Position numbers and translations under genes: made by a program
Assembly: GCF_000745345.1 (NCBI RefSeq)
Contig: NZ_JQNR01000003.1
Coordinates: forward strand, 1,178,001 to 1,242,000
DNA: 64,000 nucleotides
Reading direction: 5' to 3'
Origin: Actinacidiphila yeochonensis CN732
GTDB taxonomy: Bacteria; Actinomycetota; Actinomycetes; Streptomycetales; Streptomycetaceae
Shown here: in pieces, positions 1 to 64,000 of the stretch
Layout of the letters: each line of letters opens with the position of its first letter
How positions within the stretch are numbered: the first letter of the stretch is position 1
Notes under the pieces: model-generated
What the model saw: only the letters and a program-made list of their open reading frames with translations
What the model was told of the DNA's origin: nothing
Database searches by the model: none

Positions 1-623
1 TGGTCGGTGCCGTCGACCTGGTCGTCCGTCCCCACCGGCCGCAGCGCGTAGTCGGCGAAGCCCTGGTAGCCGCCGCCCGAGAGGACGCCGCCCGCGTACG
101 CCCCGGCTGCGCCGGCCGGCTCGACCGAGCCGTCCCGGTGCACCCGCTCCCAGCCGAGGCCGTCGGCGGCCGGCCGGATGCCGCGCCCGGCGAGGATGGC
201 CCGCCCGGCCGCGCCGCGGTCCAGCGGGTGGCGGAAACCGGTGCGGTAGGCCACGTGGTAGTCGGTCCAGGTCGGTTCGACCACCGCCACGGCCAGCGCC
301 TCGGAGCCGTCGACGAGGGTGAGGTGGGCGGTGGCGCCGATGTCCTCGGCCAGCGAGCGCAGCGCGGGCAGCGCGGCCTCGCGCAGCAGCGGGTGCACCT
401 GGTGGGCCAGGCCCAGCACGCCTAGCCCCACCCGGGCCCGCCCGCCGAGGTCCCGGCGGACCAGCGAGTGCTGTTCGAGCGTGGCGAGCAGGCGGTAGAC
501 CACCGTGCGGTTCACGCCCAGCCTGGACGCCAACTCGGTCACGGTCAGGCCGTGATCGGTGTCGGCGAGCAACTTCAGGACCCTCAGGCCCCGGTCGAGC
601 GTTTGAGACGTCTCCGCGGTCAC
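1..623 (-). CDS. IclR-family transcriptional regulator (partial, C-terminus off window)
   Basis: The N-terminus is a winged helix typical of IclR proteins: LERGLRVLKLLADTDHGLTV, then TELASRLGVNRTVVYRLLAT. It is followed by the start of the IclR effector domain (HPLLREAALPALRSLAEDIG, then THLTLVDGSEALAVAVVEP). The start is GTG at 623, preceded by a clean GAGGAGG about 8 nt upstream. The reading frame stays open to the left window edge, so about 207 residues are visible of the usual 240-270. These proteins bind promoter DNA and respond to small aromatic or carboxylic ligands; the target is probably to the left, outside the window. Confidence 0.85.
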   Translation of the reverse strand, partial: MTAETSQTLDRGLRVLKLLADTDHGLTVTELASRLGVNRTVVYRLLATLEQHSLVRRDLGGRARVGLGVLGLAHQVHPLLREAALPALRSLAEDIGATAHLTLVDGSEALAVAVVEPTWTDYHVAYRTGFRHPLDRGAAGRAILAGRGIRPAADGLGWERVHRDGSVEPAGAAGAYAGGVLSGGGYQGFADYALRPVGTDDQVDGTD

Positions 624-918
624 GACGCCCCCTCCTCGTGAATCGGCGGCGCGTCCCACTGGACCCCTGGGGGCTCCGCACCGCCGGTCCCAACGGCAGT
701 GCGCGGAGAGGCCGCCGGTCGGTTCTGAATACCGGCTGCGCTCCGCGGCTGCACTGCCACGGCGCGTGCGTGACCGGCACGCTAGCGAGGGAGTACCGCT
801 CAGCGGAAGGGGTCGTCCACAATCCGGGCGCTGTCTTGACCTGGTCTTGACATGCCAAAGGTCCGCAATTCGTCCCAAGAACCCGCAATCCGCGGCACCA
901 AACGGCGGGTTTCACCCG

Positions 919-950
919 CCGGGGTGTCACTCGTCGCAGTGACACCCCGG
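919..950. terminator. Perfect 12-bp inverted repeat, terminator-like
   Basis: Arms CCGGGGTGTCAC (919-930) and GTGACACCCCGG (939-950) enclose an 8-nt loop. No T-run follows, as is common in high-GC actinomycetes. It lies between the helicase and the IclR gene, both on the minus strand, so it could stop helicase read-through or be an operator upstream of the regulator. Confidence 0.4.
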
Positions 951-992
951 CTCGGGGTGGCACCCCTCCGGCGGCACCGCCGCCGCGCCGAA

Positions 993-1034
993 CCCGCCAC
1001 GCCGGACCCGCCACGCCGGACCCGCCACGCCGGA
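993..1034. repeat. 3 x 14-nt tandem direct repeat
   Basis: The unit CCCGCCACGCCGGA occurs three times without gaps at 993-1006, 1007-1020 and 1021-1034. It is non-coding and GC-rich. It looks like slippage-generated simple sequence, not a binding array. Confidence 0.7.
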
Positions 1035-1226
1035 CCCGCCGCGAAAGTCCGCCGCGCAACCCGCCGCTGACGCCCAGGGCGGCAGCCCGGAGCAGCGACG
1101 CCCCCGGACGAAGGCGGCCCGGGACAACGGCGCCCCGGGCCCACGCGCGCGAACCTCCGCCCCGGGCGGCCGCTTCGCACCCGGCCCGTCAGGCCGTCAC
1201 GCCACGCGGCCGCCCCCGGCGGGCGG

Positions 1227-3023
1227 TCACTTCATCCGGGTCGCCCACTCCTGGACCTTCTTGATCCGCTCGTTCAGCTGCCCGGCGGTGGCCTCGGCGC
1301 TCGGCGGGCCGCCGCAGGCCCGGCGCAGCTCGTTGTGGACGACGCCGTGCGGCTTGCCGCTCTGGTGGTGGTAGGCGGCCACCAGGGTGTTCAGCTGCTT
1401 CCGCAGTTCGAGCAGCTGGCGGTGGCTGACCACGGGCCGCCGCTCGGCGGGCAGTTCGAGCAGGTCCGCCTCGTCGTCCGGCTTCTTGCGGCTGTGGGCG
1501 ATCTGCCGGGCCTGGCGCCGCTGGAGCAGTATCTGCACCTGGTCGGGTTCCAGCAGCCCGGGGATGCCGAGGTAGTCCTGCTCCTCCTCGCTGCCGGGGT
1601 GGGCCTGCATGCCGAACTCGGCGCCGTCGTACAGCACCCGGTCGAAGACCGCGTCCGACTCCAGCGCCTCGAACGGCAGCATGTCGTCGCCGGTCTCCTC
1701 GTCCTGCTCCTTCTCCGCCTCCGCCAGGAGCTTGTCCTCCTCGGCGAACGGGTCCTCCTCGCCCTGCTTCTTCGGGCGGTCCAGCACGTGGTCGCGCTCG
1801 ACCTCCATCTCCCCCGCGAACTCCAGCAGGTTGGGGATGGTCGGCAGGAAGACGGACGCGGTCTCGCCGCGCCGCCGGGACCGCACGAAGCGGCCCACGG
1901 CCTGGGCGAAGAACAGCGGCGTGGAGATCGTCGTGGCGTAGACGCCGACGGCCAGCCGCGGCACGTCGACGCCCTCGGAGACCATCCGGACGGCGACCAT
2001 CCACCGGTCCTCCGAGGCGCTGAACTCCTCGATCCGCTTGGACGAGCCCGGGTCGTCGGAGAGCACCACCGTGGCCTTGGTGCCGGTGATCTCGCGGATC
2101 AGCTTCGCGTAGGCGCGGGCGGAGTCCTGGTCGGTGGCGATCACCAGGCCGCCCGCGTCCGGGATGCCCTTGCGGACCTCGCTCAGCCGGGTGTCGGCGG
2201 CCTTGAGGACGTTCGGAATCCACTCGCCGGTGGGAGCGAGCGCGGTCCGCCACGCCTGCCCGACCGCGTCCTTCGTCATCGGCTCGCCGAGCCGCGCGGA
2301 CAGCTCGTCGCCGGCCCGGGTGCGCCAGCGCATCGTGCCCGAGTAGCTGAGGAAGATCACCGGGCGGACGACGCCGTCGGCGAGCGCGTTGCCGTAGCCG
2401 TACGTGTAGTCGGCGGAGGAGCGGCGGATGCCGTCGTTGCCCTCCTCGTAGACGACGAAGGGGATCGGGTTGGTGTCGGAGCGGAACGGGGTGCCGGTCA
2501 GGGCGAGCCGGCGGGTGGCCGGCTCGAACGCCTCCAGGCACGCCTCGCCCCAGGACTTGCTGTCGCCGGCGTGGTGGATCTCGTCCAGGATCACCAGGGT
2601 CTTGCGCTGCTCGCACCGGTTGCGGTGGAGCATGGGCCGCACGCCGACGCCCGCGTAGGTGACGGCCACGCCGTGGTACTCCCGGCCCACCGGGCCGGCG
2701 CTGTAGTCCGGGTCGAGCTTGATCCCTATCCGGGCCGCCGCGTCCGCCCACTGCGTCTTCAGGTGCTCGGTCGGCGCGACCACGGTGATCTGCTGCACCA
2801 GGTGGTTGTGGATCAGGTAGGACGCCAGGGAGAGCGCGAAGGTGGTCTTGCCCGCGCCCGGTGTCGCCACCGCCAGGAAGTCCCTGGGCTGCCGGGCCAC
2901 GTACGCGTCGATGGCTCCCTGCTGCCATGCCCGCAGCTTGTTGGCGGTGCCCCAGGGGGCGCGGCCGGGGAAGGCGGGCGACAGGTGGTGGGAGGGGGAT
3001 ACGGGGGTAGTCACGGTCTCCAT
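1227..3023 (-). CDS. DEAD/DEAH-box superfamily 2 helicase
   Basis: A 598-residue SF2 ATP-dependent helicase/translocase. Visible motifs in order: the Q-motif-like KLRAWQQGAIDAY near residue 30, Walker A ATPGAGKTTFAL (about 53-64), the DEAH-type box VILDEIHHAG near 145, motif III LALTGTPFRS, and motif VI QAVGRFVRSRRR near 370, consistent with two RecA lobes. The C-terminal 200 residues are acidic and coiled, with a family-specific tail. The family is widespread in Streptomyces and annotated only as helicase; it resembles the restriction/RecG-like SF2 group. The ATG at 3023 gives the full Q-motif region. The gene stands alone on the minus strand. Confidence 0.9.
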   Translation of the reverse strand: METVTTPVSPSHHLSPAFPGRAPWGTANKLRAWQQGAIDAYVARQPRDFLAVATPGAGKTTFALSLASYLIHNHLVQQITVVAPTEHLKTQWADAAARIGIKLDPDYSAGPVGREYHGVAVTYAGVGVRPMLHRNRCEQRKTLVILDEIHHAGDSKSWGEACLEAFEPATRRLALTGTPFRSDTNPIPFVVYEEGNDGIRRSSADYTYGYGNALADGVVRPVIFLSYSGTMRWRTRAGDELSARLGEPMTKDAVGQAWRTALAPTGEWIPNVLKAADTRLSEVRKGIPDAGGLVIATDQDSARAYAKLIREITGTKATVVLSDDPGSSKRIEEFSASEDRWMVAVRMVSEGVDVPRLAVGVYATTISTPLFFAQAVGRFVRSRRRGETASVFLPTIPNLLEFAGEMEVERDHVLDRPKKQGEEDPFAEEDKLLAEAEKEQDEETGDDMLPFEALESDAVFDRVLYDGAEFGMQAHPGSEEEQDYLGIPGLLEPDQVQILLQRRQARQIAHSRKKPDDEADLLELPAERRPVVSHRQLLELRKQLNTLVAAYHHQSGKPHGVVHNELRRACGGPPSAEATAGQLNERIKKVQEWATRMK

Positions 3024-3286
3024 ACGGGGTCGTCGCGGCAGCCGGCCGGGCGCGCGCCGGGCTCCTTCCTTCGGTACGAAAACCGCCTCAGCCTACCGGC
3101 CCGCCCACCCCCCTCCGGCCCCGACGCCCCACCCCGGACCGCGCTGCGACACACCTCACAGCGCGGCCCGGCGGGGTCCGGGACGGCCCGGGGCGGGGGC
3201 CGGTACGGTGCTGCCGGGCTCGTACGGCGCGGGGCTCCGGGGGTGGCGCGGCGCGCGTTCGCCGGGGGAACGGAAGGGGACATGGC

Positions 3287-3817
3287 GTGGCGGGAGAGTG
3301 GACCAGCACATCGGCTCCGTACGTGGCGCCCCGGCCCGGGGAGACCTGGGCCGAGGAGGCGGCCGCGCGGGGCCGCAAGGGCACGCAGCGGATCGTCGAG
3401 GCGGCGGAGGTGGCCGCGCCCGCCGAGGTGGCGGGGCCGCTGGGGCTCCCGGACGGCGCCACCGTGATCGTCCGGCGGCGGGTCATGTACCTCGACGAGC
3501 GGCCCTGTGAGCTGACCGACACCTACTACCCGGTGGAGGTCGCACGCGGCACCCCGCTGGCGGGGACGGCGAAGATCAAGGGCGGCGCCGTCGCCTACCT
3601 GGCCTCCCTCGGCCGGTCTCCCGCCCGGGTCCGCGAGGAGGTCTCGGCCCGTCTCGCGGACGCCGCCGAACGCGCCGCGCTGGGCCTGGCGCCGGGCGAG
3701 CCCGTGCTGTGCCTGGCCCGGGTGACGCTGGACGAGCGGGAGCGGCCCTTCCAGGTCGACCTGTCCGTCTTCCCGGCCGCGGGGCAGCGCCTGCGGTACG
3801 AGCTGCGGACGGAGTGA
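3287..3817 (+). CDS. UTRA-domain protein (GntR/HutC-like, lacking the HTH)
   Basis: A 176-residue protein. Most of it is a UTRA ligand-binding fold as found at the C-terminus of HutC-type GntR regulators: VIVRRRVMYLDERPCELTDT, then YYPVEVARGTPLAGTAKIKG, and a final stretch FQVDLSVFPAAGQRLRYEL. The usual 70-residue N-terminal winged helix is absent; the N-terminus is a short linker (GETWAEEAAARGRKGTQRI). The GTG start at 3287 follows GGAAGGGGA. It may act as a ligand sensor, a partner for another GntR protein or a non-DNA-binding derivative. It converges on the Doc toxin gene with a 12-nt gap. Confidence 0.75.
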   Translation: MAGEWTSTSAPYVAPRPGETWAEEAAARGRKGTQRIVEAAEVAAPAEVAGPLGLPDGATVIVRRRVMYLDERPCELTDTYYPVEVARGTPLAGTAKIKGGAVAYLASLGRSPARVREEVSARLADAAERAALGLAPGEPVLCLARVTLDERERPFQVDLSVFPAAGQRLRYELRTE

Positions 3818-3829
3818 GCCCGGCGGCTC

Positions 3830-4210
3830 TCAGCCGGCGAACCGGGGCAGCGTCGCGGAGACACGGGGGATGTCCAGCTCGCCCTGGGCGACCGCGTAGA
3901 CGAACGCCTCCGCCTCGTCCACGTCGAAGCCGGGGCGCAGCCGGTGGCCGTTGAGGTGGAGGAAGACCCAGGCCGCGTACCAGGCCAGGCGCTTGTTGCC
4001 GTCCACCATCGGGTGGTTGCGGACAAGCGACACCATGAGGGCCGCTGCCTTCTCCCAGACGCCGGGGTAGGCGTCCTGGCCGAAGACGGCGGCGCGCGGA
4101 CGGGCGAGGGCCGACTCCAGCAGGCCGCGGTCGCGGACGTCGGGGCGGCCGAGCCGGGCGGCCAGGTCGAGCAGTTCGGCCGGCGCGAGGTGGTGCGGCG
4201 CGGGCGTCAT
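3830..4210 (-). CDS. doc: Fic/Doc-family toxin (death-on-curing)
   Basis: A 126-residue Doc-type protein. The active-site loop NHPMVDGNKRLAW (about residues 65-77) matches the Doc variant of the Fic motif, HxFxDGNKR, with Met in place of Phe. Doc proteins of this kind phosphorylate EF-Tu, while Fic relatives AMPylate targets; the K73-R74 form suggests kinase-type Doc. Length and helical layout are normal, so it looks intact. Its ATG overlaps the stop of the upstream antitoxin gene by 4 nt (ATGA), so the pair is translationally coupled. Confidence 0.88.
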   Translation of the reverse strand: MTPAPHHLAPAELLDLAARLGRPDVRDRGLLESALARPRAAVFGQDAYPGVWEKAAALMVSLVRNHPMVDGNKRLAWYAAWVFLHLNGHRLRPGFDVDEAEAFVYAVAQGELDIPRVSATLPRFAG

Positions 4211-4404
4211 GCCAGCCTGCGGTTCAGCTCGGCGCTGGCCCGGAGCACGTGGGCGGCGGCCTCCTCGAAGCGCCGGGAGCGCTCACCGACGGCCCGGAGG
4301 ACGGCGTCACGGGCGATCGACTCCATGGGGCGGTCCTCCGCGTCGGCGTGCCGCCGCAGGGCGTCGAGTTCGTCGTGGGTGAGGGTCACGGTCAGTTCGG
4401 GCAT
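4207..4404 (-). CDS. Ribbon-helix-helix-type antitoxin of the Doc pair
   Basis: A 65-residue protein, MPELTVTLTHDELDALRRHA onward, with the short beta strand plus two helices expected of an RHH-type antitoxin and a charged C-terminal helix that could wrap the toxin. The start ATG at 4404 was chosen because conservation-like composition begins there; an upstream extension to 4659 is low-complexity Gly/Asn. It is encoded directly upstream of doc with a 4-nt overlap, the standard antitoxin-first order. Likely autorepressed; no operator was identified with confidence. Confidence 0.75.
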   Translation of the reverse strand: MPELTVTLTHDELDALRRHADAEDRPMESIARDAVLRAVGERSRRFEEAAAHVLRASAELNRRLA

Positions 4405-4688
4405 GGGCCGACGGTAGTGTCCGCCGGCGTTCGGCCGCCCGCCATTTTCGCCGCCGTTCCCACTGCCGTTCCCACTGCCGTTCACGCCGCCTTTCCCGCC
4501 GCTGTCCCGGCCCCGCCGTGCGCGCGATCCGCGCGGCCGCCGGTGCCTCCTCGGCCCCCTTCCCCGCTCCGGCGCGACAGGCCGCCCGGCACCGGCCACT
4601 CGTCCGTCACGGCACGCGGGGCACGGTCTAAAGTTCGGGGCAGGGCTTCGCCCACTCACCTGGCGGGAGCGCGGGAAACGGGGGACAC

Positions 4689-5702
4689 ATGTCGGTGCCG
4701 TGGAACGGTCAGGGGCTGCCTCCCACCGCTGCGGGGCGGCTGGCCTCGGCTGAGCGGAGCGGGACGTGGACGTCGGCGCTCTCCACCGGGGAGTTCGCCG
4801 CGGTCCGCTCCGTGGGCTTCGAGCCGGTGGGCCAGGTGATGGGGTCGGCGGTCTTCCGCATCGGGCGCAGCGGCCGCTTCTGGGGCTACCACGACTGCCA
4901 GTTCCCGGGGGCCGCCCGGTACCGCTACAGCTTCGGCTCGACGAGCGGCGCCCCGGTCGCCCTGTCGGGGAACGGCGCCCCGTCCCAGCAGCTGGTCGGC
5001 GTCTTCGACCAGGCCCGGCGCACCGCGCTGGGGCGCATGACCGCCGAGTGCCGGGCCCTCGGCGGTGACGGAGTCGTGGCCGCCGAGCTGACCATGGCCC
5101 CGTTCACCGGGCAGGTGAACTGCCTGGAGTTCAAGGTGATCGGCACGGCGGTGCGGGCTCGGGGCACCGAGCGCGCCGTACAGCCGTTCACCTCGCACCT
5201 GGACGGCGAGGGCTTCGCGAAGCTGCTCGGCTCCGGATGGGTGCCGGTCGAGCTGCTGGTGGGCATGTCCATCGGGGTGCGGCACGACGACTACCGGACC
5301 ACGTCGCAGACGTACTCGTGGTCCAACGTGGAGGTGACCGGGTGGACCGATCTGGTCAGCGAGGTGCGCTCCGACGCGCGGCGGCAGCTCCGGGCGCAGA
5401 GTGCCGGGCGGGGCGGCGACGGGATCATCATGGCCGACAGCCGGCTGCGGGTGTGGGCGGAGAGCTGCATCCAGTCCGGCAACTCCGAGCAGGAGGACCA
5501 CGTCGCGGAGGCGACGATGGTCGGCACCACCGTCGCGCGGTTCCGGCTGCGGAAGCCGCCGCCGCGGACGCTGTCCGTGATGCCGCTGGGCGACCGCGGG
5601 GCCAGGTTGCGCAAGCGGTTGGCGGCCGTGGAGTCCAGCCCCTACGGGGACCGCATGGAGTACCGGCGGCTGGTCGAGGAGATCAGCGAGTTGAACGAGT
5701 GA
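4689..5702 (+). CDS. YbjQ-like heavy-metal-binding-domain protein (two repeats)
   Basis: 337 residues with two copies of a YbjQ/UPF0145-like domain. Copy one starts TSALSTGEFAAVRSVGFEPV and copy two FTSHLDGEGFAKLLGSGWVP; each ends in a strand like FKVIGTAVRARG or EATMVGTTVARF. The fold is known as a pentamer-forming domain once proposed to bind metals; its function is unproven. ATG at 4689 follows GGGAAACGGGGGACAC. A C-terminal helical tail of about 50 residues is extra. First gene of a three-gene cassette with a paralogue 95 nt downstream. Confidence 0.75.
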   Translation: MSVPWNGQGLPPTAAGRLASAERSGTWTSALSTGEFAAVRSVGFEPVGQVMGSAVFRIGRSGRFWGYHDCQFPGAARYRYSFGSTSGAPVALSGNGAPSQQLVGVFDQARRTALGRMTAECRALGGDGVVAAELTMAPFTGQVNCLEFKVIGTAVRARGTERAVQPFTSHLDGEGFAKLLGSGWVPVELLVGMSIGVRHDDYRTTSQTYSWSNVEVTGWTDLVSEVRSDARRQLRAQSAGRGGDGIIMADSRLRVWAESCIQSGNSEQEDHVAEATMVGTTVARFRLRKPPPRTLSVMPLGDRGARLRKRLAAVESSPYGDRMEYRRLVEEISELNE

Positions 5703-5796
5703 CGGCCCTCCCGGACCGCCCCCGCGCCGGCCGGCGCGGGATGGCGCTCCCGACGACCGATCCGAACCGACCGCACGGTGGACGAGGGGTACTGAC

Positions 5797-6627
5797 ATGA
5801 CGAACGAACAGCCGAGTGCCGAGGGCGTTCCCGCGGACGCGATGCGCCGGTTGTCGGAGCTGGAGCCCGGCCGCGCGGGGTCGATCTTCACCAGCGACCT
5901 GTCGGTGAACGAGTTCCTCCTCGTCCGCGAGGCGGGCTTCAAGCCGATCGGCCTGGTGCTCGGCAGCTCGATCTACCACGTCGGCATCCAGCTCGGCCGC
6001 TGGGGCAAGAACCAGGAGCTGGACACGCTGAGCCAGGCGATGTACCACGCCCGGGAACTGGCCATGACCCGGATGGAGGCGGAGGCCGCGCAGTTGGGCG
6101 CCGACGGCATCGTCGGGGTCCGGCTGACGGTGGAGGCGCGGGAGTTCGGCAAGGACGTCGCGGAGTTCATCGCGATCGGTACCGCCGTCAAGGCCGACAA
6201 CCCGCCCCCCGGCGGCGGCACCTGGCGCAACAACAAGGGCCAGCCCTTCACCTCGGACCTTTCCGGGCAGGACTTCTGGACGCTGATCCGGGCCGGCTAC
6301 GCGCCGCTCGGCATGGTCATGGGCACCTGCGTCTACCACATCGCGCACCAGCGGATAGGCGCGGTGATGTCGAACATGGGCCGCAACGTCGAGATCGAGC
6401 AGTTCACGCAGGCGCTGTACGACGCCCGCGAGCTGGCCATGGCCCGGATGCAGGCGGAGGCGGAGGCGCTCCAAGCGGAGGGCGTCGTCGGGGTGCAGCT
6501 CAACGCGCACAACCACCGGTGGGGCGGGCACACCACGGAGTTCTTCTCGATCGGCACGGCGGTCCGGCCGCTGCGGCCGGACCACGAGATCGAACGGCCC
6601 ACCATGGTGCTCAGCCTCGACGGCTGA
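5797..6627 (+). CDS. YbjQ-like protein, tandem-domain paralogue
   Basis: 276 residues made of two similar YbjQ-like domains: IFTSDLSVNEFLLVREAGFK in the first and FTSDLSGQDFWTLIRAGYAP in the second. Each has a central helix (ARELAMTRMEAEAAQLGADG / ARELAMARMQAEAEALQAEG) and a C-terminal EFIAIGTAV / EFFSIGTAV strand. It is a cleaner duplication than the upstream paralogue. The ATG at 5797 has GAGGGG 8-10 nt upstream. Likely co-transcribed with its neighbours; the role is unknown. Confidence 0.78.
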   Translation: MTNEQPSAEGVPADAMRRLSELEPGRAGSIFTSDLSVNEFLLVREAGFKPIGLVLGSSIYHVGIQLGRWGKNQELDTLSQAMYHARELAMTRMEAEAAQLGADGIVGVRLTVEAREFGKDVAEFIAIGTAVKADNPPPGGGTWRNNKGQPFTSDLSGQDFWTLIRAGYAPLGMVMGTCVYHIAHQRIGAVMSNMGRNVEIEQFTQALYDARELAMARMQAEAEALQAEGVVGVQLNAHNHRWGGHTTEFFSIGTAVRPLRPDHEIERPTMVLSLDG

Positions 6628-6745
6628 CAGGCTCGGCAGATCTCGGCAGATCTCGGCGGGCCTCGGCGGGCCTCGGCGGGCCTCAATGGCCGGCGGGCTC
6701 GGCGCCCGGCAGGCGACGACACAACGATCAGGCATGGGGAAGACG

Positions 6746-7234
6746 ATGAGCGAGCACGATCCGCTCCCGGAACGGGCGCGGGAGTCGGGCGCCGAACCGG
6801 CGCGGGACGCGGACGCGAAGGCGGAGACGGAGGCGGCTCCGGGCGCGTCGATCGACTTGGTGGCCGCCGCGCTGCGCCGGGACGCGGCGGACCTGGAGGT
6901 CTACGCCCGGGTGCTGACCGAGTCGCTGGCGGACGCCCTGCCGCCCGGCTCGGTGGCGTTGGAGCGCAGGCGCACCATGAGCGACCGGCTCGCGGGGCGC
7001 GCCGGCCGGGTGGAGAGGCTTGAGGTCACCCTGGACGACCGGCGGCTGATCCTGACCCTGGCGCAGGGACGGCCGCAGGGCGAGGTGGCCACCGTGGTAC
7101 GCGGTGTGGTGCTGTCCCGGACGCCGGTGCCGCTGGACGCCTGGGCGACCGAACTGGCCACGGCGGTCGGGCGGCGGGCCGAGTCCGACGCCCGCGCCCG
7201 GGCCGCCCTGGAGAAGCTGCTGCTGGACGGCTGA
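6746..7234 (+). CDS. Hypothetical protein, third gene of the YbjQ cassette
   Basis: 162 residues, MSEHDPLPERARESGAEPAR onward. An acidic, Ala-rich disordered N-terminus is followed by a compact domain (VAAALRRDAADLEVYARVLT, then LEVTLDDRRLILTLAQGRPQ). The start at 6746 was preferred over 6686 and 6734 because GGGGAAG sits just upstream. I do not recognise a named family. It ends 1 nt before the stop of the convergent MFS gene, with no room for a separate terminator. Confidence 0.6.
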   Translation: MSEHDPLPERARESGAEPARDADAKAETEAAPGASIDLVAAALRRDAADLEVYARVLTESLADALPPGSVALERRRTMSDRLAGRAGRVERLEVTLDDRRLILTLAQGRPQGEVATVVRGVVLSRTPVPLDAWATELATAVGRRAESDARARAALEKLLLDG

Positions 7235-7235
7235 G

Positions 7236-8678
7236 TCACGTCCGCCGGGCGCGCAGGCGGGGCGCGAGCGCGGCGCCGGTGAGGGCGATGGCGGCGGCCG
7301 GGAGGAAGACCGCGGCGAAGGCGCCCGGGTGGGCGGCCGAGGCGGCGGTGGCCGTGGTGGAGCCGCCGCCCAGCGCGGTGAAGACGGTGCCGCCCGCGGC
7401 GATCAGCAGGACGTTGGACAGGGCGTCGCTGACCTGGAGCGCGGCGGAGTTGGTGCCGGCCTCCTCGGGCGGCGACAGCCGCAGCATCAGCACGCTCAGC
7501 GCGGAGATCGCCAGCCCCATGCCGAGGCCGCCCACGCACCAGGCGGCGGCCACCAGCCACGGCGGCACGGCGTCCAGCAGCGCCAGCGGCACGGCGGCTA
7601 TCGCCGTGGTGGTGAGGACCAGCCCGACCCGCACCAGCCGCTCGCGGGCGGGCGCGAACCGCGGCCGGGCCTGCAGCCAGGACCCGGCCGCCCAGGTCAG
7701 GCCGCCACCGGCGAGGGAGAGCCCGGCGAGCGTCGGGGACAGGCCGCGCTGGGTGACGAGCATCAGCGGCACGAAGCTCTCGGCCACGATGAACGAGCCG
7801 GCGGCGATGCCCCGCAGCAGGATCAGCGTGGGCAGCCCGCGCACGGCCCGGAACGTGCCGCGCGGCAGCAGCCGCAGCGCCGACGGCACCAGCAGCGCGG
7901 CGCCCGCCAGCGCCGGCACCGCCGACAGCGGCCTCAGGTCCTGGCCCGCGTACTGGAGCAGCGCCGCGCCGACGCTCAGCGCGGCGGCCTGTCCGATACG
8001 GCGGCGGTCCATCCGGGGCCGTTCGGCCGCCGGCTCGTGCGGGCCGCCCGCGGCGGCGCGGCGCAGCGCGGGCAGCATCACCGCCAGCGGCAGCACCACC
8101 AGGACCGGGATGGAGAGGAACACCCAGCGCCAGCCGAGGTGTTCGGAGACGGTCCCGGAGACCACCGGCCCGACCAGGGAGGGCACCACCCAGGACGCGG
8201 AGAACGCCGCCATCACCGCGGGCCGCAGGTGCTCGGGGTAGGCGCGGCCGACCACCACGTACAGCGCCACGATCACCAGGCCGCCGCCGAGGCCCTGCAC
8301 GGCCCGGCCCAGGACGAAGACCGGCATGGACGCGGCGGTCCCGCTGAGGACCAAGCCGCCCGCGAAGCCGGCGATCCCGGCGGAGAGCGGCGCCAGCGGG
8401 CCGGACCGGTCGCACCACTGGCCGCTGACCACCATGGCCAGCAGCGAGGTGGTGAAGTACGCGGAGAACGCGAACGCGTAGAGCCCGAGCCCGTGCAGGT
8501 CGCGCGCGGCCACGGGCATCGCGGTGCTGACGGCGGTCGCCTCGAACGCGATCATGAGGACGACGGACACGATGCCGAAGGTGAGTGCCCGGTAGGCGTG
8601 GCCGAGGACTCCCCCGCCGTCCTCCGCGCCCCCGGGCCCGGCCCGGCGTTCCCCGTCCCGCGTGTCGGAAATCGTCAT
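7236..8678 (-). CDS. MFS transporter (drug:H+ antiporter type)
   Basis: 480 residues with multiple hydrophobic helices typical of 12-14 TM drug exporters. Motifs: the loop QWCDRSGPLAPL after TM2 (motif A-like) and GRAVQGLGGGLVIVALY in TM4. The cytoplasmic N-terminus is MTISDTRDGERRAG. Probably exports a hydrophobic compound using the proton gradient; the substrate is unknown. The ATG at 8678 has no ribosome binding site, but TACGCT ends 6 nt upstream, which would place the transcription start at the ATG, so it may be leaderless. No regulator is adjacent. Confidence 0.85.
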   Translation of the reverse strand: MTISDTRDGERRAGPGGAEDGGGVLGHAYRALTFGIVSVVLMIAFEATAVSTAMPVAARDLHGLGLYAFAFSAYFTTSLLAMVVSGQWCDRSGPLAPLSAGIAGFAGGLVLSGTAASMPVFVLGRAVQGLGGGLVIVALYVVVGRAYPEHLRPAVMAAFSASWVVPSLVGPVVSGTVSEHLGWRWVFLSIPVLVVLPLAVMLPALRRAAAGGPHEPAAERPRMDRRRIGQAAALSVGAALLQYAGQDLRPLSAVPALAGAALLVPSALRLLPRGTFRAVRGLPTLILLRGIAAGSFIVAESFVPLMLVTQRGLSPTLAGLSLAGGGLTWAAGSWLQARPRFAPARERLVRVGLVLTTTAIAAVPLALLDAVPPWLVAAAWCVGGLGMGLAISALSVLMLRLSPPEEAGTNSAALQVSDALSNVLLIAAGGTVFTALGGGSTTATAASAAHPGAFAAVFLPAAAIALTGAALAPRLRARRT

Positions 8679-9034
8679 CCGGCAAGCGTAAGGGGCGAAC
8701 CGGGCCGTGGCCCCTGGCCGGAGCCCGGTCGGCGGTGGTCCGCTGGTCCTACTCCGCACGTCCGGGGTGCGCGGGGCGGCGTCCGGGGCGGGGGGAGGCC
8801 GCACCGTGCGCGGGCGTCCGCGGGAGGCCACCGGCGGTCGGAAGCGGACGGACGGGAGGGAACGGGGGGACGGGGCATCCATGCCCACGCGAGGAGGCCC
8901 GGGCGCGGGTGCCCGGGCGCGGGTGCCCTTTTGTGAACGGAGCATGGCGGTCCTGTTGCCCACCGTGGCTTCCCGCCCGGACCCGTTGACCCGCCGGCCC
9001 GCACACGGCATCGTCGTCCGTGCGAGAACAGCAC
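8679..9034. other. Intergenic region between MFS gene and tRNA-Cys
   Basis: About 350 nt with no convincing gene. It carries the presumed MFS promoter on the minus strand and the tRNA-Cys promoter region on the plus strand, plus a short repeat of GGGCGCGGGTGCCC-like sequence near 8910. Confidence 0.5.
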
Positions 9035-9109
9035 GGCCGCGTGCCCGAGTGGCTTAGGGACTCGTCTGCAAAGCGAGATACACCGGTTCGAATCCGGTCG
9101 CGGCCTCCA
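9035..9109 (+). tRNA. tRNA-Cys (GCA), CCA encoded
   Basis: Acceptor arms GGCCGCG (9035-9041) and CGCGGCC (9099-9105) pair perfectly. Discriminator U at 9106 is the tRNA-Cys identity base and CCA (9107-9109) is encoded. The anticodon loop CTGCAAA carries GCA. The T arm CCGGTTCGAATCCGG is canonical. D stem CCC/GGG encloses the loop GAGTGGCTTAG. It stands alone between an MFS gene and the zinc-ribbon gene. Confidence 0.95.
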
Positions 9110-9231
9110 GACAACCTGCGACGATCCTCGTCGGCCTCGTCCGCCTCGTCGGCCTTCAGCTGGCTCCGGACCTCCACGCCCAGCGCTGCCCGGAGCTGAC
9201 CGCCGCCCCGCCAGCCCGCCGCCCCGCCGCC

Positions 9232-10353
9232 TCAGCGGAGCTGGACCACCGCGACGACCGCGGCCACCACGGCGAGCAGGACGACGACGGCCGCGGTGAT
9301 CTTCACCCCGCTGTAGGGGCGCTTGCCGACCACCTCGCCGGTACGGGCGTTCAGCATGACCTGCCAGGGCTTGCCGGCGTGCAGGTAGGTGAGGAACCAG
9401 ACGGGGAGCAGCAGGAGTTTGAAGGTGACCTGGTCGTACTGGGTGGCGACGGAGTGGACGCGCTGCTCGTCGCCGCCGATGTCCTGGCGGCAGTCGGCTT
9501 CGATGGCCACGGCCATCCGCTGCTTCGCGGTCTCCAGCCCGTCCTCGGGCTCCACGTCGTAGCGGACGGTCTGGAACCCGGCCAGGTACTCGGGCTGGAA
9601 GGGGCGGGCCTCGTCCAGCGGCCAGGGGGTGAGCTTGTCGAGGCGCTTGGTGTCCACGTGGACGGTGCCGGCGACCAGGACGTCGTCGAAGTCCCGGGCG
9701 ACCGTGCCGGAGACGTTGTACCAGCGGGTGTGCCGCACCTGCACCTCCTCGCCGTCCCGCGTCTCGGTCGTGTAGTAGTGCTCGCCGCGCGCGCCCCGGT
9801 ACGACGAGACGGTGGCGGAGTCGTACGTCCAGTGCGGCAGGTAGCTGCCCTTGAACGTCTCGGCCTCGGTGACCTTCTTCAGGCTGGAGGGCGCGAACCA
9901 GCGCGAGGAGGTCCACTCGCGCAGCCGCTCGCGGGCCGCGGCGCGGTCGAGTCCGAACGGGACGACCCCCTCGGGTACCACCCGCTCGGTCAGTTCGGGG
10001 TCGGCGACCAGCGCCGTGGCGCAGAACTGGCAGCGGGCGGAGAGGTCGTCGGTCTCGGTGCGGGCACCGCAGCCGGGGCAGACGAAGGCGCGGGCGGCGC
10101 CGAGGACGGCCGCGCGCGGCTTGTCCGGGAGCGTCAGCAGCTCCGCTATCGGGTGCTCGCGGACCTCGCGGGCCACCGCCGCCACGGCCTGCTCGTGGCC
10201 GCAGTACGGGCACTTGAGCGTGCTCGTACCCGGCTTGAACTCCACGCTGGCGCCGCATGCCTCGCAGGGGTACGACTGCCCGGCGACCAGGTGGCCGCTC
10301 TCCGGCCCCGCCGTGCCCGCTGCCTCCGACGCCGTCAGCTCGTCGCCGCTCAT
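9232..10353 (-). CDS. Double zinc-ribbon, C-terminally membrane-anchored protein
   Basis: 373 residues. Two zinc ribbons near the N-terminus: CEACGASVEFKPGTSTLKC followed by PYC, then CPGCGA...CQFC. A middle domain of about 200 residues contains SYLPHWTYDSATVSSYRGAR and SGTVARDFDDVLVAGTVHVD. It ends in a single TM segment (VVVLLAVVAAVVAVVQL). Such proteins are often called helicase/PriA-like only because of the ribbon; no helicase motif is present. ATG at 10353 follows GGGGAGCAGGGG. It lies 124 nt downstream of the SPFH gene on the same strand and likely acts with it at the membrane. Confidence 0.75.
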   Translation of the reverse strand: MSGDELTASEAAGTAGPESGHLVAGQSYPCEACGASVEFKPGTSTLKCPYCGHEQAVAAVAREVREHPIAELLTLPDKPRAAVLGAARAFVCPGCGARTETDDLSARCQFCATALVADPELTERVVPEGVVPFGLDRAAARERLREWTSSRWFAPSSLKKVTEAETFKGSYLPHWTYDSATVSSYRGARGEHYYTTETRDGEEVQVRHTRWYNVSGTVARDFDDVLVAGTVHVDTKRLDKLTPWPLDEARPFQPEYLAGFQTVRYDVEPEDGLETAKQRMAVAIEADCRQDIGGDEQRVHSVATQYDQVTFKLLLLPVWFLTYLHAGKPWQVMLNARTGEVVGKRPYSGVKITAAVVVLLAVVAAVVAVVQLR

Positions 10354-10477
10354 CCCCTGCTCCCCACCCTCGTGTCCGTGCCTGCCCTCGCCTGGCCTGC
10401 CCTGCCCTGGCTTTGCCGTGTCCGGTCTCGCCTTGCCGTACCGCCCGGTCTGTGCCGGGCCCGCTCCCGGTCCCCGC

Positions 10478-11662
10478 TCAGCCCTGCGGCGGAAGCGGCG
10501 GAAGGGGCGGCGGCACCGCGCCGAACAGGCCGCCCAGCTCGGGCACCTGGCCCGCCGCCAGCCAGCCGGCCAGGCCGTCCTTCCACACCAGCGTCTCGCG
10601 GGTGAGGGCGCCGGTGCCGACCTGCTGGGCGAGCGCGGCCAGGTCGTACGGCCCCTGCTGGACGCCGCCCGCGCCGGTGAACCACTGCGCCTGCTGCGGC
10701 AGCGGCGGCGGTACGGCGGCGGCCGGGGCGGGGGCCGCTTGGGGCTGGAACTGCTGCTGGCCCGGCTGTGGGAACTGCTGCTGGACGGGCTGCTGGAACT
10801 GCTGCGGCTGCGGGGCCAGGCTCGCGGCGATCCGCTGCCCCATGGCCATGCCGACGCCGAGGCCGACGCCCTCACCCCCGCCGCCGGGGTTGCGGGCCGC
10901 GTCACCGATCGCGTTGGCCGCCTGGAAGCGCGTGTACTGGTCGAGGTCGCCGGCGATGCCCATCCGCGAGCGGGCGTCGATGGCCTGCTCGACCTCCGGC
11001 GGCAGCGAGATGTTCTCGATCACGAACCGGGGCAGGACGATGCCGACCGGCTCCAGCTCCTTGCTGAGCGCGGCGGCCAGCTGCGTGCCCAGCGCGTCCT
11101 GCCGGGTGGCGAGGTCGAGCATCGGCACCCCGGAGGTCGCCAGCGCCGTCGCGAGCTTGCCGACGACCATCTGCCGCAGGTACTCCTGCACCTCCTCGGT
11201 GCGGAACTGCGGGTCGGTGCCGGCCAGTTCGCGCAGCAGCGCGGCCGGGTCGACGACCTTCGCGGCGAACGCGCCGAAGGCCCGCAGCCGGACCATGCCG
11301 AACTCCGGGTCCCGGACGATGACCGGGTTGGCCGTCCCCCACTTCATGTCGGTGAACTGCCGGGTGGTGACGAAGTAGACCTCGGCCTTGAACGGCGAGT
11401 CGAAGCCGTACTTCCAGCCCTTGAGGGTGGACAGCAGCGGCATGTTCTGCGTCTGGAGGGTGTAGGTGCCGGGCGTGAACACGTCCGCGATCTGGCCCTC
11501 GTTGACGAACACCGCCGTCTGGGACTCGCGGACGACGAGCTTGGCGCCCATCTTGATCTCGTTGTCGTGGCGCGGGAACCGCCACACGATGGTGTCGCGG
11601 CTGTCGTCCGTCCACTCGACGATGTCGACGAACTCGCCGCGGATCGCGTCGAAGAGTCCCAC
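10478..11662 (-). CDS. SPFH-domain protein with C-terminal GYF_2-like domain
   Basis: 394 residues. Residues about 20-230 form an SPFH/band-7-like domain of the virion-core YdjI type (AVFVNEGQIADVFTPGTYTL; LELATRQ-like LDLATRQDALGTQLAAALSK; VIENISLPPEVEQAIDARSR). A Gly-rich segment and a Gln/Pro-rich linker follow, then a GYF_2-like domain (GVQQGPYDLAALAQQVGTGA...LVWKDGLAGWLAAG). GTG at 11662 has GGAAGGACGGGGG upstream. The family forms membrane-associated scaffolds. The GYF_2 module usually binds proline-rich peptides. Paired with the zinc-ribbon protein downstream. Confidence 0.85.
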   Translation of the reverse strand: MGLFDAIRGEFVDIVEWTDDSRDTIVWRFPRHDNEIKMGAKLVVRESQTAVFVNEGQIADVFTPGTYTLQTQNMPLLSTLKGWKYGFDSPFKAEVYFVTTRQFTDMKWGTANPVIVRDPEFGMVRLRAFGAFAAKVVDPAALLRELAGTDPQFRTEEVQEYLRQMVVGKLATALATSGVPMLDLATRQDALGTQLAAALSKELEPVGIVLPRFVIENISLPPEVEQAIDARSRMGIAGDLDQYTRFQAANAIGDAARNPGGGGEGVGLGVGMAMGQRIAASLAPQPQQFQQPVQQQFPQPGQQQFQPQAAPAPAAAVPPPLPQQAQWFTGAGGVQQGPYDLAALAQQVGTGALTRETLVWKDGLAGWLAAGQVPELGGLFGAVPPPLPPLPPQG

Positions 11663-11800
11663 GTCCCCCGTCCTTCCCGCGCGCCACGGCCGGCGCGCGC
11701 TCCTTGCCGTCCTCGTCCCGCCCCGGCGCTCGGAACGCCTGGACCAGCGCACTCTACCGCCGCGCGCGCCACCGCCCATGACGCCGACGCCACCCGGGCC

Positions 11801-11880
11801 GGTTCCCCGCCCGCTCCCCGGAGGACTCCGCCCGGTTCCCCGCCCGCTCCCCGGAGGACTCCGCCCGGTTCCCCGCCCGC
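11801..11880. repeat. 33-nt tandem repeat, 2.4 copies
   Basis: Two identical 33-nt units (11801-11833 and 11834-11866) start GGTTCCCCGCCCGCTCCCCG, followed by a 14-nt partial third (11867-11880). It lies between the divergent SPFH and CMD genes, upstream of both. It may be a slippage array inside a promoter region. Confidence 0.8.
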
Positions 11881-11955
11881 GTCCGGGAAGTGGCCCACGA
11901 AAGCCGGTCCCGAGTGGGCCACCCGCGCGCGCGGAACGGGCCGTAGCGTCGGGGT

Positions 11956-12414
11956 ATGACGCAACGCGGCACGTACTCGAAACAGGCGCCGGACATGTTC
12001 CAGGCGATGCGGGACTTCAGCAGGGCCGCCGCCCAGGGGCTGGACCCGACAGTGGCGGAGCTGGTGAAGATCCGCGCCTCGCAGCTCAACAAGTGTGCCT
12101 TCTGCCTGGACATGCACGTCCGCGACGCCCGCAAGGCCGGGGAGGCCGACGAGCGGCTCTTCCTGCTGGACGCCTGGCAGGAGACCGACGGCGTCTACAC
12201 CGCCAGGGAGCGGGCGGCGCTGGGCCTCACCGAGGCGATGACGCTGCTCACCGGGGGCCCTGCGGGCAGCTTCGTGCCCGACGCGGTGTGGCAGGAGGCG
12301 GCCGGGCACTTCGACGAGGACGAACTCGCCCGCCTGGTGGGCACGATCACCGCCATCAACGCCTGGAACCGGCTCAACGTCGCCTACCGCGTCGCGCCCG
12401 GCAGGCTCGTGTGA
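11956..12414 (+). CDS. Carboxymuconolactone decarboxylase/AhpD-family protein
   Basis: 152 residues, all-helical CMD fold. The redox motif CAFCLDMHVRDA (CxxC plus the downstream His, about residues 51-62) is the AhpD-type active site that cycles disulfides and supports peroxide or alkylhydroperoxide reduction. GLTEAMTLLTGG and NRLNVAYRVAPG match the family C-terminus. ATG at 11956; TAGCGTCGGGGT lies just upstream without a strong ribosome binding site. The stop overlaps the start of the PEP-mutase-like gene (GTGA), so the two are coupled. Confidence 0.88.
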   Translation: MTQRGTYSKQAPDMFQAMRDFSRAAAQGLDPTVAELVKIRASQLNKCAFCLDMHVRDARKAGEADERLFLLDAWQETDGVYTARERAALGLTEAMTLLTGGPAGSFVPDAVWQEAAGHFDEDELARLVGTITAINAWNRLNVAYRVAPGRLV

Positions 12415-13136
12415 GCCGGGGGGCGGCGCTGCGCGCGCTGCACCACGGGCGGGCGGCGGGCGACCCGCTGGTGCTGCCGGGGCCGTGGGACGCCGCCAGC
12501 GCCCGGGTCTTCGCCGAGGCGGGCTTCCCGGCGCTGGCCACGCCGAGCGAGGGCGTCTCCGCGGCCCTCGGGTACGCCGACGGGCAGCACACGCCCGTGG
12601 AGGAGATGTTCGCTGCGGTGGCCCGCGTCGTCCGCGCCGTGGACGTACCGGTGACCGCCGACGTCGAGGCGGGCTACGGGCTGCCGGCGAAGGAGCTGGC
12701 CGAGCGGCTGCTGGAGATCGGCGCCGCCGGCTGCAACCTGGAGGACTCCGACCCGGCGACGCGGCGGCTGCGCGACCCCGGCGAGCAGGCCGACTACCTG
12801 GCGGCGGTGCGGGAGGCGGCCGGCGACGCGCTGGTCGTCAACGCGCGGATCGACACCTTCCTGCGCGGCGACCGGACCCTCGCCGCCGCCGTGGCACGCG
12901 GCCGCCGCTACGCCGAGGCCGGCGCGGACTGCCTGTACCCGATCACGGCACCGCCCGAACTGCTCGCCGACCTCGCCGAGGCCACCGGCCTGCCCGTCAA
13001 CGCCCTGTGCAGGCCGGGCGGCCCGTCCCCCCGCGAGCTGGGCGGCTTCGGCGCCACCCGGGTCACCTTCGGCGGCGGCCTGCACCACCAGGCCCTGGAC
13101 GCGGTACGGGAGATGGCCCGCGGCCTGCTGGCGTAG
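12411..13136 (+). CDS. Isocitrate lyase/PEP mutase superfamily protein
   Basis: 241 residues, TIM-barrel phosphoenolpyruvate mutase/ICL-like enzyme of the short bacterial type. Motifs: PGPWDAASARVFAEAGFPAL near the N-terminus, the metal-binding TADVEAGYG, and CNLEDSDP. The signature KKCGH loop of true isocitrate lyase is absent, so C-C or P-C bond chemistry on an oxaloacetate-like substrate is likely but unspecified. The GTG start at 12411 overlaps the preceding TGA by 4 nt. Usual length for the family is 250-290, so it is slightly short but intact-looking. Confidence 0.85.
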   Translation: MSRGAALRALHHGRAAGDPLVLPGPWDAASARVFAEAGFPALATPSEGVSAALGYADGQHTPVEEMFAAVARVVRAVDVPVTADVEAGYGLPAKELAERLLEIGAAGCNLEDSDPATRRLRDPGEQADYLAAVREAAGDALVVNARIDTFLRGDRTLAAAVARGRRYAEAGADCLYPITAPPELLADLAEATGLPVNALCRPGGPSPRELGGFGATRVTFGGGLHHQALDAVREMARGLLA

Positions 13137-13146
13137 CGCGGCGGGA

Positions 13147-13488
13147 TCAGGTCGGGCGCGCGCTGCCACGCGGCCCCTCGGCAGCGCGCGCCCGGCCCGT
13201 CAGGCGGTGGGTCTCCTCGGCGCGGCCCCAGGACAGCGTGACGCCCGCTCCCCCGTGCCCGTAGTTGTGGACGATCAGCGTGCCGTCCTCCCGCCGCGCC
13301 GCCTCCGCGCGGACCGCGGATCGGGTCGGTCGGACGCCGATCCGGTGCTCCAGGACCCGGACCTGGGCGAGGCGGGGTTCCACCTCGGCGCAGCGGGCGA
13401 TCTGCTCGGCGATCACGCGCACCGAAGCACCGGCCTCGGCCAGGGAAGCGACGGCCTTTCGCGCCTCCGTCCGCCTTCTGCTGGGCAC
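13147..13488 (-). pseudogene. C-terminal remnant of a D-amino-acid oxidase (DAO)
   Basis: Only the last 100 or so residues of an FAD-dependent D-amino-acid oxidase remain. RVLEHRIGVRPTRSAVRAEA and LIVHNYGHGGAGVTLSWGRA are the classic C-terminal DAO signature. The N-terminal FAD-binding fold (GxGxxG) and substrate half, about 200 residues, are missing; the upstream sequence shows no matching frame. The junction lies about where the MarR/SDR patch begins, which suggests deletion or insertion removed the 5' part. Confidence 0.75.
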
Positions 13489-13662
13489 GCCCCGAAGCGT
13501 GCGAGTTCGCGGGTTCCCGTGCGCGGTGTGGCGTGAACCCGAGCGAGGGCCCCGCTCTGGTGTCGACGAGCGCGCGGGTTCCGGCTCGCGCTCGGCCGAC
13601 TCACCTGATGATCTGGGGAGTCCTCGCCCCGCGGCTGGCCCGCGATCGGGACGACGCTTCGT

Positions 13663-14145
13663 TCACGGGGTGGCCTTCGTGGGCGGCGTCCAGCCGTCTT
13701 CCGCGCGGATGGCCGTGGTGATACGTCGACTGATATCGCGCAATTGCCGCGTCTGGGCTGTGGTCAGGGAATCGAAGACCAGCCGGTTGACGGTGGCCAT
13801 GTGCCCGGGGGTTGCTTGCTCCACTTTGCGCTCGCCGGCGTCGGTGAGGGTGGCGAGGGTGAAGCGACCGTCGGTCGGGTCGGGTGCCCGGCGGATCCAG
13901 TCCTTCGCCTCAAGGCGGGCCACCGCGCGCGAGAGGCGGGACAGGGAGCTGTTGGAGTAGCCGGCCAGGGTGCTCATCCGCAGGGTGCGGTCATCAGCGT
14001 TGGCGAGCGCGAACATCACGCCGTATTCGAAGTGCGTGAGTGCGGCGTCCCGCTGCAACTGCGCGTCAAGGGCGGTCGGTAGCCATTCCAGGACGGTGGC
14101 CAGGGCCGACCAGGTTTCGAGGTCGTCGCCGCTGAGTCGTGACAT
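13663..14145 (-). CDS. MarR-family transcriptional regulator
   Basis: 160 residues with the MarR winged helix: LTHFEYGVMFALANADDRTL, MSTLAGYSNSSLSRLSRAVA (recognition helix), then the wing WIRRAPDPTDGRFTLATLTD. C-terminal dimerisation helices follow (VNRLVFDSLTTAQTRQLRDI). The ATG at 14145 is divergent from an SDR gene. The 109-nt gap carries two near-identical operator-like palindromes and face-to-face promoters, so it almost certainly represses itself and the SDR. Codon usage is less GC-biased than neighbours, suggesting acquisition. Confidence 0.92.
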   Translation of the reverse strand: MSRLSGDDLETWSALATVLEWLPTALDAQLQRDAALTHFEYGVMFALANADDRTLRMSTLAGYSNSSLSRLSRAVARLEAKDWIRRAPDPTDGRFTLATLTDAGERKVEQATPGHMATVNRLVFDSLTTAQTRQLRDISRRITTAIRAEDGWTPPTKATP

Positions 14146-14164
14146 GGCCCCACCCTATCCCTCA

Positions 14165-14184
14165 TGACTTGACCAGGAAAGTCA
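14165..14184. promoter_or_regulatory. MarR-type operator, box 1
   Basis: A 20-nt palindrome TGACTT-N8-AAGTCA, with core GACCAGGA. It overlaps the -35 box of the SDR promoter and the predicted start site of the MarR transcript. It is nearly identical to box 2, with centres 33 nt apart (about three helical turns). Confidence 0.7.
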
Positions 14185-14196
14185 GCCCGGTATATT
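14169..14196 (+). promoter_or_regulatory. Sigma-70-type promoter of the SDR gene
   Basis: -35 TTGACC (14169-14174), 16-nt spacer, -10 TATATT (14191-14196). The predicted start is near 14203, giving a leader of about 50 nt before the ATG at 14255. It is unusually close to consensus for this GC background. Confidence 0.7.
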
Positions 14197-14218
14197 TTCA
14201 CTTGCCCAGGAAAGTCAA
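14189..14218 (-). promoter_or_regulatory. Sigma-70-type promoter of the marR gene
   Basis: On the minus strand, -35 TTGACT (14218-14213), 18-nt spacer, -10 TATACC (14194-14189). The predicted start is near 14183, about 38 nt before the marR ATG. It overlaps the divergent SDR promoter so both share the same AT-rich core. Confidence 0.65.
14198..14217. promoter_or_regulatory. MarR-type operator, box 2
   Basis: A 20-nt copy of box 1, TCACTT-N8-AAGTCA, with core GCCCAGGA. It overlaps the -35 of the marR promoter and the predicted start site of the SDR transcript. The placement mirrors box 1, so one regulator would shut both promoters. Confidence 0.7.
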
Positions 14219-14254
14219 GGAAGCCGGTTCGGCATCACAGGAACGAGTGGATTC

Positions 14255-15046
14255 ATGGACCTGCGGCTGAAAGACAAGACCGCCTTCGTCAGCGGTTCGA
14301 CCCAAGGCATCGGCTTCGCCGTCGCGCGTGCACTGCTCGGCGAGGGCGCCGCAGTGGTTGTCAACGGACGCAGCGAGACCGGCGTCCAGGACGCCGTGAG
14401 ACGGCTCCGTGCCGACGTCCCGGACGCGGATGTCTCCGGACTGGTTGCCGACTTCGCCGATCCCGCTCAGGTCCAGGACCTGCTGGGATCACTGGGCGAT
14501 CTCGACATCCTCGTCAACAACGTCGGCCTCTTCGGCCTTGACCGCTTCGAGGATGTCTCCGACGACGAGTGGCAGCGCTACTTCGACGTCAATGTCATGA
14601 GCGGTGTCCGACTCTCGCGCCACGTCCTGTCGGGCATGGTCGACAGGAACTGGGGCCGCATCATCTTCATCAGCAGCGAATCGGGCGTGAACATCCCCGC
14701 CGACATGGTGCACTACGGGGTGACGAAGGCAGCGATGCTCGCCCTCGGCAACGGTCTCTCCAAGCTCACACGCGGCACTGCGGTCACCGTCAACACGATC
14801 CTCGGCGGACCCACCTACTCGGACGGCGTCGCGGACGCGGTCGCCGGCATCGCCCAGGCCCGAAACGTACCGGCCGACGAGATGAAGGCCGCGATCATCG
14901 GCGCCAACCAGACCACGCTCCTGCAACGCTTCATCGAACCGTCCGAGATCGCGCAGCTCGCGCTCTACCTGGCCAGTCCGTTGTCGGCAGCCACCAACGG
15001 TGCCGCGGTTCGAGCCGACGGGGGTGTTCTGACGGCAATGGTCTAG
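14255..15046 (+). CDS. SDR-family oxidoreductase
   Basis: 263 residues, a classical short-chain dehydrogenase. Nucleotide-binding motif SGSTQGIG (residues 14-21), NNVG near 89, catalytic Ser in IIFISSESGV, and the Tyr-Lys pair in HYGVTKAA (YxxxK). The C-terminal segment LALYLASPLSAATNGAAVRA matches the family. Prefers NAD(P)H; the substrate is unknown. It is controlled by the divergent MarR repressor through two operators. Related MarR-SDR pairs respond to aromatic or reactive compounds. Confidence 0.92.
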   Translation: MDLRLKDKTAFVSGSTQGIGFAVARALLGEGAAVVVNGRSETGVQDAVRRLRADVPDADVSGLVADFADPAQVQDLLGSLGDLDILVNNVGLFGLDRFEDVSDDEWQRYFDVNVMSGVRLSRHVLSGMVDRNWGRIIFISSESGVNIPADMVHYGVTKAAMLALGNGLSKLTRGTAVTVNTILGGPTYSDGVADAVAGIAQARNVPADEMKAAIIGANQTTLLQRFIEPSEIAQLALYLASPLSAATNGAAVRADGGVLTAMV

Positions 15047-15062
15047 CCGGCCCGTTCTCTTT

Positions 15063-15206
15063 GGATCACCCCGGCTCGCCGCCGCCGAGGCGGAACCGCT
15101 CGCCGACCTCGCCGAAAGCGACGCCCACCAGCTGCGCACCCTGCTCGCCCGCGTTGCGCGGACCGCGCACAGCTCATCGGCCACCCCCGCGGAATCCGAC
15201 TGCTGA
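15063..15206 (+). pseudogene. Remnant of a MarR-like C-terminal helix
   Basis: An open stretch without a start, ending at TGA 15204-15206, reads RLAAAEAEPLADLAESDAHQ followed by LRTLLARVARTAHSS. This looks like the last helix of a MarR-type regulator (the usual AEPLA..L...D...LR.LLARVA pattern). No N-terminal part precedes it. It sits directly after the SDR gene and supports the idea that the MarR/SDR patch interrupted older genes. The identification is tentative. Confidence 0.4.
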
Positions 15207-15246
15207 TCCACCCGCCACAGTGGCGCCCCCGGCCCCGCCCGGGGGG

Positions 15247-17550
15247 TCAGGTCTGCGGCTTGACCACCGCGGCCTGGGGGCGGATGGGCAGCCGGCTGAC
15301 GGGGCGGCCGGTCGCGGCGCGCACCGCCGCGGCCACCGCCGCGGGCGAGGTGACGACCGGCACCGCCGAGACCGCCTTCGCGCCGAAGGGGGCGACGACG
15401 TCACGCTCCTCGACCAGTTTGACGACGCGCACCTCGGGGGCGTCCAGGGCGGTGGGCAGCGGGTAGCCGGTGAGGTTGGGCCGCTTGACGACGCCGTGGG
15501 AGCTGCGCAGGTCCTCCATCAGGGCCAGCCCGACGCCCTGCGTCACCCCGGCCTCGATGCGGGCCTCGACCTGCGCCGGGTTGAGCACCCGGCCGACGTC
15601 CTGGGCGACCGCCATCTCCACCACGCGGACCGCGCCGAGTTCGATGTCGACGTCGACCACCGCGCGCACCGCGCAGAACGCGAGGCCGACGAACGCGTCG
15701 CCCTGGCCGTTCTCGTCGAGCCGGTCGGTGGGGTGCGGGCGGCACTGCGCGGTCGCCCACAGCTCCTTGCCGTCCAGCGTCTCGTCGACGGTGGTGGACA
15801 GCACCCCGTCGTAGGAGGTGATCTTGCCGTCGGCGATGGACAGCAGCTCCACCGACATGCCGAACTGCGCGGCCAGCGGCTGGAGGAGCTGGGTGCGCAC
15901 CATCTTCGCGGCGCGCTCCACCGCCCCGCCCGACACCCACGTGTGGCGGCCGCGCGCGGACGGTCCGGCCGGCGGCTGGTCGGTGTCGGACGGCAGCACC
16001 CGTACGTCCTGCACGCCCAGCACCTCCTGGACGATCTGCCGGGCGAGCGTGGTGAAGCCCTGCCCGGCCTCGACCGCCGCGCAGAGCACGGTGGCCCGCC
16101 CGTCGTGGACGCGGACGGTCGCGGTGGACACCTCGTCGGTGCCCTCGGCGCCCAGGACGTGCACCATGCCGAGCGCGTAGCCGACGCCACGGCGCACCGC
16201 GCCCGGCTCGCCCGCGCCGGCGGTACCGCCGGGCAGCAGCCACTGCGACTCGTCGTCGCCGTCCGGCAGCGGCGGCAGGTCCGCGTCGCGCACCGCCTTG
16301 AGCAGCTCGCCGACGGGTGCTGGGCAGGTGACGGTCTGCCCGGTGGGCAGCAGGTCGCCGGTGGCCAGGACGTTGCGCATCCGCACCTCGGCCGGGTCCA
16401 GGCCCAGCTTGGCGGCGAGCTTGTCCATCTGGCCCTCGTACGCGGCGCACACCTGGAGGGCGCCCTCGCCGCGGACGTGGCCGGAGGGCGGGTTGTTGGT
16501 GCGCACCGCCCAGCCCTCCACGAAGGCGTGCGGCACGACGTAGGGGCCGGCGGCGAAGGCGACGGCGGCGGCCAGCGCGTCGGAGGAGGCGTCGGAGTAG
16601 GCGCCGGCGTCCAGCAGGATCTGCGCCTCGACCTTGACCAGCCGTCCCTCGGCGTCGGCGTGGTGCCGGTAGCGCAGCAGCGTGGGGTGGCGGTGGGCGT
16701 GGCCGAGGAAGGACTCCTCGCGGGTGGCGACGAACTTCACCGGGCAGCCGGTGCGCAACGCCAGCAGGCCGAGCGGGAGTTGCACGCCCGGGTCCTCCCG
16801 GTCGGCCATCGCGCCGGGCACCCCGGTGACGACCACCCGCACCCGGTCCGGCTCCAGGCCGAAGCAGGCGGCGGCGACGTCCCGGTCGGCGTGCGGGTCG
16901 GTGGAGGCGGTGTAGAGCTCGACGCCGCCGTCCGGGCGGGGCACGGCCAGGCCCGCCTCGGCGCCGATCGGCGCCGGGTCCTGGCGGCCCACCCGGTACA
17001 GGCCCTCCACCACGACCTCGCCGACCGCGTCCGGGTCGCCGAAGCGCAGCGGGATGTGGCGGATGAGGTTGCCGTCGGGGTGCAGCGGCGCGGCGGCGAA
17101 CGCCTTCTCCGGGTCGGTGACCGGCTCCAGCACCTCGTACTCGACGAGGATGGCGGCGGCGGCCAGCCGCGCGGTGTCGGGGTGGTCGGCGGCGACGGCG
17201 GCGACCGGCTCACCGTGGTGGCGCACCACCTCGGAGGCGAACACCGGCCGGTCGGCGACCCCCCGGCCGTGCATGGCGTCGCCGGGCACGTCCTCGTGGG
17301 TGACCACGGCGCGCACGCCGGGCATGGCGACGGCCTCGGAGGTGTCGATGCGGACGATGCGGGCGCTGGGGTGCGGGGAGCGCAGTACCGCCGCCCACAG
17401 CAGCCCCTCGGCCCACAGGTCGGCGGCGTACGGGTAGGTGCCCTGCGTCTTGGCGGGCGCGTCGTCGGACGGCAGGGAGGCGCCGATGCCGAACGGGGCG
17501 CCGTCGTCGGCGAGGGCGTCGGCGGCCGCAGGACCTTCGATGATGCTCAC
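15247..17550 (-). CDS. Xanthine dehydrogenase family, molybdopterin-binding (large) subunit
   Basis: 767 residues. N-terminal a/b hammerhead (GLLWAAVLRSPHPSARIVRI; VMP-like MPGRAVVTHEDVPG region) followed by the Mo-binding domain with RGEGALQVCAAYEGQ and EAGQGFTTLARQIVQEVLG, and VDVDIELGAVRVVEM near the end. It would hold the Mo-cytosine dinucleotide or Mo-pterin site of a hydroxylase acting on purines or heterocycles. GTG at 17550 has GGAGGAG. It is the third gene after the FAD and Fe-S subunits. The canonical GxGEP catalytic Glu near the C-terminus appears as KAVSAVPVV, i.e. Ala in place of Glu. Confidence 0.88.
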   Translation of the reverse strand: MSIIEGPAAADALADDGAPFGIGASLPSDDAPAKTQGTYPYAADLWAEGLLWAAVLRSPHPSARIVRIDTSEAVAMPGVRAVVTHEDVPGDAMHGRGVADRPVFASEVVRHHGEPVAAVAADHPDTARLAAAAILVEYEVLEPVTDPEKAFAAAPLHPDGNLIRHIPLRFGDPDAVGEVVVEGLYRVGRQDPAPIGAEAGLAVPRPDGGVELYTASTDPHADRDVAAACFGLEPDRVRVVVTGVPGAMADREDPGVQLPLGLLALRTGCPVKFVATREESFLGHAHRHPTLLRYRHHADAEGRLVKVEAQILLDAGAYSDASSDALAAAVAFAAGPYVVPHAFVEGWAVRTNNPPSGHVRGEGALQVCAAYEGQMDKLAAKLGLDPAEVRMRNVLATGDLLPTGQTVTCPAPVGELLKAVRDADLPPLPDGDDESQWLLPGGTAGAGEPGAVRRGVGYALGMVHVLGAEGTDEVSTATVRVHDGRATVLCAAVEAGQGFTTLARQIVQEVLGVQDVRVLPSDTDQPPAGPSARGRHTWVSGGAVERAAKMVRTQLLQPLAAQFGMSVELLSIADGKITSYDGVLSTTVDETLDGKELWATAQCRPHPTDRLDENGQGDAFVGLAFCAVRAVVDVDIELGAVRVVEMAVAQDVGRVLNPAQVEARIEAGVTQGVGLALMEDLRSSHGVVKRPNLTGYPLPTALDAPEVRVVKLVEERDVVAPFGAKAVSAVPVVTSPAAVAAAVRAATGRPVSRLPIRPQAAVVKPQT

Positions 17551-17650
17551 GCGGCTCCTCCCGTGGACGGTGCGGCGGTTGCTGGGTGTGCGGGCGGTAC
17601 GGCGCCGCCCGGGGCGGTGCGCGCGGGCGGTGCGAGGGGCGGGCGGGCGG

Positions 17651-19897
17651 TCACGCGCCCGCTCCGGGGGTGCCGGGGGTGCCGGGGCCGCCCTGGTGGG
17701 GAAGCTGGTGCGGGACGCGGCCCGGCTCGTCCCCCGGTTGGGCGGCGCCGGCCCCGTCGTCGGCCTCACGCTCGGCGACGACGGTGCGGACGGCCTCGAT
17801 CACACCGCGGTAGCCGGAGCAGCGGCACAGGTTGCCGCTGAGGGCGCTGCGGATGTCGAGGTCGGTGGGCCGGTGGTTGCCCTCCAGCAGGTCGTGCACG
17901 GTCATGGCCATGCCGGGGATGCAGAAGCCGCACTGGACGGCGCCGCACTCGGCCAGCGCCCGCTGCACGTCCGAGGGGCGGCCGTCGGCGGCCAGGCCCT
18001 CGACGGTGCGGACCTCGCTGCCGGCCGCCGTCGCCGCCGGCACCAGGCAGGAGGCGACCAGCCGGCCGTCGACCTGGACCGAGCAGGCGCCGCACTCGCC
18101 CTGCTCGCAGCCGTCCTTGGCGCCGGCCAGGCCGAGGCGTTCGCGCAGCACGTAGAGCAGGGACTCGCCGAGCCAGGCGTCGGTGACCGGCCGCTCGGTG
18201 CCGTTGACGCGCAGCATGTACGAGGCGAGCGGGTGCTCGCTGCGGGTCTCGGGAACGGGCGCGGGGTCGGCGTCCGGGGCCGGCTCCGGGTCGGACGCGG
18301 TGCCGTCGGCGGCGGCCTCCGGGAGGGCGCCGGCGAAGGCGTCCTCGGGAAGCTCGGGAAGCCCGTGGAGCCCGGGAGGTTCCGGAAGCGCGCCGTCCGA
18401 AGGGGCGTCCTCGGCCTGGCCGTCCTCGCGGGAACGGTCCTCGGCGAGCCCCTCCTCGGGCAGTTCCTGCTCCTGCTCCCGTTCCTGCCGCGGGGCGGCC
18501 GCGTCCTCGACGTCGTGCCGCGGAGCCTCCGGGCCGGGCCCGTCGGCCGCCTGCTCCGGCGACGGCGACGGGGCGGGGGCCGGGTGCGTGCGCGCGACCG
18601 GGTGCGGGTCCAGGTTCAGCTCCGGCGCCGCGGCGTACGGGTCGCCCTCGGACCCGGACGGCGGGAGGTGGCCCTCCGGCCCGCCCTCGTACTCCGCCGC
18701 GGCGGGGGCGTCCGGCACGGGCTCGCCGGCTTCCGCGCCGGGCGCGTCCACCGGGTGGCCCGCGGCCTCCCGGGCGGTCGGCTCGGACGCCGGCGCCTCG
18801 GAGGGGGCGGTCCCTGCCGTGTGGGAGGCGGGGGCGGGTCCGTCGGGGTCGTCGACCACGCCGGACCAGGCGCCGTCAGCGGCCGGCGGTGCGGCGGGCA
18901 GCCAGGGGTCGACGGCGCCGCCGCCGTAGGGCTCGGCCGGCTCGTAGCCGGCGAGCGGGCCTCGGGGGGCGTCCGGTTCGGCTCCCGTTCCGGCTCCGGC
19001 GCCCGTTCCGGCATAGCTCTGCCAGGGGTCGACGGCGGGAAGGCCGGTGTCCGGGAGGTCGGCGTCGGGGAAGTCCGCGTCGGAGAAGTCGGCGGGGAGG
19101 TAGCCCGCGTAGTCGCCGGCGGGCTCATAGGGCGCGGACGGGCTCCAGCCGCCGGCCCCGACGTTCCCGGGGAAGTCCGCCGGGCCGGGGTGGGCGGGCG
19201 GTTCGGCGTCGCCGGGGCCCGCGGCGCCGTGCGCGGCGGCGGCCTCGGCCGCGCGGGCCTCGGCGGCACGGGCCTGGGCGGCCTGCGCGGCGGCGGCGCC
19301 CTGGCCGAAGAGGCCGGCCGGCCGGGACGGGCGGCCGGGGGCCGGCGGGGGCACGTCGTCCCACGGCTGGGCGAAGGCGCCGACGCTGTACTCGCCGGAG
19401 TCGTTCTCGGCGTCGTCCCGGATGACGGGGATGGTCCACGAGGTGGCGGGGTCGTTCCCGGGGGCCGCCCCCGCGGCCGGGTCGGCGCCGTAACCGCCTT
19501 GCGGGTCACGCGGGTTCGGGCCGCCGGGGTGCCCCTGGCCGCCGGGGTCCCGCGGGCCGCGCCGGCCGGCGTCCTCGTGCGGGTGGCCGCCGGCGGGGCG
19601 CTGCTGGCCGTAGACGGGGGTGCCGCCGGGCGCGCCGTAGTAGGGCGCCTGGTAGCCGGCGTAGTCGGGCAGGTCCAGGGGCTGGTAGCCGTCGCCGGCC
19701 GGGCCGTGGGCGCCGAGCGGGTCCTCGCCGGGGCGCGGCTCGGGCGGCAGTTGGGCGGCGAAGGAGACGTGCATGGTCTGGTCGGGGTCGTAGTCCGCGC
19801 CGCCTGGCACGGGCTGCCACGCGCCCGCGTTGCCGTGCCCCGCCTGGGGGTGCCGCTCCGGCTCGTGGCCGCGCTCGTTGGGGTGCCGGTCGGTCAT
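17651..19897 (-). CDS. (2Fe-2S) subunit of the XDH-type enzyme, with a 560-residue N-terminal extension
   Basis: 748 residues. Only the last 190 form the two-cluster Fe-S subunit: plant-type ferredoxin cysteines in CEQGECGACSVQVDGRLVASC, spelled C-x4-C-x2-C-x11-C, and the helical-domain cluster CGFC...CRC. Residues 1-560 are a proline-, glycine- and acid-rich disordered region with patches such as GYQAPYYGAPGGTPVYGQQ and an Ala-rich helix near 225-250. Normal Fe-S subunits are 150-200 residues. ATG at 19897 overlaps the stop of the FAD subunit (ATGA). The Mo subunit follows 100 nt downstream. Confidence 0.85.
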   Translation of the reverse strand: MTDRHPNERGHEPERHPQAGHGNAGAWQPVPGGADYDPDQTMHVSFAAQLPPEPRPGEDPLGAHGPAGDGYQPLDLPDYAGYQAPYYGAPGGTPVYGQQRPAGGHPHEDAGRRGPRDPGGQGHPGGPNPRDPQGGYGADPAAGAAPGNDPATSWTIPVIRDDAENDSGEYSVGAFAQPWDDVPPPAPGRPSRPAGLFGQGAAAAQAAQARAAEARAAEAAAAHGAAGPGDAEPPAHPGPADFPGNVGAGGWSPSAPYEPAGDYAGYLPADFSDADFPDADLPDTGLPAVDPWQSYAGTGAGAGTGAEPDAPRGPLAGYEPAEPYGGGAVDPWLPAAPPAADGAWSGVVDDPDGPAPASHTAGTAPSEAPASEPTAREAAGHPVDAPGAEAGEPVPDAPAAAEYEGGPEGHLPPSGSEGDPYAAAPELNLDPHPVARTHPAPAPSPSPEQAADGPGPEAPRHDVEDAAAPRQEREQEQELPEEGLAEDRSREDGQAEDAPSDGALPEPPGLHGLPELPEDAFAGALPEAAADGTASDPEPAPDADPAPVPETRSEHPLASYMLRVNGTERPVTDAWLGESLLYVLRERLGLAGAKDGCEQGECGACSVQVDGRLVASCLVPAATAAGSEVRTVEGLAADGRPSDVQRALAECGAVQCGFCIPGMAMTVHDLLEGNHRPTDLDIRSALSGNLCRCSGYRGVIEAVRTVVAEREADDGAGAAQPGDEPGRVPHQLPHQGGPGTPGTPGAGA

Positions 19898-20766
19898 GCC
19901 AGGGCCCTCCCGAGCGCTCGGCGGGACAGTGCGGCCACCGTACGCCGCAGCTGGACGGCGGCGGGCGGCAGTTCGACGCCGGGCTGGTCCGGGATGCACG
20001 CGGCGGCCACGTACTCCCCGAAGGCGGTGCACGCCTCGGGGGCGAGGCTGCGCTCGCCGTCCCAGTCGATCAGGCCGGCCACCCACTGCTCGGCCTCCAG
20101 CGGGCGCAGCGGCACGGGTGCGACCGCGCCGACCGCGCACCGCACCTGGCGCCGCGCCGGGTCGACGACCAGGGCCACGGAGGCGGTCGCGCGGCCGGGG
20201 CCGGTGCGGCCGGTGGCCTTCAGGAACGTCTGCGGGGCGTGCAGCAGCGGGATGCGGACGAAGGCCAGCAACTCGCCCGGGCGGAGCGGGTCGAGGCCGG
20301 TGAGCAGGTGGCTGACGGGCAGTTCGCGGTCGCCCTCCGGCCCGGCCAGCACCACCCCGGCCTCCAGCGCGGCCAGCACCGGCAGGGCGTCGCCGGTGGG
20401 CGCGGCGGTGACGATGTTGCCGCCGAGGGTGCCGGCGTTGCGGATCTGCGGCGGCCCGGCGGAGCGGGCGGCGGCGGCCAGCGCGGGGATGAGCGCGGCG
20501 AAGTCGGGGCGGCCCATGCGGGCGTGGGTGAGGCCGGCGCCGAGCAGGGCGGCGCCGTCGGCGTAGTGCCAGCCGCGGATCTCGCTGATCCGGCCGAGGC
20601 CCACCAGCGCGGCGGGGCGCAGCAGCCCGGAGTTGACGGCGGCCATGAGGTCGGTTCCGCCGGCCACGGGCACGGCACTGGGCATGGCGGCCAGCGCCTC
20701 CACCGCCTCGTCGAGCGAGGACGGCAGTGTGACGTTCGCCGCCGCCTGCCGTGCGTAGGTGCTCAC
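19894..20766 (-). CDS. FAD-binding (medium) subunit of the XDH-type enzyme
   Basis: 290 residues of the CoxM/XdhB-like FAD family. Key motifs are VAGGTDLMAAVNSGLL (residues 33-48) and IRNAGTLGGNIVTAAPTGDA near 108, which bind the FAD pyrophosphate. The C-terminal CO-dehydrogenase flavoprotein domain (TASVALVVDPARRQVRCAVG) completes it. It passes electrons from the Fe-S clusters to NAD+ or another acceptor. GTG at 20766 follows GGAAGGGG. It is first in the operon, overlapping the Fe-S gene by 4 nt. Confidence 0.9.
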   Translation of the reverse strand: MSTYARQAAANVTLPSSLDEAVEALAAMPSAVPVAGGTDLMAAVNSGLLRPAALVGLGRISEIRGWHYADGAALLGAGLTHARMGRPDFAALIPALAAAARSAGPPQIRNAGTLGGNIVTAAPTGDALPVLAALEAGVVLAGPEGDRELPVSHLLTGLDPLRPGELLAFVRIPLLHAPQTFLKATGRTGPGRATASVALVVDPARRQVRCAVGAVAPVPLRPLEAEQWVAGLIDWDGERSLAPEACTAFGEYVAAACIPDQPGVELPPAAVQLRRTVAALSRRALGRALA

Positions 20767-21097
20767 GCAGCTGCCCCTTCCCAGCCCACCGCCGTCGCGC
20801 GGTAGCCGTACCGTACGTGCTGACAGCCCGGACGTGGCAACTCTGGCACATCTTCCCCCGCGGTCGGCGCGAGGGTCCGCGAAGTACCGATCCGCACCGC
20901 GGGGGGGAGATCGTACGGCCGTGCGGCGATCGACCGCTGTGCCGGGAACGCCGCGGTTCGGACCGTACCGGGATGATTGGTACCGAGCCGGCTCCGGCCC
21001 CCGGCGCGGTGGGGGCGCGCGGGGCGTACGGAGGCGGCCGGGAGCAGACGGCGGCAGGCGGGGACGGACGGGGCCGGGGCTGCGGGCGGACGGGGGG
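20767..21097. other. Intergenic region upstream of the XDH operon
   Basis: No gene seen. The minus strand carries a possible promoter (TTGCCA about 20840-20835 and TACGGT about 19 nt downstream) 30-50 nt before the FAD-subunit start. It lies downstream of the GH20 gene; no clear GH20 terminator was seen. Confidence 0.4.
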
Positions 21098-22795
21098 TCA
21101 GCGCTCGGGCGGCGGGCCCTGCAACGGGCGGCCGAGGACGCCCGGGCGGCGCTGCCACGGCCGCGGGCCGCCGGGCGGGCGGTACTCCACGCCGAGGGCG
21201 TCCAGCCGGCCGTAGTGGGCGCGCATCCGGGTCTCGAAGCCGGCCCAGTCCCGGTCCTCCGGGGCGGGCAGCGCGGACCACGCGACCTCGGCGAACGCGG
21301 ACAGCCGCGGGAACGCCATGTAGTCCAGGGCCCGCACCGAGTCCATCGTCTCGGTCCAGATGTTGGCCTGGACGCCGACGACGTGCGCCGCCTCGGCCTC
21401 GGTCAGCTCCGGCGGAACCGGCTCGAAGCGGTAGACGTCCTCCAGGGTGCGCACGTGCTTGACGGGTATCGGCTCGTCAGGCGCGTCCGACTGGCGCCAG
21501 TCGAGGTAGACCCGGGTCTCCGGGCACATCACCACGTCGTGGCCGGCGCGGGCGGCGGCCACCCCGCCGGCGTAGCCGCGCCAGGACGACACGACGGCGC
21601 CCCCGGTCAGGCCGTAGCCGCCGCGGGTGCCGGGTGCGCCGTCGGCGCGCGGGCCGCCCTCCGGGACGGTGCGCGGCCCGCTCTCCAGGATCTCGTCCCA
21701 GCCGACGAGGCGGCGGCCCCGGTCGGCGAGCCAGCAGTCGAAGTGGCGGACGATCGCCGACTGGAGCTCCTCCTCGCCGGCCAGGCCCAGTTCGCGGACG
21801 CGGGCCTGCGCGGTGGGCGAGGCGCGCCACTGGTCCTTGGGGCACTCGTCGCCGCCGACGTGCACGTACGGGGACGGGAACAGCTCCAGCACCTCCTCGA
21901 AGACGCCCTCGTAGAAGCGCAGCACCTCCTCGGTGGGGGCGAGCACGTTCGGGTTGACGCCCCAGTGGTCGAGGACGCCGAGCGCGGCGGTGTCCACGAC
22001 GTCCGCGTTGCCGAGGTGCGGGTAGGCGGCGATGGCGGCCTGGGAGTGGCCGGGGATGTCGATCTCGGGGACGACGGTGATGTGCCGGTCGGCGGCGTAG
22101 GCGACGATCTCGCGGATGTCGTCCTGGGTGTAGAAGCCGCCGTGCGGGCGCTCGTCCCACAGCGGGGACTCGCGCAGGCCCACCTTGGACCGCTTCCGCC
22201 AGGAGCCGACCTCGGTCAGCCGGGGGTGGCGGCGGATCTCGATCCGCCAGCCCTGGTCGTCGGAGAGGTGCAGATGCAGCACGTTCAGCTTGTGGGCGGC
22301 CATCAGGTCCAGGTAGCGCAGCACACCGTCCTTGGGCAGGAAGTGCCGGCACACGTCCAGCAGCAGGCCGCGCCAGCGGAAGCGGGGCGCGTCGGAGAGG
22401 TGGCAGGCGGGCACCCGCCACTCGCGCTCCCGCACCGGTGCGCGGCGGAACGCGTCCGGCCCGAGCAGTTGGCGCAGGGTCTGCGCGCCCCAGAACACCC
22501 CGGCCGGCCCGCCGCCCGTCACGCGGACCCCGGAGGCCGGGTCCACGGTGAGGCGGTAGCCCTCCGGGCCGCCCGGGACGGTCGGGTCGAGGGCCAGCCG
22601 CACGGTGCCGCCCGGCGAACCCGTGCCGGGCGGCAGCGGCAGGCCGGTGGCCGCGCCCAGCGTCGAGCGCAGCCAGCGCGCCGCGCCGGCGGTGCCGGGG
22701 CCTTCGTGCAGCACGGTCGCGTGGTTCAGCGTGAACGCGCGGCTGTCGTCCGCGGAGTAGGTGGCCGTGTGACGCGGGGTGGGGATGAGGTCCAT
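21098..22795 (-). CDS. Beta-N-acetylhexosaminidase, glycoside hydrolase family 20
   Basis: 565 residues. An N-terminal GH20b-like domain is followed by the catalytic (b/a)8 barrel starting FRWRGLLLDVCRHFLPKDGV. The acid/base pair Asp-Glu lies in VHVGGDECPKDQW; other family marks are HLHLSDDQGWRIEI and PEIDIPGHSQAAIAAYP. The GH20 barrel removes terminal GlcNAc from chitobiose-like substrates by substrate-assisted catalysis. There is no obvious signal peptide with the ATG at 22795 (alternative start 22819), so it is probably cytoplasmic. A DasR-like operator lies 27 nt upstream, tying it to GlcNAc/chitin utilisation. Confidence 0.92.
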   Translation of the reverse strand: MDLIPTPRHTATYSADDSRAFTLNHATVLHEGPGTAGAARWLRSTLGAATGLPLPPGTGSPGGTVRLALDPTVPGGPEGYRLTVDPASGVRVTGGGPAGVFWGAQTLRQLLGPDAFRRAPVREREWRVPACHLSDAPRFRWRGLLLDVCRHFLPKDGVLRYLDLMAAHKLNVLHLHLSDDQGWRIEIRRHPRLTEVGSWRKRSKVGLRESPLWDERPHGGFYTQDDIREIVAYAADRHITVVPEIDIPGHSQAAIAAYPHLGNADVVDTAALGVLDHWGVNPNVLAPTEEVLRFYEGVFEEVLELFPSPYVHVGGDECPKDQWRASPTAQARVRELGLAGEEELQSAIVRHFDCWLADRGRRLVGWDEILESGPRTVPEGGPRADGAPGTRGGYGLTGGAVVSSWRGYAGGVAAARAGHDVVMCPETRVYLDWRQSDAPDEPIPVKHVRTLEDVYRFEPVPPELTEAEAAHVVGVQANIWTETMDSVRALDYMAFPRLSAFAEVAWSALPAPEDRDWAGFETRMRAHYGRLDALGVEYRPPGGPRPWQRRPGVLGRPLQGPPPER

Positions 22796-22821
22796 GGGGC
22801 AATCCTGCACCGCCGACACCC

Positions 22822-22837
22822 ATTGGCATAGACCAAT
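22822..22837. promoter_or_regulatory. DasR-responsive element (dre)-like operator
   Basis: ATTGGCATAGACCAAT differs at a few positions from the known dre consensus A(C/T)TGGTCTAGACCA(G/C)T, matching TGG-xx-TAGACCA. It is inside a perfect 6-6-6 dyad CATTGG/CCAATG (22821-22838). It lies 27-42 nt upstream of the GH20 start, where binding of the GntR regulator DasR would block transcription until GlcN-6-P accumulates. Confidence 0.75.
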
Positions 22838-22870
22838 GCGCGAAGGGGTCCCGGACCGGCGGGAAGACCG

Positions 22871-24049
22871 CTACGCGGTGAGTCCGGCCCGCTTCGCCAT
22901 CTCCATCAGCTCGGGCTTGGAGCGCTGGTGGAGTATGAAGAGAACGCGCAGCACCTCGCGGCTCATGGGGTGGATCTCCGACATCTGCGGCGCCACCTTG
23001 AACGCGGCTTTCAACGCCTCCTCCGCCCCCGCCAGATCCTTGGTGGCCAGCCGGGCCCTTGCCACGTCGATGCAGAGCCGGCCGACGCGGTTGGGCTTGA
23101 GGCCGGGAGGGGGCGTTTCGATGAGCGGGGCCGACATCTCGGCCGCCTTGTCGGGCTTGCCCAGTTCGACGTGGGCGGCGAGTTCGTACAGGGCCGTGTT
23201 CCCGGCCCCGAAGGTGAGGTTGTGCTGGAGCACGTCCCCGGAAAGCTGCTCGGCCAGCGCCCAGGCCTTGTTCAGGTGGTTCCGGGTCGCCTTGTGGTCC
23301 TTGTTCCGGGACGCCAGGACCACGCCGCGCAGGTGCAGCGAGCCCAGGTGCACGACCTTCTCCGGGCCGGTGGAGCAGCCCGCCTCGTACTTCGTGATCG
23401 CCCGCTCCACGATGGCCAGGCCGTCCTCGTACTGGCCCGCGCTCTGGTAGGTCCCGGCCTCGTTCCAGGCGGCCGCCGCCTCCGCCTGCGGGTTCCACGT
23501 CTGCTGTGCGGCCCAGAACTGCCGTGCGACGATCATCTCCGCGAGATCGGGCTCCCCGAACCGGTGCGCGACGGCGTAGGCGCAGCCGTACACGTCGGCG
23601 ACGTTGCCCCAGGCGGTCGGGTCGCCGTCCGAGGCCAGCGCGCTGGCGGTGGCGCGGCCCAGCAGTCCCGGCAGCACCCGCAGCAGCTCCAGGTAGCGGG
23701 TGTCCGCCCGCAGGACCGCCGCGTGCCGGAGATCCCTGAGCAGGTCGGCGGGGTCCGGCTGGTCCTCCTTGGGGAGGGTGTGCCGACGGACCGCGCTGCG
23801 GAGGTCGTTGAGCCGGTCCGACTGCTCCGACGGCCCCATGAACGGCTGTCCGTAGATCCGGGCCGTGGTGACGTGCAGCGCCTGCGCGATGGAGGCGACC
23901 ACAGGGGGCGTGGCGGGCCTGAGGCCCACTTCGATCTTGCTCAGGTAGGAAAGGGAGATACCGGCCTCGCGGGCCAGTTTGGCCTGGCCCATCCCTCGCG
24001 TCTTGCGCAGGACGCCGATGTTCTCACCGGCCGCCGGAGTGCTTTCCAT
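22871..24049 (-). CDS. XRE-type HTH regulator with TPR-like C-terminal domain
   Basis: 392 residues. Residues about 10-65 are an XRE helix-turn-helix (LRKTRGMGQAKLAREAGISL, then SYLSKIEVGLRPATPPVVAS). The rest is all-helical and TPR-like (WNEAGTYQSAGQYEDGLAIV; RNHLNKAWALAEQLSG; LAGAEEALKAAFKVAPQM). The ATG at 24049 was chosen because GGGAGAG is placed 9 nt upstream and it starts just before the HTH; a longer frame begins at 24088. It is divergent from a CxxC peptide gene and an HATPase gene, a common arrangement of Streptomyces developmental or signalling modules. Confidence 0.85.
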   Translation of the reverse strand: MESTPAAGENIGVLRKTRGMGQAKLAREAGISLSYLSKIEVGLRPATPPVVASIAQALHVTTARIYGQPFMGPSEQSDRLNDLRSAVRRHTLPKEDQPDPADLLRDLRHAAVLRADTRYLELLRVLPGLLGRATASALASDGDPTAWGNVADVYGCAYAVAHRFGEPDLAEMIVARQFWAAQQTWNPQAEAAAAWNEAGTYQSAGQYEDGLAIVERAITKYEAGCSTGPEKVVHLGSLHLRGVVLASRNKDHKATRNHLNKAWALAEQLSGDVLQHNLTFGAGNTALYELAAHVELGKPDKAAEMSAPLIETPPPGLKPNRVGRLCIDVARARLATKDLAGAEEALKAAFKVAPQMSEIHPMSREVLRVLFILHQRSKPELMEMAKRAGLTA

Positions 24050-24505
24050 GGCGTCACTCTCCCATGCCGAATCCTGGGCCCATATCAACAGAAGCCCGGC
24101 TCAACGTCGTTGTGCAAGGAATGTGCTAACTGATCATGGCGCACGGGAGTTGAGTGGTTACCGGAAATGAACCGCTTCGAGTGAGGGAGGGCCGGCGCGA
24201 CCGTCGCACCGGCCAAGGCCGACCCGGCCTGCGGGCCGTCGGCGGTTCCCCCGGTCCGGGAACGTGCCGAAGCCGCCCCCTCCGTGCGGAGCCTCCACCG
24301 TCGGGAGCACGGGCCCGGGCCCGGCCGCTTCCGGCGGCGAAGCACTCGAAGGGCACCCCGACGGGCACCCGGCGAGCGCTCCAAGGGCACTCGAAGGGCG
24401 TCCCACGGGACCCGGGTTGACGCGGCACTCCGGCCACGTCGAACCGGCCGCGTGGCTCACCCGCCGAGGGCCGTACGGACAGGATTGCGAGGAGGTGGGT
24501 TGAAG
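24050..24505. other. Intergenic region upstream of the CxxC peptide and XRE gene
   Basis: About 455 nt with no supported gene. It is the shared upstream region of the divergent XRE-TPR and CxxC/HATPase genes. AT-rich patches lie at about 24070-24175. The middle has repeated CGAAGGGCACCCCGACGGGC-like words. Confidence 0.5.
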
Positions 24506-24715
24506 GTGAGCGCTGAAACCACGACGACTCAGGCCGAACCATCGAGGCCGGAACCCGTACCCGTCGAGGGCTGCCGGATCTGCCGGGCGGCGGGCAACGC
24601 GCGGGAGGCCGCGCGGAGCTGGGGCAACACCCGGAACGTCGGCACGTACGACGAGATGATCCGGCAGCATCCCCACCGCCGCGCCACGGACCGGACGGCG
24701 GTCCCCGGTGAGTAG
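24506..24715 (+). CDS. Small CxxC protein of XRE/HATPase modules
   Basis: 69 residues starting at GTG 24506, with AGGAGGTGGG 7-10 nt upstream; it is too short and GTG-started to be obvious. The sequence has a Pro-rich leader and then GCRICRAAGNAREAARSWGN, then TRNVGTYDEMIRQHPHR. A single CxxC and a conserved RxxARxxGN pattern suggest a small zinc or nucleic-acid binding protein, but I do not know its biochemical role. Similar short proteins sit beside RsbW-like ATPase genes in many Streptomyces genomes. It precedes the HATPase gene by about 40 nt. Confidence 0.7.
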   Translation: MSAETTTTQAEPSRPEPVPVEGCRICRAAGNAREAARSWGNTRNVGTYDEMIRQHPHRRATDRTAVPGE

Positions 24716-24754
24716 CCGGCCGTGGCCGCGACGCACGGGAGGGAGCGGCCGGTG

Positions 24755-25195
24755 ATGCTGCACCCGATCTTCGAAGCCGAGGTGATCGCGCGTTCCGTAC
24801 GGCGCTGGGTCGTCGAGCCCCGCTCGGTCGGACCGGCGCGGCACGCCCTCCGGGAGAACATGCTGGTCTGGGGCCTCGCCGAGACGGCGGACGTCGCCGA
24901 ACTGGTGCTCTCCGAGCTGTTCACCAACGCGCTCCGGCACGCGACGGTCCCGTCGGACATACTGATCGAGACGCACTTCGAGCACCTGCCGGACGGCATC
25001 CGCATCCAGGTCCACGACGCCGGGTCCGCCGCCCCGGTCCCCCGCGAGGTTCCCGACGACGCCGAAGGCGGCCGCGGCCTGTCCCTCGTGGACGCCCTCA
25101 CCGGTGGCCGCTGGGGCGTCTCCAGCCGCGACGGCGCCGGGAAGGCCGTCTGGGCCGTGATCCCCTCCGCGGCCCCCTCCGCCGGAAACGGCTGA
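24755..25195 (+). CDS. ATP-binding protein, RsbW-like HATPase_c fold
   Basis: 146 residues, GHKL ATPase similar to anti-sigma/serine kinase proteins. N box LVLSELFTNALRHA, G1 box VHDAGSAAPV, G2 box GGRGLSLVDALTGG. Such single-domain proteins phosphorylate or sequester anti-sigma-antagonist or regulator partners. ATG 24755 and GTG 24752 are adjacent in frame; GGGAGGGA lies 7-10 nt upstream of both, and a further GTG at 24722 has none. Cotranscribed with the CxxC protein and divergent from the XRE-TPR regulator, the likely partner. Confidence 0.85.
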   Translation: MLHPIFEAEVIARSVRRWVVEPRSVGPARHALRENMLVWGLAETADVAELVLSELFTNALRHATVPSDILIETHFEHLPDGIRIQVHDAGSAAPVPREVPDDAEGGRGLSLVDALTGGRWGVSSRDGAGKAVWAVIPSAAPSAGNG

Positions 25196-25305
25196 GCCCC
25201 GTGTCCCCCACCACAGCGACGACCGCGACGACGACCACGACCCGCGTGGCCGGGGTGGGCACCAGGCCGCCTGCGCGGCCCGCGTGGGCCACGTGGGTTA
25301 CGCGA

Positions 25306-25332
25306 CCTACGTGGCCTACGTGGCCTACGTGG
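25306..25332. repeat. 3 x 9-nt tandem repeat at the gene 3' end
   Basis: CCTACGTGG is repeated three times (25306-25332), with looser CACGTGG words just upstream. It overlaps the stop codon region of the minus-strand TPR gene, between converging genes. Confidence 0.7.
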
Positions 25333-26521
25333 AGAAGAGTTCGCGCCGCCGCAGGGCGTGGAAGCGGGAGACGAGGACCGCGCCGGTGAGCCAGCCGCCG
25401 ACCGTCCAGACGAAGTGGGCGACCGCCGCGGCCGCCCACAGCCCGCTCACCGCCGCCCCGCGGACCGCGAGCGCCAGCGTGCCGCCGGCCAGCAGGCCGA
25501 CCACGGTGAGCTGGGTCCGGACGAAACCCCCGTAACGGAGGATGCGCCGCGCGTACATGCCGCCGTACCACCACGGCACGGCGAGGACGAGCGCGCTGAC
25601 GCCGGTCAGCCCGGCCACCGCCAGCAGGGTCGCGGCCCAGGCCGGCACCGGGTGGCCCTGCCAGGCCCGGTCGGCGACCAGGCCGGTGGTGACCAGGGCC
25701 GGCAGCGGCATCAGCAGGGCGGTGCGGACGGCGGCGATCCGCCACAGCCAGGGATCGCCGACCAGCTCGGTGCGGACGGTCGCCCGGATACCGGTGATCC
25801 GGGCGAGCGCGCTGACACCCGTGCGCCGGGCGCCGGTCCGCGCCGCCATCACGACCAGCACGACCGCGACGGCCAGGCCGACCCCGGCGGCCAGCAGCCC
25901 CCACGTGTCGCCGGTACCGACCCGGTAGAGCTGCACGGCGGCGAACAGCGCCAGCCCCACGCCCCCGAAGAGCGCCCCGCCGCGCGGGGCGACCAGCTGG
26001 CCCGGCGCGGCCCCCAGCGCCAGCGCCCGCCGCGCCGCGGCCCGGTGCTCGGCGCGGCTGCGCCTCGGTATGCGTCCGAGGAAGCCGCGCTCGGCCCACA
26101 GCGACCGGGCGAGCGCCACGTGCGCCTCCACCTCGTGGGGGGCCATGGCCGCCGCCCGGCGGGCCGCGGCCACCGCGTCGGCGGGGCGCCCCAGCCGCCG
26201 GTAGACGTCCGAGAGCAGCACCTTGGGCTCCCACCCGTCGGGGTCGGTGCCCGAGGCGCGCAGTGCCGCCGTCAACGCGGCGTGCGGCTCGTCCATCGCC
26301 AGAAGGACGACGCCGGCCAGCACGAAGACGTCGGCGGCCTCGGCGGGGCCGGCTATGGCCAGCGCCCAGTCGACCGCGTCCCGCGCGTCGGCGGGACGCT
26401 GCTCCTGCGCGAGCACCCAGGCACGCAGCAGGTACCCCGCGCTGCCGTTGCGCTCCACGAAGGCGTCGTCGACCACGGCGTGGGCCTCCGCGAAGCGGCC
26501 CTGGCTGACCAGGGCGTGCAC
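25325..26521 (-). CDS. TPR-domain integral membrane protein
   Basis: 398 residues. The N-terminal half is TPR-like (HALVSQGRFAEAHAVVDDAF; RAWVLAQEQRPADARDAVDW; SDVYRRLGRPADAVAAARRA). The C-terminal half has about six hydrophobic helices (GVGLALFAAVQLYRV; GVGLAVAVVLVVMAA; LLAVAGLTGVSALVLAVPWW). Starts in this frame overlap the DUF3039 gene; GTG at 26521 with GCGGGGA five nt away was taken. An earlier GTG at 26638 would overlap DUF3039 by 59 nt and lacks a ribosome binding site. Function unknown; the family is common in actinomycetes. Confidence 0.7.
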   Translation of the reverse strand: MHALVSQGRFAEAHAVVDDAFVERNGSAGYLLRAWVLAQEQRPADARDAVDWALAIAGPAEAADVFVLAGVVLLAMDEPHAALTAALRASGTDPDGWEPKVLLSDVYRRLGRPADAVAAARRAAAMAPHEVEAHVALARSLWAERGFLGRIPRRSRAEHRAAARRALALGAAPGQLVAPRGGALFGGVGLALFAAVQLYRVGTGDTWGLLAAGVGLAVAVVLVVMAARTGARRTGVSALARITGIRATVRTELVGDPWLWRIAAVRTALLMPLPALVTTGLVADRAWQGHPVPAWAATLLAVAGLTGVSALVLAVPWWYGGMYARRILRYGGFVRTQLTVVGLLAGGTLALAVRGAAVSGLWAAAAVAHFVWTVGGWLTGAVLVSRFHALRRRELFST

Positions 26522-26579
26522 GCGGTCCCCGCTGCTGGCGTCGTCGTCGGCGGCGTCCGGCGGACCGAACGCGCCGCTG

Positions 26580-26894
26580 TCAGCCGTTGCCGCCCCTTCC
26601 GGACGAGCCGGACGAGCCGGAGCCTGACCGGTCGCCACCGCCGCCGGCGGGCATACCGTCGTAGATCTCCTTGCACATCGGGCAGACCGGGTACTTCTTC
26701 GGGTCGCGCCCGGGGACCCAGACCTTGCCGCACAGCGCGACGACGGGGGTGCCGTCGAGCGCGCTGGCCATGATCTTGTCCTTCTGGACGTAGTGCGCGT
26801 AGCGCTCGTGGTCGCCGTCACCGTGGGAGAGCTGCGGAGTCGGCTCGACCAGGGTGCCGGTGCCCGCCCCGCGCTCGGGCTCGAGAGTGCTCAT
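26580..26894 (-). CDS. DUF3039 protein
   Basis: 104 residues, MSTLEPERGAGTGTLVEPTP, then HYVQKDKIMASALDGTPVVA, LCGKVWVPGRD and YPVCPMCKEIYDGM. The latter is a zinc-ribbon-like CxG...CPMC pattern. This is the actinobacterial DUF3039 family, located next to murA and yqgE in many Streptomyces. The C-terminus is Gly/Ser-rich. ATG at 26894 matches the family N-terminus; an in-frame ATG two codons upstream exists. Biochemical role unknown. Confidence 0.88.
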   Translation of the reverse strand: MSTLEPERGAGTGTLVEPTPQLSHGDGDHERYAHYVQKDKIMASALDGTPVVALCGKVWVPGRDPKKYPVCPMCKEIYDGMPAGGGGDRSGSGSSGSSGRGGNG

Positions 26895-26922
26895 AGCCAT
26901 CAAGACTAGTTGAGACGCGGAG

Positions 26923-27501
26923 CTAATTGAGAGACGGATCGTCGGGATAGGTCGCGACCATGGCCAGTTCGTTGCGCTGCCGCCGCAGGACCGCCCGCCA
27001 CAGCAGCTGCGGGGAGGGCGAGGACACGTCGCCGGGCTCGGAGTCCACCACGTACCAGGCACCGTCCACCAGCTCCCGTTCCAGCTGGCCGGGCCCCCAT
27101 CCGGCGTAGCCGGCGAAGATCCGCAGGCTGCTCAGCTCGGGCGCCAGCAGCTCCGGCGGCGCCTCCAGGTCGACCAGGCCGATCGCGCCGTGCACCCGGC
27201 GCCAGCCCAGCAGGTCCCCGTCCCGGTCGACGCCCGGCTCGCCCGGGACCACGGCCAGGCCGAGCGCGGAGTCCAGCGAGACCGGGCCGCCCTGGAAGAC
27301 CACCTGCGGGGCGACGGCCAGGCCGGCCCACGGCTCCAGCACGTCCCCGACACCGACCGGGGTGGGACGGTTGAGCACCACGCCGAGCGCCCCCTCACCG
27401 TCGTGGTCGAGGAGGAGCACCACGGCCCGGTCGAAGTTGGGGTCCGCGAGCTTCGGCGTGGCCACCAGCAGTCGTCCGGTGAGCGAGGACACCTCGGTCA
27501 T
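26923..27501 (-). CDS. YqgE/AlgH-family protein
   Basis: 192 residues with the family signature GRLLVATPKLADPNFDRAVV, then LLLDHDGEGALGVVLNRPTP, GGPVSLDSALGLAVVPGEPG and FAGYAGWGPGQLERELVDGA. The family is conserved, a sandwich fold, with no settled biochemistry. ATG at 27501 is chosen from the typical N-terminus MTEVSSLTGR; the ATG at 27510 is possible but is only 2 nt from GGGGGA. It is head-to-head with murA. Confidence 0.92.
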   Translation of the reverse strand: MTEVSSLTGRLLVATPKLADPNFDRAVVLLLDHDGEGALGVVLNRPTPVGVGDVLEPWAGLAVAPQVVFQGGPVSLDSALGLAVVPGEPGVDRDGDLLGWRRVHGAIGLVDLEAPPELLAPELSSLRIFAGYAGWGPGQLERELVDGAWYVVDSEPGDVSSPSPQLLWRAVLRRQRNELAMVATYPDDPSLN

Positions 27502-27679
27502 GCTGCACATGATCCCCCAACCGGCGGGCAGACGGAGGGTCAATGGCAGGGCAGGCTATGACGTCAAGCGCATTACCATCTCTTCGTGGTTCCCGCACGG
27601 CTGTGCGGGAACCTCGGACGGCGTGGGAGTGCGCGCCGCCCGGCCCTCAGACCACCCTCTTTCGACGATCGCGAGACCC

Positions 27680-29047
27680 ATGACCGACATCGCCGATGTG
27701 CTGCTCGTCCACGGTGGGACCCCCCTGGAAGGCGAGATCCGGGTCAGAGGCGCGAAGAACCTGGTGCCCAAGGCCATGGTCGCCGCGGTGCTGGGCAGCG
27801 AGCCGAGCCGGCTGCGCAACGTCCCCGACATCCGGGACGTGCGGGTGGTCAGCGGCCTGCTCCAGCTGCACGGCGTGACCGTCGAGAGCGGTGACCGGCC
27901 CGGCGAGCTGGTGATGGACCCGCGCAAGGTGGAGAGCGCCAACGTCGCCGACATCGACGCGCACGCCGGGGCCTCGCGCATCCCGATCCTGCTCTGCGGG
28001 CCGCTGCTGCACCGCCTGGGCCACGCCTTCATCCCCGGCCTGGGCGGCTGCGACATCGGCGGCCGGCCCATCGACTTCCACTTCGACGTGCTGCGCTCCT
28101 TCGGCGCCACCATCGACAAGCGGGCCGACGGCCAGTACCTGGAGGCCCCCAAGGGCCTGCGCGGCTGCAAGATCCGGCTGCCGTACCCGTCGGTGGGCTC
28201 CACCGAGCAGGTGCTGCTGACGGCGGTCCTCGCCGAGGGGGTGACCGAACTCACCAACGCGGCGGTGGAGCCGGAGATCGAGGACCTGATCTGCGTCCTG
28301 CAGAAGATGGGCGCGATCATCTCGATGGACACCGACCGCACCATCCGGATCACCGGTGTGGACTCGCTGGGCGGCTACACCCACCACGCGGTGCCGGACC
28401 GCCTGGAGGCGGCGTCCTGGGCGAGCGCGGCGCTGGCCACCGGCGGCGACATCACCGTCCGGGGGGCCCAGCAGCGCACCATGATGACGTTCCTCAACAC
28501 CTACCGGCGGGTCGGCGGCGCGTTCGACATCAACGACGAGGGCATCCGCTTCTACCACCCGGGCGGCCCGCTGAACGCGATCGCCCTGGAGACGGACGTC
28601 CACCCCGGCTTCCAGACCGACTGGCAGCAGCCGCTGGTGGTGGCGCTGACCCAGGCGGCGGGGCTGTCGATCGTGCACGAGACCGTCTACGAGTCGCGGC
28701 TGGGCTTCACCTCGGCACTCAACCAGATGGGTGCGCACATCCAGCTGTACCGGGAGTGCCTGGGCGGCAGCGCCTGCCGCTTCGGCCAGCGCAACTTCCT
28801 GCACTCGGCGGTGGTGTCCGGGCCGACGAAGCTCCAGGGCGCCGACCTGGTGATCCCGGACCTGCGGGGCGGGTTCTCCTACCTCATCGCGGCGCTCGCC
28901 GCGCAGGGCACCTCCCGGGTGCACGGGATCAGCCTGATCAACCGCGGCTACGAGAACTTCCTGGACAAGCTGCGCGGCCTCGGCGCCGACATCGAGCTCC
29001 CGGTGCCGCGACCGGCGTCCCAGGAGCGCACCGGCGCGGTGGCCTGA
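27680..29047 (+). CDS. murA: UDP-N-acetylglucosamine 1-carboxyvinyltransferase
   Basis: 455 residues. MurA transfers enolpyruvate from PEP to UDP-GlcNAc, the first committed peptidoglycan step, in the cytoplasm. Two EPSP-like inside-out domains are visible. The active-site loop PGLGGCDIGGRPIDFHF carries Cys124, the residue alkylated by fosfomycin; mycobacteria have Asp there. KNLVPKAM near residue 26 and RGGFSYLIAALAAQGTSRVH near the end match the family. ATG at 27680 starts MTDIADVLLVHGG; a weak GCGAG ribosome binding site. Strong hairpin terminators follow at 29096-29146. Confidence 0.95.
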   Translation: MTDIADVLLVHGGTPLEGEIRVRGAKNLVPKAMVAAVLGSEPSRLRNVPDIRDVRVVSGLLQLHGVTVESGDRPGELVMDPRKVESANVADIDAHAGASRIPILLCGPLLHRLGHAFIPGLGGCDIGGRPIDFHFDVLRSFGATIDKRADGQYLEAPKGLRGCKIRLPYPSVGSTEQVLLTAVLAEGVTELTNAAVEPEIEDLICVLQKMGAIISMDTDRTIRITGVDSLGGYTHHAVPDRLEAASWASAALATGGDITVRGAQQRTMMTFLNTYRRVGGAFDINDEGIRFYHPGGPLNAIALETDVHPGFQTDWQQPLVVALTQAAGLSIVHETVYESRLGFTSALNQMGAHIQLYRECLGGSACRFGQRNFLHSAVVSGPTKLQGADLVIPDLRGGFSYLIAALAAQGTSRVHGISLINRGYENFLDKLRGLGADIELPVPRPASQERTGAVA

Positions 29048-29095
29048 GCCCGAGCCCGTTCGCCGCGCGGCCCGCACGAGGGCCGTCCGAGCCCC

Positions 29096-29146
29096 CGAGG
29101 CCCCGTACGCCGCTTCCCAGACCGGGAGGCGGCGCACGGGGCCTCG
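29096..29146 (+). terminator. murA transcription terminator
   Basis: 23-nt arms, CGAGGCCCCGTACGCCGC... (29096-29118) and their near-perfect complement (29124-29146, with G-U pairs) around a 5-nt loop AGACC. It lies 48 nt after the murA stop. Confidence 0.8.
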
Positions 29147-29419
29147 GCGTGCGGGGGCGGTGGCGTGTGGGGCGGTGGCGGCAGGCGGGTGCGGGGCGCC
29201 GGGCGCTGGGCCGCTTCCGGGCAGGGGCGCGTTCCGGGTACGCCGAAGGCCCGTACGGGGACTGCCGCCGTACGGGTGAGGGCGCCGGACCGCGGACCCC
29301 GCGGAGACCGCGCTGTACGAGCTCGTACGGCGTCGTACGGGCTCGTACGAGGCACGCGCGGGGAAGGTCCGGACAAGGCCCGGAGAACGCGCGGAAACAC
29401 GCGGAAACGCGCGGGAAAA

Positions 29420-29471
29420 CGTCGAGGGCGGCCGTCCCTGCCCCTCAGGGGTGGGACGGCCGCCCTCGACG
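29420..29471. terminator. Bidirectional terminator between murA and HU genes
   Basis: Perfect 19-bp arms, CGTCGAGGGCGGCCGTCCC (29420-29438) and its complement (29453-29471), enclose a 14-nt loop with a small CCCC/GGGG hairpin. On the minus strand it is followed by GTTTTCC, so it suits the HU transcript (stop at 29525) and backs up murA. Confidence 0.88.
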
Positions 29472-29524
29472 CACGCGCGGCGGCGTACGGCCGGCCGCCT
29501 GTCCGGCGGCCAGGCCGGCGGGGC

Positions 29525-29806
29525 TCACTTGCCCTTGGCAGCTTCCTTCAGCTTGGAGCCCGCGGAGACCTTGACGCTGAACCCGGCCGGGATCTCGATC
29601 GGCTCACCGGTCTGCGGGTTGCGGGCGGTGCGCGCCTGGCGGTGGGTGCGCTCGAAGGTCAGGAAGCCGGGGATGGTGACCTTCTCGTCACCCTTGGCCA
29701 CGATCTCGCCGACGGTCTCGGCGAACGCGGCCAGCACGGCGTCGGCGTCCTTGCGGGTCACCTCGGCGCGGTCGGCCAGGGCGGCCACCAGCTCACTGCG
29801 GTTCAT
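29525..29806 (-). CDS. hup: HU-family nucleoid DNA-binding protein
   Basis: 93 residues, single HU/IHF fold. Helical body MNRSELVAALADRAEVTRKD, beta arm VTIPGFLTFERTHRQARTA, the arm tip RNPQTGEPIEIPAG with the conserved NPxTG, and KVSAGSKLKEAAKG at the end. It bends DNA and compacts the nucleoid. This is the short HU type (not the lysine-rich long-tailed HupS). ATG at 29806 follows CGGGAG. It has a strong terminator. In other Streptomyces the next gene is malic enzyme; here an accessory island lies between. Confidence 0.95.
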   Translation of the reverse strand: MNRSELVAALADRAEVTRKDADAVLAAFAETVGEIVAKGDEKVTIPGFLTFERTHRQARTARNPQTGEPIEIPAGFSVKVSAGSKLKEAAKGK

Positions 29807-29889
29807 ATCTGTACTCCCGTGTTCTTTCTGCCAGGGGCGCGAGCTCTAGCCGTGTTGCTGTCTGCCTCACTGCCCAGGTGTGCATCCTG

Positions 29890-29905
29890 CCCCCATATAT
29901 GGGGG
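29890..29905. promoter_or_regulatory. Perfect palindrome upstream of HU gene
   Basis: CCCCCATATATGGGGG is fully self-complementary and sits 84 nt upstream of the HU ATG, at a plausible promoter distance. Its AT core could contain a -10 element or serve as an operator; the protein is unknown. Confidence 0.5.
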
Positions 29906-29949
29906 GAAAGCCAATCGCCTGCCCGCGCGAGTCGCGGAAAAACCGCTGA

Positions 29950-29970
29950 GAGGGGGCCCTGCGCCCCCTC
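29950..29970. terminator. Small hairpin, terminator-like
   Basis: Arms GAGGGGGC (29950-29957) and GCCCCCTC (29963-29970) with a 5-nt loop. No T-run. It may insulate the HU promoter. Confidence 0.4.
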
Positions 29971-30336
29971 CTGACCGCCCCGGGGACACCCGCGACGCCA
30001 CCCTCCCCCCACCATCACTCTCCGCGACCGGCTCGCTCCAACCAACCCCACGGGCGTCCGCGTCCACCCTGGACCCCCGCTGCCGCCCGCCCCAGCCGCC
30101 GCGAGACAACCACGCTCCCAACCCGCTCGGCGCCATACCCCTGATCCCTGGGCAGCCTCGCGCACACCCATCGCCACCGCCGTGGTCGCACATCCTGGTG
30201 ACTCCGGCGCAGCGGCAGCCCTCAGCCGCGACGCGGGCGCGGTCATCGCCTCGCCGAGCGGCACCCGGACCGCGATCCGCTACCCGGTCCAGGACATCCG
30301 AACTACTGTGGATGTCAGCCGACGGCCTATGAGGAC

Positions 30337-30795
30337 GTGCCCTTCAGCGAGCTGCTCCACCACCCCGCCGCCACCGCCCGGCGCCTGGACGCGGTCCGTG
30401 CACTGCGCCTACGCCAACGCGACGCGGGCGACTTGGCGCTCATTCGCGCCGAGCAGCTGGAGCAGGACTCCACCGTGGTCGACTTCACCGCGCGCCTGCT
30501 CGGCGTGCTGATCCGCACCGAGAACGCCACCGCACTGCGCCAGGCACTGCCCGATGCCCTGCCCTGGTCGGTCTTCCTCCCAGAGGACGACGTCGAGGCA
30601 ATGCTCGGCGATCTCGTGGAGACTGCTCGCGGGGCTGCCGCGCTGGAGAATCTGACTCCCATCGCGCTGCTGCTGGCCCAGTGGCGGCACAGCGCCGAGG
30701 TCTACGCCGACCCGGCTCTCCACGCCATCCTCACCCGCGAGCCCGACGGTGACCTCGGCCCCGTTCCCGTACCCGAAGGTGAGACCGCCCGGTGA
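30337..30795 (+). CDS. Probable antitoxin, Phd-like, of an actinomycete TA pair
   Basis: 152 residues. The N-terminus FSELLHHPAATARRLDAVRA, then LRLRQRDAGDLALIRAEQLE resembles Phd/YefM-type prevent-host-death antitoxins, a target-strand plus helix DNA-binding region. The longer helical C-terminus (VDFTARLLGVLIRTENATAL; LPWSVFLPEDDVEAMLGDLV) is typical of a Streptomyces subfamily that accompanies a small RelE-like toxin. GTG at 30337 has TGAGGA just upstream. Its stop overlaps the GTG of the toxin gene. Confidence 0.7.
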   Translation: MPFSELLHHPAATARRLDAVRALRLRQRDAGDLALIRAEQLEQDSTVVDFTARLLGVLIRTENATALRQALPDALPWSVFLPEDDVEAMLGDLVETARGAAALENLTPIALLLAQWRHSAEVYADPALHAILTREPDGDLGPVPVPEGETAR

Positions 30796-31123
30796 GCCCC
30801 AAGCGCGGTGACCGCGCCGCCCCACCCCGGTCGGCGACGAATTCGACCTGCGCTTCGCCAACACCGAGGCCGCCAACGGATGGGACCACCTGACCCGCCA
30901 TGCGGCAGGCAACCTCCGTCGCGCCTTCGACAAGATCCGCTTCACCCCGCGCCACCACCGCCCCAAAGGAAAGCTCGGCTCCACGGCCTGGAAGGGTCAG
31001 ACGCTGGGGCGCTGGCAGTACGAGGTCACCGGCGGCGGCCGCATCTGGTACCTGCTAGACCACGCCAACCGCACCGCCTGGATCACCTACGCCGGCACCG
31101 GACACCCCAAAGCCACCGACTGA
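30792..31123 (+). pseudogene. Small RelE/YoeB-like toxin gene, frameshifted
   Basis: GTG at 30792 starts MSPKRGDRAAPP, overlapping the antitoxin stop (GTGA). Near 30824-30829, in the run CCCACCCCGG, the frame shifts: the protein continues in another frame as DEFDLRFANTEAANGWDHLT, then RKAFDK-like RRAFDKIRFTPRHHRPKGKL, YEVTGGGRIWYLLDHANRTA and WITYAGTGHPKATD, ending at TGA 31121. That C-terminal part is the known toxin body. A missing C would restore a protein of about 110 residues. In the second frame there is a stop at 30809 and no start, so as written it is not translatable. Either a real inactivating mutation or a sequencing error. Confidence 0.7.
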
Positions 31124-31433
31124 TCGTCCTTCTCCCCTCCGCGCACCCGCCGACTGCTCCACGATCCGTGCGAGGCTTTGACGATGACGTGAGCTGTCGG
31201 CCTGCCCGGACTCCGCTCCCCGGCCCGCACAGGTGAGGGCTCTGGTGGCCGCCAGCGGCTCGGCGGTCAGCCACCGGGGTGGCCTCCGATCAGCGTCCGG
31301 TGGGGCTGATGGGGATCCAGCAGCGCGTGGGCCAAGAGGGAGCGATCCAGTCGCCAGGGCGCCCCACAAGGTCTCTTACCGAGAGTCCGAACGGGGAACC
31401 GAACTCTCGGATGCCCGCAGTCGACAGGCCGCC
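31124..31433. other. Non-coding stretch between toxin remnant and integrase remnant
   Basis: About 310 nt. The right part reads in frame into the integrase remnant but has no integrase signature. No attachment site could be recognised by eye. Confidence 0.4.
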
Positions 31434-31931
31434 GGAGGCTGGATAGGTGATGGCCTGGTCTTCACCCGACCGGATGGACACCCGTTCGAACCCGGCACCC
31501 TCACCCGGCACTTCAACGCGTTGCTCCACGACGGGCGCCTACGGATGATCCGGTTCCACGACCTCCGCCACTCGACCGCGACCCTGCTCCTGGAACAGGG
31601 CGTCGAACTCGTCGTCGTCAAGGAACTCCTCGGCCACGCCCACATCGGCGTCACCGCCACCGTCTACGCCCACGTCCGACTCCGCCTCCAGCGCCAGGCC
31701 ATCGACCTCCTCGGCCACACCCTCGGCAACCTCACCGACGCTGGAGCCGAGGCCAACGACGGCGATCCGCCGGTTTGGTTAGCATCCGTCCGCCGACGTT
31801 GCCGTCAACTACTGCCGTCAGACACACCAGAGGCTCCACCAGAAACAAATCCGGTGGGATCTCTGGGCGTGAATGATAATCACGCTCACTTGGAGAGTGG
31901 AGAGCTCAGGTTCTCAAATACTGTGCAGTGA
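31434..31931 (+). pseudogene. Tyrosine recombinase (integrase), C-terminal catalytic remnant
   Basis: The readable frame shows WIGDGLVFTRPDGHPFEPGT, then IRFHDLRHSTATLLLEQGVE, LVVVKELLGHAHIGVTATVY and AHVRLRLQRQAID. The catalytic HxLR (HDLRH) arginine, LGH histidine and Tyr in VYAHV are present. The N-terminal SAM-like core-binding domain and the first catalytic Arg are absent, so only the last third of a 350-450-residue phage/ICE integrase remains. The final 60 residues (from about 31750) are low-quality tail, more AT-rich. A footprint of an old integration event. Confidence 0.75.
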
Positions 31932-32406
31932 GCCGCTCTTGCAAGTCAATTGCCGCCCTACATCGCTCATTCCCCTGCTGCATTTCAAGAGTAACACGTC
32001 CGGTTAGTTGCGACATCAGAATTGCCTCATAGCACGCAGACAGGATTTCCAGGACCTCATCTGCGGTCATCTTTTCCGATAGGCCGCCAACGAGCCGCAC
32101 AACAGCCATCACAAAGGGCCCCACTCCGGGCCTGACTGCAACTTCCGGAAGGGAGTCATGCGACGCAAAAAACTCGTCAGCATACTCCCGACTCAGCCGC
32201 CAATCGGGAGAAGTATCCCTAATGTGCACCATTGTGGATAGAATGAGTTCAGCCGTAGCGGGCGGGAAGAATTCAGCAAATGGCGGGTTGAACAAATGCT
32301 CCGTTGACTCAATTACATCTACGGCCAGACCGCACAATTTGGCACGATCCAGCCGATCCAGTGCGCCCGCATGGCGCTCAATCACGTGATCCCACAGCAG
32401 CAACAT
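31906..32406 (-). CDS. Probable immunity protein for the adjacent Rhs toxin
   Basis: 166 residues, largely helical, acidic: MLLLWDHVIERHAGALDRLD, VESTEHLF-like VIESTEHLFNPPFAEFFPPA, SDPWRLS-like SPDWRLSREYADEFFASHD, and EMQQGNERCRAAIDLQERLT. I do not recognise a named Imm family. It lies directly downstream (71-nt gap) of the toxin tip on the same strand, the normal toxin-immunity order, and shares its lower GC content. ATG at 32406 has only a weak GGATCAGG upstream. Its 3' end overlaps the integrase remnant's open frame. Confidence 0.6.
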   Translation of the reverse strand: MLLLWDHVIERHAGALDRLDRAKLCGLAVDVIESTEHLFNPPFAEFFPPATAELILSTMVHIRDTSPDWRLSREYADEFFASHDSLPEVAVRPGVGPFVMAVVRLVGGLSEKMTADEVLEILSACYEAILMSQLTGRVTLEMQQGNERCRAAIDLQERLTAQYLRT

Positions 32407-32477
32407 GGCCTGATCCCTGCGTCATGAAGTCCAGCGGCAGGTCGAACTAAATCGCGAGCCCAGCCTGCCGCCGAATA

Positions 32478-32897
32478 CTATCTTCGATCGTCGTACAGCT
32501 GAATTCCAGGATAGTCATCAGCCCTGCCGGCACAGTTCTGCCGGACAACGCCACACGCAGGGCGCGAGGAGGCAATTATGCCATCGGCTTCATATTCACC
32601 CTCGTCAATTGCATTGAAAAGGATTTGCTCTGCATCGGTATGCACCTGTGGGGTGAGTTCCGTGGCAAATACTCGTTCATAGCCGAGCCGCTCAGCCAGA
32701 GCACGAATGGCCCGGCTCGTACCGTTCTGATTTACCGCGTACACTAGCTCACCCCCAAGCTGTCCAGTCGCAACGGTCGTGGCCCGATCGGCCCGCGTTC
32801 CCACCCCTACCGTATCGTGGAGCGCCCTTGCATCATCCGCCAATTGCTGAGGACTCACCGTGGCGGTCGAACACGTCCCATTCGAAACAAGATTTAC
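32478..32897 (-). other. Toxin tip, deaminase-fold candidate
   Basis: 139 residues following the HINT ...LVHN. AT-richer than the rest. Motif one QVHTDAEQILFNAIDEGEYE (D-A-E where deaminases have H-A-E; an [H/C/D]xE variant), motif two IIASSRPACGVVRQNCA (P-x-C-x5-C zinc loop). The spacing and the preceding helix fit the nucleic-acid deaminase superfamily used by many bacterial polymorphic toxins, which convert C or A bases. The Cys spacing is atypical. Assignment is by eye. Confidence 0.45.
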
Positions 32898-33596
32898 ATT
32901 GTGGACCAAGATCGGGACGCCGCCGGCCACAACATAGTACGTGTGGAGGCCGGCGATGGTGAGGTCGTAGGTGGTGGTTGTGGCGTGGTAGCGGTGGACG
33001 GCGGTGACGCGGGTGGTGCCGGTGGGGGTTTGGAGGAGGTCGCCCGGGTGGAGCTCGGCGGCCTCGACGAAGGCGGACCGGGTCTCGTCGTAGAAGGGGT
33101 GGTGGTAGGTGGTGGTGAGGGTGCCGCCCTGGGTCGGGAGGGCGGACGCGTCGGGGGTGTCTGAGGTGACGTCAGCGGTGGGAGTGGCCGCAGCTGTTGC
33201 CGGAGCGGCGTAGGCGACCGGTGCGGTCGGCGGGGCTCCGTGGTGGGTGAGGCCGAGGCCCGTGGTGACCACCGCGGCGGACGCCGCCAGGCCCAGGGCT
33301 GCCTTGCGCAGGACCCGCTTGCCCAGCCCCGGGCTGGACGCCGGCACCGTGTGGGCGTCAGAAGCCGCGGCAGAGGCAGAGGCAGCAGAGCTTGCGACCG
33401 TCACGTCCACGAAGTCGTGGTCCGTCGTGGTCACGATGACCTTCTGCACCGTGTGGACCTGCGTGCCCTTCTCGCCGGGCACCGCGTCCTCGACCTTGTC
33501 GCCCGCCTTCACCTGGTCGATGGGCTTGGTCGAACCGTCCGCCATCACCACGCCGGTCGAGCCGACGAAGCTGTGCGGCCCCTCCGGCGACGAGCA
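32898..33596 (-). other. HINT-type autoprocessing domain of the Rhs toxin
   Basis: The domain starts at the nucleophile Cys in CSSPEGPHSFVGSTGVVMAD, and continues VQKVIVTTTDHDFVDVTV, TTYHHPFYDETRSAFVEAAE and the terminal block LHTYYVVAGGVPILVHN, where cleavage would free the toxin after the Asn. A 60-residue insertion with a TM-like helix (RKAALGLAASAAVVTTGLGL) splits the fold, which is unusual. Confidence 0.7.
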
Positions 33597-34709
33597 GCCG
33601 CTCGCCGCCGGCTCCTCGCTGTCGCCGCTCCGGCCGACGCCCGACAGCGCCCCGCCGATGCCGCCGCCGATCGCCCCCGAAACCGCGCCGGACGCCACCG
33701 CGTCCCCCGCGCTGGACCAGGAGCAGCCGGCCTGGCTGTCGGAGCACGTCAGGCCGTAGTCGAGGGCGCTGGTGGTGCCGCCCGATATACCGCCGATCGT
33801 GGCGCCCTCAAGGGTGCTGGTGACCAGTTTCGGCAAGACGCCGCCGAGTGCGGACTCGGCCAGTTTGCCGCCGAGGGCCCCGCCGATGCCGCCGCCGACC
33901 GCGCCGCCGACCGCGCCGAGGACCGCGGACTCGCCGAAGGACGTGACCGAGCAGGCGCCCTTCTGTCCGTCGGCGCACTTGGTTCCCTGGTCGACCAGGC
34001 CGCCGGCCGCTCCGGCGAGCGCGCCGCAGCCGATGGCACCGGGGACGGCGAGGGTGCCGCCGCTGGCCCCGGTCACGACCGCTTCGCAGCCGGCGAAGAC
34101 CACCGTGGAGACCGCGAAGGAGGCGATGGCCGCGGCGTGGTTCTTGAAGAAGGTGGAGCTGGTGTTGACCGCCTTGGCGACGGCTTTGTAGGTGGTGTGG
34201 GCGGCGTGGCTGACGACGGTGGCCGCCTTGCGGGCCGCGGTCGCGGCTTTTCGTTTGGCCGCTGCCTTGGCGTCGGCGACCTGTTTGTTGAGCTGGGAGA
34301 TCTCGCGTTCGATGGAGGCGAGTCCCCGGTCGAGGGCGGCGACGGTGGCGGCGACCTCGCTGGCCATCGAGTCGTAGAGGCCCGACACCCAGCCCACCAC
34401 CGCGTGGTAGGCGGGGACGACGCGGCACTGCTGACGGCGTGGTAGCCGCCGCTGACGGCGTGGCCGATGGAGCTGAGCAGGCCGTGGCCGGTGGGGTCGG
34501 TGCCGGTCAGCGGGTTGTCGTTGGCGTAGGCGAAGGGGTTGGCGTTGGCGGAGTCGGGCAGCGGGGACTGGGCCACGGTGTCGTGGTTCATGAACTGGCC
34601 GGTGGCCGGGTTGTACCAGCGGGCGGCCATGTCGACCTTGCCGGTGGCGTTGTCGGTCCAGCCGGACTGGTAGCCGAGGTCGCCCTCGGGGGTGCCGGTG
34701 GTGGCGGTG

Positions 34710-34781
34710 ACGTTGCCGAGCGGGTCGTAGCCGGTGGAGGCGGTGACGTTGCCGAGCGGGTCGTAGCCGGTGGAGGCGGTG
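34710..34781. repeat. 36-nt tandem duplication in the Rhs core
   Basis: Two identical 36-nt units (34710-34745 and 34746-34781) encode TGYDPLGNVTAS twice. This is an in-frame YD-repeat duplication, probably by slippage. Confidence 0.75.
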
Positions 34782-35553
34782 ACCGCGGTGCCGGTGACGG
34801 AGAAGTCGCCGACGACGTCGTCGTGCTGGTCGGTCAGGGCGAGCGTCGCGGTGGTGCCGTTGTCCCACGAGGTGAGGCGGTCGGCCCAGTCGTAGGTGTA
34901 CGTGTTGACGGCGGCACCGGCCAGCCCCGTAGTGGTCTTGCCGGTCTCGTTGCCGTCGGCGTCGTAGCTGTAGCCGATCGAGGCGACGGTGGCGCCGGCC
35001 GAGGTGGTGAGGATGTCGCCGGCGAGGTTGGTGCCGCCGATCGACAGTGGGCCGGTGCTCTGCTAGGGAGAGGGGTCGGTCCCGGTGGCCGCGGGGCGCC
35101 GTTGACGTAGAGGTTGATGCCTCCGGTGCTCGCGCCGTACTGGCTGACGAGGTGGGCCCCGGTTTTCAGCGCCGGCGCGGCGGGGGCGATGGCGTCGTAG
35201 AACGCGGCGGGCCACGCCGCGGCCTCCACTGGCGAGGCGGAAGCGGTAGGCCTTTTCGGCCGTGGACTGGAGGTAGAAGCCGGCCCGGGTGGTGTCGCCC
35301 TCGGCCACAAAGGTGCGGTAGGTGGAGGTGTCAGCGAGGTTCACCCACGCCGACACCGCGTACGAGGACGTGGTGTCGAGCACAGGGCCGTTGGTGGAGA
35401 TGTCGCCGACGGTGCCGGTGGTGGCGGTGTGCCTCCCCCGCCGCGGCCCCGTGGCCAGGCCCGTACACGCCCCCGGCCCCGCCGTCCGGGGACGGCGGGG
35501 CCGGGGCCGGGGACCGGGTCCGGGGACGGGGCCCGGGGCTCAGGCCCAGGGGA

Positions 35554-36996
35554 TCAGGCGGAGGGCACCTCGAAGGCGTCCTGCTGCCGGCCGTCCTGGG
35601 CCCGCGCGGCCTCGCGGACGGCGCCGGCGACCGCGCCCGCCACCTTGTCGTTGAAGACGCTGGGCACGATGTAGTTCGGGTTCAGCTCGTCGTCGCCGAC
35701 GACACCGGCCAGGGCGCGGGCGGCGGCGAGCATCATCTCGGTGTTGACGGTGCGCGACTGGGCGTCCAGCAGGCCGCGGAAGACGCCCGGGAAGACCAGC
35801 ACGTTGTTGATCTGGTTGGGGAAGTCGCTGCGGCCGGTGGCCACCACGGCGGCGGTCTCGCGGGCGACGGCGGGGTCGACCTCGGGGTCGGGGTTGGCCA
35901 GCGCGAAGACGATCGCGCCCTCCGCCATCCGGGCGACGTCGGCCCCGTCGAGCAGGTTCGGGGCGGAGACGCCGATGAAGACGTCGGCGCCGACCACGGC
36001 CTCCTTGAGGGTGCCGGTGACGCCCTCGGGGTTGGTGTTGTCGGCGATCCAGCGCAGGGCGCTGTCCGGGTCGGCGTCCACCAGGTCGTCGCGCTCGGCG
36101 TGGACGACGCCGTGGATGTCGGCGACCACCGCGTGCTTGACGCCGGCTGCCAGCAGCAGCTTGAGGATGGCGGTGCCGGCCGCTCCGGCGCCGGACATCA
36201 CCACCCGCAGGTCGCCGATCTGCTTGCCGACGCAGCGCAGCGCGTTGGTCAGCGCGGCCAGCACCACGATCGCGGTGCCGTGCTGGTCGTCGTGGAAGAC
36301 CGGGATGTCCAGCGCCTCGCGCAGCCGCGCCTCGATCTCGAAGCAGCGCGGCGCGGAGATGTCCTCCAGGTTGATGCCGGCGAACCCGGGCGCGATGGCC
36401 TTGACGATGGCGACGATCTCGTCGGGGTCCTGGGTGTCCAGGCACAGCGGCCAGGCGTCGATACCGGCGAACCGCTTGAACAGGGCCGCCTTGCCCTCCA
36501 TCACCGGCAGCGCCGCGCGCGGGCCGATGTTGCCCAGGCCCAGCACCGCGGAGCCGTCGGTGACCACGGCGACGGAGTTGCGCTTGATCGTCAGCCGGCG
36601 GGCGTCCTCGGGGTTGGCCGCGATGGCCATGCACACCCGGGCCACGCCGGGGGTGTAGACCATCGAGAGGTCGTCGCGGTTGCGGATGGGATGCTTGGAG
36701 GCCATCTCGATCTTGCCGCCGAGGTGCATCAGGAACGTGCGGTCGGAGACCTTCCCGATCGCCACGCCCTCGATCGAGCGCAGCTTGCTGACGATCTCGT
36801 CGGCGTGCGCGGTGGAGGTGGCGGCGATGGTGACGTCGATGCGCAGCTTCTCGTGGCCCGAGGCGGTGACGTCCAGGCCGGTCACCGAGCCGCCTGAGGA
36901 CTCCACCGCGGTGGTGAGCCGCCCGACCGCGGTTCCGCTGGCGGGCACCTCCAGACGGACGGTGATCGAGTACGAGACGCTTGGCGCCGTTGCCAT
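35554..36996 (-). CDS. NAD(P)-dependent malic enzyme (malate oxidoreductase)
   Basis: 480 residues. N-terminal ACT-like regulatory domain (about 1-80: SYSITVRLEVPASGTAVGRL), then the malic enzyme fold. Visible marks: VYTPGVARVCMAIAANPEDA, FAGINLEDISAPRCFEIEAR, the metal/catalytic HDDQHGTAIVVLAALTNAL, the nucleotide fold VVMSGAGAAGTAILKLLL (GAGAAG), and FPNQINNVLVFPGVFRG. It decarboxylates malate to pyruvate with NAD(P)H formation. ATG at 36996 follows AGAAGG. In other Streptomyces it is the direct neighbour of the HU gene. Confidence 0.95.
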   Translation of the reverse strand: MATAPSVSYSITVRLEVPASGTAVGRLTTAVESSGGSVTGLDVTASGHEKLRIDVTIAATSTAHADEIVSKLRSIEGVAIGKVSDRTFLMHLGGKIEMASKHPIRNRDDLSMVYTPGVARVCMAIAANPEDARRLTIKRNSVAVVTDGSAVLGLGNIGPRAALPVMEGKAALFKRFAGIDAWPLCLDTQDPDEIVAIVKAIAPGFAGINLEDISAPRCFEIEARLREALDIPVFHDDQHGTAIVVLAALTNALRCVGKQIGDLRVVMSGAGAAGTAILKLLLAAGVKHAVVADIHGVVHAERDDLVDADPDSALRWIADNTNPEGVTGTLKEAVVGADVFIGVSAPNLLDGADVARMAEGAIVFALANPDPEVDPAVARETAAVVATGRSDFPNQINNVLVFPGVFRGLLDAQSRTVNTEMMLAAARALAGVVGDDELNPNYIVPSVFNDKVAGAVAGAVREAARAQDGRQQDAFEVPSA

Positions 36997-37360
36997 GACG
37001 ACCTTCTTCCGATTCCTGCGTGAGGGTGGTGCGGTGCGCCGGGGGCGGACTCCGGCGGGGCCGCGAGGACGGGCGGCCGGGCCGGCGGCGCCGACACGGC
37101 GCGGACCGATCGTTGCACCTACCGGCCGGTACCCGTGAACGCGGGAAGGTTTCCCGTCCGGCGCGGTGGGCGCAGGGGAATCGTAACTTCCGGGCCCGGT
37201 GACCCGGAGAGGCACCGGGTCCTTCAGAGTGCTCCGCGAGGCCCTCGGAGGCGCCGGAGCGCGCCCGGACGGCGGCCGTGCCGTGCTGCGCCCGGGTGAG
37301 CGGAGAGAAGACCGCCCCGGGTGGGAAGAGGTTCGGCCCGGGGTTTGTTAGATTGGATAC
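36997..37360. other. Intergenic region upstream of malic enzyme
   Basis: About 365 nt, no gene seen. It holds the malic enzyme promoter region (minus strand), and at its right end a plus-strand -10-like TAGATT (37349-37354) that would start a small RNA candidate. Confidence 0.5.
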
Positions 37361-37500
37361 GGCACCGGCTCGATCCAAGCCCCCGGGCCCAACCTTAGGC
37401 GCTTCGAGCGCCCACTTGCCGCGAGGCGAGCATGGCGGGTCGGTGTCGTAGACGTGAGGCGAAGGGCGCCCCTCCGAGGTCGGAGGCGGCGCCCTTCGCC
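37361..37500 (+). ncRNA. Candidate small RNA with its own terminator hairpin
   Basis: TAGATT at 37349-37354 resembles a vegetative -10 in an unusually AT-rich patch; transcription would start near 37361. A 13-bp perfect stem-loop (37458-37470/37488-37500) would end a 140-nt RNA. Inside is a small GGCGCTTCGAGCGCC hairpin near 37395. No coding frame fits. No -35 matches. Neither flanking gene (both minus strand) needs a plus-strand promoter here. Confidence 0.3.
37458..37500. terminator. 13-bp stem-loop terminator
   Basis: GGCGAAGGGCGCC (37458-37470) pairs perfectly with 37488-37500; the loop contains a second CCTCCG/CGGAGG hairpin. It can serve the helD transcript on the minus strand (stop at 37626) and a plus-strand small RNA. 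Confidence 0.7.
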
Positions 37501-37625
37501 GTTGCCGCGCCCCTTCGCCGTTCCCACCCGGCACCCCGCCCCCGGTACCCCGCCCCCGGCCCGGTGCGGGGCTCGGGAGCGGGCGGGCGGCGCGCGGTCG
37601 GGGCAGCGGCGGGGAGGGCCGGGGG

Positions 37626-39898
37626 TCAGTCCCGGCGCAGCAGGTCCGGGACCCCGTCGGCGTCCGGCAGGTCCTTCGGGGCGGCCATGACGGCCAGCTG
37701 CTGGGTGGCGCGGGTCAGCGCCACGTAGAGGGTGCGCAGCCCGGCCGGGGACTCCTCGGCGATCTCGGCGGGCGAGACGACCAGCACCGCGTCGTACTCC
37801 AGGCCCTTGGCCTCCAGGCTGCCCAGGGCCACCACCCGGTCGCTGAGGCCGGCGACCCACTTCCGGGCCTGGGCGCGCCGCTCCATGGCGACGACCACGC
37901 CGACGGTGCCCTCGACCTCCGCCAGCAGCTGCGCCGCCGCCGCCCGCACGTCGCCGCCGAGGTCCCGGCCGGGCTCGCGGCCGGCCACGAGGAAGCGCGG
38001 CCGTACGCCGGTGGAGCGCACCGCGGTGGGCGGCTGCGTGCCGGGCATGGCCAGCTCCAGGACGACGGAGGCGACCTCGGCGATCTCCGCGGGGTTGCGG
38101 TAGTTGACGGTGAGCGTGAAGCGGCGGCGGGGCCGGGAGCCCAGCGCCTCGTCGCGGGCCCGCTGGGCCTCGTCGGTGTCGGTCCAGGAGCTCTGCGCCG
38201 GGTCGCCGACCACCGTCCAGGTCGCCGTACGGCCCCGGCGGCCCACCATCCGCCACTGCATCGGGGTGAGGTCCTGCGCCTCGTCGACGATGACGTGCGT
38301 GTACTCGGTGCGCTCCCGGGCCAGCCGCTCCGCCCGCTCCCGGCGGCTCTCGCCGGCGGCCTGCGGCATCAGCTCCTCCAGGCCGGTGAGCTGGTCCAGC
38401 GGGTCGACCTCGCGGCGCCGCTCGCGCGGCGGCGGGCCGAGCAGGACGGACAGCTCGTCCAGCAGCGCCACGTCGTGGGCGGTCAGGCCGTCGCGGCGCA
38501 GCGAGCGCGCCACCCGCCGCACCTCCGGGGCGTGAGCACCCGGCGCGACCAGCGGGCCAGCCGCTTCTCGTCGGCGAGCGCGGCCAGCACCCCGCGCGGC
38601 TCCAGCAGCGGCCACCAGGCGTCGAGGAAGTCGGTGAAGGACTGCTCGTCCGCGACGTCCTCGTCGAAGCCGGCGCGGGCGTCGGCGGCGAGTTCGCCGT
38701 CGTCGTAGCGGCGGCCGGACCGGCGCCACAGCGCGTCCAGCAGCAGGCGGCGGGCCCGGGGCCGCAGCAGGTTGACGGGGGCCGTGCCGCTCAGCACCTG
38801 CCGGCGCACCTCGGCGAGCTCCGGCTCCTCCAGCTCGATACGGCGGCCGAACGCCACCACCCGCAGCCGGCTGGGGCCGTCCGCCAGGGGCAGGTCCAGG
38901 CAGCCGCGGGCGGCGGTCCGCAGCACCTTCTGCATCCGCAGGCTGCCCTTGACGCGCGCGGTGGCGGCGTCGTCGAAGAGGTCGGCGGTGGCACCGTCGA
39001 CGAGGGAGCCCAGCGCGCGGATCGCCACCTGGCCCTCCTCGCCGAGGGACGGCAGCACGCCTTCGGTGTACGCGACGAGCAGCGGCGTCGGGCTGACGCA
39101 CAGGATGCCGCCGGCGTAGCGCCGCCGGTCCTGGTAGAGCAGGTACGCGGCGCGGTGCAGGGCCACGGCGGTCTTGCCGGTGCCGGGGCCGCCGCTGACC
39201 TCGGTGACGGAGGCCGCGGGGGCGCGGATCACCAGGTCCTGCTCGGCCTGGATGCTGGAGACGATGTCCCGCATGGTGTGGGTGCGGGAGCGGCCCAGCG
39301 CCGCCATCAGGGCGCCGTCGCCGACGACGGGCAGGCCCGTCTCCAGGTCCGGGCGCAGCAGGTCGTCCTCGACGCCGAGGACCCGGCGGCCCTTGGAGCG
39401 GATCACCCGGCGGCGCACGACCCGGCCGGGGGCGACCGGGGTGGAGCGGTAGAACGGCGCGGCGGCGGGGGCGCGCCAGTCGATGACGAGGGGGGCGTAG
39501 TCGGCGTCCAGCACGCCGAGCCGGCCGATGTGCAGGGTTTCGGCGATGTCGGCGGTGTTGTCCGGGCGGACGGCGTCCTCGGCCGGTTCCACGGACGTGT
39601 AGGCGCCGTCCGGGCCCTTCACGCCGTCCTTGCCGCCCAGCAGGTCGATGCGGCCGAAGAGGAAGTCCTCGAACTCGTTGTTGAGCCGGTTGAGCCGGAT
39701 GCCGGCCCGGAAGACCTGGGCGTCGCGCTCCGCCAGGGCACCCGGCGTGCCGACGTGGCCGCGTTGCGCGGCGTCGCTGACCAGGAACTCCGCTTCGTGG
39801 ATCTTCTCCTCCAAGCGGCGGTACACCCGGTCCAGGTGATCCTGTTCGGCGGCGACCTCCTGGTCCCTGACGCCGGTTGCTGCGGTCTGCGCGGCCAC
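37626..39898 (-). pseudogene. helD: HelD/UvrD-like RNA-polymerase recycling helicase, one frameshift
   Basis: Spans about 755 residues when joined. Start GTG 39898 with AAGGGGG. The first frame runs to about 38525: coiled N-arm (DQEVAAEQDHLDRVYRRLEE), Walker A EVSGGPGTGKTAVALHRAAY. The second frame supplies YTHVIVDEAQDLTPMQWRMV (Walker B DEAQ), NYRNPAEIAE and LYVALTRATQQLAV. The switch is at CTCCGGGG (38524-38530); adding one G on the coding strand restores VLTPREVRRVARSL. HelD removes stalled RNA polymerase from DNA. Everything else is intact, so either recent mutation or a sequencing error. Confidence 0.85.
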
Positions 39899-40232
39899 GC
39901 AGGGCCCCCTTCTTCCTGTGCCTCGCCCCTACGCGGCCGTGCGAGGAGCAGCCTGCAACCGTACGCGACCTGCGGGCTCCATGCGCACTGCCTCCGGCGG
40001 TTCGCCCGGTTTTCGGCTCAGTCTTTCGTCATATGGTCGGCCTTCTGGCGTGGCCGGCCTTGCCTGGCGGGCCGCTTCCGGGGGTCGGGTGCCCCTTGCG
40101 GCGCGGCCGGATACGACGGCGCCGTGGCCGGTCGCGCGGTTCCCCGCGCCCCCGGCGGAGGTCCGTCCGCCCCGGCGGGGGTCCGTCCGCCCCGGCGGGG
40201 GTCCGTCCGCCGGGGCCGGGATGGCGGCGGGG
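39899..40232. other. Intergenic region between helD and the PstS-like gene
   Basis: No gene seen. It holds the helD promoter side on the minus strand. On the left is a stretch with AT-rich TTTTCGGCTCAGTCTTTCGTCAT-like sequence, and near the PstS-like stop there is a 20-nt repeat array (40161-40220). Confidence 0.5.
40161..40220. repeat. 20-nt tandem repeat, three copies
   Basis: GTCCGTCCGCCCCGGCGGGG occurs at 40161-40180 and 40181-40200, with a degenerate third copy (40201-40220). Each unit contains a CCCCGGCGGGG hairpin, so the array may stop the minus-strand PstS-like transcript. Confidence 0.75.
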
Positions 40233-41741
40233 TCAGGTCGTGCAGCGCTTGAGGCCCTCGGGGGAGTAGCAGGGGACGTCGCCTCGTGCCGTCATGAGGT
40301 CCTGGCCGGCGCCGCGGACCATGAAGTCGAGGAACCCTTCGGTGAGGGAGTCCCCGGCCGGCGAGCCGTACGTGTACGCGTACTCGATCTCGGTGAAGGG
40401 GTAGCTGGAGTCGGCGATGGTCGAGGCCGAGGGCGCGCGGCCGTTGAGGTCGACGGTGTGCAGGCCCTTGGAGGAGGTCGCGGCGCGCAGTTCGCCGTAC
40501 CCGATGGCGCCGGGGTGGGCGGCGACCTCACGGAGGACCTCGTCGGTGGAGTCGAGCTCGCAGCGGACGACCTTGGCCGTCGCCGGCGAGTTCTTGTGCA
40601 CGCAGTCGCGGGAGGTGAACGCGGGCTCGTCCACACCGCCGAGCACCCGGCGCCGGAAGATGTCGCGGGTGCCGGAGTCCGCACTGCGGCTGATGAGCAG
40701 CACGGGCAGGTCCGGGCCGCCGAGCTGGCCCCAGTTGGTGATGTCGCCGCTGTAGATCCGCCGTATCTGATCCACCGTCAGATTGGTTGCCGGCACCTGG
40801 TCGTTGACGACGACGGCGAACGCTATGACGGCGGTGCGGTGGCCGACGAGTTTCGGCGAACTCCCCTCGGCCTTGGGGCCGTCGGACATGGCGATCACCG
40901 CGGACGCGTCCTTCGCCGCGCCGTCCGACGCGAGCTGCCGTACGCCCTCGTCGCTGCCCTGCGCGCTGACGTCGACCGTGGCGTGCGGGCACTCGGAGGC
41001 GTACTTCGCGGCCATCTCCTCCGCGGCCGGCGCGAACGCGGTGGAGCCGGTGATCCGCAGGCTTCCCCGCTCGCAGCCGGCCGGCGGCGGGGCGCTCCGG
41101 CCGACGAAGATGATGCCGGCCAGCACGGTGACGCAGACGGTCAGCATGATGGTGACGAGCCGGGCCGGCCGGGTGAAGAGCGGCGGCTTGTCGTCCATCG
41201 GGACGGACCGGTTGGGCTTGATCTTCCCCCCGGCGATGCCACCGGTGATCTCGACCCCGGAGCGGACCGGGCCGCCGGTGAGCCGGACCAGCAGCTTGTA
41301 GTGCTCGCCCGGGTTGAGCGGCACGCGGGGCAGGAAGATCCGGTCGCCCTCGTGCAGCACGCCGGTGGCGGTCTCGGAGAGCCTGAAGTGCTCGATGAGC
41401 GCGCCGGGGTCGGGCTGGGTGACGGCCGCGCTCTGCACCTGGCGGCCGGCGAACTGGACGGTGAGGGCGCGTAGTTCGTCGCGGCCGGTGTAGTCGTCGG
41501 CCCTGATGCTCTCCGCGCCGTCGTTCTCGATCCGCAGCAGGAGCAGCGTGGCGTCGGGTGTCCGGGGCGAGGAGTTGAAGAGCTCGTTGTCGCTGTCGAC
41601 GGCGATGTCCATCTGGACGCGGTAGCCGATGCTCTTGCCCTGCGACAGGCGCTCGTACCAGACGACGCCGACCGACACCACCACGCCGACCAGCGCGGTG
41701 ACCAGAGCCACGACGTTGTCGGCGTCGAGGTAATCACCCAT
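40233..41741 (-). CDS. Membrane-anchored PstS-like phosphate-binding-type protein
   Basis: 502 residues. An N-terminal TM (NVVALVTALVGVVVSVGVVW), a 150-residue cytoplasmic-type beta domain (LLRIENDGAESIRADDYTGR), a second TM (ARLVTIMLTVCVTVLAGIIF), then a PBP-type solute-binding domain (RITGSTAFAPAAEEMAAKYA; VAGQGSDEG-like VDVSAQGSDEGVRQLA; IYSGDITNWGQLGG; SRSADSGTRDIFRRRVL). It is much longer than PstS and lacks a lipobox. ABC genes are absent nearby. It could be a receptor that couples ligand binding to the cytoplasmic domain. ATG at 41741, weak ribosome binding site. Confidence 0.8.
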   Translation of the reverse strand: MGDYLDADNVVALVTALVGVVVSVGVVWYERLSQGKSIGYRVQMDIAVDSDNELFNSSPRTPDATLLLLRIENDGAESIRADDYTGRDELRALTVQFAGRQVQSAAVTQPDPGALIEHFRLSETATGVLHEGDRIFLPRVPLNPGEHYKLLVRLTGGPVRSGVEITGGIAGGKIKPNRSVPMDDKPPLFTRPARLVTIMLTVCVTVLAGIIFVGRSAPPPAGCERGSLRITGSTAFAPAAEEMAAKYASECPHATVDVSAQGSDEGVRQLASDGAAKDASAVIAMSDGPKAEGSSPKLVGHRTAVIAFAVVVNDQVPATNLTVDQIRRIYSGDITNWGQLGGPDLPVLLISRSADSGTRDIFRRRVLGGVDEPAFTSRDCVHKNSPATAKVVRCELDSTDEVLREVAAHPGAIGYGELRAATSSKGLHTVDLNGRAPSASTIADSSYPFTEIEYAYTYGSPAGDSLTEGFLDFMVRGAGQDLMTARGDVPCYSPEGLKRCTT

Positions 41742-42049
41742 GGTTTGCTTCGCCTCGTCCCCGTGACGACACCCGGCAGCCGTACCGCTGCGGCGGTGCG
41801 GTCAACGTAAGCGGGCGCGCGGGGCAAGGAAGCGCCTTACTGAACCGATAATCCGATGTTCACCCGGGATTCGCGTTCCTCGGCCGTCCAGCCCCACCGA
41901 CCTCTCCGACCTCGCGCCGCCAACGCGCCGTCAACGCGCCGCCGAGCCGCCCGGGACCCGATAGGGCGCGTCCGGGCCGCCGGACCGCCCGGGCCCGGCC
42001 GAGCGGCCCGGAACGCGGCCGGACCTCGGCGCGCGACGGCCCCCGTGGC
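41742..42049. other. Intergenic region upstream of the PstS-like gene
   Basis: About 308 nt without a gene. It contains a TTGACC at 41805-41800 (minus strand) with TACGGC 15 nt further, a poor promoter fit, and an AT-rich patch GATAATCCGATG near 41848. Confidence 0.45.
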
Positions 42050-42646
42050 TCACCCGGCGAGGAGGGCACGCCTGCGGTGGCGGGCCACCCGCTCGCGGTT
42101 GCCGCAGACCTCACTGCTGCACCAGCGGCGCCGGTGCCCCCGGGACGTGTCCACGTAGACCCGGCCGCACCCCTCGCCCTCGCACCGGCGCAGCCGCTCC
42201 CGGGCGGCCGGATCGGTCAGCAGCTCCACCGCGTCCCGCGCCAGCAGCGACAGCAGCCCGTCGCAGGTGGGCGGGGCGGCCATACCGCGGCGCAGCCCCG
42301 TCCCCGTCCCCTCCCCGCCGTCCGCCGGACCCGTCCCGCCGCAGACCGCCTCGGGCACCGGAGGCGCCACCCGGGCGTACCCGTTGAGCGCGGCCACGTC
42401 CCGCGGGTCGGCCGGCAGTCCGGCCAACTCCCCGTCCACCAGACGCAGTACGAGTTCCCGCAGCGCGGCGAACCGCGGCGGCCACTCGCCGGTGGCCGGG
42501 ACGGCCACGCCCGCGGGCACCAGTCCCGCCGCGCGGAGCCAGCCGGTGAGCGCCACCGGGTCCCACAACGCGTCCTCATCAGAGGCCGGACCTCCACCGC
42601 CCGCCGCCACCAGATCCAGAGACCGCCGGCCCCCGTCGAACCGCAT
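42050..42646 (-). CDS. CGNR zinc-finger (ABATE-domain) regulator
   Basis: 198 residues. The C-terminus has the CGNR zinc finger: RCEGEGCGRVYVDTSRGHRR, then RWCSSEVCGNRERVARHRRR; Cys ligands and CGNR are intact. The N-terminal ABATE-type stress sensor begins MRFDGGRRSLDLVAAGGGG. ATG at 42646 with GGGAGGTGTGG 8 nt upstream is better than the 42739 ATG. It is a stress-induced DNA-binding repressor type. Its target is unknown. Confidence 0.9.
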   Translation of the reverse strand: MRFDGGRRSLDLVAAGGGGPASDEDALWDPVALTGWLRAAGLVPAGVAVPATGEWPPRFAALRELVLRLVDGELAGLPADPRDVAALNGYARVAPPVPEAVCGGTGPADGGEGTGTGLRRGMAAPPTCDGLLSLLARDAVELLTDPAARERLRRCEGEGCGRVYVDTSRGHRRRWCSSEVCGNRERVARHRRRALLAG

Positions 42647-42920
42647 GCGCCACACCTCCCCCACCAGGGTGACACCACCATCCCTGAGTGGACCAGACCA
42701 CGTGCGCGCCAGCAGGCGGCGGGGCGGCACCGCGATCATGACGGACCGTCACATTCAAGGGGGCTGGGGAATCAGGCGTGTTGCGGCACCACCCCTCCGG
42801 TTACCCCACCCGACCGACTCCACCGGTGGCGGCGGCACCCGTACCCGCCTGAACCGCCGTCCTCCGACCCCCGCCGCGACTCGGGGGCGCCAGGGTCATC
42901 ACCGCTCCCGCCGCCCCCGC

Positions 42921-44139
42921 CTACGGGGCGGACGGGTGCGGGTCGAGCGCCAGGCGGTAGCCGCGCTTGACGACCGTCTGCACCAGCTCCGGCGCGCCCA
43001 GCGCCGTCCGCAGCCGGCCCATCGCCGTCTCCACCGCGTGCTCGTCGCGACTCGTGCCCGGCAGCGCCCGCAGCAGGTCGGGGCGGGACACCACCCAGCC
43101 GGGGCGGCGGGCCAGCGCCCGCAGCAGCGCCATCCCGGCGGGCGGCACGGGCCGCAACTCGCCGTCCACCAGCGCCGCCTGCCCGCGGATCTCCAGCTCA
43201 CGCCGGGCGACCGGCAACCTCCTGGCCCGCGCGGGCAGTTCATGGGTGATCAACTGCACCAGCGGCCCGAGCCGGGACCGTTCGGGCTGGAGCGCAGGCA
43301 CGTGGTGGGCGAGGAGCGGTTGCGCGGTGACCGAGCCCACGCAGACCGCCGGCACGTCGGAACGGAGCGCGTCAAGCAGCGCGTCGAGCCGCCCCAGCCG
43401 ATCCGCCCGGGACAGCAGCGAGGCCGCGGCGGGCGCCGAGGTGAAGCTCACCGCGTCCACGGCCCGCACGATCACCGCGTCCACCAGCCGGTCCACCGGG
43501 CCGAGGTCCTCCGGCGGCAGCCACCGGTACACCGGCACGCCCACCACCCGCGCACCGGCCGCGCTCAGCGCCTCGACGAAGCCGGGCAGCGGCTCGCCGT
43601 GCAGCTGCACCGCCACCCGCCGGCCCCGCACCCCCCGCTCCAGCAGCCGATCCCGCACCTCCGCCATCGCGTCCGAGTCCGGCGTCCAGCTCTCCCGCAG
43701 CCCGGCCGCACGGATCGCCCCGCACGCCTTCGGTCCACGCGCCAGCAGCTCCGCCGCCGCCAGACGGCCCAGCAGTGCCTCGCCCAGACCCCAGCCCCGG
43801 CCGCCTCCAGCCAGCCGCGGAAGCCGACCGCGGTGGAGACGACGACGACATCCGGCGCGTCGTCCAGTAGCTCCTTCGTGACGGCCAGCAACTCCGCGTC
43901 GTCGGCCAGCGGCACGATCCGCAGGCTGGGCGCGTGCACCACGGCAGCACCCCGCCGTTCCAGCAGCGCGGCCAGTTCGCCGGCCCGCCGCTCCGCCGTC
44001 ACCCCGACGGTGAACCCGGCCAGCGGCAGCACCTCCACCGCGCCGCCGCCACTCCGGCCGACCTCGCCGCCGACTCGGGCTCCGCCCCGGCGCCGGCCCC
44101 GTCCCCGCTCGCGCCGTCCGCCCCGGACTCCGCTGCCAT
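42921..44139 (-). pseudogene. nnaR: NnaR-type regulator: HemD-like domain plus DNA-binding domain, frameshifted
   Basis: A uroporphyrinogen-III synthase-like N-terminal domain (LAGFTVGVTAERRAGELAAL; VGFRGWLEAA...LGEALLGRL) followed by a winged-helix OmpR-type domain (GELRPVPPAGMALLRALARR, then DLLRALPGTSRDEHAVETAM, VVKRGYRLALD). This architecture defines NnaR, the GlnR co-activator of nitrate/nitrite assimilation in Streptomyces. A frameshift is in the GCCGGGGCTGGGG run (about 43793-43803). The start is uncertain: ATG 44139 has GAGGTGGG but reads into another frame after about 100 nt; the GTG at 44038 is in frame but weakly placed. A GlnR-like half site lies upstream. Confidence 0.8.
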
Positions 44140-44462
44140 GACCCGCCCACCTCTGCTGACGACGACGCTCCCTGCCACCCGCCGGTGCACCCGCGCCGCG
44201 CCGTCCCAGGCGCCCCGGCCCCTCCATGGTCCCGCGCGGCCCGCCGACCCGGCGCCCGCGCCCGGGCCGCATAGGGCCCGATACGTCTGTGGCCGGGCTC
44301 TGCCCCCTGACGAGACGTGAACCCGGCCTCCCCACCACCGCGGCAAGGACCACGATCGTCCCAAGACGCCGTAACAACCACGGTTCGCCCTGATTTCCCC
44401 GCTGTTACGTCCCGCCAGTGGGCGGACCTGCCGCAGGCGACGAGGACGTCCCTACGCGCGCC
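44140..44462. other. Intergenic region upstream of nnaR
   Basis: About 320 nt; no gene. It carries the GlnR-like site and an inverted CGTAACA/TGTTACG pair around it (44370-44409). Promoter elements were not obvious. Confidence 0.5.
44393..44408 (-). promoter_or_regulatory. GlnR-box-like half site
   Basis: Reading the minus strand from 44408: GTAAC, six bases, GAAAT. This fits the a/b half of the GlnR consensus gTnAc-n6-GaAAc with one mismatch. The second 22-bp half is not clear. Located 254 nt upstream of the first nnaR start. Confidence 0.4.
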
Positions 44463-45017
44463 TCACGCGGTGGCGGCGTGACCACAGGTGAACCAGACGG
44501 TCTTGCCGATGCCGTGGGCGCGGGGCGTGACGCCCCGGTCATCGGCCAGCACCTCCACCAGTGCGAGGCCCCGGCCCGTCTCCTGCTCGTCGTCGGCCGC
44601 CCGCACCACCGGCATGCCGAGGCCCGCGTCCGACACCTCGACCCGCAGCGCCGCCTCCTCCCGCACACACCGCACCTCGATCTGCCGCCCCCGCACCCGC
44701 GCGTACCGCACCGCGTTGGTGACCAGCTCACTCAGCAGCAGCACGGCGGTCTCGACGGACTCCTCCGGCAGCTCCCACGCCTCGGCCTGCGCACGGAACG
44801 CGGTCCGCACCCGCCCGACACTGCGCGGATGCCGCGCCAGACGCCAGGCGACGGCCTCGGGCTCGGGCCCGGGTCCGGGCTCGGGCTCGGGCTCGGGCTG
44901 AGACTCGGTCTCGGCCGAGGTGGACGGCCCCGGCACGGAAGGGCATTCCAAGGGAGCTTCGTCCGGCTCAACTCCTCCCCGGATCAGAGGCGTTCTGGGC
45001 GTGGCGCGGATGTGCAT
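44463..45017 (-). CDS. ATP-binding protein, RsbW-like HATPase_c fold
   Basis: 184 residues. N-terminal disordered leader with a PEPEPEPGPGPEPE repeat, then a GHKL ATPase: N box LLLSELVTNAVRYARV, G1 DAGLGMPVVRA, G2 TGRGLALVEVLADD. Anti-sigma-factor/serine kinase-type protein. ATG at 45017 with GGAG seven nt upstream. It lies head-to-head with a DUF5753 XRE regulator, the standard partner of such ATPases and DUF397 proteins. Confidence 0.88.
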   Translation of the reverse strand: MHIRATPRTPLIRGGVEPDEAPLECPSVPGPSTSAETESQPEPEPEPGPGPEPEAVAWRLARHPRSVGRVRTAFRAQAEAWELPEESVETAVLLLSELVTNAVRYARVRGRQIEVRCVREEAALRVEVSDAGLGMPVVRAADDEQETGRGLALVEVLADDRGVTPRAHGIGKTVWFTCGHAATA

Positions 45018-45400
45018 GCGGAAGCTCCGGGATTACGGGAACGGGGAGAACGGCCGCCAGTCGAGTGACCCGCCGTATTTCCATGGTGGCCGTCCGCCAC
45101 CACCGCCCCAAGACGTTCTGCGTCCCACCCTTCTGCCGGGCACAAGGCGACTCCACGCCTTTTCGTTTCTCGGGCCTCGGCGCTTTCCCGCGGGTCCCAC
45201 AGCCCCACCCAGCGCGAGGTTCCCTTGTCCCACAACCCGCTTTGGGACAAGTGCGAACCCCCAGGTCGGCACCCTGACCCCTCTTCAGCCTCTACGCGGA
45301 TCTCACTTTTCGCATCGCACCGGTCGCGCTGCGCCACTAGGCTCGAATGCCGCACCCTCTGTCCCTCACGCGGGACCGGCACACCAGGAGGTCCGCGCAC
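45018..45400. promoter_or_regulatory. Divergent control region of HATPase and DUF5753 genes, with operator-like dyad
   Basis: 383 nt. It includes a perfect 9-bp inverted repeat CTTGTCCCA/TGGGACAAG (45224-45232/45243-45251, 10-nt spacer), a good candidate for the XRE protein's operator, and TAGGCT (45338-45343) as a possible -10 for the plus-strand gene. The whole region is less GC-rich than average. Confidence 0.5.
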
Positions 45401-46249
45401 ATGACACCCACCCCTCGCGAACTCAAGCCTGTCGAGTCCGCGCGCGACCTCTTCAGTTCAGAGCTCCGCAGACTACGTCTCGGGGCAGGCATGTCCCTGG
45501 ACGCGCTCGCGGACATCGTCAACTACTCCAAGTCTCACGTACACGGCGTCGAGGTCGGCGACCGGGTCCCGCTACCCCCGCTTCCCGAGAAGCTGGACGC
45601 GGCTTTCGGCTCGGGCAAGCTGTTCGCAGGGCTCTGGGTGGTCATCAAGCGCGAACGCGTTCCGAAGCGGTTCGACCGCTGCCTGGAGTTGGAGGCGACG
45701 GCAACCCGCATCCAGGAGTACGGAGCAAGCGTGATTCCGGGGTTGCTCCAGACCGAGGCGTACATGCGGGCGTTGTTCACAGCTGCCCACCCTGAGTTCA
45801 GCATGAAAGAGGTCGACCGTCTGACGGCGGAACGTCTCAGCCGTCAGGAGCGGCTGAAGAGCGACAACCCGCCAGACCTATGGGCAATCCTCGATGAGGC
45901 TGTGCTACGGCGCACTACAGGGGGACCGGTAGTCATGCGGGAACAGCTGGAGGCATTGCTCCCGTACGTCGACACCACCCACACGACGGTCCAGATCATG
46001 CCGTTCTCACACTACGGCTACCCGATCATGAACGGCACTGTCATTCTCCTGACCCTCCCCGATGGTTCCACCGCGCTCTACGAAGAGGGCGGCGAAACAG
46101 GGGAGATGATCGAAGATCGCCTCATCATCGCGCGTCGCATCCGAGGGTACGATCGGATGAAGGCGCACGCCCTGTCTGCTGGAGCGTCCGCGCGCTACAT
46201 TGAGGCCGTTCTGGAGGACTACAGGCAATGCGAGCCACCCCCGAGCTGA
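45401..46249 (+). CDS. XRE-family regulator with DUF5753 domain
   Basis: 282 residues. XRE HTH at about 20-70 (RRLRLGAGMSLDALADIVNY, then SKSHVHGVEVGDR), then the DUF5753 domain (ATRIQEYGASVIPGLLQTEA, YMRALFTAAHP, LDEAVLRRTTGGPVVMREQL, QIMPFSHYGYPIMNGTVILL). ATG at 45401 has AGGAGG. These regulators act with DUF397 proteins and RsbW-like ATPases in Streptomyces (for example the WhiJ/AbaA type loci). Its 3' end overlaps the first DUF397 gene by 22 nt. Confidence 0.92.
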   Translation: MTPTPRELKPVESARDLFSSELRRLRLGAGMSLDALADIVNYSKSHVHGVEVGDRVPLPPLPEKLDAAFGSGKLFAGLWVVIKRERVPKRFDRCLELEATATRIQEYGASVIPGLLQTEAYMRALFTAAHPEFSMKEVDRLTAERLSRQERLKSDNPPDLWAILDEAVLRRTTGGPVVMREQLEALLPYVDTTHTTVQIMPFSHYGYPIMNGTVILLTLPDGSTALYEEGGETGEMIEDRLIIARRIRGYDRMKAHALSAGASARYIEAVLEDYRQCEPPPS

Positions 46250-46446
46250 ACTCCGCCCGGTGGCGTAAGTCCAGCTACAGCAACGGTGAGCCCGGAGGGG
46301 CATGCGTCGAGGTTGCCGGTGGAGTCCCCGGGATCGTCCCTGTACGGGACAGCAAGGACCCGCATGGGCCCGTCCTCGCGTTCACCCCCACCGAGTGGAA
46401 CGCCTTCCTCAGCGCCGTGCGGAAGGGCGAACTCCCCACGGCCTGA
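46228..46446 (+). CDS. DUF397 protein, copy 1
   Basis: 72 residues. RWRKSSYSNGEPGGACVEVA, VPVRDSKDPHGPVLAFTPTE and WNAFLSAVRKGELPTA are the DUF397 hallmarks: a small beta protein with a conserved Cys/Glu. It overlaps the regulator gene by 22 nt in another frame, so it is translationally coupled. Partner of DUF5753 regulators. It differs from copies 2-4 in the N-terminal region (ATPELNSA instead of HSTHRFNDA). Confidence 0.9.
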   Translation: MRATPELNSARWRKSSYSNGEPGGACVEVAGGVPGIVPVRDSKDPHGPVLAFTPTEWNAFLSAVRKGELPTA

Positions 46447-46474
46447 ACCCTGCCATCCACCACTGGAGGACCCG

Positions 46475-46693
46475 ATGCACAGCACGCACAGGTTCAACGA
46501 TGCCCAGTGGCACAAGTCCAACTACAGCAACGGCCAGGCCGGCGGCGAGTGCATCGAGGTCGCCCTCCATACCCCCGGCACCGTGCCCGTACGGGACAGC
46601 AAGGACCCGCACGGGCCCGTCCTCGCGTTCACCCCCACCGAGTGGAACGCCTTCCTCAGCGCCGTGCGGAAGGGCGAACTCCCCACGAGCTGA
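46475..46693 (+). CDS. DUF397 protein, copy 2
   Basis: 72 residues starting MHSTHRFNDAQWHKSNYSNG, ending VRKGELPTS. The ribosome binding site CTGGAGGACCCG precedes the ATG. Very similar to copies 3 and 4 at DNA level, including the upstream leader. Copy 2 has HKSNYSN where copy 1 has RKSSYSN, and ECIEVALHTPG in place of ACVEVAGGVPG. Confidence 0.9.
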   Translation: MHSTHRFNDAQWHKSNYSNGQAGGECIEVALHTPGTVPVRDSKDPHGPVLAFTPTEWNAFLSAVRKGELPTS

Positions 46694-46722
46694 GCCCCTG
46701 CCATCCACCACTGGAGGACCCG

Positions 46723-46941
46723 ATGCACAGCACGCACAGGTTCAACGATGCCCAGTGGCGCAAATCCAGCTACAGCAACGGCAGTAGCAACGGTGCGTGC
46801 ATCGAGGTTGCCCTGCACACCCCCGGCACCGTGCCCGTACGGGACAGCAAGAACTCGCACGGGCCCGTGCTCGCGTTCACTCCCGCGGAGTGGAACGCCT
46901 TCCTCAGCGCCGTACGCGAAGGCGAACTCCCCACGGCCTGA
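46723..46941 (+). CDS. DUF397 protein, copy 3
   Basis: 72 residues: MHSTHRFNDAQWRKSSYSNG, SSNGACIEVALHTPGTVPVR, DSKNSHGPVLAFTPAEWNAF. It lies 248 nt from copy 2, with the same leader and ribosome binding site. The SNSSN-like loop and DSKNSH are copy-specific changes, so the copies are diverging while keeping the core. Confidence 0.9.
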   Translation: MHSTHRFNDAQWRKSSYSNGSSNGACIEVALHTPGTVPVRDSKNSHGPVLAFTPAEWNAFLSAVREGELPTA

Positions 46942-46970
46942 AACCCTGCCGTCCACCACTGGAGGACCCA

Positions 46971-47189
46971 ATGCTCAGCACGCACAGGTTCGAAGACGTT
47001 CAGTGGCACAAGTCCAGCTACAGCGACGGCATGCCGGGCGGCGCCTGCATCGAGGTCGCCCTGCACAACCCCGGCACCGTGCCCGTACGGGACAGCAAGG
47101 ACCCGCACGGGCCCGTGCTCGCGTTCACTCCTGCGGAGTGGAACGTCTTCCTCGGCGCCGTGCGGGAGGGCGAACTCCCCACGGCCTGA
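46971..47189 (+). CDS. DUF397 protein, copy 4
   Basis: 72 residues: MLSTHRFEDVQWHKSSYSDG, MPGGACIEVALHNPGTVPVR, EWNVFLGAVREGELPTA. It has the largest number of substitutions (LST, EDV, SDG, NVFLG). Same period (248 nt). It ends the array 60 nt before the DUF899 gene on the other strand. Confidence 0.9.
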   Translation: MLSTHRFEDVQWHKSSYSDGMPGGACIEVALHNPGTVPVRDSKDPHGPVLAFTPAEWNVFLGAVREGELPTA

Positions 47190-47249
47190 GACGTCCTGCC
47201 CGGTCGGCGGCGGGCTCCACCGGCCGGGCAGCGCCGCGAACGGCTGCCG

Positions 47250-47984
47250 CTACTCGAACTGCGGGATGGCCGCGCCCGCGTGCACCGCGCGGCCCTTGGG
47301 CTCCTCCCACTCCTCCTGGCGGCCCAGGGCGGTGAGGTCGAGGAAGCCGTACGTGCCGCCGAAGTCCGAGCCGCGGGCGTAGGTGGAGTAGGTGTGGAAG
47401 ACCTCGTCACCGTCGCGCAGGAAGCAGCTCAGCCCGGGCTGCTCCCCCGGCTTGTCGGCGATCCAGCCGAGGCCGGCTTCCTTCAGCTCCGGCAGCTCGC
47501 GGTAGTTGAAGTAGACCGGCTTGACGGAGGCGTCGATGGAGACGTTGAAGTCGTAGTTGAACTCGCTGCCGTAGGAGGAGAAACACGGCAGCGTCCAGCC
47601 GCGCTGCTCCACGTAGGCGGCGAACTTCGGGTAGGGCGCGCGGGCCACGAGGACGTACCGGGTGTCGCGGGACCCGAGGTGGTCCTGCAGCTTCTCGGCG
47701 AGCTGGTCGATACCGGCCGTGCAGCTCTTGCACGCCACGTCCCAGGACGGGTCGAACATGACGTGCTGCACGATGAGTTGCCGCTTCTCCTCGAACAGCT
47801 CCAGCAGGCCCACCGGGCCGTCCGCGCCCTCGAAGACGTAGGGCTTCTCCATCCGCACCATGGGCAGGCGGCGTCGTTGGGCGGCGAGGGCGTCCTGCGC
47901 CCGGCGTAGCTCCTTCTCCTTGGCGAGCAGCTCCTTGCGGGCCACCAGCCACTGCTCCTGGGAGACGATCTCGGGGAGGCTCAT
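47250..47984 (-). CDS. DUF899 thioredoxin-like protein
   Basis: 244 residues, DUF899 family. Thioredoxin-like core with VMFDPSWDVACKSCTAGIDQ (CKSC replaces the CxxC). Family landmarks: RRRLPMVRMEKPYVFEGADG, YPKFAAYVEQRGWTLPCFSS, YGSEFNYDFNVSID and the tail VFHTYSTYARGSDFGGTYGF, LDLTALGRQEEWEEPKGR. Probably a cytoplasmic redox or dithiol protein; its natural substrate is unknown. ATG at 47984. Confidence 0.9.
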   Translation of the reverse strand: MSLPEIVSQEQWLVARKELLAKEKELRRAQDALAAQRRRLPMVRMEKPYVFEGADGPVGLLELFEEKRQLIVQHVMFDPSWDVACKSCTAGIDQLAEKLQDHLGSRDTRYVLVARAPYPKFAAYVEQRGWTLPCFSSYGSEFNYDFNVSIDASVKPVYFNYRELPELKEAGLGWIADKPGEQPGLSCFLRDGDEVFHTYSTYARGSDFGGTYGFLDLTALGRQEEWEEPKGRAVHAGAAIPQFE

Positions 47985-48160
47985 GCTTGGGCTCCAGTCA
48001 GCGATGACGACACGTGAGCGCTTCGTAGCCTAGACGGCCCCGGGCCCCGGAGGCAGGGGGTACGAGCAGAGTGGGCACCGTCAGAGAAGGCCAGGAGTCC
48101 GCGGCGGACCGGCACGGGAGCGGTTGAGGCTTGCCCGGCCGGTCCGCCGTCTGCTCAGCT

Positions 48161-48190
48161 GATCAGCGGATCAGCGGATCAGCGGATCGG
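48161..48190. repeat. 8-nt tandem repeat, 3.7 copies
   Basis: GATCAGCG repeated three times (48161-48184) plus GATCGG. It lies in the gap between the DUF899 start and the ADH stop. Probably slippage. Confidence 0.7.
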
Positions 48191-48255
48191 AGACCCAGGG
48201 GATCACAGGCTCGGCAGCTCGGAGACTCGGACTGCGTGAGCCGTGGGAGCGGGGC

Positions 48256-49323
48256 TCAGGGGCGCAGGAGGACCTTGACGGCGCGGCGCTCGTCCATGGC
48301 CGCGTAGGCGGCGGCGGCCTCGGACAGGGGCATCTCGGCGGTGAAGACCAGGCCCGGCTTGATGGTGCCGTCCAGGACCTCGGGGAGCAGCTCCTCGATG
48401 TAGTCGCGCACCGTGGCGACTCCGCCGCGGACCCCGACGTTCGTGCCGAACATGGTGCCGACAGGGAGTTCCGGCCCGCCCGCGGGCACACCGACGAAGC
48501 CGACCTGGCCGCCGGGGCGCGCGGACCTGAGGGCCTGGTCCATGGACTCCTTGGTGCCCACGCACTCCAGGACGATGTCGGGGCCGACGCCGTCGAACAT
48601 CTCCTTGAGCTTCGCGATGCCCTCGTCGCCGCGTTCGGCGACGATGTCGGTGGCGCCGAAGGTGCGGGCGAGCTCCTGCCGGTCGGCGTGGCGGGACATG
48701 GCGACGATGCGGGTGGCGCCCAGGCGCTTGGCCGCGATGACCGCGCACAGGCCGACGGCGCCGTCACCGACGACGGCGACGGTGGAGCCCTCGCGCACAC
48801 CGGCGGAGAGCGCGGCGTGGTGGCCGGTGCCCATGACGTCGGACAGGGTGAGCAGGCCGGGTATGAGGTCGTCGGAGGGCTGGCCGCCGGGGACCGCGAA
48901 CAGGGTGCCGTCCGCGAGGGGCACGCGGACGCGGTCGCTCTGCGCGGCGTCGGACGGGCCCTCGCCGTCGATCGGGCGGCCCCAGAAGCCGCCGTTGAGG
49001 CAGTGCACGGTCCAGCCGTTGCGGCAGTTCACGCAGGTGCCGTCGCAGATGTAGAAGGGGGCGATGACGAAGTCCCCCACCTTGATCGTCTGGACGGCGC
49101 CGCCGACCTCCTCGACCACGCCGACGAACTCGTGCCCGATGCCGTGCGGCTCGTCGGTGGCCCGCACGCCCCGGTAGCCCCACAGGTCCGACCCGCAGAC
49201 GCAGGCGGCGACGACCCGCACCACGGCGTCCCGGCCGGTGGCCTCCGGCCCGCTGAGCAGTTCGGGGTCGGGGACTTCGGTGACGCGGACGTCGCGTTCA
49301 CCGTGGATGTAGACAGTGCGCAT
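48256..49323 (-). CDS. Zinc-dependent alcohol dehydrogenase (MDR family)
   Basis: 355 residues. Catalytic zinc ligands in CVCGSDLWGYRG and GHEFVGVVEEVGG (Cys, His, Glu), the structural four-Cys loop CDGTCVNCRNGWTVHC, and Rossmann motif VGDGAVGLCAVIAAKRLGA (GxGxxG). NAD(P)-linked oxidation or reduction of an alcohol/aldehyde; the substrate is unknown. ATG at 49323 with AGGAG. It is divergent from a TetR regulator 256 nt upstream; a 27-bp palindrome between them suggests control by that regulator. Confidence 0.92.
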   Translation of the reverse strand: MRTVYIHGERDVRVTEVPDPELLSGPEATGRDAVVRVVAACVCGSDLWGYRGVRATDEPHGIGHEFVGVVEEVGGAVQTIKVGDFVIAPFYICDGTCVNCRNGWTVHCLNGGFWGRPIDGEGPSDAAQSDRVRVPLADGTLFAVPGGQPSDDLIPGLLTLSDVMGTGHHAALSAGVREGSTVAVVGDGAVGLCAVIAAKRLGATRIVAMSRHADRQELARTFGATDIVAERGDEGIAKLKEMFDGVGPDIVLECVGTKESMDQALRSARPGGQVGFVGVPAGGPELPVGTMFGTNVGVRGGVATVRDYIEELLPEVLDGTIKPGLVFTAEMPLSEAAAAYAAMDERRAVKVLLRP

Positions 49324-49522
49324 GGTGGCTCCTGGGGCTGGTGCTGGTGCGTGGGCGCCGACGGGCGGGAGCGGTCGACCGCGGCTCACCGGGCACGCGT
49401 CACTGGTGTCCGGCGGGCAGCGTCGGGGCTTCCGGGCCGGCTGCGCGCCGGCTGCTCGGACGCCTCGCGCGAGGGCGGAGCGGTCCGTCCCGGCCGAAGG
49501 CCGCACGAAGAAACGTAACACC

Positions 49523-49549
49523 ACCGGAAAGCGGATTCCACTTTCCGGT
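49523..49549. promoter_or_regulatory. TetR-type operator palindrome
   Basis: Perfect 9-bp arms ACCGGAAAG (49523-49531) and CTTTCCGGT (49541-49549), 9-nt spacer. It is located 31-57 nt upstream of tetR and 200 nt upstream of ADH, overlapping the likely -35 of tetR. Confidence 0.7.
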
Positions 49550-49579
49550 TACGGCGGGGGCGACGGTACGCTTCCCCCC

Positions 49580-50164
49580 ATGGCCAGCGACACGCCGCGC
49601 GCCGGAACCCGCCCGCTGCGATCCGACGCGGCGCGCAACCGCGAACTGATCCTGCGGACCGCACGCGGGCTCTTCGCCGCCCACGGCACCGGAGTGGGCC
49701 TCAACGACATCGCCCGCGCGGCGGGCATCGGGGTCGGCACCGTCTACCGGCGCTTCCCCGACAAGGAAGCCATCCTGGACGCCCTGGTCGCCGCGAAACT
49801 GGCCGCCTTCGTCGGCCTCCTCCACGAAGCCGCCGAGGTCGCCGACCCGCGCGAGGCGCTGCGCGGCTACCTCTGGGCCATCCTGGAACTCCGCGTCCGG
49901 GACCGGGCCCTCCACGACGTCCTCGCCCGGGTCGAGTCCCACTCCGAGGAGGTCGAGCACCACAGCGCCCAGCTCAGGCGGGGCGCGGAAGCGCTCGTCA
50001 CGCGGGCACGCGAGGCCGGGGTGGTCCGGGCGGACTTCACCAGCGCGGACTTCCCGGTCCTCATGGAGATGATCGGCACCGTCACCGACCACACCCCGGC
50101 CGAGGACGGCGCCTGGCGCCGCTGGGCCGCACTCCTCGTCGACGCGGTCAGCCCGCCCGGTTAG
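49580..50164 (+). CDS. TetR-family transcriptional regulator
   Basis: 194 residues. HTH at about 15-60: ARNRELILRTARGLFAAHGT, then LNDIARAAGIGVGTVYRRFP, DKEAILDALV. The C-terminal ligand domain is helical. ATG at 49580 has no ribosome binding site, but TACGCT at 49567-49572 is 7 nt away, so a leaderless start is plausible. Probably controls itself and the ADH gene. Confidence 0.92.
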   Translation: MASDTPRAGTRPLRSDAARNRELILRTARGLFAAHGTGVGLNDIARAAGIGVGTVYRRFPDKEAILDALVAAKLAAFVGLLHEAAEVADPREALRGYLWAILELRVRDRALHDVLARVESHSEEVEHHSAQLRRGAEALVTRAREAGVVRADFTSADFPVLMEMIGTVTDHTPAEDGAWRRWAALLVDAVSPPG

Positions 50165-50240
50165 CGCCCTCCCCCGGCAGGGTTGCCGCCTCTCCCGGGC
50201 GGGGCACCGTCTCTCCCGGCGGGGTTCGCGCCGCACGGGG

Positions 50241-51026
50241 TCACAGGGCCGGGTGCTGGCCCCCGTCGCAGCGGACGGCCGTGCCGGTGATGTACGAGGC
50301 CCGCTCGCTGCCGAGGAAGGCGACGAGCGCGCCGAACTCGTCGGCGCCGCCGTAGCGCCCGGCCGGGATCGCGGCCTCGGCCGCGGCCCGGATCTCCCGC
50401 TCGGGGCGGCCGGTGCGCTCCGCCGCGTGCTGGTCGAGCCGCACGAGGCGGTCGGTGGCGATCCGGCCGGGGAGCGCGAGGTTGACGGTCACGCCGTCCG
50501 CGGCCACCTCCGTGGCGAGCGTCTTGAGGTAGCCGGCGAGGGCGGCGCGGCCGGCGTTGGAGGAGACCAGGCCAGGGATCGGCGCCACCACGCCGCCGGA
50601 GCCGATCGCCACGATCCGGCCCCAGCCGCGTTCGCGCATGCCGGGCAGCACCCGCCGGACCAGCGCGACGTGCGGGGCGACCAGCAGGTCCACGGCCGCC
50701 GCGACGCCCTCCGGGGTGAGGTCGGCGGCGGTGCCGGGGGTCGGGCCGGGGCCGTTGAGCACCAGGACGTCGATCGGGCCGAGCGCGCCGACCGTCTCGT
50801 CCACCAGCGCGTCCGGCGCGCCCGGGGCCGTCAGGTCGACGCCGAGGCCGACCGCCCGGCCGCCGCCGGCCGTGATCCGCGCGGCGATCTCCTCGGCGCG
50901 CTCCCGGCGGCGGCCGGTGACCGCCACGGCCGCGCCCTCCGCGCCCAGCGCCTCGGCCGCGGCCTGCCCCAACCCGCCGGTCGACGCGCACACCAGGGCC
51001 ACCCGGCCGCCCAGTCCCAGATCCAT
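50241..51026 (-). CDS. SDR-family protein lacking the canonical YxxxK
   Basis: 261 residues. The nucleotide-binding motif is CASTGGLG (residues 13-20), a weak form of TGxxxGxG. The catalytic Ser region is IGSGG. Where Tyr-x3-Lys is expected, LVSSNAGRAALAGYLKTLA shows Asn and Arg. This resembles the known FabG-like subgroup that lacks a perfect catalytic tetrad. ATG at 51026 with GGGAAGG. It may bind NAD(P) without classical activity or use other residues. Confidence 0.88.
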   Translation of the reverse strand: MDLGLGGRVALVCASTGGLGQAAAEALGAEGAAVAVTGRRRERAEEIAARITAGGGRAVGLGVDLTAPGAPDALVDETVGALGPIDVLVLNGPGPTPGTAADLTPEGVAAAVDLLVAPHVALVRRVLPGMRERGWGRIVAIGSGGVVAPIPGLVSSNAGRAALAGYLKTLATEVAADGVTVNLALPGRIATDRLVRLDQHAAERTGRPEREIRAAAEAAIPAGRYGGADEFGALVAFLGSERASYITGTAVRCDGGQHPAL

Positions 51027-51494
51027 GCCCACACCTTCCCGTCCCGAGGCGGCCAAACCGTCCCGCCGCGCCGCACGGTACGGCCCGCCGGGACGGCACG
51101 TCGCGGCACCGTAGCCGCGCGCCCCGCACCCTGCCGGCCACCGTATGCGGCGGGGAGCCCGGGGCCGGGAGGCGGGTCCGGCCTGGAAAGGGAGGCGGGT
51201 CCGGCCCCGGGGGTTCACGCGCGCCCGGGAGTCCACGTGGTCCACGACCACGGGCGGATCGGCGGGGGAAGGCGCGCGCCGCACCGAACGCCTCGGCCTC
51301 ACAACGGCGTTGACGAACCCGGTCGGGGGCTGCGGACTTGCCCGCGCGGCCTTCCGCGCGGGCACCGGCTCTGCCATAGTGCGGACGCCACCTCGGGGCA
51401 GCGATCACTTGGACAACGTTGTCGGCAGTCGGTACGCCGGCCGTGGTCAGCGTCGTCCATGACGTCAACGACTCAGTGAGGGAGTGCCGCAACG
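51027..51494. other. Intergenic region before the secreted glycosidase
   Basis: About 470 nt. No supported gene. It is the divergent promoter region of the SDR (minus) and glycosidase (plus). A GGCGGGTCCGGCC word is repeated near 51170-51205. A TTGGACAACGTTGTC dyad near 51408-51422 may be an operator. Confidence 0.45.
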
Positions 51495-53648
51495 ATGGGA
51501 CGGAAAGGCACGGGCTTGTTCGGACGCCGCGGACTGGCGTCCGCCGGAGCGATCGCCATGGCGGTCGCGGTGGGGCTGGCGGCCCCGTCGGCCTCCACGG
51601 CCGCCGACGCCGCGACGGGCACGGCGCAGGCGACGAGCACAGCGCAGGCGACGGCGGGCGGCGATCCGGTACTCGCCTTCGCGCACCAGAACAGCGACCT
51701 GCTGTACGGAACCGCGTACCGGGCGGCGGTGCGGAACCTGACGGAGACGAACACCGTTCCGTACGACCCGAACGTCTACGACACCAGCGGCCTGATGTCC
51801 GACCCGCCGGGTACGTTCATCAAGGCCGGCGGCGGCTACCCGCAGCCGTGGACCCGGGACGCCTCGCTCAACACCTGGAACGCGGCCAACCTCCTGGAGC
51901 CGGACGCGGCCCGCAACACGCTGTGGTCCGTGGTGGACAAGGACGCCGACGGCCAGTTGGTCGTCCAGCAGGACAACCAGCAGTGGGACCAGGTCATCTG
52001 GGTCACCGGTGCCTGGAACCACTACCTCGTCACCGGTGACCGCACGTTCCTCGGCGAGGCGTACCAGGCGTCCGTGAACACCCTGCACGCGCGGGAGACC
52101 GCCGCGAGCCGGGGCGCGGACTTCGGGTTCAACACCACGTACGGCCTGTTCGAGGGGCTGGGCTTCTTCAACGACGGCGTCGCCGGCTACCCGTCGCCCC
52201 CCGTCGAAGGCGACGACGCCCTGGGCGCGGGCGCCGGGTCGTACCCGGCCATCCGCTCAGCGATGATGCTGTCGACCAACGAGGTCTACTACGAGGCGTA
52301 CGTGGACGCCGCGGACATGGCGAAGTCGCTCCGGCGGCCCGCCGCCGAGGTGCGCGGCTACCAGGCCAAGGCGGCCGCCCTCAAGAAGGCCATCAACACG
52401 TACCTCTGGCTGCCCAAGGAGGGCAGGTACGGCTACTTCATCCACAACGGCGACGCGCTCCAGGGCCAGGTCGACGACCACGAGGAGGGCACCGGGCTGG
52501 CCTTCGCCCTGATGTTCGGCATCGCGAGCCCCCAGCAGGCGCGGGAGATCGTCGCCCACACGCACACGAGCACGTGGGGCATCACCGACACCTACCCGAC
52601 GGAGGCGCGCTACAGCGAGGCCGAGCCGGGCCGGCACAACGCAATGGTGTGGCCGATGGTGCAGGGCATGTGGGCCAGCGGACTGGCGGACGTCGGCGCC
52701 CAGGTCCCCTTCGCCCAGGAAGTCGGCCGGCTGGCCGAACTCGCCGACAACAGCAGCGGGTTCTACGAGATCTACAACGCCGACACCGGAGCGCAGTCCG
52801 GAGGCTGGCAGGCGGGCACCGCGTGGGGTTCCCAGCCCGACCAGACGTGGAGCGCCACGGCCTACCTGCGGATGATCTACGACGGCGTCTTCGGCCTGGA
52901 CTTCACCACCAGCGGGATCGGCTTCGCCCCGTCGCTGCCCGCCGGCTGGGGTGACGTCACCCTCAGCGGCATCTCCTACCGCCAGGCCGACCTCACCGTA
53001 CGGCTGCACGGCGCCGGGAACGTGGTCAGCGGGTTCACCGTGGACGGCCGCCGCACCGACCACCACAGCGTGCCCGCCGACCTCACCGGACGGCACACCG
53101 TCGACATCACCCTGACCGGCGCGCCGCGGGCCGACCGGGACGGCGACCACGTCCTCGACGCCGCGGACACCTGCCCCGACCAGCCCGGCACCGCTGCCCT
53201 GCACGGCTGCCCGGCACCCACCAGGCTCCAGGCCGAGGACGCGATCAACCGGGGCGGCACGAAGGTCTCCACGAACGACGTGATCTACGGCGCGGACGCC
53301 CACACCGGCTACGACGGGCGCGGATACGTCGACGGCATCTGGCAGCAGGGGGCCTCCAGCACCTTCCCGGTGCACCGGGCGAAGACCGGCGCGGCCACGT
53401 ACGACCTCACCATCCGCTACGCCAACGCCAGCGGGGACGGCCGCACCCTGAGCCTCTACGCCGACGGCGCCAAGGTCCGGCAGGTCCAGCTGCCGCCGGT
53501 CGGCACCGCCGGGGACTGGAACACCTGGGGGCAGACCACCGTCACGGGGCTGACCCTCAGCGGTGCCGAGCCCACCGTCACGCTGAAGTGGGACGCGGGT
53601 GACACCGGGCAGGTGAACCTCGACTGGGTCGGCCTGACGGCCGGGTGA
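51495..53648 (+). CDS. Secreted six-hairpin glycosidase with CBM35-like module
   Basis: 717 residues. A signal peptide with FGRRGLASAGAIAMAVAVGL, with a twin Arg, then AAPSASTAADA. A (a/a)6 hydrolase domain follows (PWTRDASLNTWNAANLLEPD; QWDQVIWVTGAWNHYLVTGD; EARYSEAEPGRHNAMVWPMV). Then a beta domain, a thrombospondin type-3 calcium motif (DRDGDHVLDAADTCPD), and a C-terminal CBM35-like domain (RLQAEDAINRGGTKVST; VNLDWVGLTAG). Likely an extracellular oligo- or polysaccharide hydrolase. ATG at 51495; GAGGGAG lies about 12 nt upstream. A strong terminator follows. Confidence 0.8.
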   Translation: MGRKGTGLFGRRGLASAGAIAMAVAVGLAAPSASTAADAATGTAQATSTAQATAGGDPVLAFAHQNSDLLYGTAYRAAVRNLTETNTVPYDPNVYDTSGLMSDPPGTFIKAGGGYPQPWTRDASLNTWNAANLLEPDAARNTLWSVVDKDADGQLVVQQDNQQWDQVIWVTGAWNHYLVTGDRTFLGEAYQASVNTLHARETAASRGADFGFNTTYGLFEGLGFFNDGVAGYPSPPVEGDDALGAGAGSYPAIRSAMMLSTNEVYYEAYVDAADMAKSLRRPAAEVRGYQAKAAALKKAINTYLWLPKEGRYGYFIHNGDALQGQVDDHEEGTGLAFALMFGIASPQQAREIVAHTHTSTWGITDTYPTEARYSEAEPGRHNAMVWPMVQGMWASGLADVGAQVPFAQEVGRLAELADNSSGFYEIYNADTGAQSGGWQAGTAWGSQPDQTWSATAYLRMIYDGVFGLDFTTSGIGFAPSLPAGWGDVTLSGISYRQADLTVRLHGAGNVVSGFTVDGRRTDHHSVPADLTGRHTVDITLTGAPRADRDGDHVLDAADTCPDQPGTAALHGCPAPTRLQAEDAINRGGTKVSTNDVIYGADAHTGYDGRGYVDGIWQQGASSTFPVHRAKTGAATYDLTIRYANASGDGRTLSLYADGAKVRQVQLPPVGTAGDWNTWGQTTVTGLTLSGAEPTVTLKWDAGDTGQVNLDWVGLTAG

Positions 53649-53666
53649 GCAGACGCGGGAAAGCAG

Positions 53667-53712
53667 AAGGCCGGGGCCGGGCATCCGCTGCGGGATGCCC
53701 GGCCCCGGCCTT
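53667..53712 (+). terminator. Perfect 20-bp terminator hairpin
   Basis: Arms AAGGCCGGGGCCGGGCATCC (53667-53686) and complement (53693-53712) with a 6-nt loop, 19 nt after the glycosidase stop. It probably works for the opposite amidase operon as well. Confidence 0.88.
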
Positions 53713-53787
53713 CGGCGGCGGCTCAGGAGCAGGGCGGCGTGAGGAGCAGCCGAGGGCTGCGCGGCCCGGGGCTCGGAGGCCAGGGGC

Positions 53788-54702
53788 TCAGAGGCCGGCG
53801 AGGAGCGAGCGGTCCAGGTGCGCGCTGACGACCCAGTTCGGGACGTCGACGATCTCGGAGATGACCAGGTCGCCCGCGATGCTGACGAGCAGGTACGCGT
53901 CGACGGGGTCGATGCCGGTACGGCGGGCCACCTCGTCGACGAGGTGGCGGGCGGCTTCCTTCGACGCGGCCATCAGGTCGGGGCCGATGCCGGTGGTGAC
54001 CAGGGCCGCGCCGGTGCGGCGGGAGGCCGGGGACGTCTCCAGGATCGGGGTGCGGGGGGCCGCGCCCTTCTCCAGGCCCACGCGCAGCCGGATGGTCGCC
54101 GAGGTCTCGACGCCGGTGCCGCAGACCTCGCCGTCGCCCATCGCCGCGTGCACGTCGCCGAGGGAGAGCAGCGCGCCGTCCACCCCGACCGGCAGCCGCA
54201 GCCGGGCACCGGGGCCGATCTGGCGGATGTCCATGTTGCCGCCCCAGCGGCGCGGCGGCACCACGGAGTGCTCGCCGGGCTCCGGCACGGCCGTCCCGAT
54301 GGTGCCGACCATGGGCAGCACCGGCACGGCGAGGCCGGGCAGCAGCTCGGCGCGGTCGCCGTTGATGGGGACGATCCGCAGGTGGGCGTCGGGGAAGTCG
54401 TCGGCGAGCAGTCCGAAGCCGGGGATGCAGGCGGTCCAGCCCCACTCGTCGACGGCGGCGTCGAGGATGTCGACGACCAGCGCGTCACCGGGCTCGGCGC
54501 CGTCCACCCGGATCGGGCCGGTCACCGGGTTGAGGCGGCCGAAGTCGAGGTTGGCGGCGTCGGCGGCCGTCGAGGTGCGGGAGAGCTGCCCGCCGCTGGA
54601 CTCCAGGGTCTCCACGGTCACCGTGTCGCCGGGGGCGACGGTGAGCACCGGCGGGATCGAGTTGTCCCAGACGTTGTGCGAGTCGGTGGCTTTCAGGTGC
54701 AT
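53788..54702 (-). CDS. Acetamidase/formamidase-family amidohydrolase
   Basis: 304 residues. Family marks: VAPGDTVTVETLESSGGQ, NPVTGPIRVDGAEPGDALVV, GGNMDIRQIGPGARLRLPVG, LLSLGDVHAAMGDGEVCGTG. Metal-assisted hydrolysis of short amides to acid plus ammonia is the family reaction. ATG at 54702 overlaps the TGA of the upstream permease by one base (TGATG), so the two are coupled. GGAG lies 8 nt upstream. Confidence 0.93.
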   Translation of the reverse strand: MHLKATDSHNVWDNSIPPVLTVAPGDTVTVETLESSGGQLSRTSTAADAANLDFGRLNPVTGPIRVDGAEPGDALVVDILDAAVDEWGWTACIPGFGLLADDFPDAHLRIVPINGDRAELLPGLAVPVLPMVGTIGTAVPEPGEHSVVPPRRWGGNMDIRQIGPGARLRLPVGVDGALLSLGDVHAAMGDGEVCGTGVETSATIRLRVGLEKGAAPRTPILETSPASRRTGAALVTTGIGPDLMAASKEAARHLVDEVARRTGIDPVDAYLLVSIAGDLVISEIVDVPNWVVSAHLDRSLLAGL

Positions 54703-56210
54703 CAGGTGTTCTCCAGTTCCAGGTTGGCGCCCCGTCCGCTGAGGCGGTAGTAGAGCAGCACGCAGCCGCCGACGGCGAGCCAGATGACGCCGCTGATCCG
54801 GGCGCGGTCGTCCATGTTCCACAGCACCGAGCCGATGATCACGAAGCCGATGAGCGGGGCCGCGATGTGGAGACCGTAACGGCGGCTGCGGTTGCGGAGC
54901 ACGAAGTGCGTGAAGACCGAGGCGTGCAGCAGCAGGAACGAGAACAGCGCGCCGAAGTTGACCAGCGACGACAGCAGGTCGACCTGGCCGACGAAACACA
55001 GGCCCAGCACCAGGGACACGACCGCCACGAACATGATGGCCCGCTGCGGCACCTTCCGCTTGGGGTGGACGTGGCCGAGGAACGCCGGCAGCTTGCGGTC
55101 GCGGGCCATGCTGTAGAGCAGGCGGGAGGTCGCGGCCTGTGCCACCAGCGAGTTGGCGACGCCGGTGGCCAGCGCGGAGGCGACGGCGATGGTGGTCTTG
55201 AGCCAGTGGCCGCCGGCGATGGCGGCGATGTCGTAGAAGGCGGAGTTGGTGGCGTCGTCGCCCTTGAACCCGGTCTTCCCCGGCACCAGCAGGGCGGCCA
55301 CGTAGGTCTGCACGACGAACAGCACCGCCACCGCGACCAGCGCGTACATCGTGGCCTTGCCGACCAGGCGCCGGTCGCCGCCCTCGACCTCCTCCGACAG
55401 CGTCGAGATGCCGTCGAAGCCGAGGAAGCTCAGCACCGCGATGGACAGCGCGCCGAAGATCAGCCCGGGGGTGACGAGCCCGTGGCGGTAGAACGGGTCG
55501 AGTGAGAAGTGCGCGCCGTTCTTGCCCGCGACGATCGCCGCCACGCCGAACCCGACGAACAGCGCCAGCACGACCAGTTCACCCAGCAGGAAGTACTTGT
55601 TGAGCCGGGCGGTGGACTCGATGCCGAAGAAGTTGACAACCGAGTTGACGACGACGAAGACCACGACCCACAGCCACTGCGGCACGCCGGGCACGAGCGA
55701 GGTGAGGGCGGCGGCGCTCATCACGTAGAGCAGGGTGGGGATGAGCAGGTAGTCCAGCAGGATGCCCCAGCCCGCGATGAAGCCCACCTTGTCGTTGATG
55801 CCGCGCCCGGCGTACGCGTAGACGGAGCCGGCGATCGGGAAGGCCCGGGACATCTCGCGGTAGCTGAGCGCGGTGAAGAACATCGCGACCAGGCCGATGA
55901 GGTAGGTCAGCGGGACCATGCCCTTCGACCCGTTGAAGACCACACCGAAGATGGCGAACGGTGCGATGGGCACCATGAACACCAACCCGTAGATGATCAG
56001 GTCGGACAGTCTCAACGACCGCTTGAGCTCCTGGCTGTACCCGAAGGAGGCCAGGTCCTGCTCTGTTCCCGAGCCCGCTCCACGGCCCGCGCCCGCGCCT
56101 GGGGCCGGGGCTGTGCCTGGGGCTGTGCCTGGGGCTGTGCCTGCGGACGGCGGCTTCGCGGACGGTTTCCCGGGCGGCCGGGACCCTGCCGGGTCGGTGG
56201 TGGACGTCAT
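54702..56210 (-). CDS. APC-family amino acid/amine permease
   Basis: 502 residues, about 12 TM helices. N-terminal Pro/Ala-rich leader with repeated APGT units, then LSDLIIYGLVFMVPIAPFAI (TM1 with the APC consensus GxVF), LTYLIGLVAMFFTALSYREM, LGFDGISTLSEEVEGGDRR (TM6-loop motif), SRLLYSMARDRKLPAFLGHV. A 12-nt DNA repeat (TGCCTGGGGCTG) encodes the APGT part. Imports an amino acid, amine or amide feeding the coupled amidase; the substrate is inferred. ATG 56210 with GGAGGG 11 nt upstream. Confidence 0.9.
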   Translation of the reverse strand: MTSTTDPAGSRPPGKPSAKPPSAGTAPGTAPGTAPAPGAGAGRGAGSGTEQDLASFGYSQELKRSLRLSDLIIYGLVFMVPIAPFAIFGVVFNGSKGMVPLTYLIGLVAMFFTALSYREMSRAFPIAGSVYAYAGRGINDKVGFIAGWGILLDYLLIPTLLYVMSAAALTSLVPGVPQWLWVVVFVVVNSVVNFFGIESTARLNKYFLLGELVVLALFVGFGVAAIVAGKNGAHFSLDPFYRHGLVTPGLIFGALSIAVLSFLGFDGISTLSEEVEGGDRRLVGKATMYALVAVAVLFVVQTYVAALLVPGKTGFKGDDATNSAFYDIAAIAGGHWLKTTIAVASALATGVANSLVAQAATSRLLYSMARDRKLPAFLGHVHPKRKVPQRAIMFVAVVSLVLGLCFVGQVDLLSSLVNFGALFSFLLLHASVFTHFVLRNRSRRYGLHIAAPLIGFVIIGSVLWNMDDRARISGVIWLAVGGCVLLYYRLSGRGANLELENT

Positions 56211-56703
56211 GGGTGCGTGGCCCTCCGCGGGAGTTCAGTGGGGACGGGGGGATTCGGAGGCGTGGGGAGTGCTCGGGTGCGTTCCGGTCGGTTCCCGTCG
56301 TTCGCGCTGTTCGATACGGCTCAGGCCGGGCTCGGCCGGACTCAGGCCGGACTCGGCCGGACTCGGTCGGCTCGGTGCGGCTTGCCCGGACGGCGACGGA
56401 GATCGGCGGACCCGGACGAAGGTCGGCGGACGGCGGACGGCGGACGGCGGACGGCGACGGAGATCGGCGGACGGCGACGGAGGTCCGGGGACCTCAGCGG
56501 AAGGCCGGTGAAGACCGTCGGCTCTCGACCGCCTACCCGTTCCGGCAGCCTGAACGGCGGCGCCGGAGGGGCAGGCGGTTCTCGCCCGGCGGCCGCCGGC
56601 GGCGCTGGCGTACGGCCGTGGTTTCGCCGCGGGGAACCCGGGCGGCGGCACATCACGCCTGGTCGGACCTAGGGTGTGGTGCGACGCTGTGCCGAGCAGC
56701 CTA
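56211..56703. other. Intergenic region, divergent amidase operon/GntR
   Basis: About 490 nt before an AT-rich dyad. It contains GGACTCAGGCC-like repeats near 56325-56365 and CGGCGGACGG tandem words (56400-56480). No gene. Confidence 0.5.
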
Positions 56704-56740
56704 GACAATAAAAGGTCTGATTACTAGACCTTTTATTGTC
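56704..56740. promoter_or_regulatory. AT-rich perfect dyad, operator or terminator
   Basis: GACAATAAAAGGTCT (56704-56718) and its exact complement (56726-56740) with spacer GATTACT. 15-bp perfect arms in a region of about 75% GC. The core GGTCTGATTACTAGACC could be a GntR-FCD operator, or it may act as a bidirectional terminator with A/T tails. Confidence 0.7.
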
Positions 56741-56878
56741 CGGCGCCCGAACGGCATCCTGCAGGAGTCCGGGCGGCACCCCGCCCGGAGCCCGAACGGC
56801 GCCCCGCCGGACGCCCGTCCAGACCCTGGCGGACACCCCGCCGAATCTTCCGCCGAACGTCCCGATGCGAAGGTGAAG

Positions 56879-57736
56879 ATGACCGACCTGCCAGACCCGC
56901 CCCTCGGCGGGCGGGCTTCCCTGGAGCCCTTGCACGCCGCCACGACCGGAGAGCAGGTGGCCCACCGGCTGGCCACCGCCGTCGCGCTGGGCGAGTACAG
57001 CCTCGGGGACCGCCTCCCCAGCGAACGGGAGCTGGCCGCGCTGCTGGGCGTCAGCCGGGAGAGCGTGCGGGTGGCGCTGCGCCGGCTGAGTGACGAGGGG
57101 CTGCTGGAGATCCGCCGCGGCCGGGCCGGCGGCGCGTTCGTCCGGGCCGAGTGGACACAGGCCAGCGCCCGCGCGGTCCAGCAGACGCTGCTCGACCGCT
57201 GGGAGGAGTTCGAGGCCCTCTTCGACTACCGCCGACTCGTCGAGGGCCTGATCGCCCGCACCGCGGCCGACCGGGCCGACGCCGCCGACCGGGCCGAACT
57301 GCGCCGCCTCCTCGCGGACTTCGACGAGGCCCCCTCCCCCAGCCGGGCCCGGGAGATCGACACCGAACTGCACCTGGCCGTCGCCCGTGCCGCCCACAAC
57401 CCGCGCCTGGTCGCCCTCCACCGGCGGCTGCTCTCCGAGGTCAGCCTCGGCGTCTCGATGGAGCCCTACACCTGGGACCTGTACGAGCGGTCCCGCCCGG
57501 GCCACCACCACCTCGTCGACGCGGTGTGCGGCGGCGACGGCGACGCCGCGGCGCGGATCGCGCACGAGCACTTCGGCATCACCGAGGACGTCCTCCGGCG
57601 CCTGGCCCACCGCGTCGAGCGGACGGTCGGCGCCGCGGCCTCGGGCGCCCCCGCCGACGTCCGCGTCGACCCCCGGGAGTCGGGAGCACGGGCGGAACGG
57701 GAGGTGCGCGGCATCGCCGAGGAGGCCGCGGGCTGA
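56879..57736 (+). CDS. GntR-family regulator, FCD (FadR) subfamily
   Basis: 285 residues. Winged HTH (EQVAHRLATAVALGEYSLGD, RLPSERELAALLGVSRESVR, RGRAGGAFVRAEW), then FCD domain helices with the metal ligands D...H (EIDTELHLAVARAAHNPRLV) and RPGHHHLVDAVCGGDGDAAA (H...H). ATG at 56879 is preferred over GTG 56873 because GAAGG is next to it. Divergent from the amidase/permease operon, which it probably controls via the dyad at 56704-56740. Confidence 0.9.
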   Translation: MTDLPDPPLGGRASLEPLHAATTGEQVAHRLATAVALGEYSLGDRLPSERELAALLGVSRESVRVALRRLSDEGLLEIRRGRAGGAFVRAEWTQASARAVQQTLLDRWEEFEALFDYRRLVEGLIARTAADRADAADRAELRRLLADFDEAPSPSRAREIDTELHLAVARAAHNPRLVALHRRLLSEVSLGVSMEPYTWDLYERSRPGHHHLVDAVCGGDGDAAARIAHEHFGITEDVLRRLAHRVERTVGAAASGAPADVRVDPRESGARAEREVRGIAEEAAG

Positions 57737-58340
57737 CCCTGCCCGCGGCTCGGGTGCCGTGCGAACGCGCCGGGCAGGATGGACGCCGCGCCGCCGCCAC
57801 CCACGCCGCCGCAACCGAAAGCCGGGCCAGGTCCCCGTCGGAACGGCGGGCGCCGGAGCGACCTGAGCCCGGGGAGCACCGGGTCACCGGGCCGCGGTCA
57901 CCGGTCAACGCCATCAGCCGGGCGGGCGCACCGGCGTCCGCGGCGGCGCCGATCCCCCGGGCCGCGCACCACCGGCCGGGGAAGCGGAGGCCACGGACCG
58001 GTGCCGCCCGAGGAGCCCGTCCGCGCGATCCGGCGCCCCGGGCGCGGGCATCGGGACGCTCCGCTTACCAAGTCTTTGCGATCCCCGGTCGCCGCCCACC
58101 CCGCCTCCCACCTGGGCCGCGCCCCCGGTCGTACCCGGACCGTCCCGACCGTCACACCACGTTCACCTCGCCGCTCTTTCCCGGCGTTCTACGCGCGTGG
58201 TGTCATGCCCACGCTCACCACGCACCACTCCCGTTCCGCCGTAAGCGCCCGTGGGTGCCCGCGAGTGCCCGCGAGTGCCCGCGAGCGTCCATGAAGGGCC
58301 CGTGAGCGCCACCGTCCGTCGACACCACCAGGAGCCACCC
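57737..58340. other. Intergenic region, no gene seen
   Basis: About 600 nt of high-GC non-coding sequence before the PLD-like gene. Open frames have no ribosome binding site and Pro/Arg/Gly shadow composition. There is a 3 x 10-nt repeat GTGCCCGCGA at 58255-58284. Confidence 0.55.
58255..58284. repeat. 3 x 10-nt tandem repeat
   Basis: GTGCCCGCGA repeated three times, about 57 nt before the PLD-like gene's ATG, in its leader or promoter. Confidence 0.7.
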
Positions 58341-59339
58341 ATGCTGTGGAAGGTCCTCACCCGCGCCGGTACCGCGCTCACCGCCGGAGCCGCCGCCGTC
58401 GCCCTCGCCACCGTCCCCGCGAGCGCCGCCGGTTACACGGCGTTCGCCTTCTCGCGGAGCGGCACCACGGAGCCCACGATCTACGACTTCGTCAACACGG
58501 CCACCAGCTCGCTCGACATGACGATGTACGAGCTGCAGGACACGACGGCGGTCAACGACCTCATAGCCCTGAAGAAGAAGGGCGTCACCGTCCGCGTCAT
58601 CCTGGACCGCCAGCACCAGAGCGAGAACAGCTCCGCGTACGCCTCCCTGACGGCGGCGGGCGTCGGCGTGGTGTGGTCGCCGTCGGCGTTCGTCTACACC
58701 CACCAGAAGACGATCACCGTGGACGGCACCACGTCCCTGATCCTCACCGGCAACCTGACCTCGCAGTACTACACCACCGGCCGCGACTACGGGGTGTTCG
58801 ACGACGACAGCCGCGATGTCGCGTCGATCGAGAAGGTGTTCAACGCCGACTACGCCGGAACCTCCGTCACCCCGACCGACGGCGACCACCTCCTGTGGTC
58901 CCCCACCGACTCCCGCAGCCGCCTGGTCTCACTGGTCGACGGGGCCACGAAGACGCTCGACGTGGAGGAGCTGGAGCTGAGCGACAGCACGGTCGTCAAC
59001 GCGATCGTGGCCCGGGCGAAGGCGGGCGTGGCCGTGCGCGTCGTCCTGGAGACGCCCTCGGACTACGCCGGCGAGGTCTCCTCGATCAAGGCGGCCGGCG
59101 GCAAGGTGGTGGGCTACTCCGACCCCGACGGCTTCTACATCCACGCGAAGGCGATGGTCGCGGACTACGGCCTCTCCACCCAGGCGGTCGAGGCCGGCTC
59201 CATGAACATCAGCAGCAACTCCCTCTCCAGCAACCGCGAACTGGGCCTGATCCTGACGGGCACAGGCGTCGCCCAGTCGGTCGCGACCACGATCGAGACC
59301 ACCTTCGCCACCGACTTCACCGGCGGCACCGCCGCCTGA
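58341..59339 (+). CDS. Secreted phospholipase D-like protein
   Basis: 332 residues. Sec signal peptide: MLWKVLTRAGTALTAGAAAV, cleaved near ASAA. Two PLD half-domains, each with an HKD-like motif: THQKTITVDGTTSLILTGN (H-x-K, D) and YIHAKAMVADYG followed by GSMNIS. An intact two-HKD phosphodiesterase/phospholipase or nuclease, extracellular. ATG 58341 with AGGAG at good spacing. Confidence 0.9.
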   Translation: MLWKVLTRAGTALTAGAAAVALATVPASAAGYTAFAFSRSGTTEPTIYDFVNTATSSLDMTMYELQDTTAVNDLIALKKKGVTVRVILDRQHQSENSSAYASLTAAGVGVVWSPSAFVYTHQKTITVDGTTSLILTGNLTSQYYTTGRDYGVFDDDSRDVASIEKVFNADYAGTSVTPTDGDHLLWSPTDSRSRLVSLVDGATKTLDVEELELSDSTVVNAIVARAKAGVAVRVVLETPSDYAGEVSSIKAAGGKVVGYSDPDGFYIHAKAMVADYGLSTQAVEAGSMNISSNSLSSNRELGLILTGTGVAQSVATTIETTFATDFTGGTAA

Positions 59340-59549
59340 CCCCTCCCCCGCCCGGGCCCACGCCTCCCCCCTCGGCACGATCCGGACGGCGCGGGCCCGC
59401 CGGGGCAGGAAGCACCCGCCCTGTCCCCGCCGCCCCGCTGCCCGAGCCCCGAGCCCCGAGCCCCGACCTGGAGCGCACCGCCGGCAAGGCGGCGCAACCA
59501 CACTCTCCGCTTGCCTGCGGCGGGCTCAGCCACCCGATAGGTTTGCCCC

Positions 59550-60770
59550 ATGCCCGGCCGCCTACTGGAGCTCCACGTCGAGAACTTCCGCAGCCTCCGC
59601 GACGTGACCATCCCGCTCGGCCCGCTCACCGTGCTGGTGGGTCCGAACGGAGTGGGGAAGTCCAACGTCCTGAAGGTCTTCGACTTCCTGGCAGCGATCA
59701 TCCAGACGGATCTCGAACCCGCGCTGGAGGACCGGGGCGGCTTCGACGAGGTGGCCTTCTGGGGCGGCGCCAAGCCCCCGACCTCCATGAAGATCCAGCT
59801 CAAGGCGACATGGACGACCCATGCCAGCCTGAGGGCACCGGACGAGTACGAGCTGACCATCCGCAGGCGCGCCCAGTCGACGAGGCGTACCTCCTACACC
59901 CTGTCGCGCGAGGAGAGTTTCCGGTTCAAACGCACCCAGGGGAGGGGGCGGCGTATCAAGATCTCGGGCGGCTCCGCCCGAGTGGTCGACGATCGGGCCG
60001 GACGTGAGTCCGAAAGCGGCAGCTTCGGCATCCAGCGGCTCAGCAGCGGCCTCTCCACCCTGCCGCGGTTGGGCCGCGCCGACGGCGGTGAGGAGGTCGC
60101 CCGCGTGGCCCAGCGGCTCTCCTCGTTCAGGGTCTTCGACGTGAACGTCACCGCCGCGCGGCAGCCGACCAGGCTCCGACCCAGCCTTGGCGGTCTGGCA
60201 CCGCACGCGGAGAACCTGGCCTCCATTCTCGTCCAATTGAGCGCCGACGAGGAGAGGTGGCGCCTCCTCACCGAGGACGCCCGCAGGATCCTGCCGCAGT
60301 TGGAGACCATCGAGTTCGAGCAGGTCGGCGGATACGCGGATCGTCTCGCCGTCGTGCTGCGTGAACGGGGGCTGCGCCGACCCACTCCGCTGGCGGATGC
60401 CTCGTTCGGCACCGTGCGCCTCCTGGGCCTGCTGGCCATGCTCTACGACCCCGATCCACCCGCGCTCACCTGCGTCGAGGAGATCGACCACGGCTTGCAC
60501 CCGCAAGCACTCGAACTCATCGTCGAGCGGCTTCGCGAAGCCTCGGAACGCACGCAGTTCATCGTGGCGACGCACTCGCCCGCCCTCGTCGACCGGCTGA
60601 ATCCCGACGAGTTCATCGTGTGTGACCGCCAACAGGACGGCGCATCCGTCATCCCGGCGCTTTCCGCGACGGAGATTGCGGAGATCGCCGAGGTGAGTGG
60701 CGATCAGCCGCTGGGAGAACTCTGGTTCTCCGGCGTGCTCGGCGGTGACCTGACCGAGGACGAGCTGTGA
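59550..60770 (+). CDS. AAA ATPase (ABC/OLD-like), defence-type candidate
   Basis: 406 residues. N-terminus ELHVENFRSLRDVTIPLGPL, Walker A GPNGVGKSN (31-39), ABC-type Walker B LTCVEEIDHGLHPQ, switch His ATHSPALVDRL, and a Q-loop-like region. This resembles AAA_21/RecF-like ATPases that pair with nucleases. The middle holds 200 variable residues. No TOPRIM in itself. The stop overlaps the start of the next gene (GTGA). Somewhat less GC-biased codons than neighbours. Confidence 0.85.
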   Translation: MPGRLLELHVENFRSLRDVTIPLGPLTVLVGPNGVGKSNVLKVFDFLAAIIQTDLEPALEDRGGFDEVAFWGGAKPPTSMKIQLKATWTTHASLRAPDEYELTIRRRAQSTRRTSYTLSREESFRFKRTQGRGRRIKISGGSARVVDDRAGRESESGSFGIQRLSSGLSTLPRLGRADGGEEVARVAQRLSSFRVFDVNVTAARQPTRLRPSLGGLAPHAENLASILVQLSADEERWRLLTEDARRILPQLETIEFEQVGGYADRLAVVLRERGLRRPTPLADASFGTVRLLGLLAMLYDPDPPALTCVEEIDHGLHPQALELIVERLREASERTQFIVATHSPALVDRLNPDEFIVCDRQQDGASVIPALSATEIAEIAEVSGDQPLGELWFSGVLGGDLTEDEL

Positions 60771-61435
60771 GCCGTCAGAGCGTCCACGCCTCCGGCAAGA
60801 GGATCGTCGTTCTCGCCGGTGAAAGCTCCAACGACCGCCGCATGCTGGCGGCCCTCATCAAGGCGAACCACCCGGCGCTCGCCGATACCGTCACCCTGAC
60901 CGAGATCACCGACCAGGTGCGGCTCAGGAAGAAGTCAGGCACCGACCTCTCCACAGCCGCGACCACGCTGGTGAAGAAGGCGTGCGGCAAGGCACGACAG
61001 AAGAACGGACTCTTCGTGGGCATCGCGGTCCATGAGGACATGGATGCCTCCCCCGGTCCGGCCTACGACCTCGCCCGCCGCACGGTCTCGGCGGCCCTGG
61101 CGAAGGCAGCCGGTACGAACTCGACCGCGTACGCTCTCGCGGCGGCGGAGTCCGAGGCATGGCTGCTGCTCTTCCCGGACGCCTTTCCCCTGGTGCACCG
61201 CTCCTGGTCCATCCCCGCGCAGTTGCGCGGAAAGGACACAGGCCGCCGCCGGACACCGAACGAGGACCTGATCGGCGCACTCAGCACACCCGGTTACCGT
61301 GAGAGCGACGGTCCCGTGATCCTCACCGAGGCCCTGAAGCGGGGAATGTTGACCCACCCCGAGGGCTCGAACCGGTCCTACTCGGAATTCCTCGCGGATT
61401 TGGCGAAGTGGCAGCCCGCAGCACCCCAGCGGTGA
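60767..61435 (+). CDS. TOPRIM-like (DUF4276-like) protein, partner of the AAA ATPase
   Basis: 222 residues. GKRIVVLAGESSNDRRMLAA has the conserved Glu of a TOPRIM first strand; FVGIAVHEDMDASPG supplies a D-x-D; further ELEAW-like AAAESEAWLLLFPDAF. This arrangement fits a metal-dependent TOPRIM/DUF4276-type nuclease. GTG at 60767 overlaps the ATPase stop by 4 nt. ATPase + TOPRIM two-gene systems (PARIS and Gabija-like) are known antiphage systems; this pair is not identical to either by eye. Confidence 0.7.
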   Translation: MSRQSVHASGKRIVVLAGESSNDRRMLAALIKANHPALADTVTLTEITDQVRLRKKSGTDLSTAATTLVKKACGKARQKNGLFVGIAVHEDMDASPGPAYDLARRTVSAALAKAAGTNSTAYALAAAESEAWLLLFPDAFPLVHRSWSIPAQLRGKDTGRRRTPNEDLIGALSTPGYRESDGPVILTEALKRGMLTHPEGSNRSYSEFLADLAKWQPAAPQR

Positions 61436-61491
61436 CACCCTGACCTCGCGCGGAACGGGCCCGCGCGATAGGAAGGCGGGCGCGGGAAAAG

Positions 61492-61543
61492 CAACGGGGC
61501 GAGGTGCGCCTGCGGTGAGTGGCAGGTGTACCTCGCCCCGTTG
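61492..61543 (-). terminator. tmRNA terminator
   Basis: 14-bp perfect arms (61492-61505 and 61530-61543; CAACGGGGCGAGGT and complement) with an inner CCTGC/GCAGG pairing. On the minus strand a CTTTTCCC tail follows. Ends 9 nt after the tmRNA 3' end. Confidence 0.9.
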
Positions 61544-61551
61544 GGGGAGTG

Positions 61552-61935
61552 TGGAGATGGCGGGAATCGAACCCGCGTCCTGTGGTGCGGAACCAGGGCT
61601 TCTCCGAGCGCAGTCCGCTGTGCTTTTCTCGGCCCCGGCAGTCACGCGGACAAGCCGCCGACGGGCCCAGCCACTGTTTGGTTTCCCGCTGTGTCCCGTG
61701 GCCGGGCGCAGCGGTTGAGTCCCCTAGATGATGCCAGGATCCGGGTCGGGAACAGCCCCGGGCTGACACTCCGCAGAGTCTTCGCTAGCTGCTAATTAGG
61801 CAGCGAGGGCGAAGGCGGAGGAATCGCGCTTGGAATTGGCGATTATTGGTTTCGGCATATGGTTAACGAGATCATTGCCGCTTTCTCGGCTCGCTTCCCC
61901 TGCTTCGACATCCCCAGTCGAAACCGATCATCCCC
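61552..61935 (-). ncRNA. ssrA: tmRNA (SsrA), 384 nt
   Basis: 5' GGGGATGATCGGTTTCGAC and 3' GGGTTCGATTCCCGCCATCT, then CCA. The ends pair as in the tRNA-Ala-like domain (GGGGATG with CATCTCC); the T arm GGGTTCGATTCCC is canonical. CCA is not encoded after the discriminator A (ACAC follows). The tag frame at 61840-61796 reads ANSKRDSSAFALAA then TAA. It is next to smpB as usual. Small proteins called over it (e.g. MAGIEPASC...) are artefacts. Confidence 0.95.
61796..61840 (-). other. tmRNA tag-peptide frame
   Basis: GCC AAT TCC AAG CGC ... GCC TAA encodes the degradation tag ANSKRDSSAFALAA with the ALAA end required by ClpXP-type proteases. It is two residues shorter than the tag I recall for S. 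coelicolor, which has QQ before AFALAA. Confidence 0.85.
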
Positions 61936-62104
61936 ATGTGGTGTTATCAAGGTGCACACCGGGCGGACCCGGTGGTGCTGGTCTCCATGGTACGGGATCA
62001 GCCGCGAGGGCGGCCACTGTATTCCGCCCGGTCCACCCGCGCGGGTCAGCCGCCGCCCACCCCTGCGGCCGGCCGCAGGGGGCCTCGGGGCGCCCCGGGG
62101 GGCG

Positions 62105-62584
62105 CTACCCCCGCTGCTTGCGCCGGGCCGCCGAGATCGCCCGGTCCGACTCGCGGCGGTCCTGCTTCTCCCGCAGCGTCTGCCGCTTGTCGTACTCCTT
62201 CTTGCCCTTCGCCAGCGCGATCTCGACCTTCACCCGACCGTCCTTGAAGTACAGGGCGAGCGGCACCAGGGTGTGGCCGCTCTCCTGCGACTTCTGGTTG
62301 AGCTTGTCGATCTCCGCGCGGTGCAGCAGCATCTTCCGCTTGCGGCGCGCGGAGTGGTTGGTCCACGTCCCCTGCGTGTACTCCGGGATGTGCACGTTGT
62401 GGAGGTACGCCTCGCCGCCGTCGAGCTGCGCGAAGCCGTCCACGAGCGACGCGCGGCCCAGGCGCAGCGACTTCACCTCGGTCCCGGTGAGCACCAGCCC
62501 GGCCTCGTAGGTGTCGAGGATGTGGTAGTCGTGCCGCGCCTTCTTGTTCTGCGCGATCATCTTGCGACCCGTCTCTTTAGCCAT
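62105..62584 (-). CDS. smpB: SsrA-binding protein SmpB
   Basis: 159 residues. [60 protein letters not shown] and the basic tail [20 protein letters not shown] are the full family signature. It binds the tRNA-like part of tmRNA and delivers it to stalled ribosomes. ATG 62584; 18 nt after the S41 protease stop, likely one transcript. Confidence 0.97.
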
Positions 62585-62602
62585 AGCGGGGCCATTGTCG
62601 CA

Positions 62603-63916
62603 CTAGGAGGCGGCTCCGAGGCCGGCAAATACGTCGAGGCTGTCGGCGACCGGGTCGTGGCCCGCCGGCACCTCGACGTCCGGGGTGATGCCCCGGCCCT
62701 CGACGTCCCGTCCGTCCGGCAGCAGGTAGTGGCCGACGGTCAGTTCGGCGACCGAACCGTCGGAGAGCCGGCGCGGCATCTGGACCGCGCCCTTGCCGAA
62801 GGTGCGCGAGCCCATCACCACGGCCCGGCCGCGGTCCTGGAGCGCGCCGGAGAGCATCTCGGCGGCGCTCATCGTGCCGCCGTCCACCAGCACCACCAGG
62901 GGTGCGGTGGTGTTCCGGCCGGCCGCCGCGTACAGGGCCCGCTGCCGCCCGTGCACGTCGTACGTGGCGACCAGGCCGCCGTCGAGGAAGACGGACGCGG
63001 TGGCCACCGCCTCGCTGACCAGGCCCCCCGAGTTGCCCCGCAGGTCCAGGACGACGCCGTGGTCCGCGGTGCGCGCGGCCTGCCGTACCTGCCGGGCGAC
63101 GCCCTTGGTGAAGGCGTCGACGGCGATGACGGTCGGCCCGCCGGCCCGCGGGGTGACGGTGACGGGCTCGGTGGTGAGCGTCGCCCGCCGCACGGTGACC
63201 GTCCAGGAGCGGTCGCCGCGCCGCACACCCAGGGCGACGCGGCTGCCGGGCACGCCGCTGCCGCGCAGGGCGGCCACGACCTCGGTGACGGGCTCGCCGG
63301 CGCAACTGGCGGTGCCGACGGTGTCCAGGACGTCCCCCCCGCGCAGTCCGGCGCGGGCCGCGGGGCTGCCGCGCTGGATGTTCGTGATCGTGACGCGCCC
63401 GTCGTCGGCCTGCCGGACGGACACGCCGGTGCCGACGTACCTCCCGTCCAGGGCCTGCTGGAGGCCGGCGTACTCGCGGGCGGTGTAGAAGGAGGCCCAG
63501 CGGTCGCCGTCACGGTCGGCCGCGGCACGGGCGGCGGAGGCGCTGAGGGTGCCGGCGGCGTCCTGCCCGGTCGGGACGGGGTCCGGGGAGGGGGTGGCCG
63601 TCGCCGTGGGCCGGGGATCGGCGGCCGGGGTGCCGCCGATGATCGCGGCGGGCTTCCGGGCGGCCGGGACAGCCGTGGGGGCTGCCTCCGGGGCCTTCGG
63701 GGCAGCCGTGACGGCGGAGGCGGCGGCCGGGGCGGATGCCTGGGCGGGGAGGGCCGGATGGACGGCGCCCTGCCCGCGCGAGGCACGGGCCTGGGCGGGC
63801 GGGGCGGTGAGGCTGCCGGCTGCCGCGCCGGCGGCCAGTACGGCGCCGCACGCCAACGTCAGGGCGGCCCCGCGGCGCCAGCGGCGGGGCGTCCCGAACA
63901 GCGACGGGCCGGACAT
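62603..63916 (-). CDS. PDZ-S41 family C-terminal processing protease
   Basis: 437 residues. N-terminal TM/signal (RRGAALTLACGAVLAAGAAA), a Pro/Ala-rich linker, PDZ domain (ITNIQRGSPAARAGLRGGDV), then the S41 core with VVLDLRGNSGGLVSEAVATA. Catalytic Ser in VDGGTMSAAEMLSGAL and Lys in SRTFGKGAVQMPR. Cleaves exported proteins at the cell envelope. It lies upstream of smpB; FtsX would be expected just off the right edge. ATG 63916, weak ribosome binding site. Confidence 0.93.
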   Translation of the reverse strand: MSGPSLFGTPRRWRRGAALTLACGAVLAAGAAAGSLTAPPAQARASRGQGAVHPALPAQASAPAAASAVTAAPKAPEAAPTAVPAARKPAAIIGGTPAADPRPTATATPSPDPVPTGQDAAGTLSASAARAAADRDGDRWASFYTAREYAGLQQALDGRYVGTGVSVRQADDGRVTITNIQRGSPAARAGLRGGDVLDTVGTASCAGEPVTEVVAALRGSGVPGSRVALGVRRGDRSWTVTVRRATLTTEPVTVTPRAGGPTVIAVDAFTKGVARQVRQAARTADHGVVLDLRGNSGGLVSEAVATASVFLDGGLVATYDVHGRQRALYAAAGRNTTAPLVVLVDGGTMSAAEMLSGALQDRGRAVVMGSRTFGKGAVQMPRRLSDGSVAELTVGHYLLPDGRDVEGRGITPDVEVPAGHDPVADSLDVFAGLGAAS

Positions 63917-64000
63917 GGCCGGAAGTCTAGGGCAGAGGGGCCGTCCGGACGGGTCTATGGCGATACCTCACAGGAGCGATTCCGGCAACCGGAACGTTGT
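63917..64000. other. Right-edge intergenic stretch
   Basis: 84 nt. No gene is visible up to the window edge. It presumably contains the promoter or leader of the S41/smpB transcript. Confidence 0.4.

Follow-up and report, generated by a model that had tools for sequence, protein, structure and literature searches.

The gene pair and its surroundings

The stretch of DNA analysed here (64,000 nucleotides; hereafter the window) belongs to a GC-rich chromosome from the Streptomyces family. It contains two coupled genes, designated A and B, which lie between a PLD-like gene and the gene for tmRNA, and the following features were identified at this site.

59538–59543, plus strand: TAGGTT, a conserved −10-like element of a predicted leaderless promoter, 6 nt before the start of A and conserved upstream of homologues
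59550–60770, plus strand: gene A, an AAA_21/OLD-type ABC ATPase of 406 amino acids (HEC-01A; AAA_21 E 9e-39, HEC-01A model 680 bits)
60767–60770, plus strand: GTGA, the start/stop overlap by which B is coupled to A, read from the sequence and kept in nearly all homologues
60767–61435, plus strand: gene B, a putative nuclease of 222 amino acids, remotely DUF4276/TOPRIM-like (HEC-01B; HEC-01B model E 7e-82, hhalign to a DUF4276 set, AF2 model)
61492–61543, minus strand: 22-bp hairpin between B and tmRNA, the tmRNA terminator with its T-run on the minus strand (inverted repeat; RNA fold z −5.9 for 61436–61551)
61551–61935, minus strand: tmRNA gene, a neighbour outside the system (ARAGORN; Rfam RF00023, 162.5 bits)

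Both reading frames and their GTGA overlap lie exactly where the original prediction had placed them, and so does the tmRNA gene beside the pair, the 3' end of which faces the pair 116 bases beyond B. The 4-bp overlap is retained in nearly all homologous pairs read, which excludes a chance arrangement of open reading frames. At third codon positions the pair is slightly AT-richer than the other genes of the window (GC3 0.87 for A and 0.86 for B, against a median of 0.957), A ranking seventh lowest and B sixth lowest among the 46 genes that a GC3 heuristic called; the pair had been described as codon-distinct from its neighbours, which holds in direction but is moderate in degree.

The exact hexamer TAGGTT occurs in 22 of the 24 upstream regions of A that were compared, and the other two carry one-base variants. 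In all 24 regions the TAGGTT-like hexamer is situated 4–7 nt from the start ATG of A, mostly with CCGA in front, while neither a conserved −35 element nor a Shine-Dalgarno sequence was found in them, and nothing else is strongly conserved further upstream. TAG-type −10 boxes and leaderless mRNAs are common in Streptomyces. A hexamer so close to the start and lacking a Shine-Dalgarno sequence fits a leaderless transcript, with the promoter travelling together with the cassette.

The approximately 17.5 kb adjoining the tmRNA gene (44058–61551) sits between two blocks shared with congeners and encodes a GntR regulator, a permease, an amidase, dehydrogenases and, at 58341–59336, a PLD-like protein that is probably secreted and has two regions with PLD motifs. 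In one congener (L084) about 0.3 kb separates the tmRNA from the second shared block. Relatives of the PLD-like protein in 11 congeners sit elsewhere, about 180–200 kb from the tmRNA where this is measurable. Its assignment as DrmC of DISARM was rejected, as its score of 53.9 bits falls short of the cut-off of 133, its N-terminus is hydrophobic and signal-like, and no further DISARM gene was seen. No further defence genes were found among the neighbours tested. Elsewhere the window encodes, in a dip of low GC (32481–34400), a possible polymorphic toxin of 640 aa carrying a PT-HINT (pretoxin Hint) domain and, at 45347–47189, a DUF5753 regulator with similar stretches in tandem behind it that resemble DUF397 genes.

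The two proteins

Protein A is an intact AAA ATPase, as had been claimed. Its best Pfam model is AAA_21, which carries the label 'putative AbiEii toxin, Type IV TA system', followed more weakly by AAA_15 and SMC_N. The PADLOC model HEC-01A (PDLC04183) matches residues 1–401 over positions 1–402 of its 402 (E 2.2e-205). Sequence comparison was extended to 25 pairs reaching from streptomycetes to proteobacterial prophages, in which the Walker A motif (G31–K37), the signature (S285–G287) and the Walker B residues (E310/E311) are invariant or nearly so; the same applies to the switch histidine H342 and the C-terminal ELWFSG, distant relatives included. The chain stops after the ATPase domain and contains no fused TOPRIM.

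Searches of Pfam and NCBIfam with protein B yielded no significant family match, and the PADLOC model HEC-01B (PDLC04207) matches it over positions 1–201 of 203 (E 6.7e-82, 272 bits), as it does all 18 of the B homologues searched. DUF4276 (PF14103) is weakly matched by 3 of these 18, below the Pfam cut-off (best E 0.0037), and not by B of the window. As aligned by hhalign with a set of true DUF4276 proteins, the B profile reaches a probability of 92.1% (E 6.3e-7) over 189 columns, that is, over its whole length, while a decoy from an alpha/beta family (lumazine-synthase) reaches 1.0%. At the profile level, B is thus predicted to be a remote DUF4276 relative; the DUF4276-like character first attributed to it stands in this sense, but not as a Pfam match of the window protein. 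In a congener (locus L043, 311–2076), a true DUF4276 gene directly follows a gene for an AAA_21-like ATPase and overlaps it by 4 bp, an arrangement hinting at a wider theme of an ATPase plus DUF4276.

Seven residues of B (E19, H89, D91, D93, E128, E130 and W132) are invariant in 25 of 25 pairs, and among them are the two features below, which correspond to the acidic 'E...DxD' pattern of the original prediction.

60821–60823, plus strand: codon of E19, the predicted TOPRIM glutamate, right after strand beta1 (invariant in 25 pairs; model strand 11–17)
61037–61045, plus strand: codons of D91-M-D93, the predicted TOPRIM DxD, closing strand beta3 (both aspartates unchanged in all 25 pairs; model strand 81–91)

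The TOPRIM layout has a glutamate after the first strand and DxD after the third, and in the structural model of B residues E19 and D91/D93 are placed where the TOPRIM catalytic residues belong. This AF2 model, built from 17 sequences, has a pLDDT of 89.7 and a pTM of 0.85; a first model from 14 close sequences was too poor (pLDDT 69), the rise from 69 to 90 being due to the addition of three distant prophage homologues. In fold comparison the TOPRIM region of the OLD protein 6nk8 gave one of the longest alignments (Z 7.7, rmsd 4.5, 169 residues), followed by those of 6njx (Z 6.6, 163 residues) and 6p74 (Z 5.8, 144 residues). Unrelated alpha/beta folds tie with them in Z, values of about 7 being common, but over fewer residues, mostly 100–138. 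PH0156 (2p62) was aligned over 173 residues (Z 7.2); we take it to be a member of DUF3226, a TOPRIM-like family. DUF3226 itself had no match in the 149 genomes searched. Foldseek with the B model against the PDB and viral models returned no significant match, nor did sequence searches against solved structures, run with B itself or with its profile, yield anything useful. These fold searches are at most supportive of the TOPRIM reading. The layout of E19 and D91/D93 agrees with a TOPRIM domain. The direct hhalign comparison of B with OLD TOPRIM gives a weak match (5%).

Comparison with known systems

Matching the HEC-01A and HEC-01B models almost from end to end and encoded side by side, proteins A and B belong to HEC-01, a candidate anti-phage system already catalogued. 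HEC-01 is a 'Hma-embedded candidate' of PADLOC, attributed to the Payne et al. 2024 preprint as that work is cited in PMC12988326. On HEC-01 itself nothing was found in the literature beyond a citation of this preprint, and no phage or nuclease experiment on the pair was found there. The pair described here stands alone, outside any Hma system, and has otherwise no known difference from HEC-01.

PARIS (AriA/AriB, class 4 OLD) shares with the pair a layout in which adjacent genes encode an ABC ATPase and a separate TOPRIM protein, TOPRIM-like by prediction in the case of B. AriA keeps AriB sequestered; a phage trigger then releases AriB, which cuts tRNA (PMC12409363). The AriA model of PADLOC also scores on A, at 124 bits, but A is nearer to HEC-01A (680 bits). 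B is DUF4276-like and has no match to DUF4435, the AriB-type Pfam family, in any of 18 B proteins at E ≤ 10, and the AriB model is absent from its PADLOC matches.

In GajA of Gabija and other OLD nucleases, the ATPase and TOPRIM reside in one chain, and Gabija requires the helicase GajB (PMC10568477). They share the logic of an ABC ATPase plus TOPRIM with the pair, and OLD TOPRIM regions cover most of the B model; here, by difference, A carries no fused TOPRIM and no UvrD-like GajB gene lies next door, the neighbours being B and tmRNA on one side and the PLD-like gene on the other. Membership of the pair in PARIS or Gabija was rejected on these grounds (no DUF4435 match, no fused TOPRIM, no adjoining GajB). 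What survives of the 'PARIS/Gabija logic' originally invoked is a fair analogy, that of an ATPase with a TOPRIM-like partner.

Three other ATPases are of interest here. The related HEC-04 (IbfA) combines an ABC ATPase with a TOPRIM, as predicted for the pair, but as a single fused protein, which reportedly protects E. coli against T4 and T5 (PMC12111858). Mad3 of MADS is an AAA ATPase of a type related to A, from which A differs by a score far under the family cut-off (111.9 bits with NF047739, whose cut-off is 420; the PADLOC mad3 model gives 98.5 bits), and no MADS gene set was recognised here. Cran1, an archaeal ATPase-nuclease of the OLD family, has a role in the cell cycle and not in defence (PMC12796447).

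Distribution, proposed function and alternatives

A check of presence and absence among strains had been suggested; across related genomes the distribution is patchy: B is present in 4 of 35 congeneric genomes (that of the window counted) and 29 of 395 genomes of the family, and it is rare in the phylum (2 of 296 genomes). The closest relatives of the window's B are found in other genera (61–71%, against 44–50% within its own genus), a pattern suggestive of horizontal transfer or of differential loss long ago. The sites vary as well. In three Streptomyces loci (L030, L040 and L042) the pair comes after a gene that resembles cbiD of the cobalamin cluster. At L030 the two flanking genes are about 2.2 kb apart, whereas in genomes without the pair at this position 54 to 419 bases separate the same two genes, so the inserted unit consists of the gene pair and nothing else.

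Three viral contigs hold the pair, at positions usual for prophage cargo, with A proteins 46–49% identical. On a prophage contig (L099, 1–3682) the pair has a tyrosine integrase gene on one side and, on the other, a 291-bp stretch that repeats the 3' end of this integrase gene with 79% identity, which suggests a gain of cargo with duplication; on the second contig it adjoins an S24 repressor, and on the third it is near a phage lysozyme gene. No match to B was found in the plasmid-record collection at E ≤ 1e-5, nor in the phage-record collection. The trees of A and B are correlated (mirror-tree r 0.88), a value that partly reflects shared ancestry and is not taken as proof of contact between A and B.

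The HEC-01 matches, the DUF4276 relation, the acidic triad, the patchy distribution and the prophage-cargo relatives together support well the original proposal of an ATPase/TOPRIM-like antiphage candidate. We consider it probable (roughly two chances in three) that the pair is a two-gene conflict cassette of HEC-01 type for phage defence, with A as sensor and gate and B as nuclease effector. By analogy with the behaviour of AriA and AriB, where the ATPase restrains its partner, the mode of action would most likely be PARIS-like. Protein A, an OLD/SMC-like ABC ATPase, would sense infection and keep inactive protein B, a putative metal-dependent nuclease of DUF4276-like TOPRIM type made in coupled stoichiometry with A; a signal of infection, working on A through ATP binding or hydrolysis, would free or activate B; and the active B would cut nucleic acid, be it host tRNA, other RNA or DNA, so that phage growth would be stopped, probably through a halt of the cell. 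A leaderless promoter of its own would drive low, constitutive expression of the cassette, which may spread as a unit of roughly 1.9 kb.

Much of this evidence is shared by a selfish module of toxin-antitoxin type, in which A would neutralise B, the pair would be kept through addiction or through a stabilising effect on mobile DNA, and defence would be a side effect. It too would be a coupled two-gene cassette, patchy, inserted at many sites and carried on prophages, and the best Pfam model of A bears the Type IV TA name given above, which is a family label. The gene order and the large ATPase differ from ordinary small toxin-antitoxin pairs, both proteins match candidate-defence models, and B is absent from the plasmid records; we regard this explanation as unlikely. 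More improbable still is a housekeeping pair for DNA repair or chromosome maintenance, of SMC/RecF/OLD type and with no anti-phage role, which the SMC_N and AAA_15 scores of A and the cell-cycle function of Cran1 would fit, but from which the occurrence in so few congeners and family genomes, the unrelated sites, the carriage on prophages and the GC3 below that of the neighbours set the pair apart.

The proposal that tmRNA, as an island insertion site, had received the pair as cargo of an integrative island attached at its 3' end is very improbable: DNA similarity to all eight congeners examined does end either right at the tmRNA 3' end or no more than about 40 bases from it, and the next core block follows only about 17.5 kb further on, but no integrase was recognised among the neighbours, the 22-bp tmRNA 3' end is present in a single copy within the window with no att repeat, the terminator hairpin is intact, the intervening 17.5 kb carries metabolic genes, no other pair locus examined has a tmRNA (many of these loci reaching only 1.5 kb past B), and the pairs of three congeners are hundreds of kilobases or more from their tmRNA. 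Similarity is lost at the tmRNA end because every congener carries a hairpin of its own immediately behind the gene, and the adjacency of pair and tmRNA looks incidental.

For the HEC-01-type defence cassette, a more speculative extension, which we consider doubtful, is that the HEC-01 pairs whose effector is DUF4276-like make up one more class of split OLD/TOPRIM systems next to PARIS, with additional conserved residues of their own (H89, E128, E130 and W132) and possibly a substrate other than the tRNAs that AriB cuts, moving from one chromosomal site to another as a bare 1.9-kb cassette with a leaderless promoter and without a recombinase of its own. For HEC-01, which has been catalogued but opaque, the analysis offers a concrete hypothesis in streptomycetes as to which protein may be the nuclease, which residues may be essential and where the promoter may lie. 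If true, it would add a split ATPase/TOPRIM system beside PARIS and would give a testable function to DUF4276-type proteins paired with AAA_21 ATPases.
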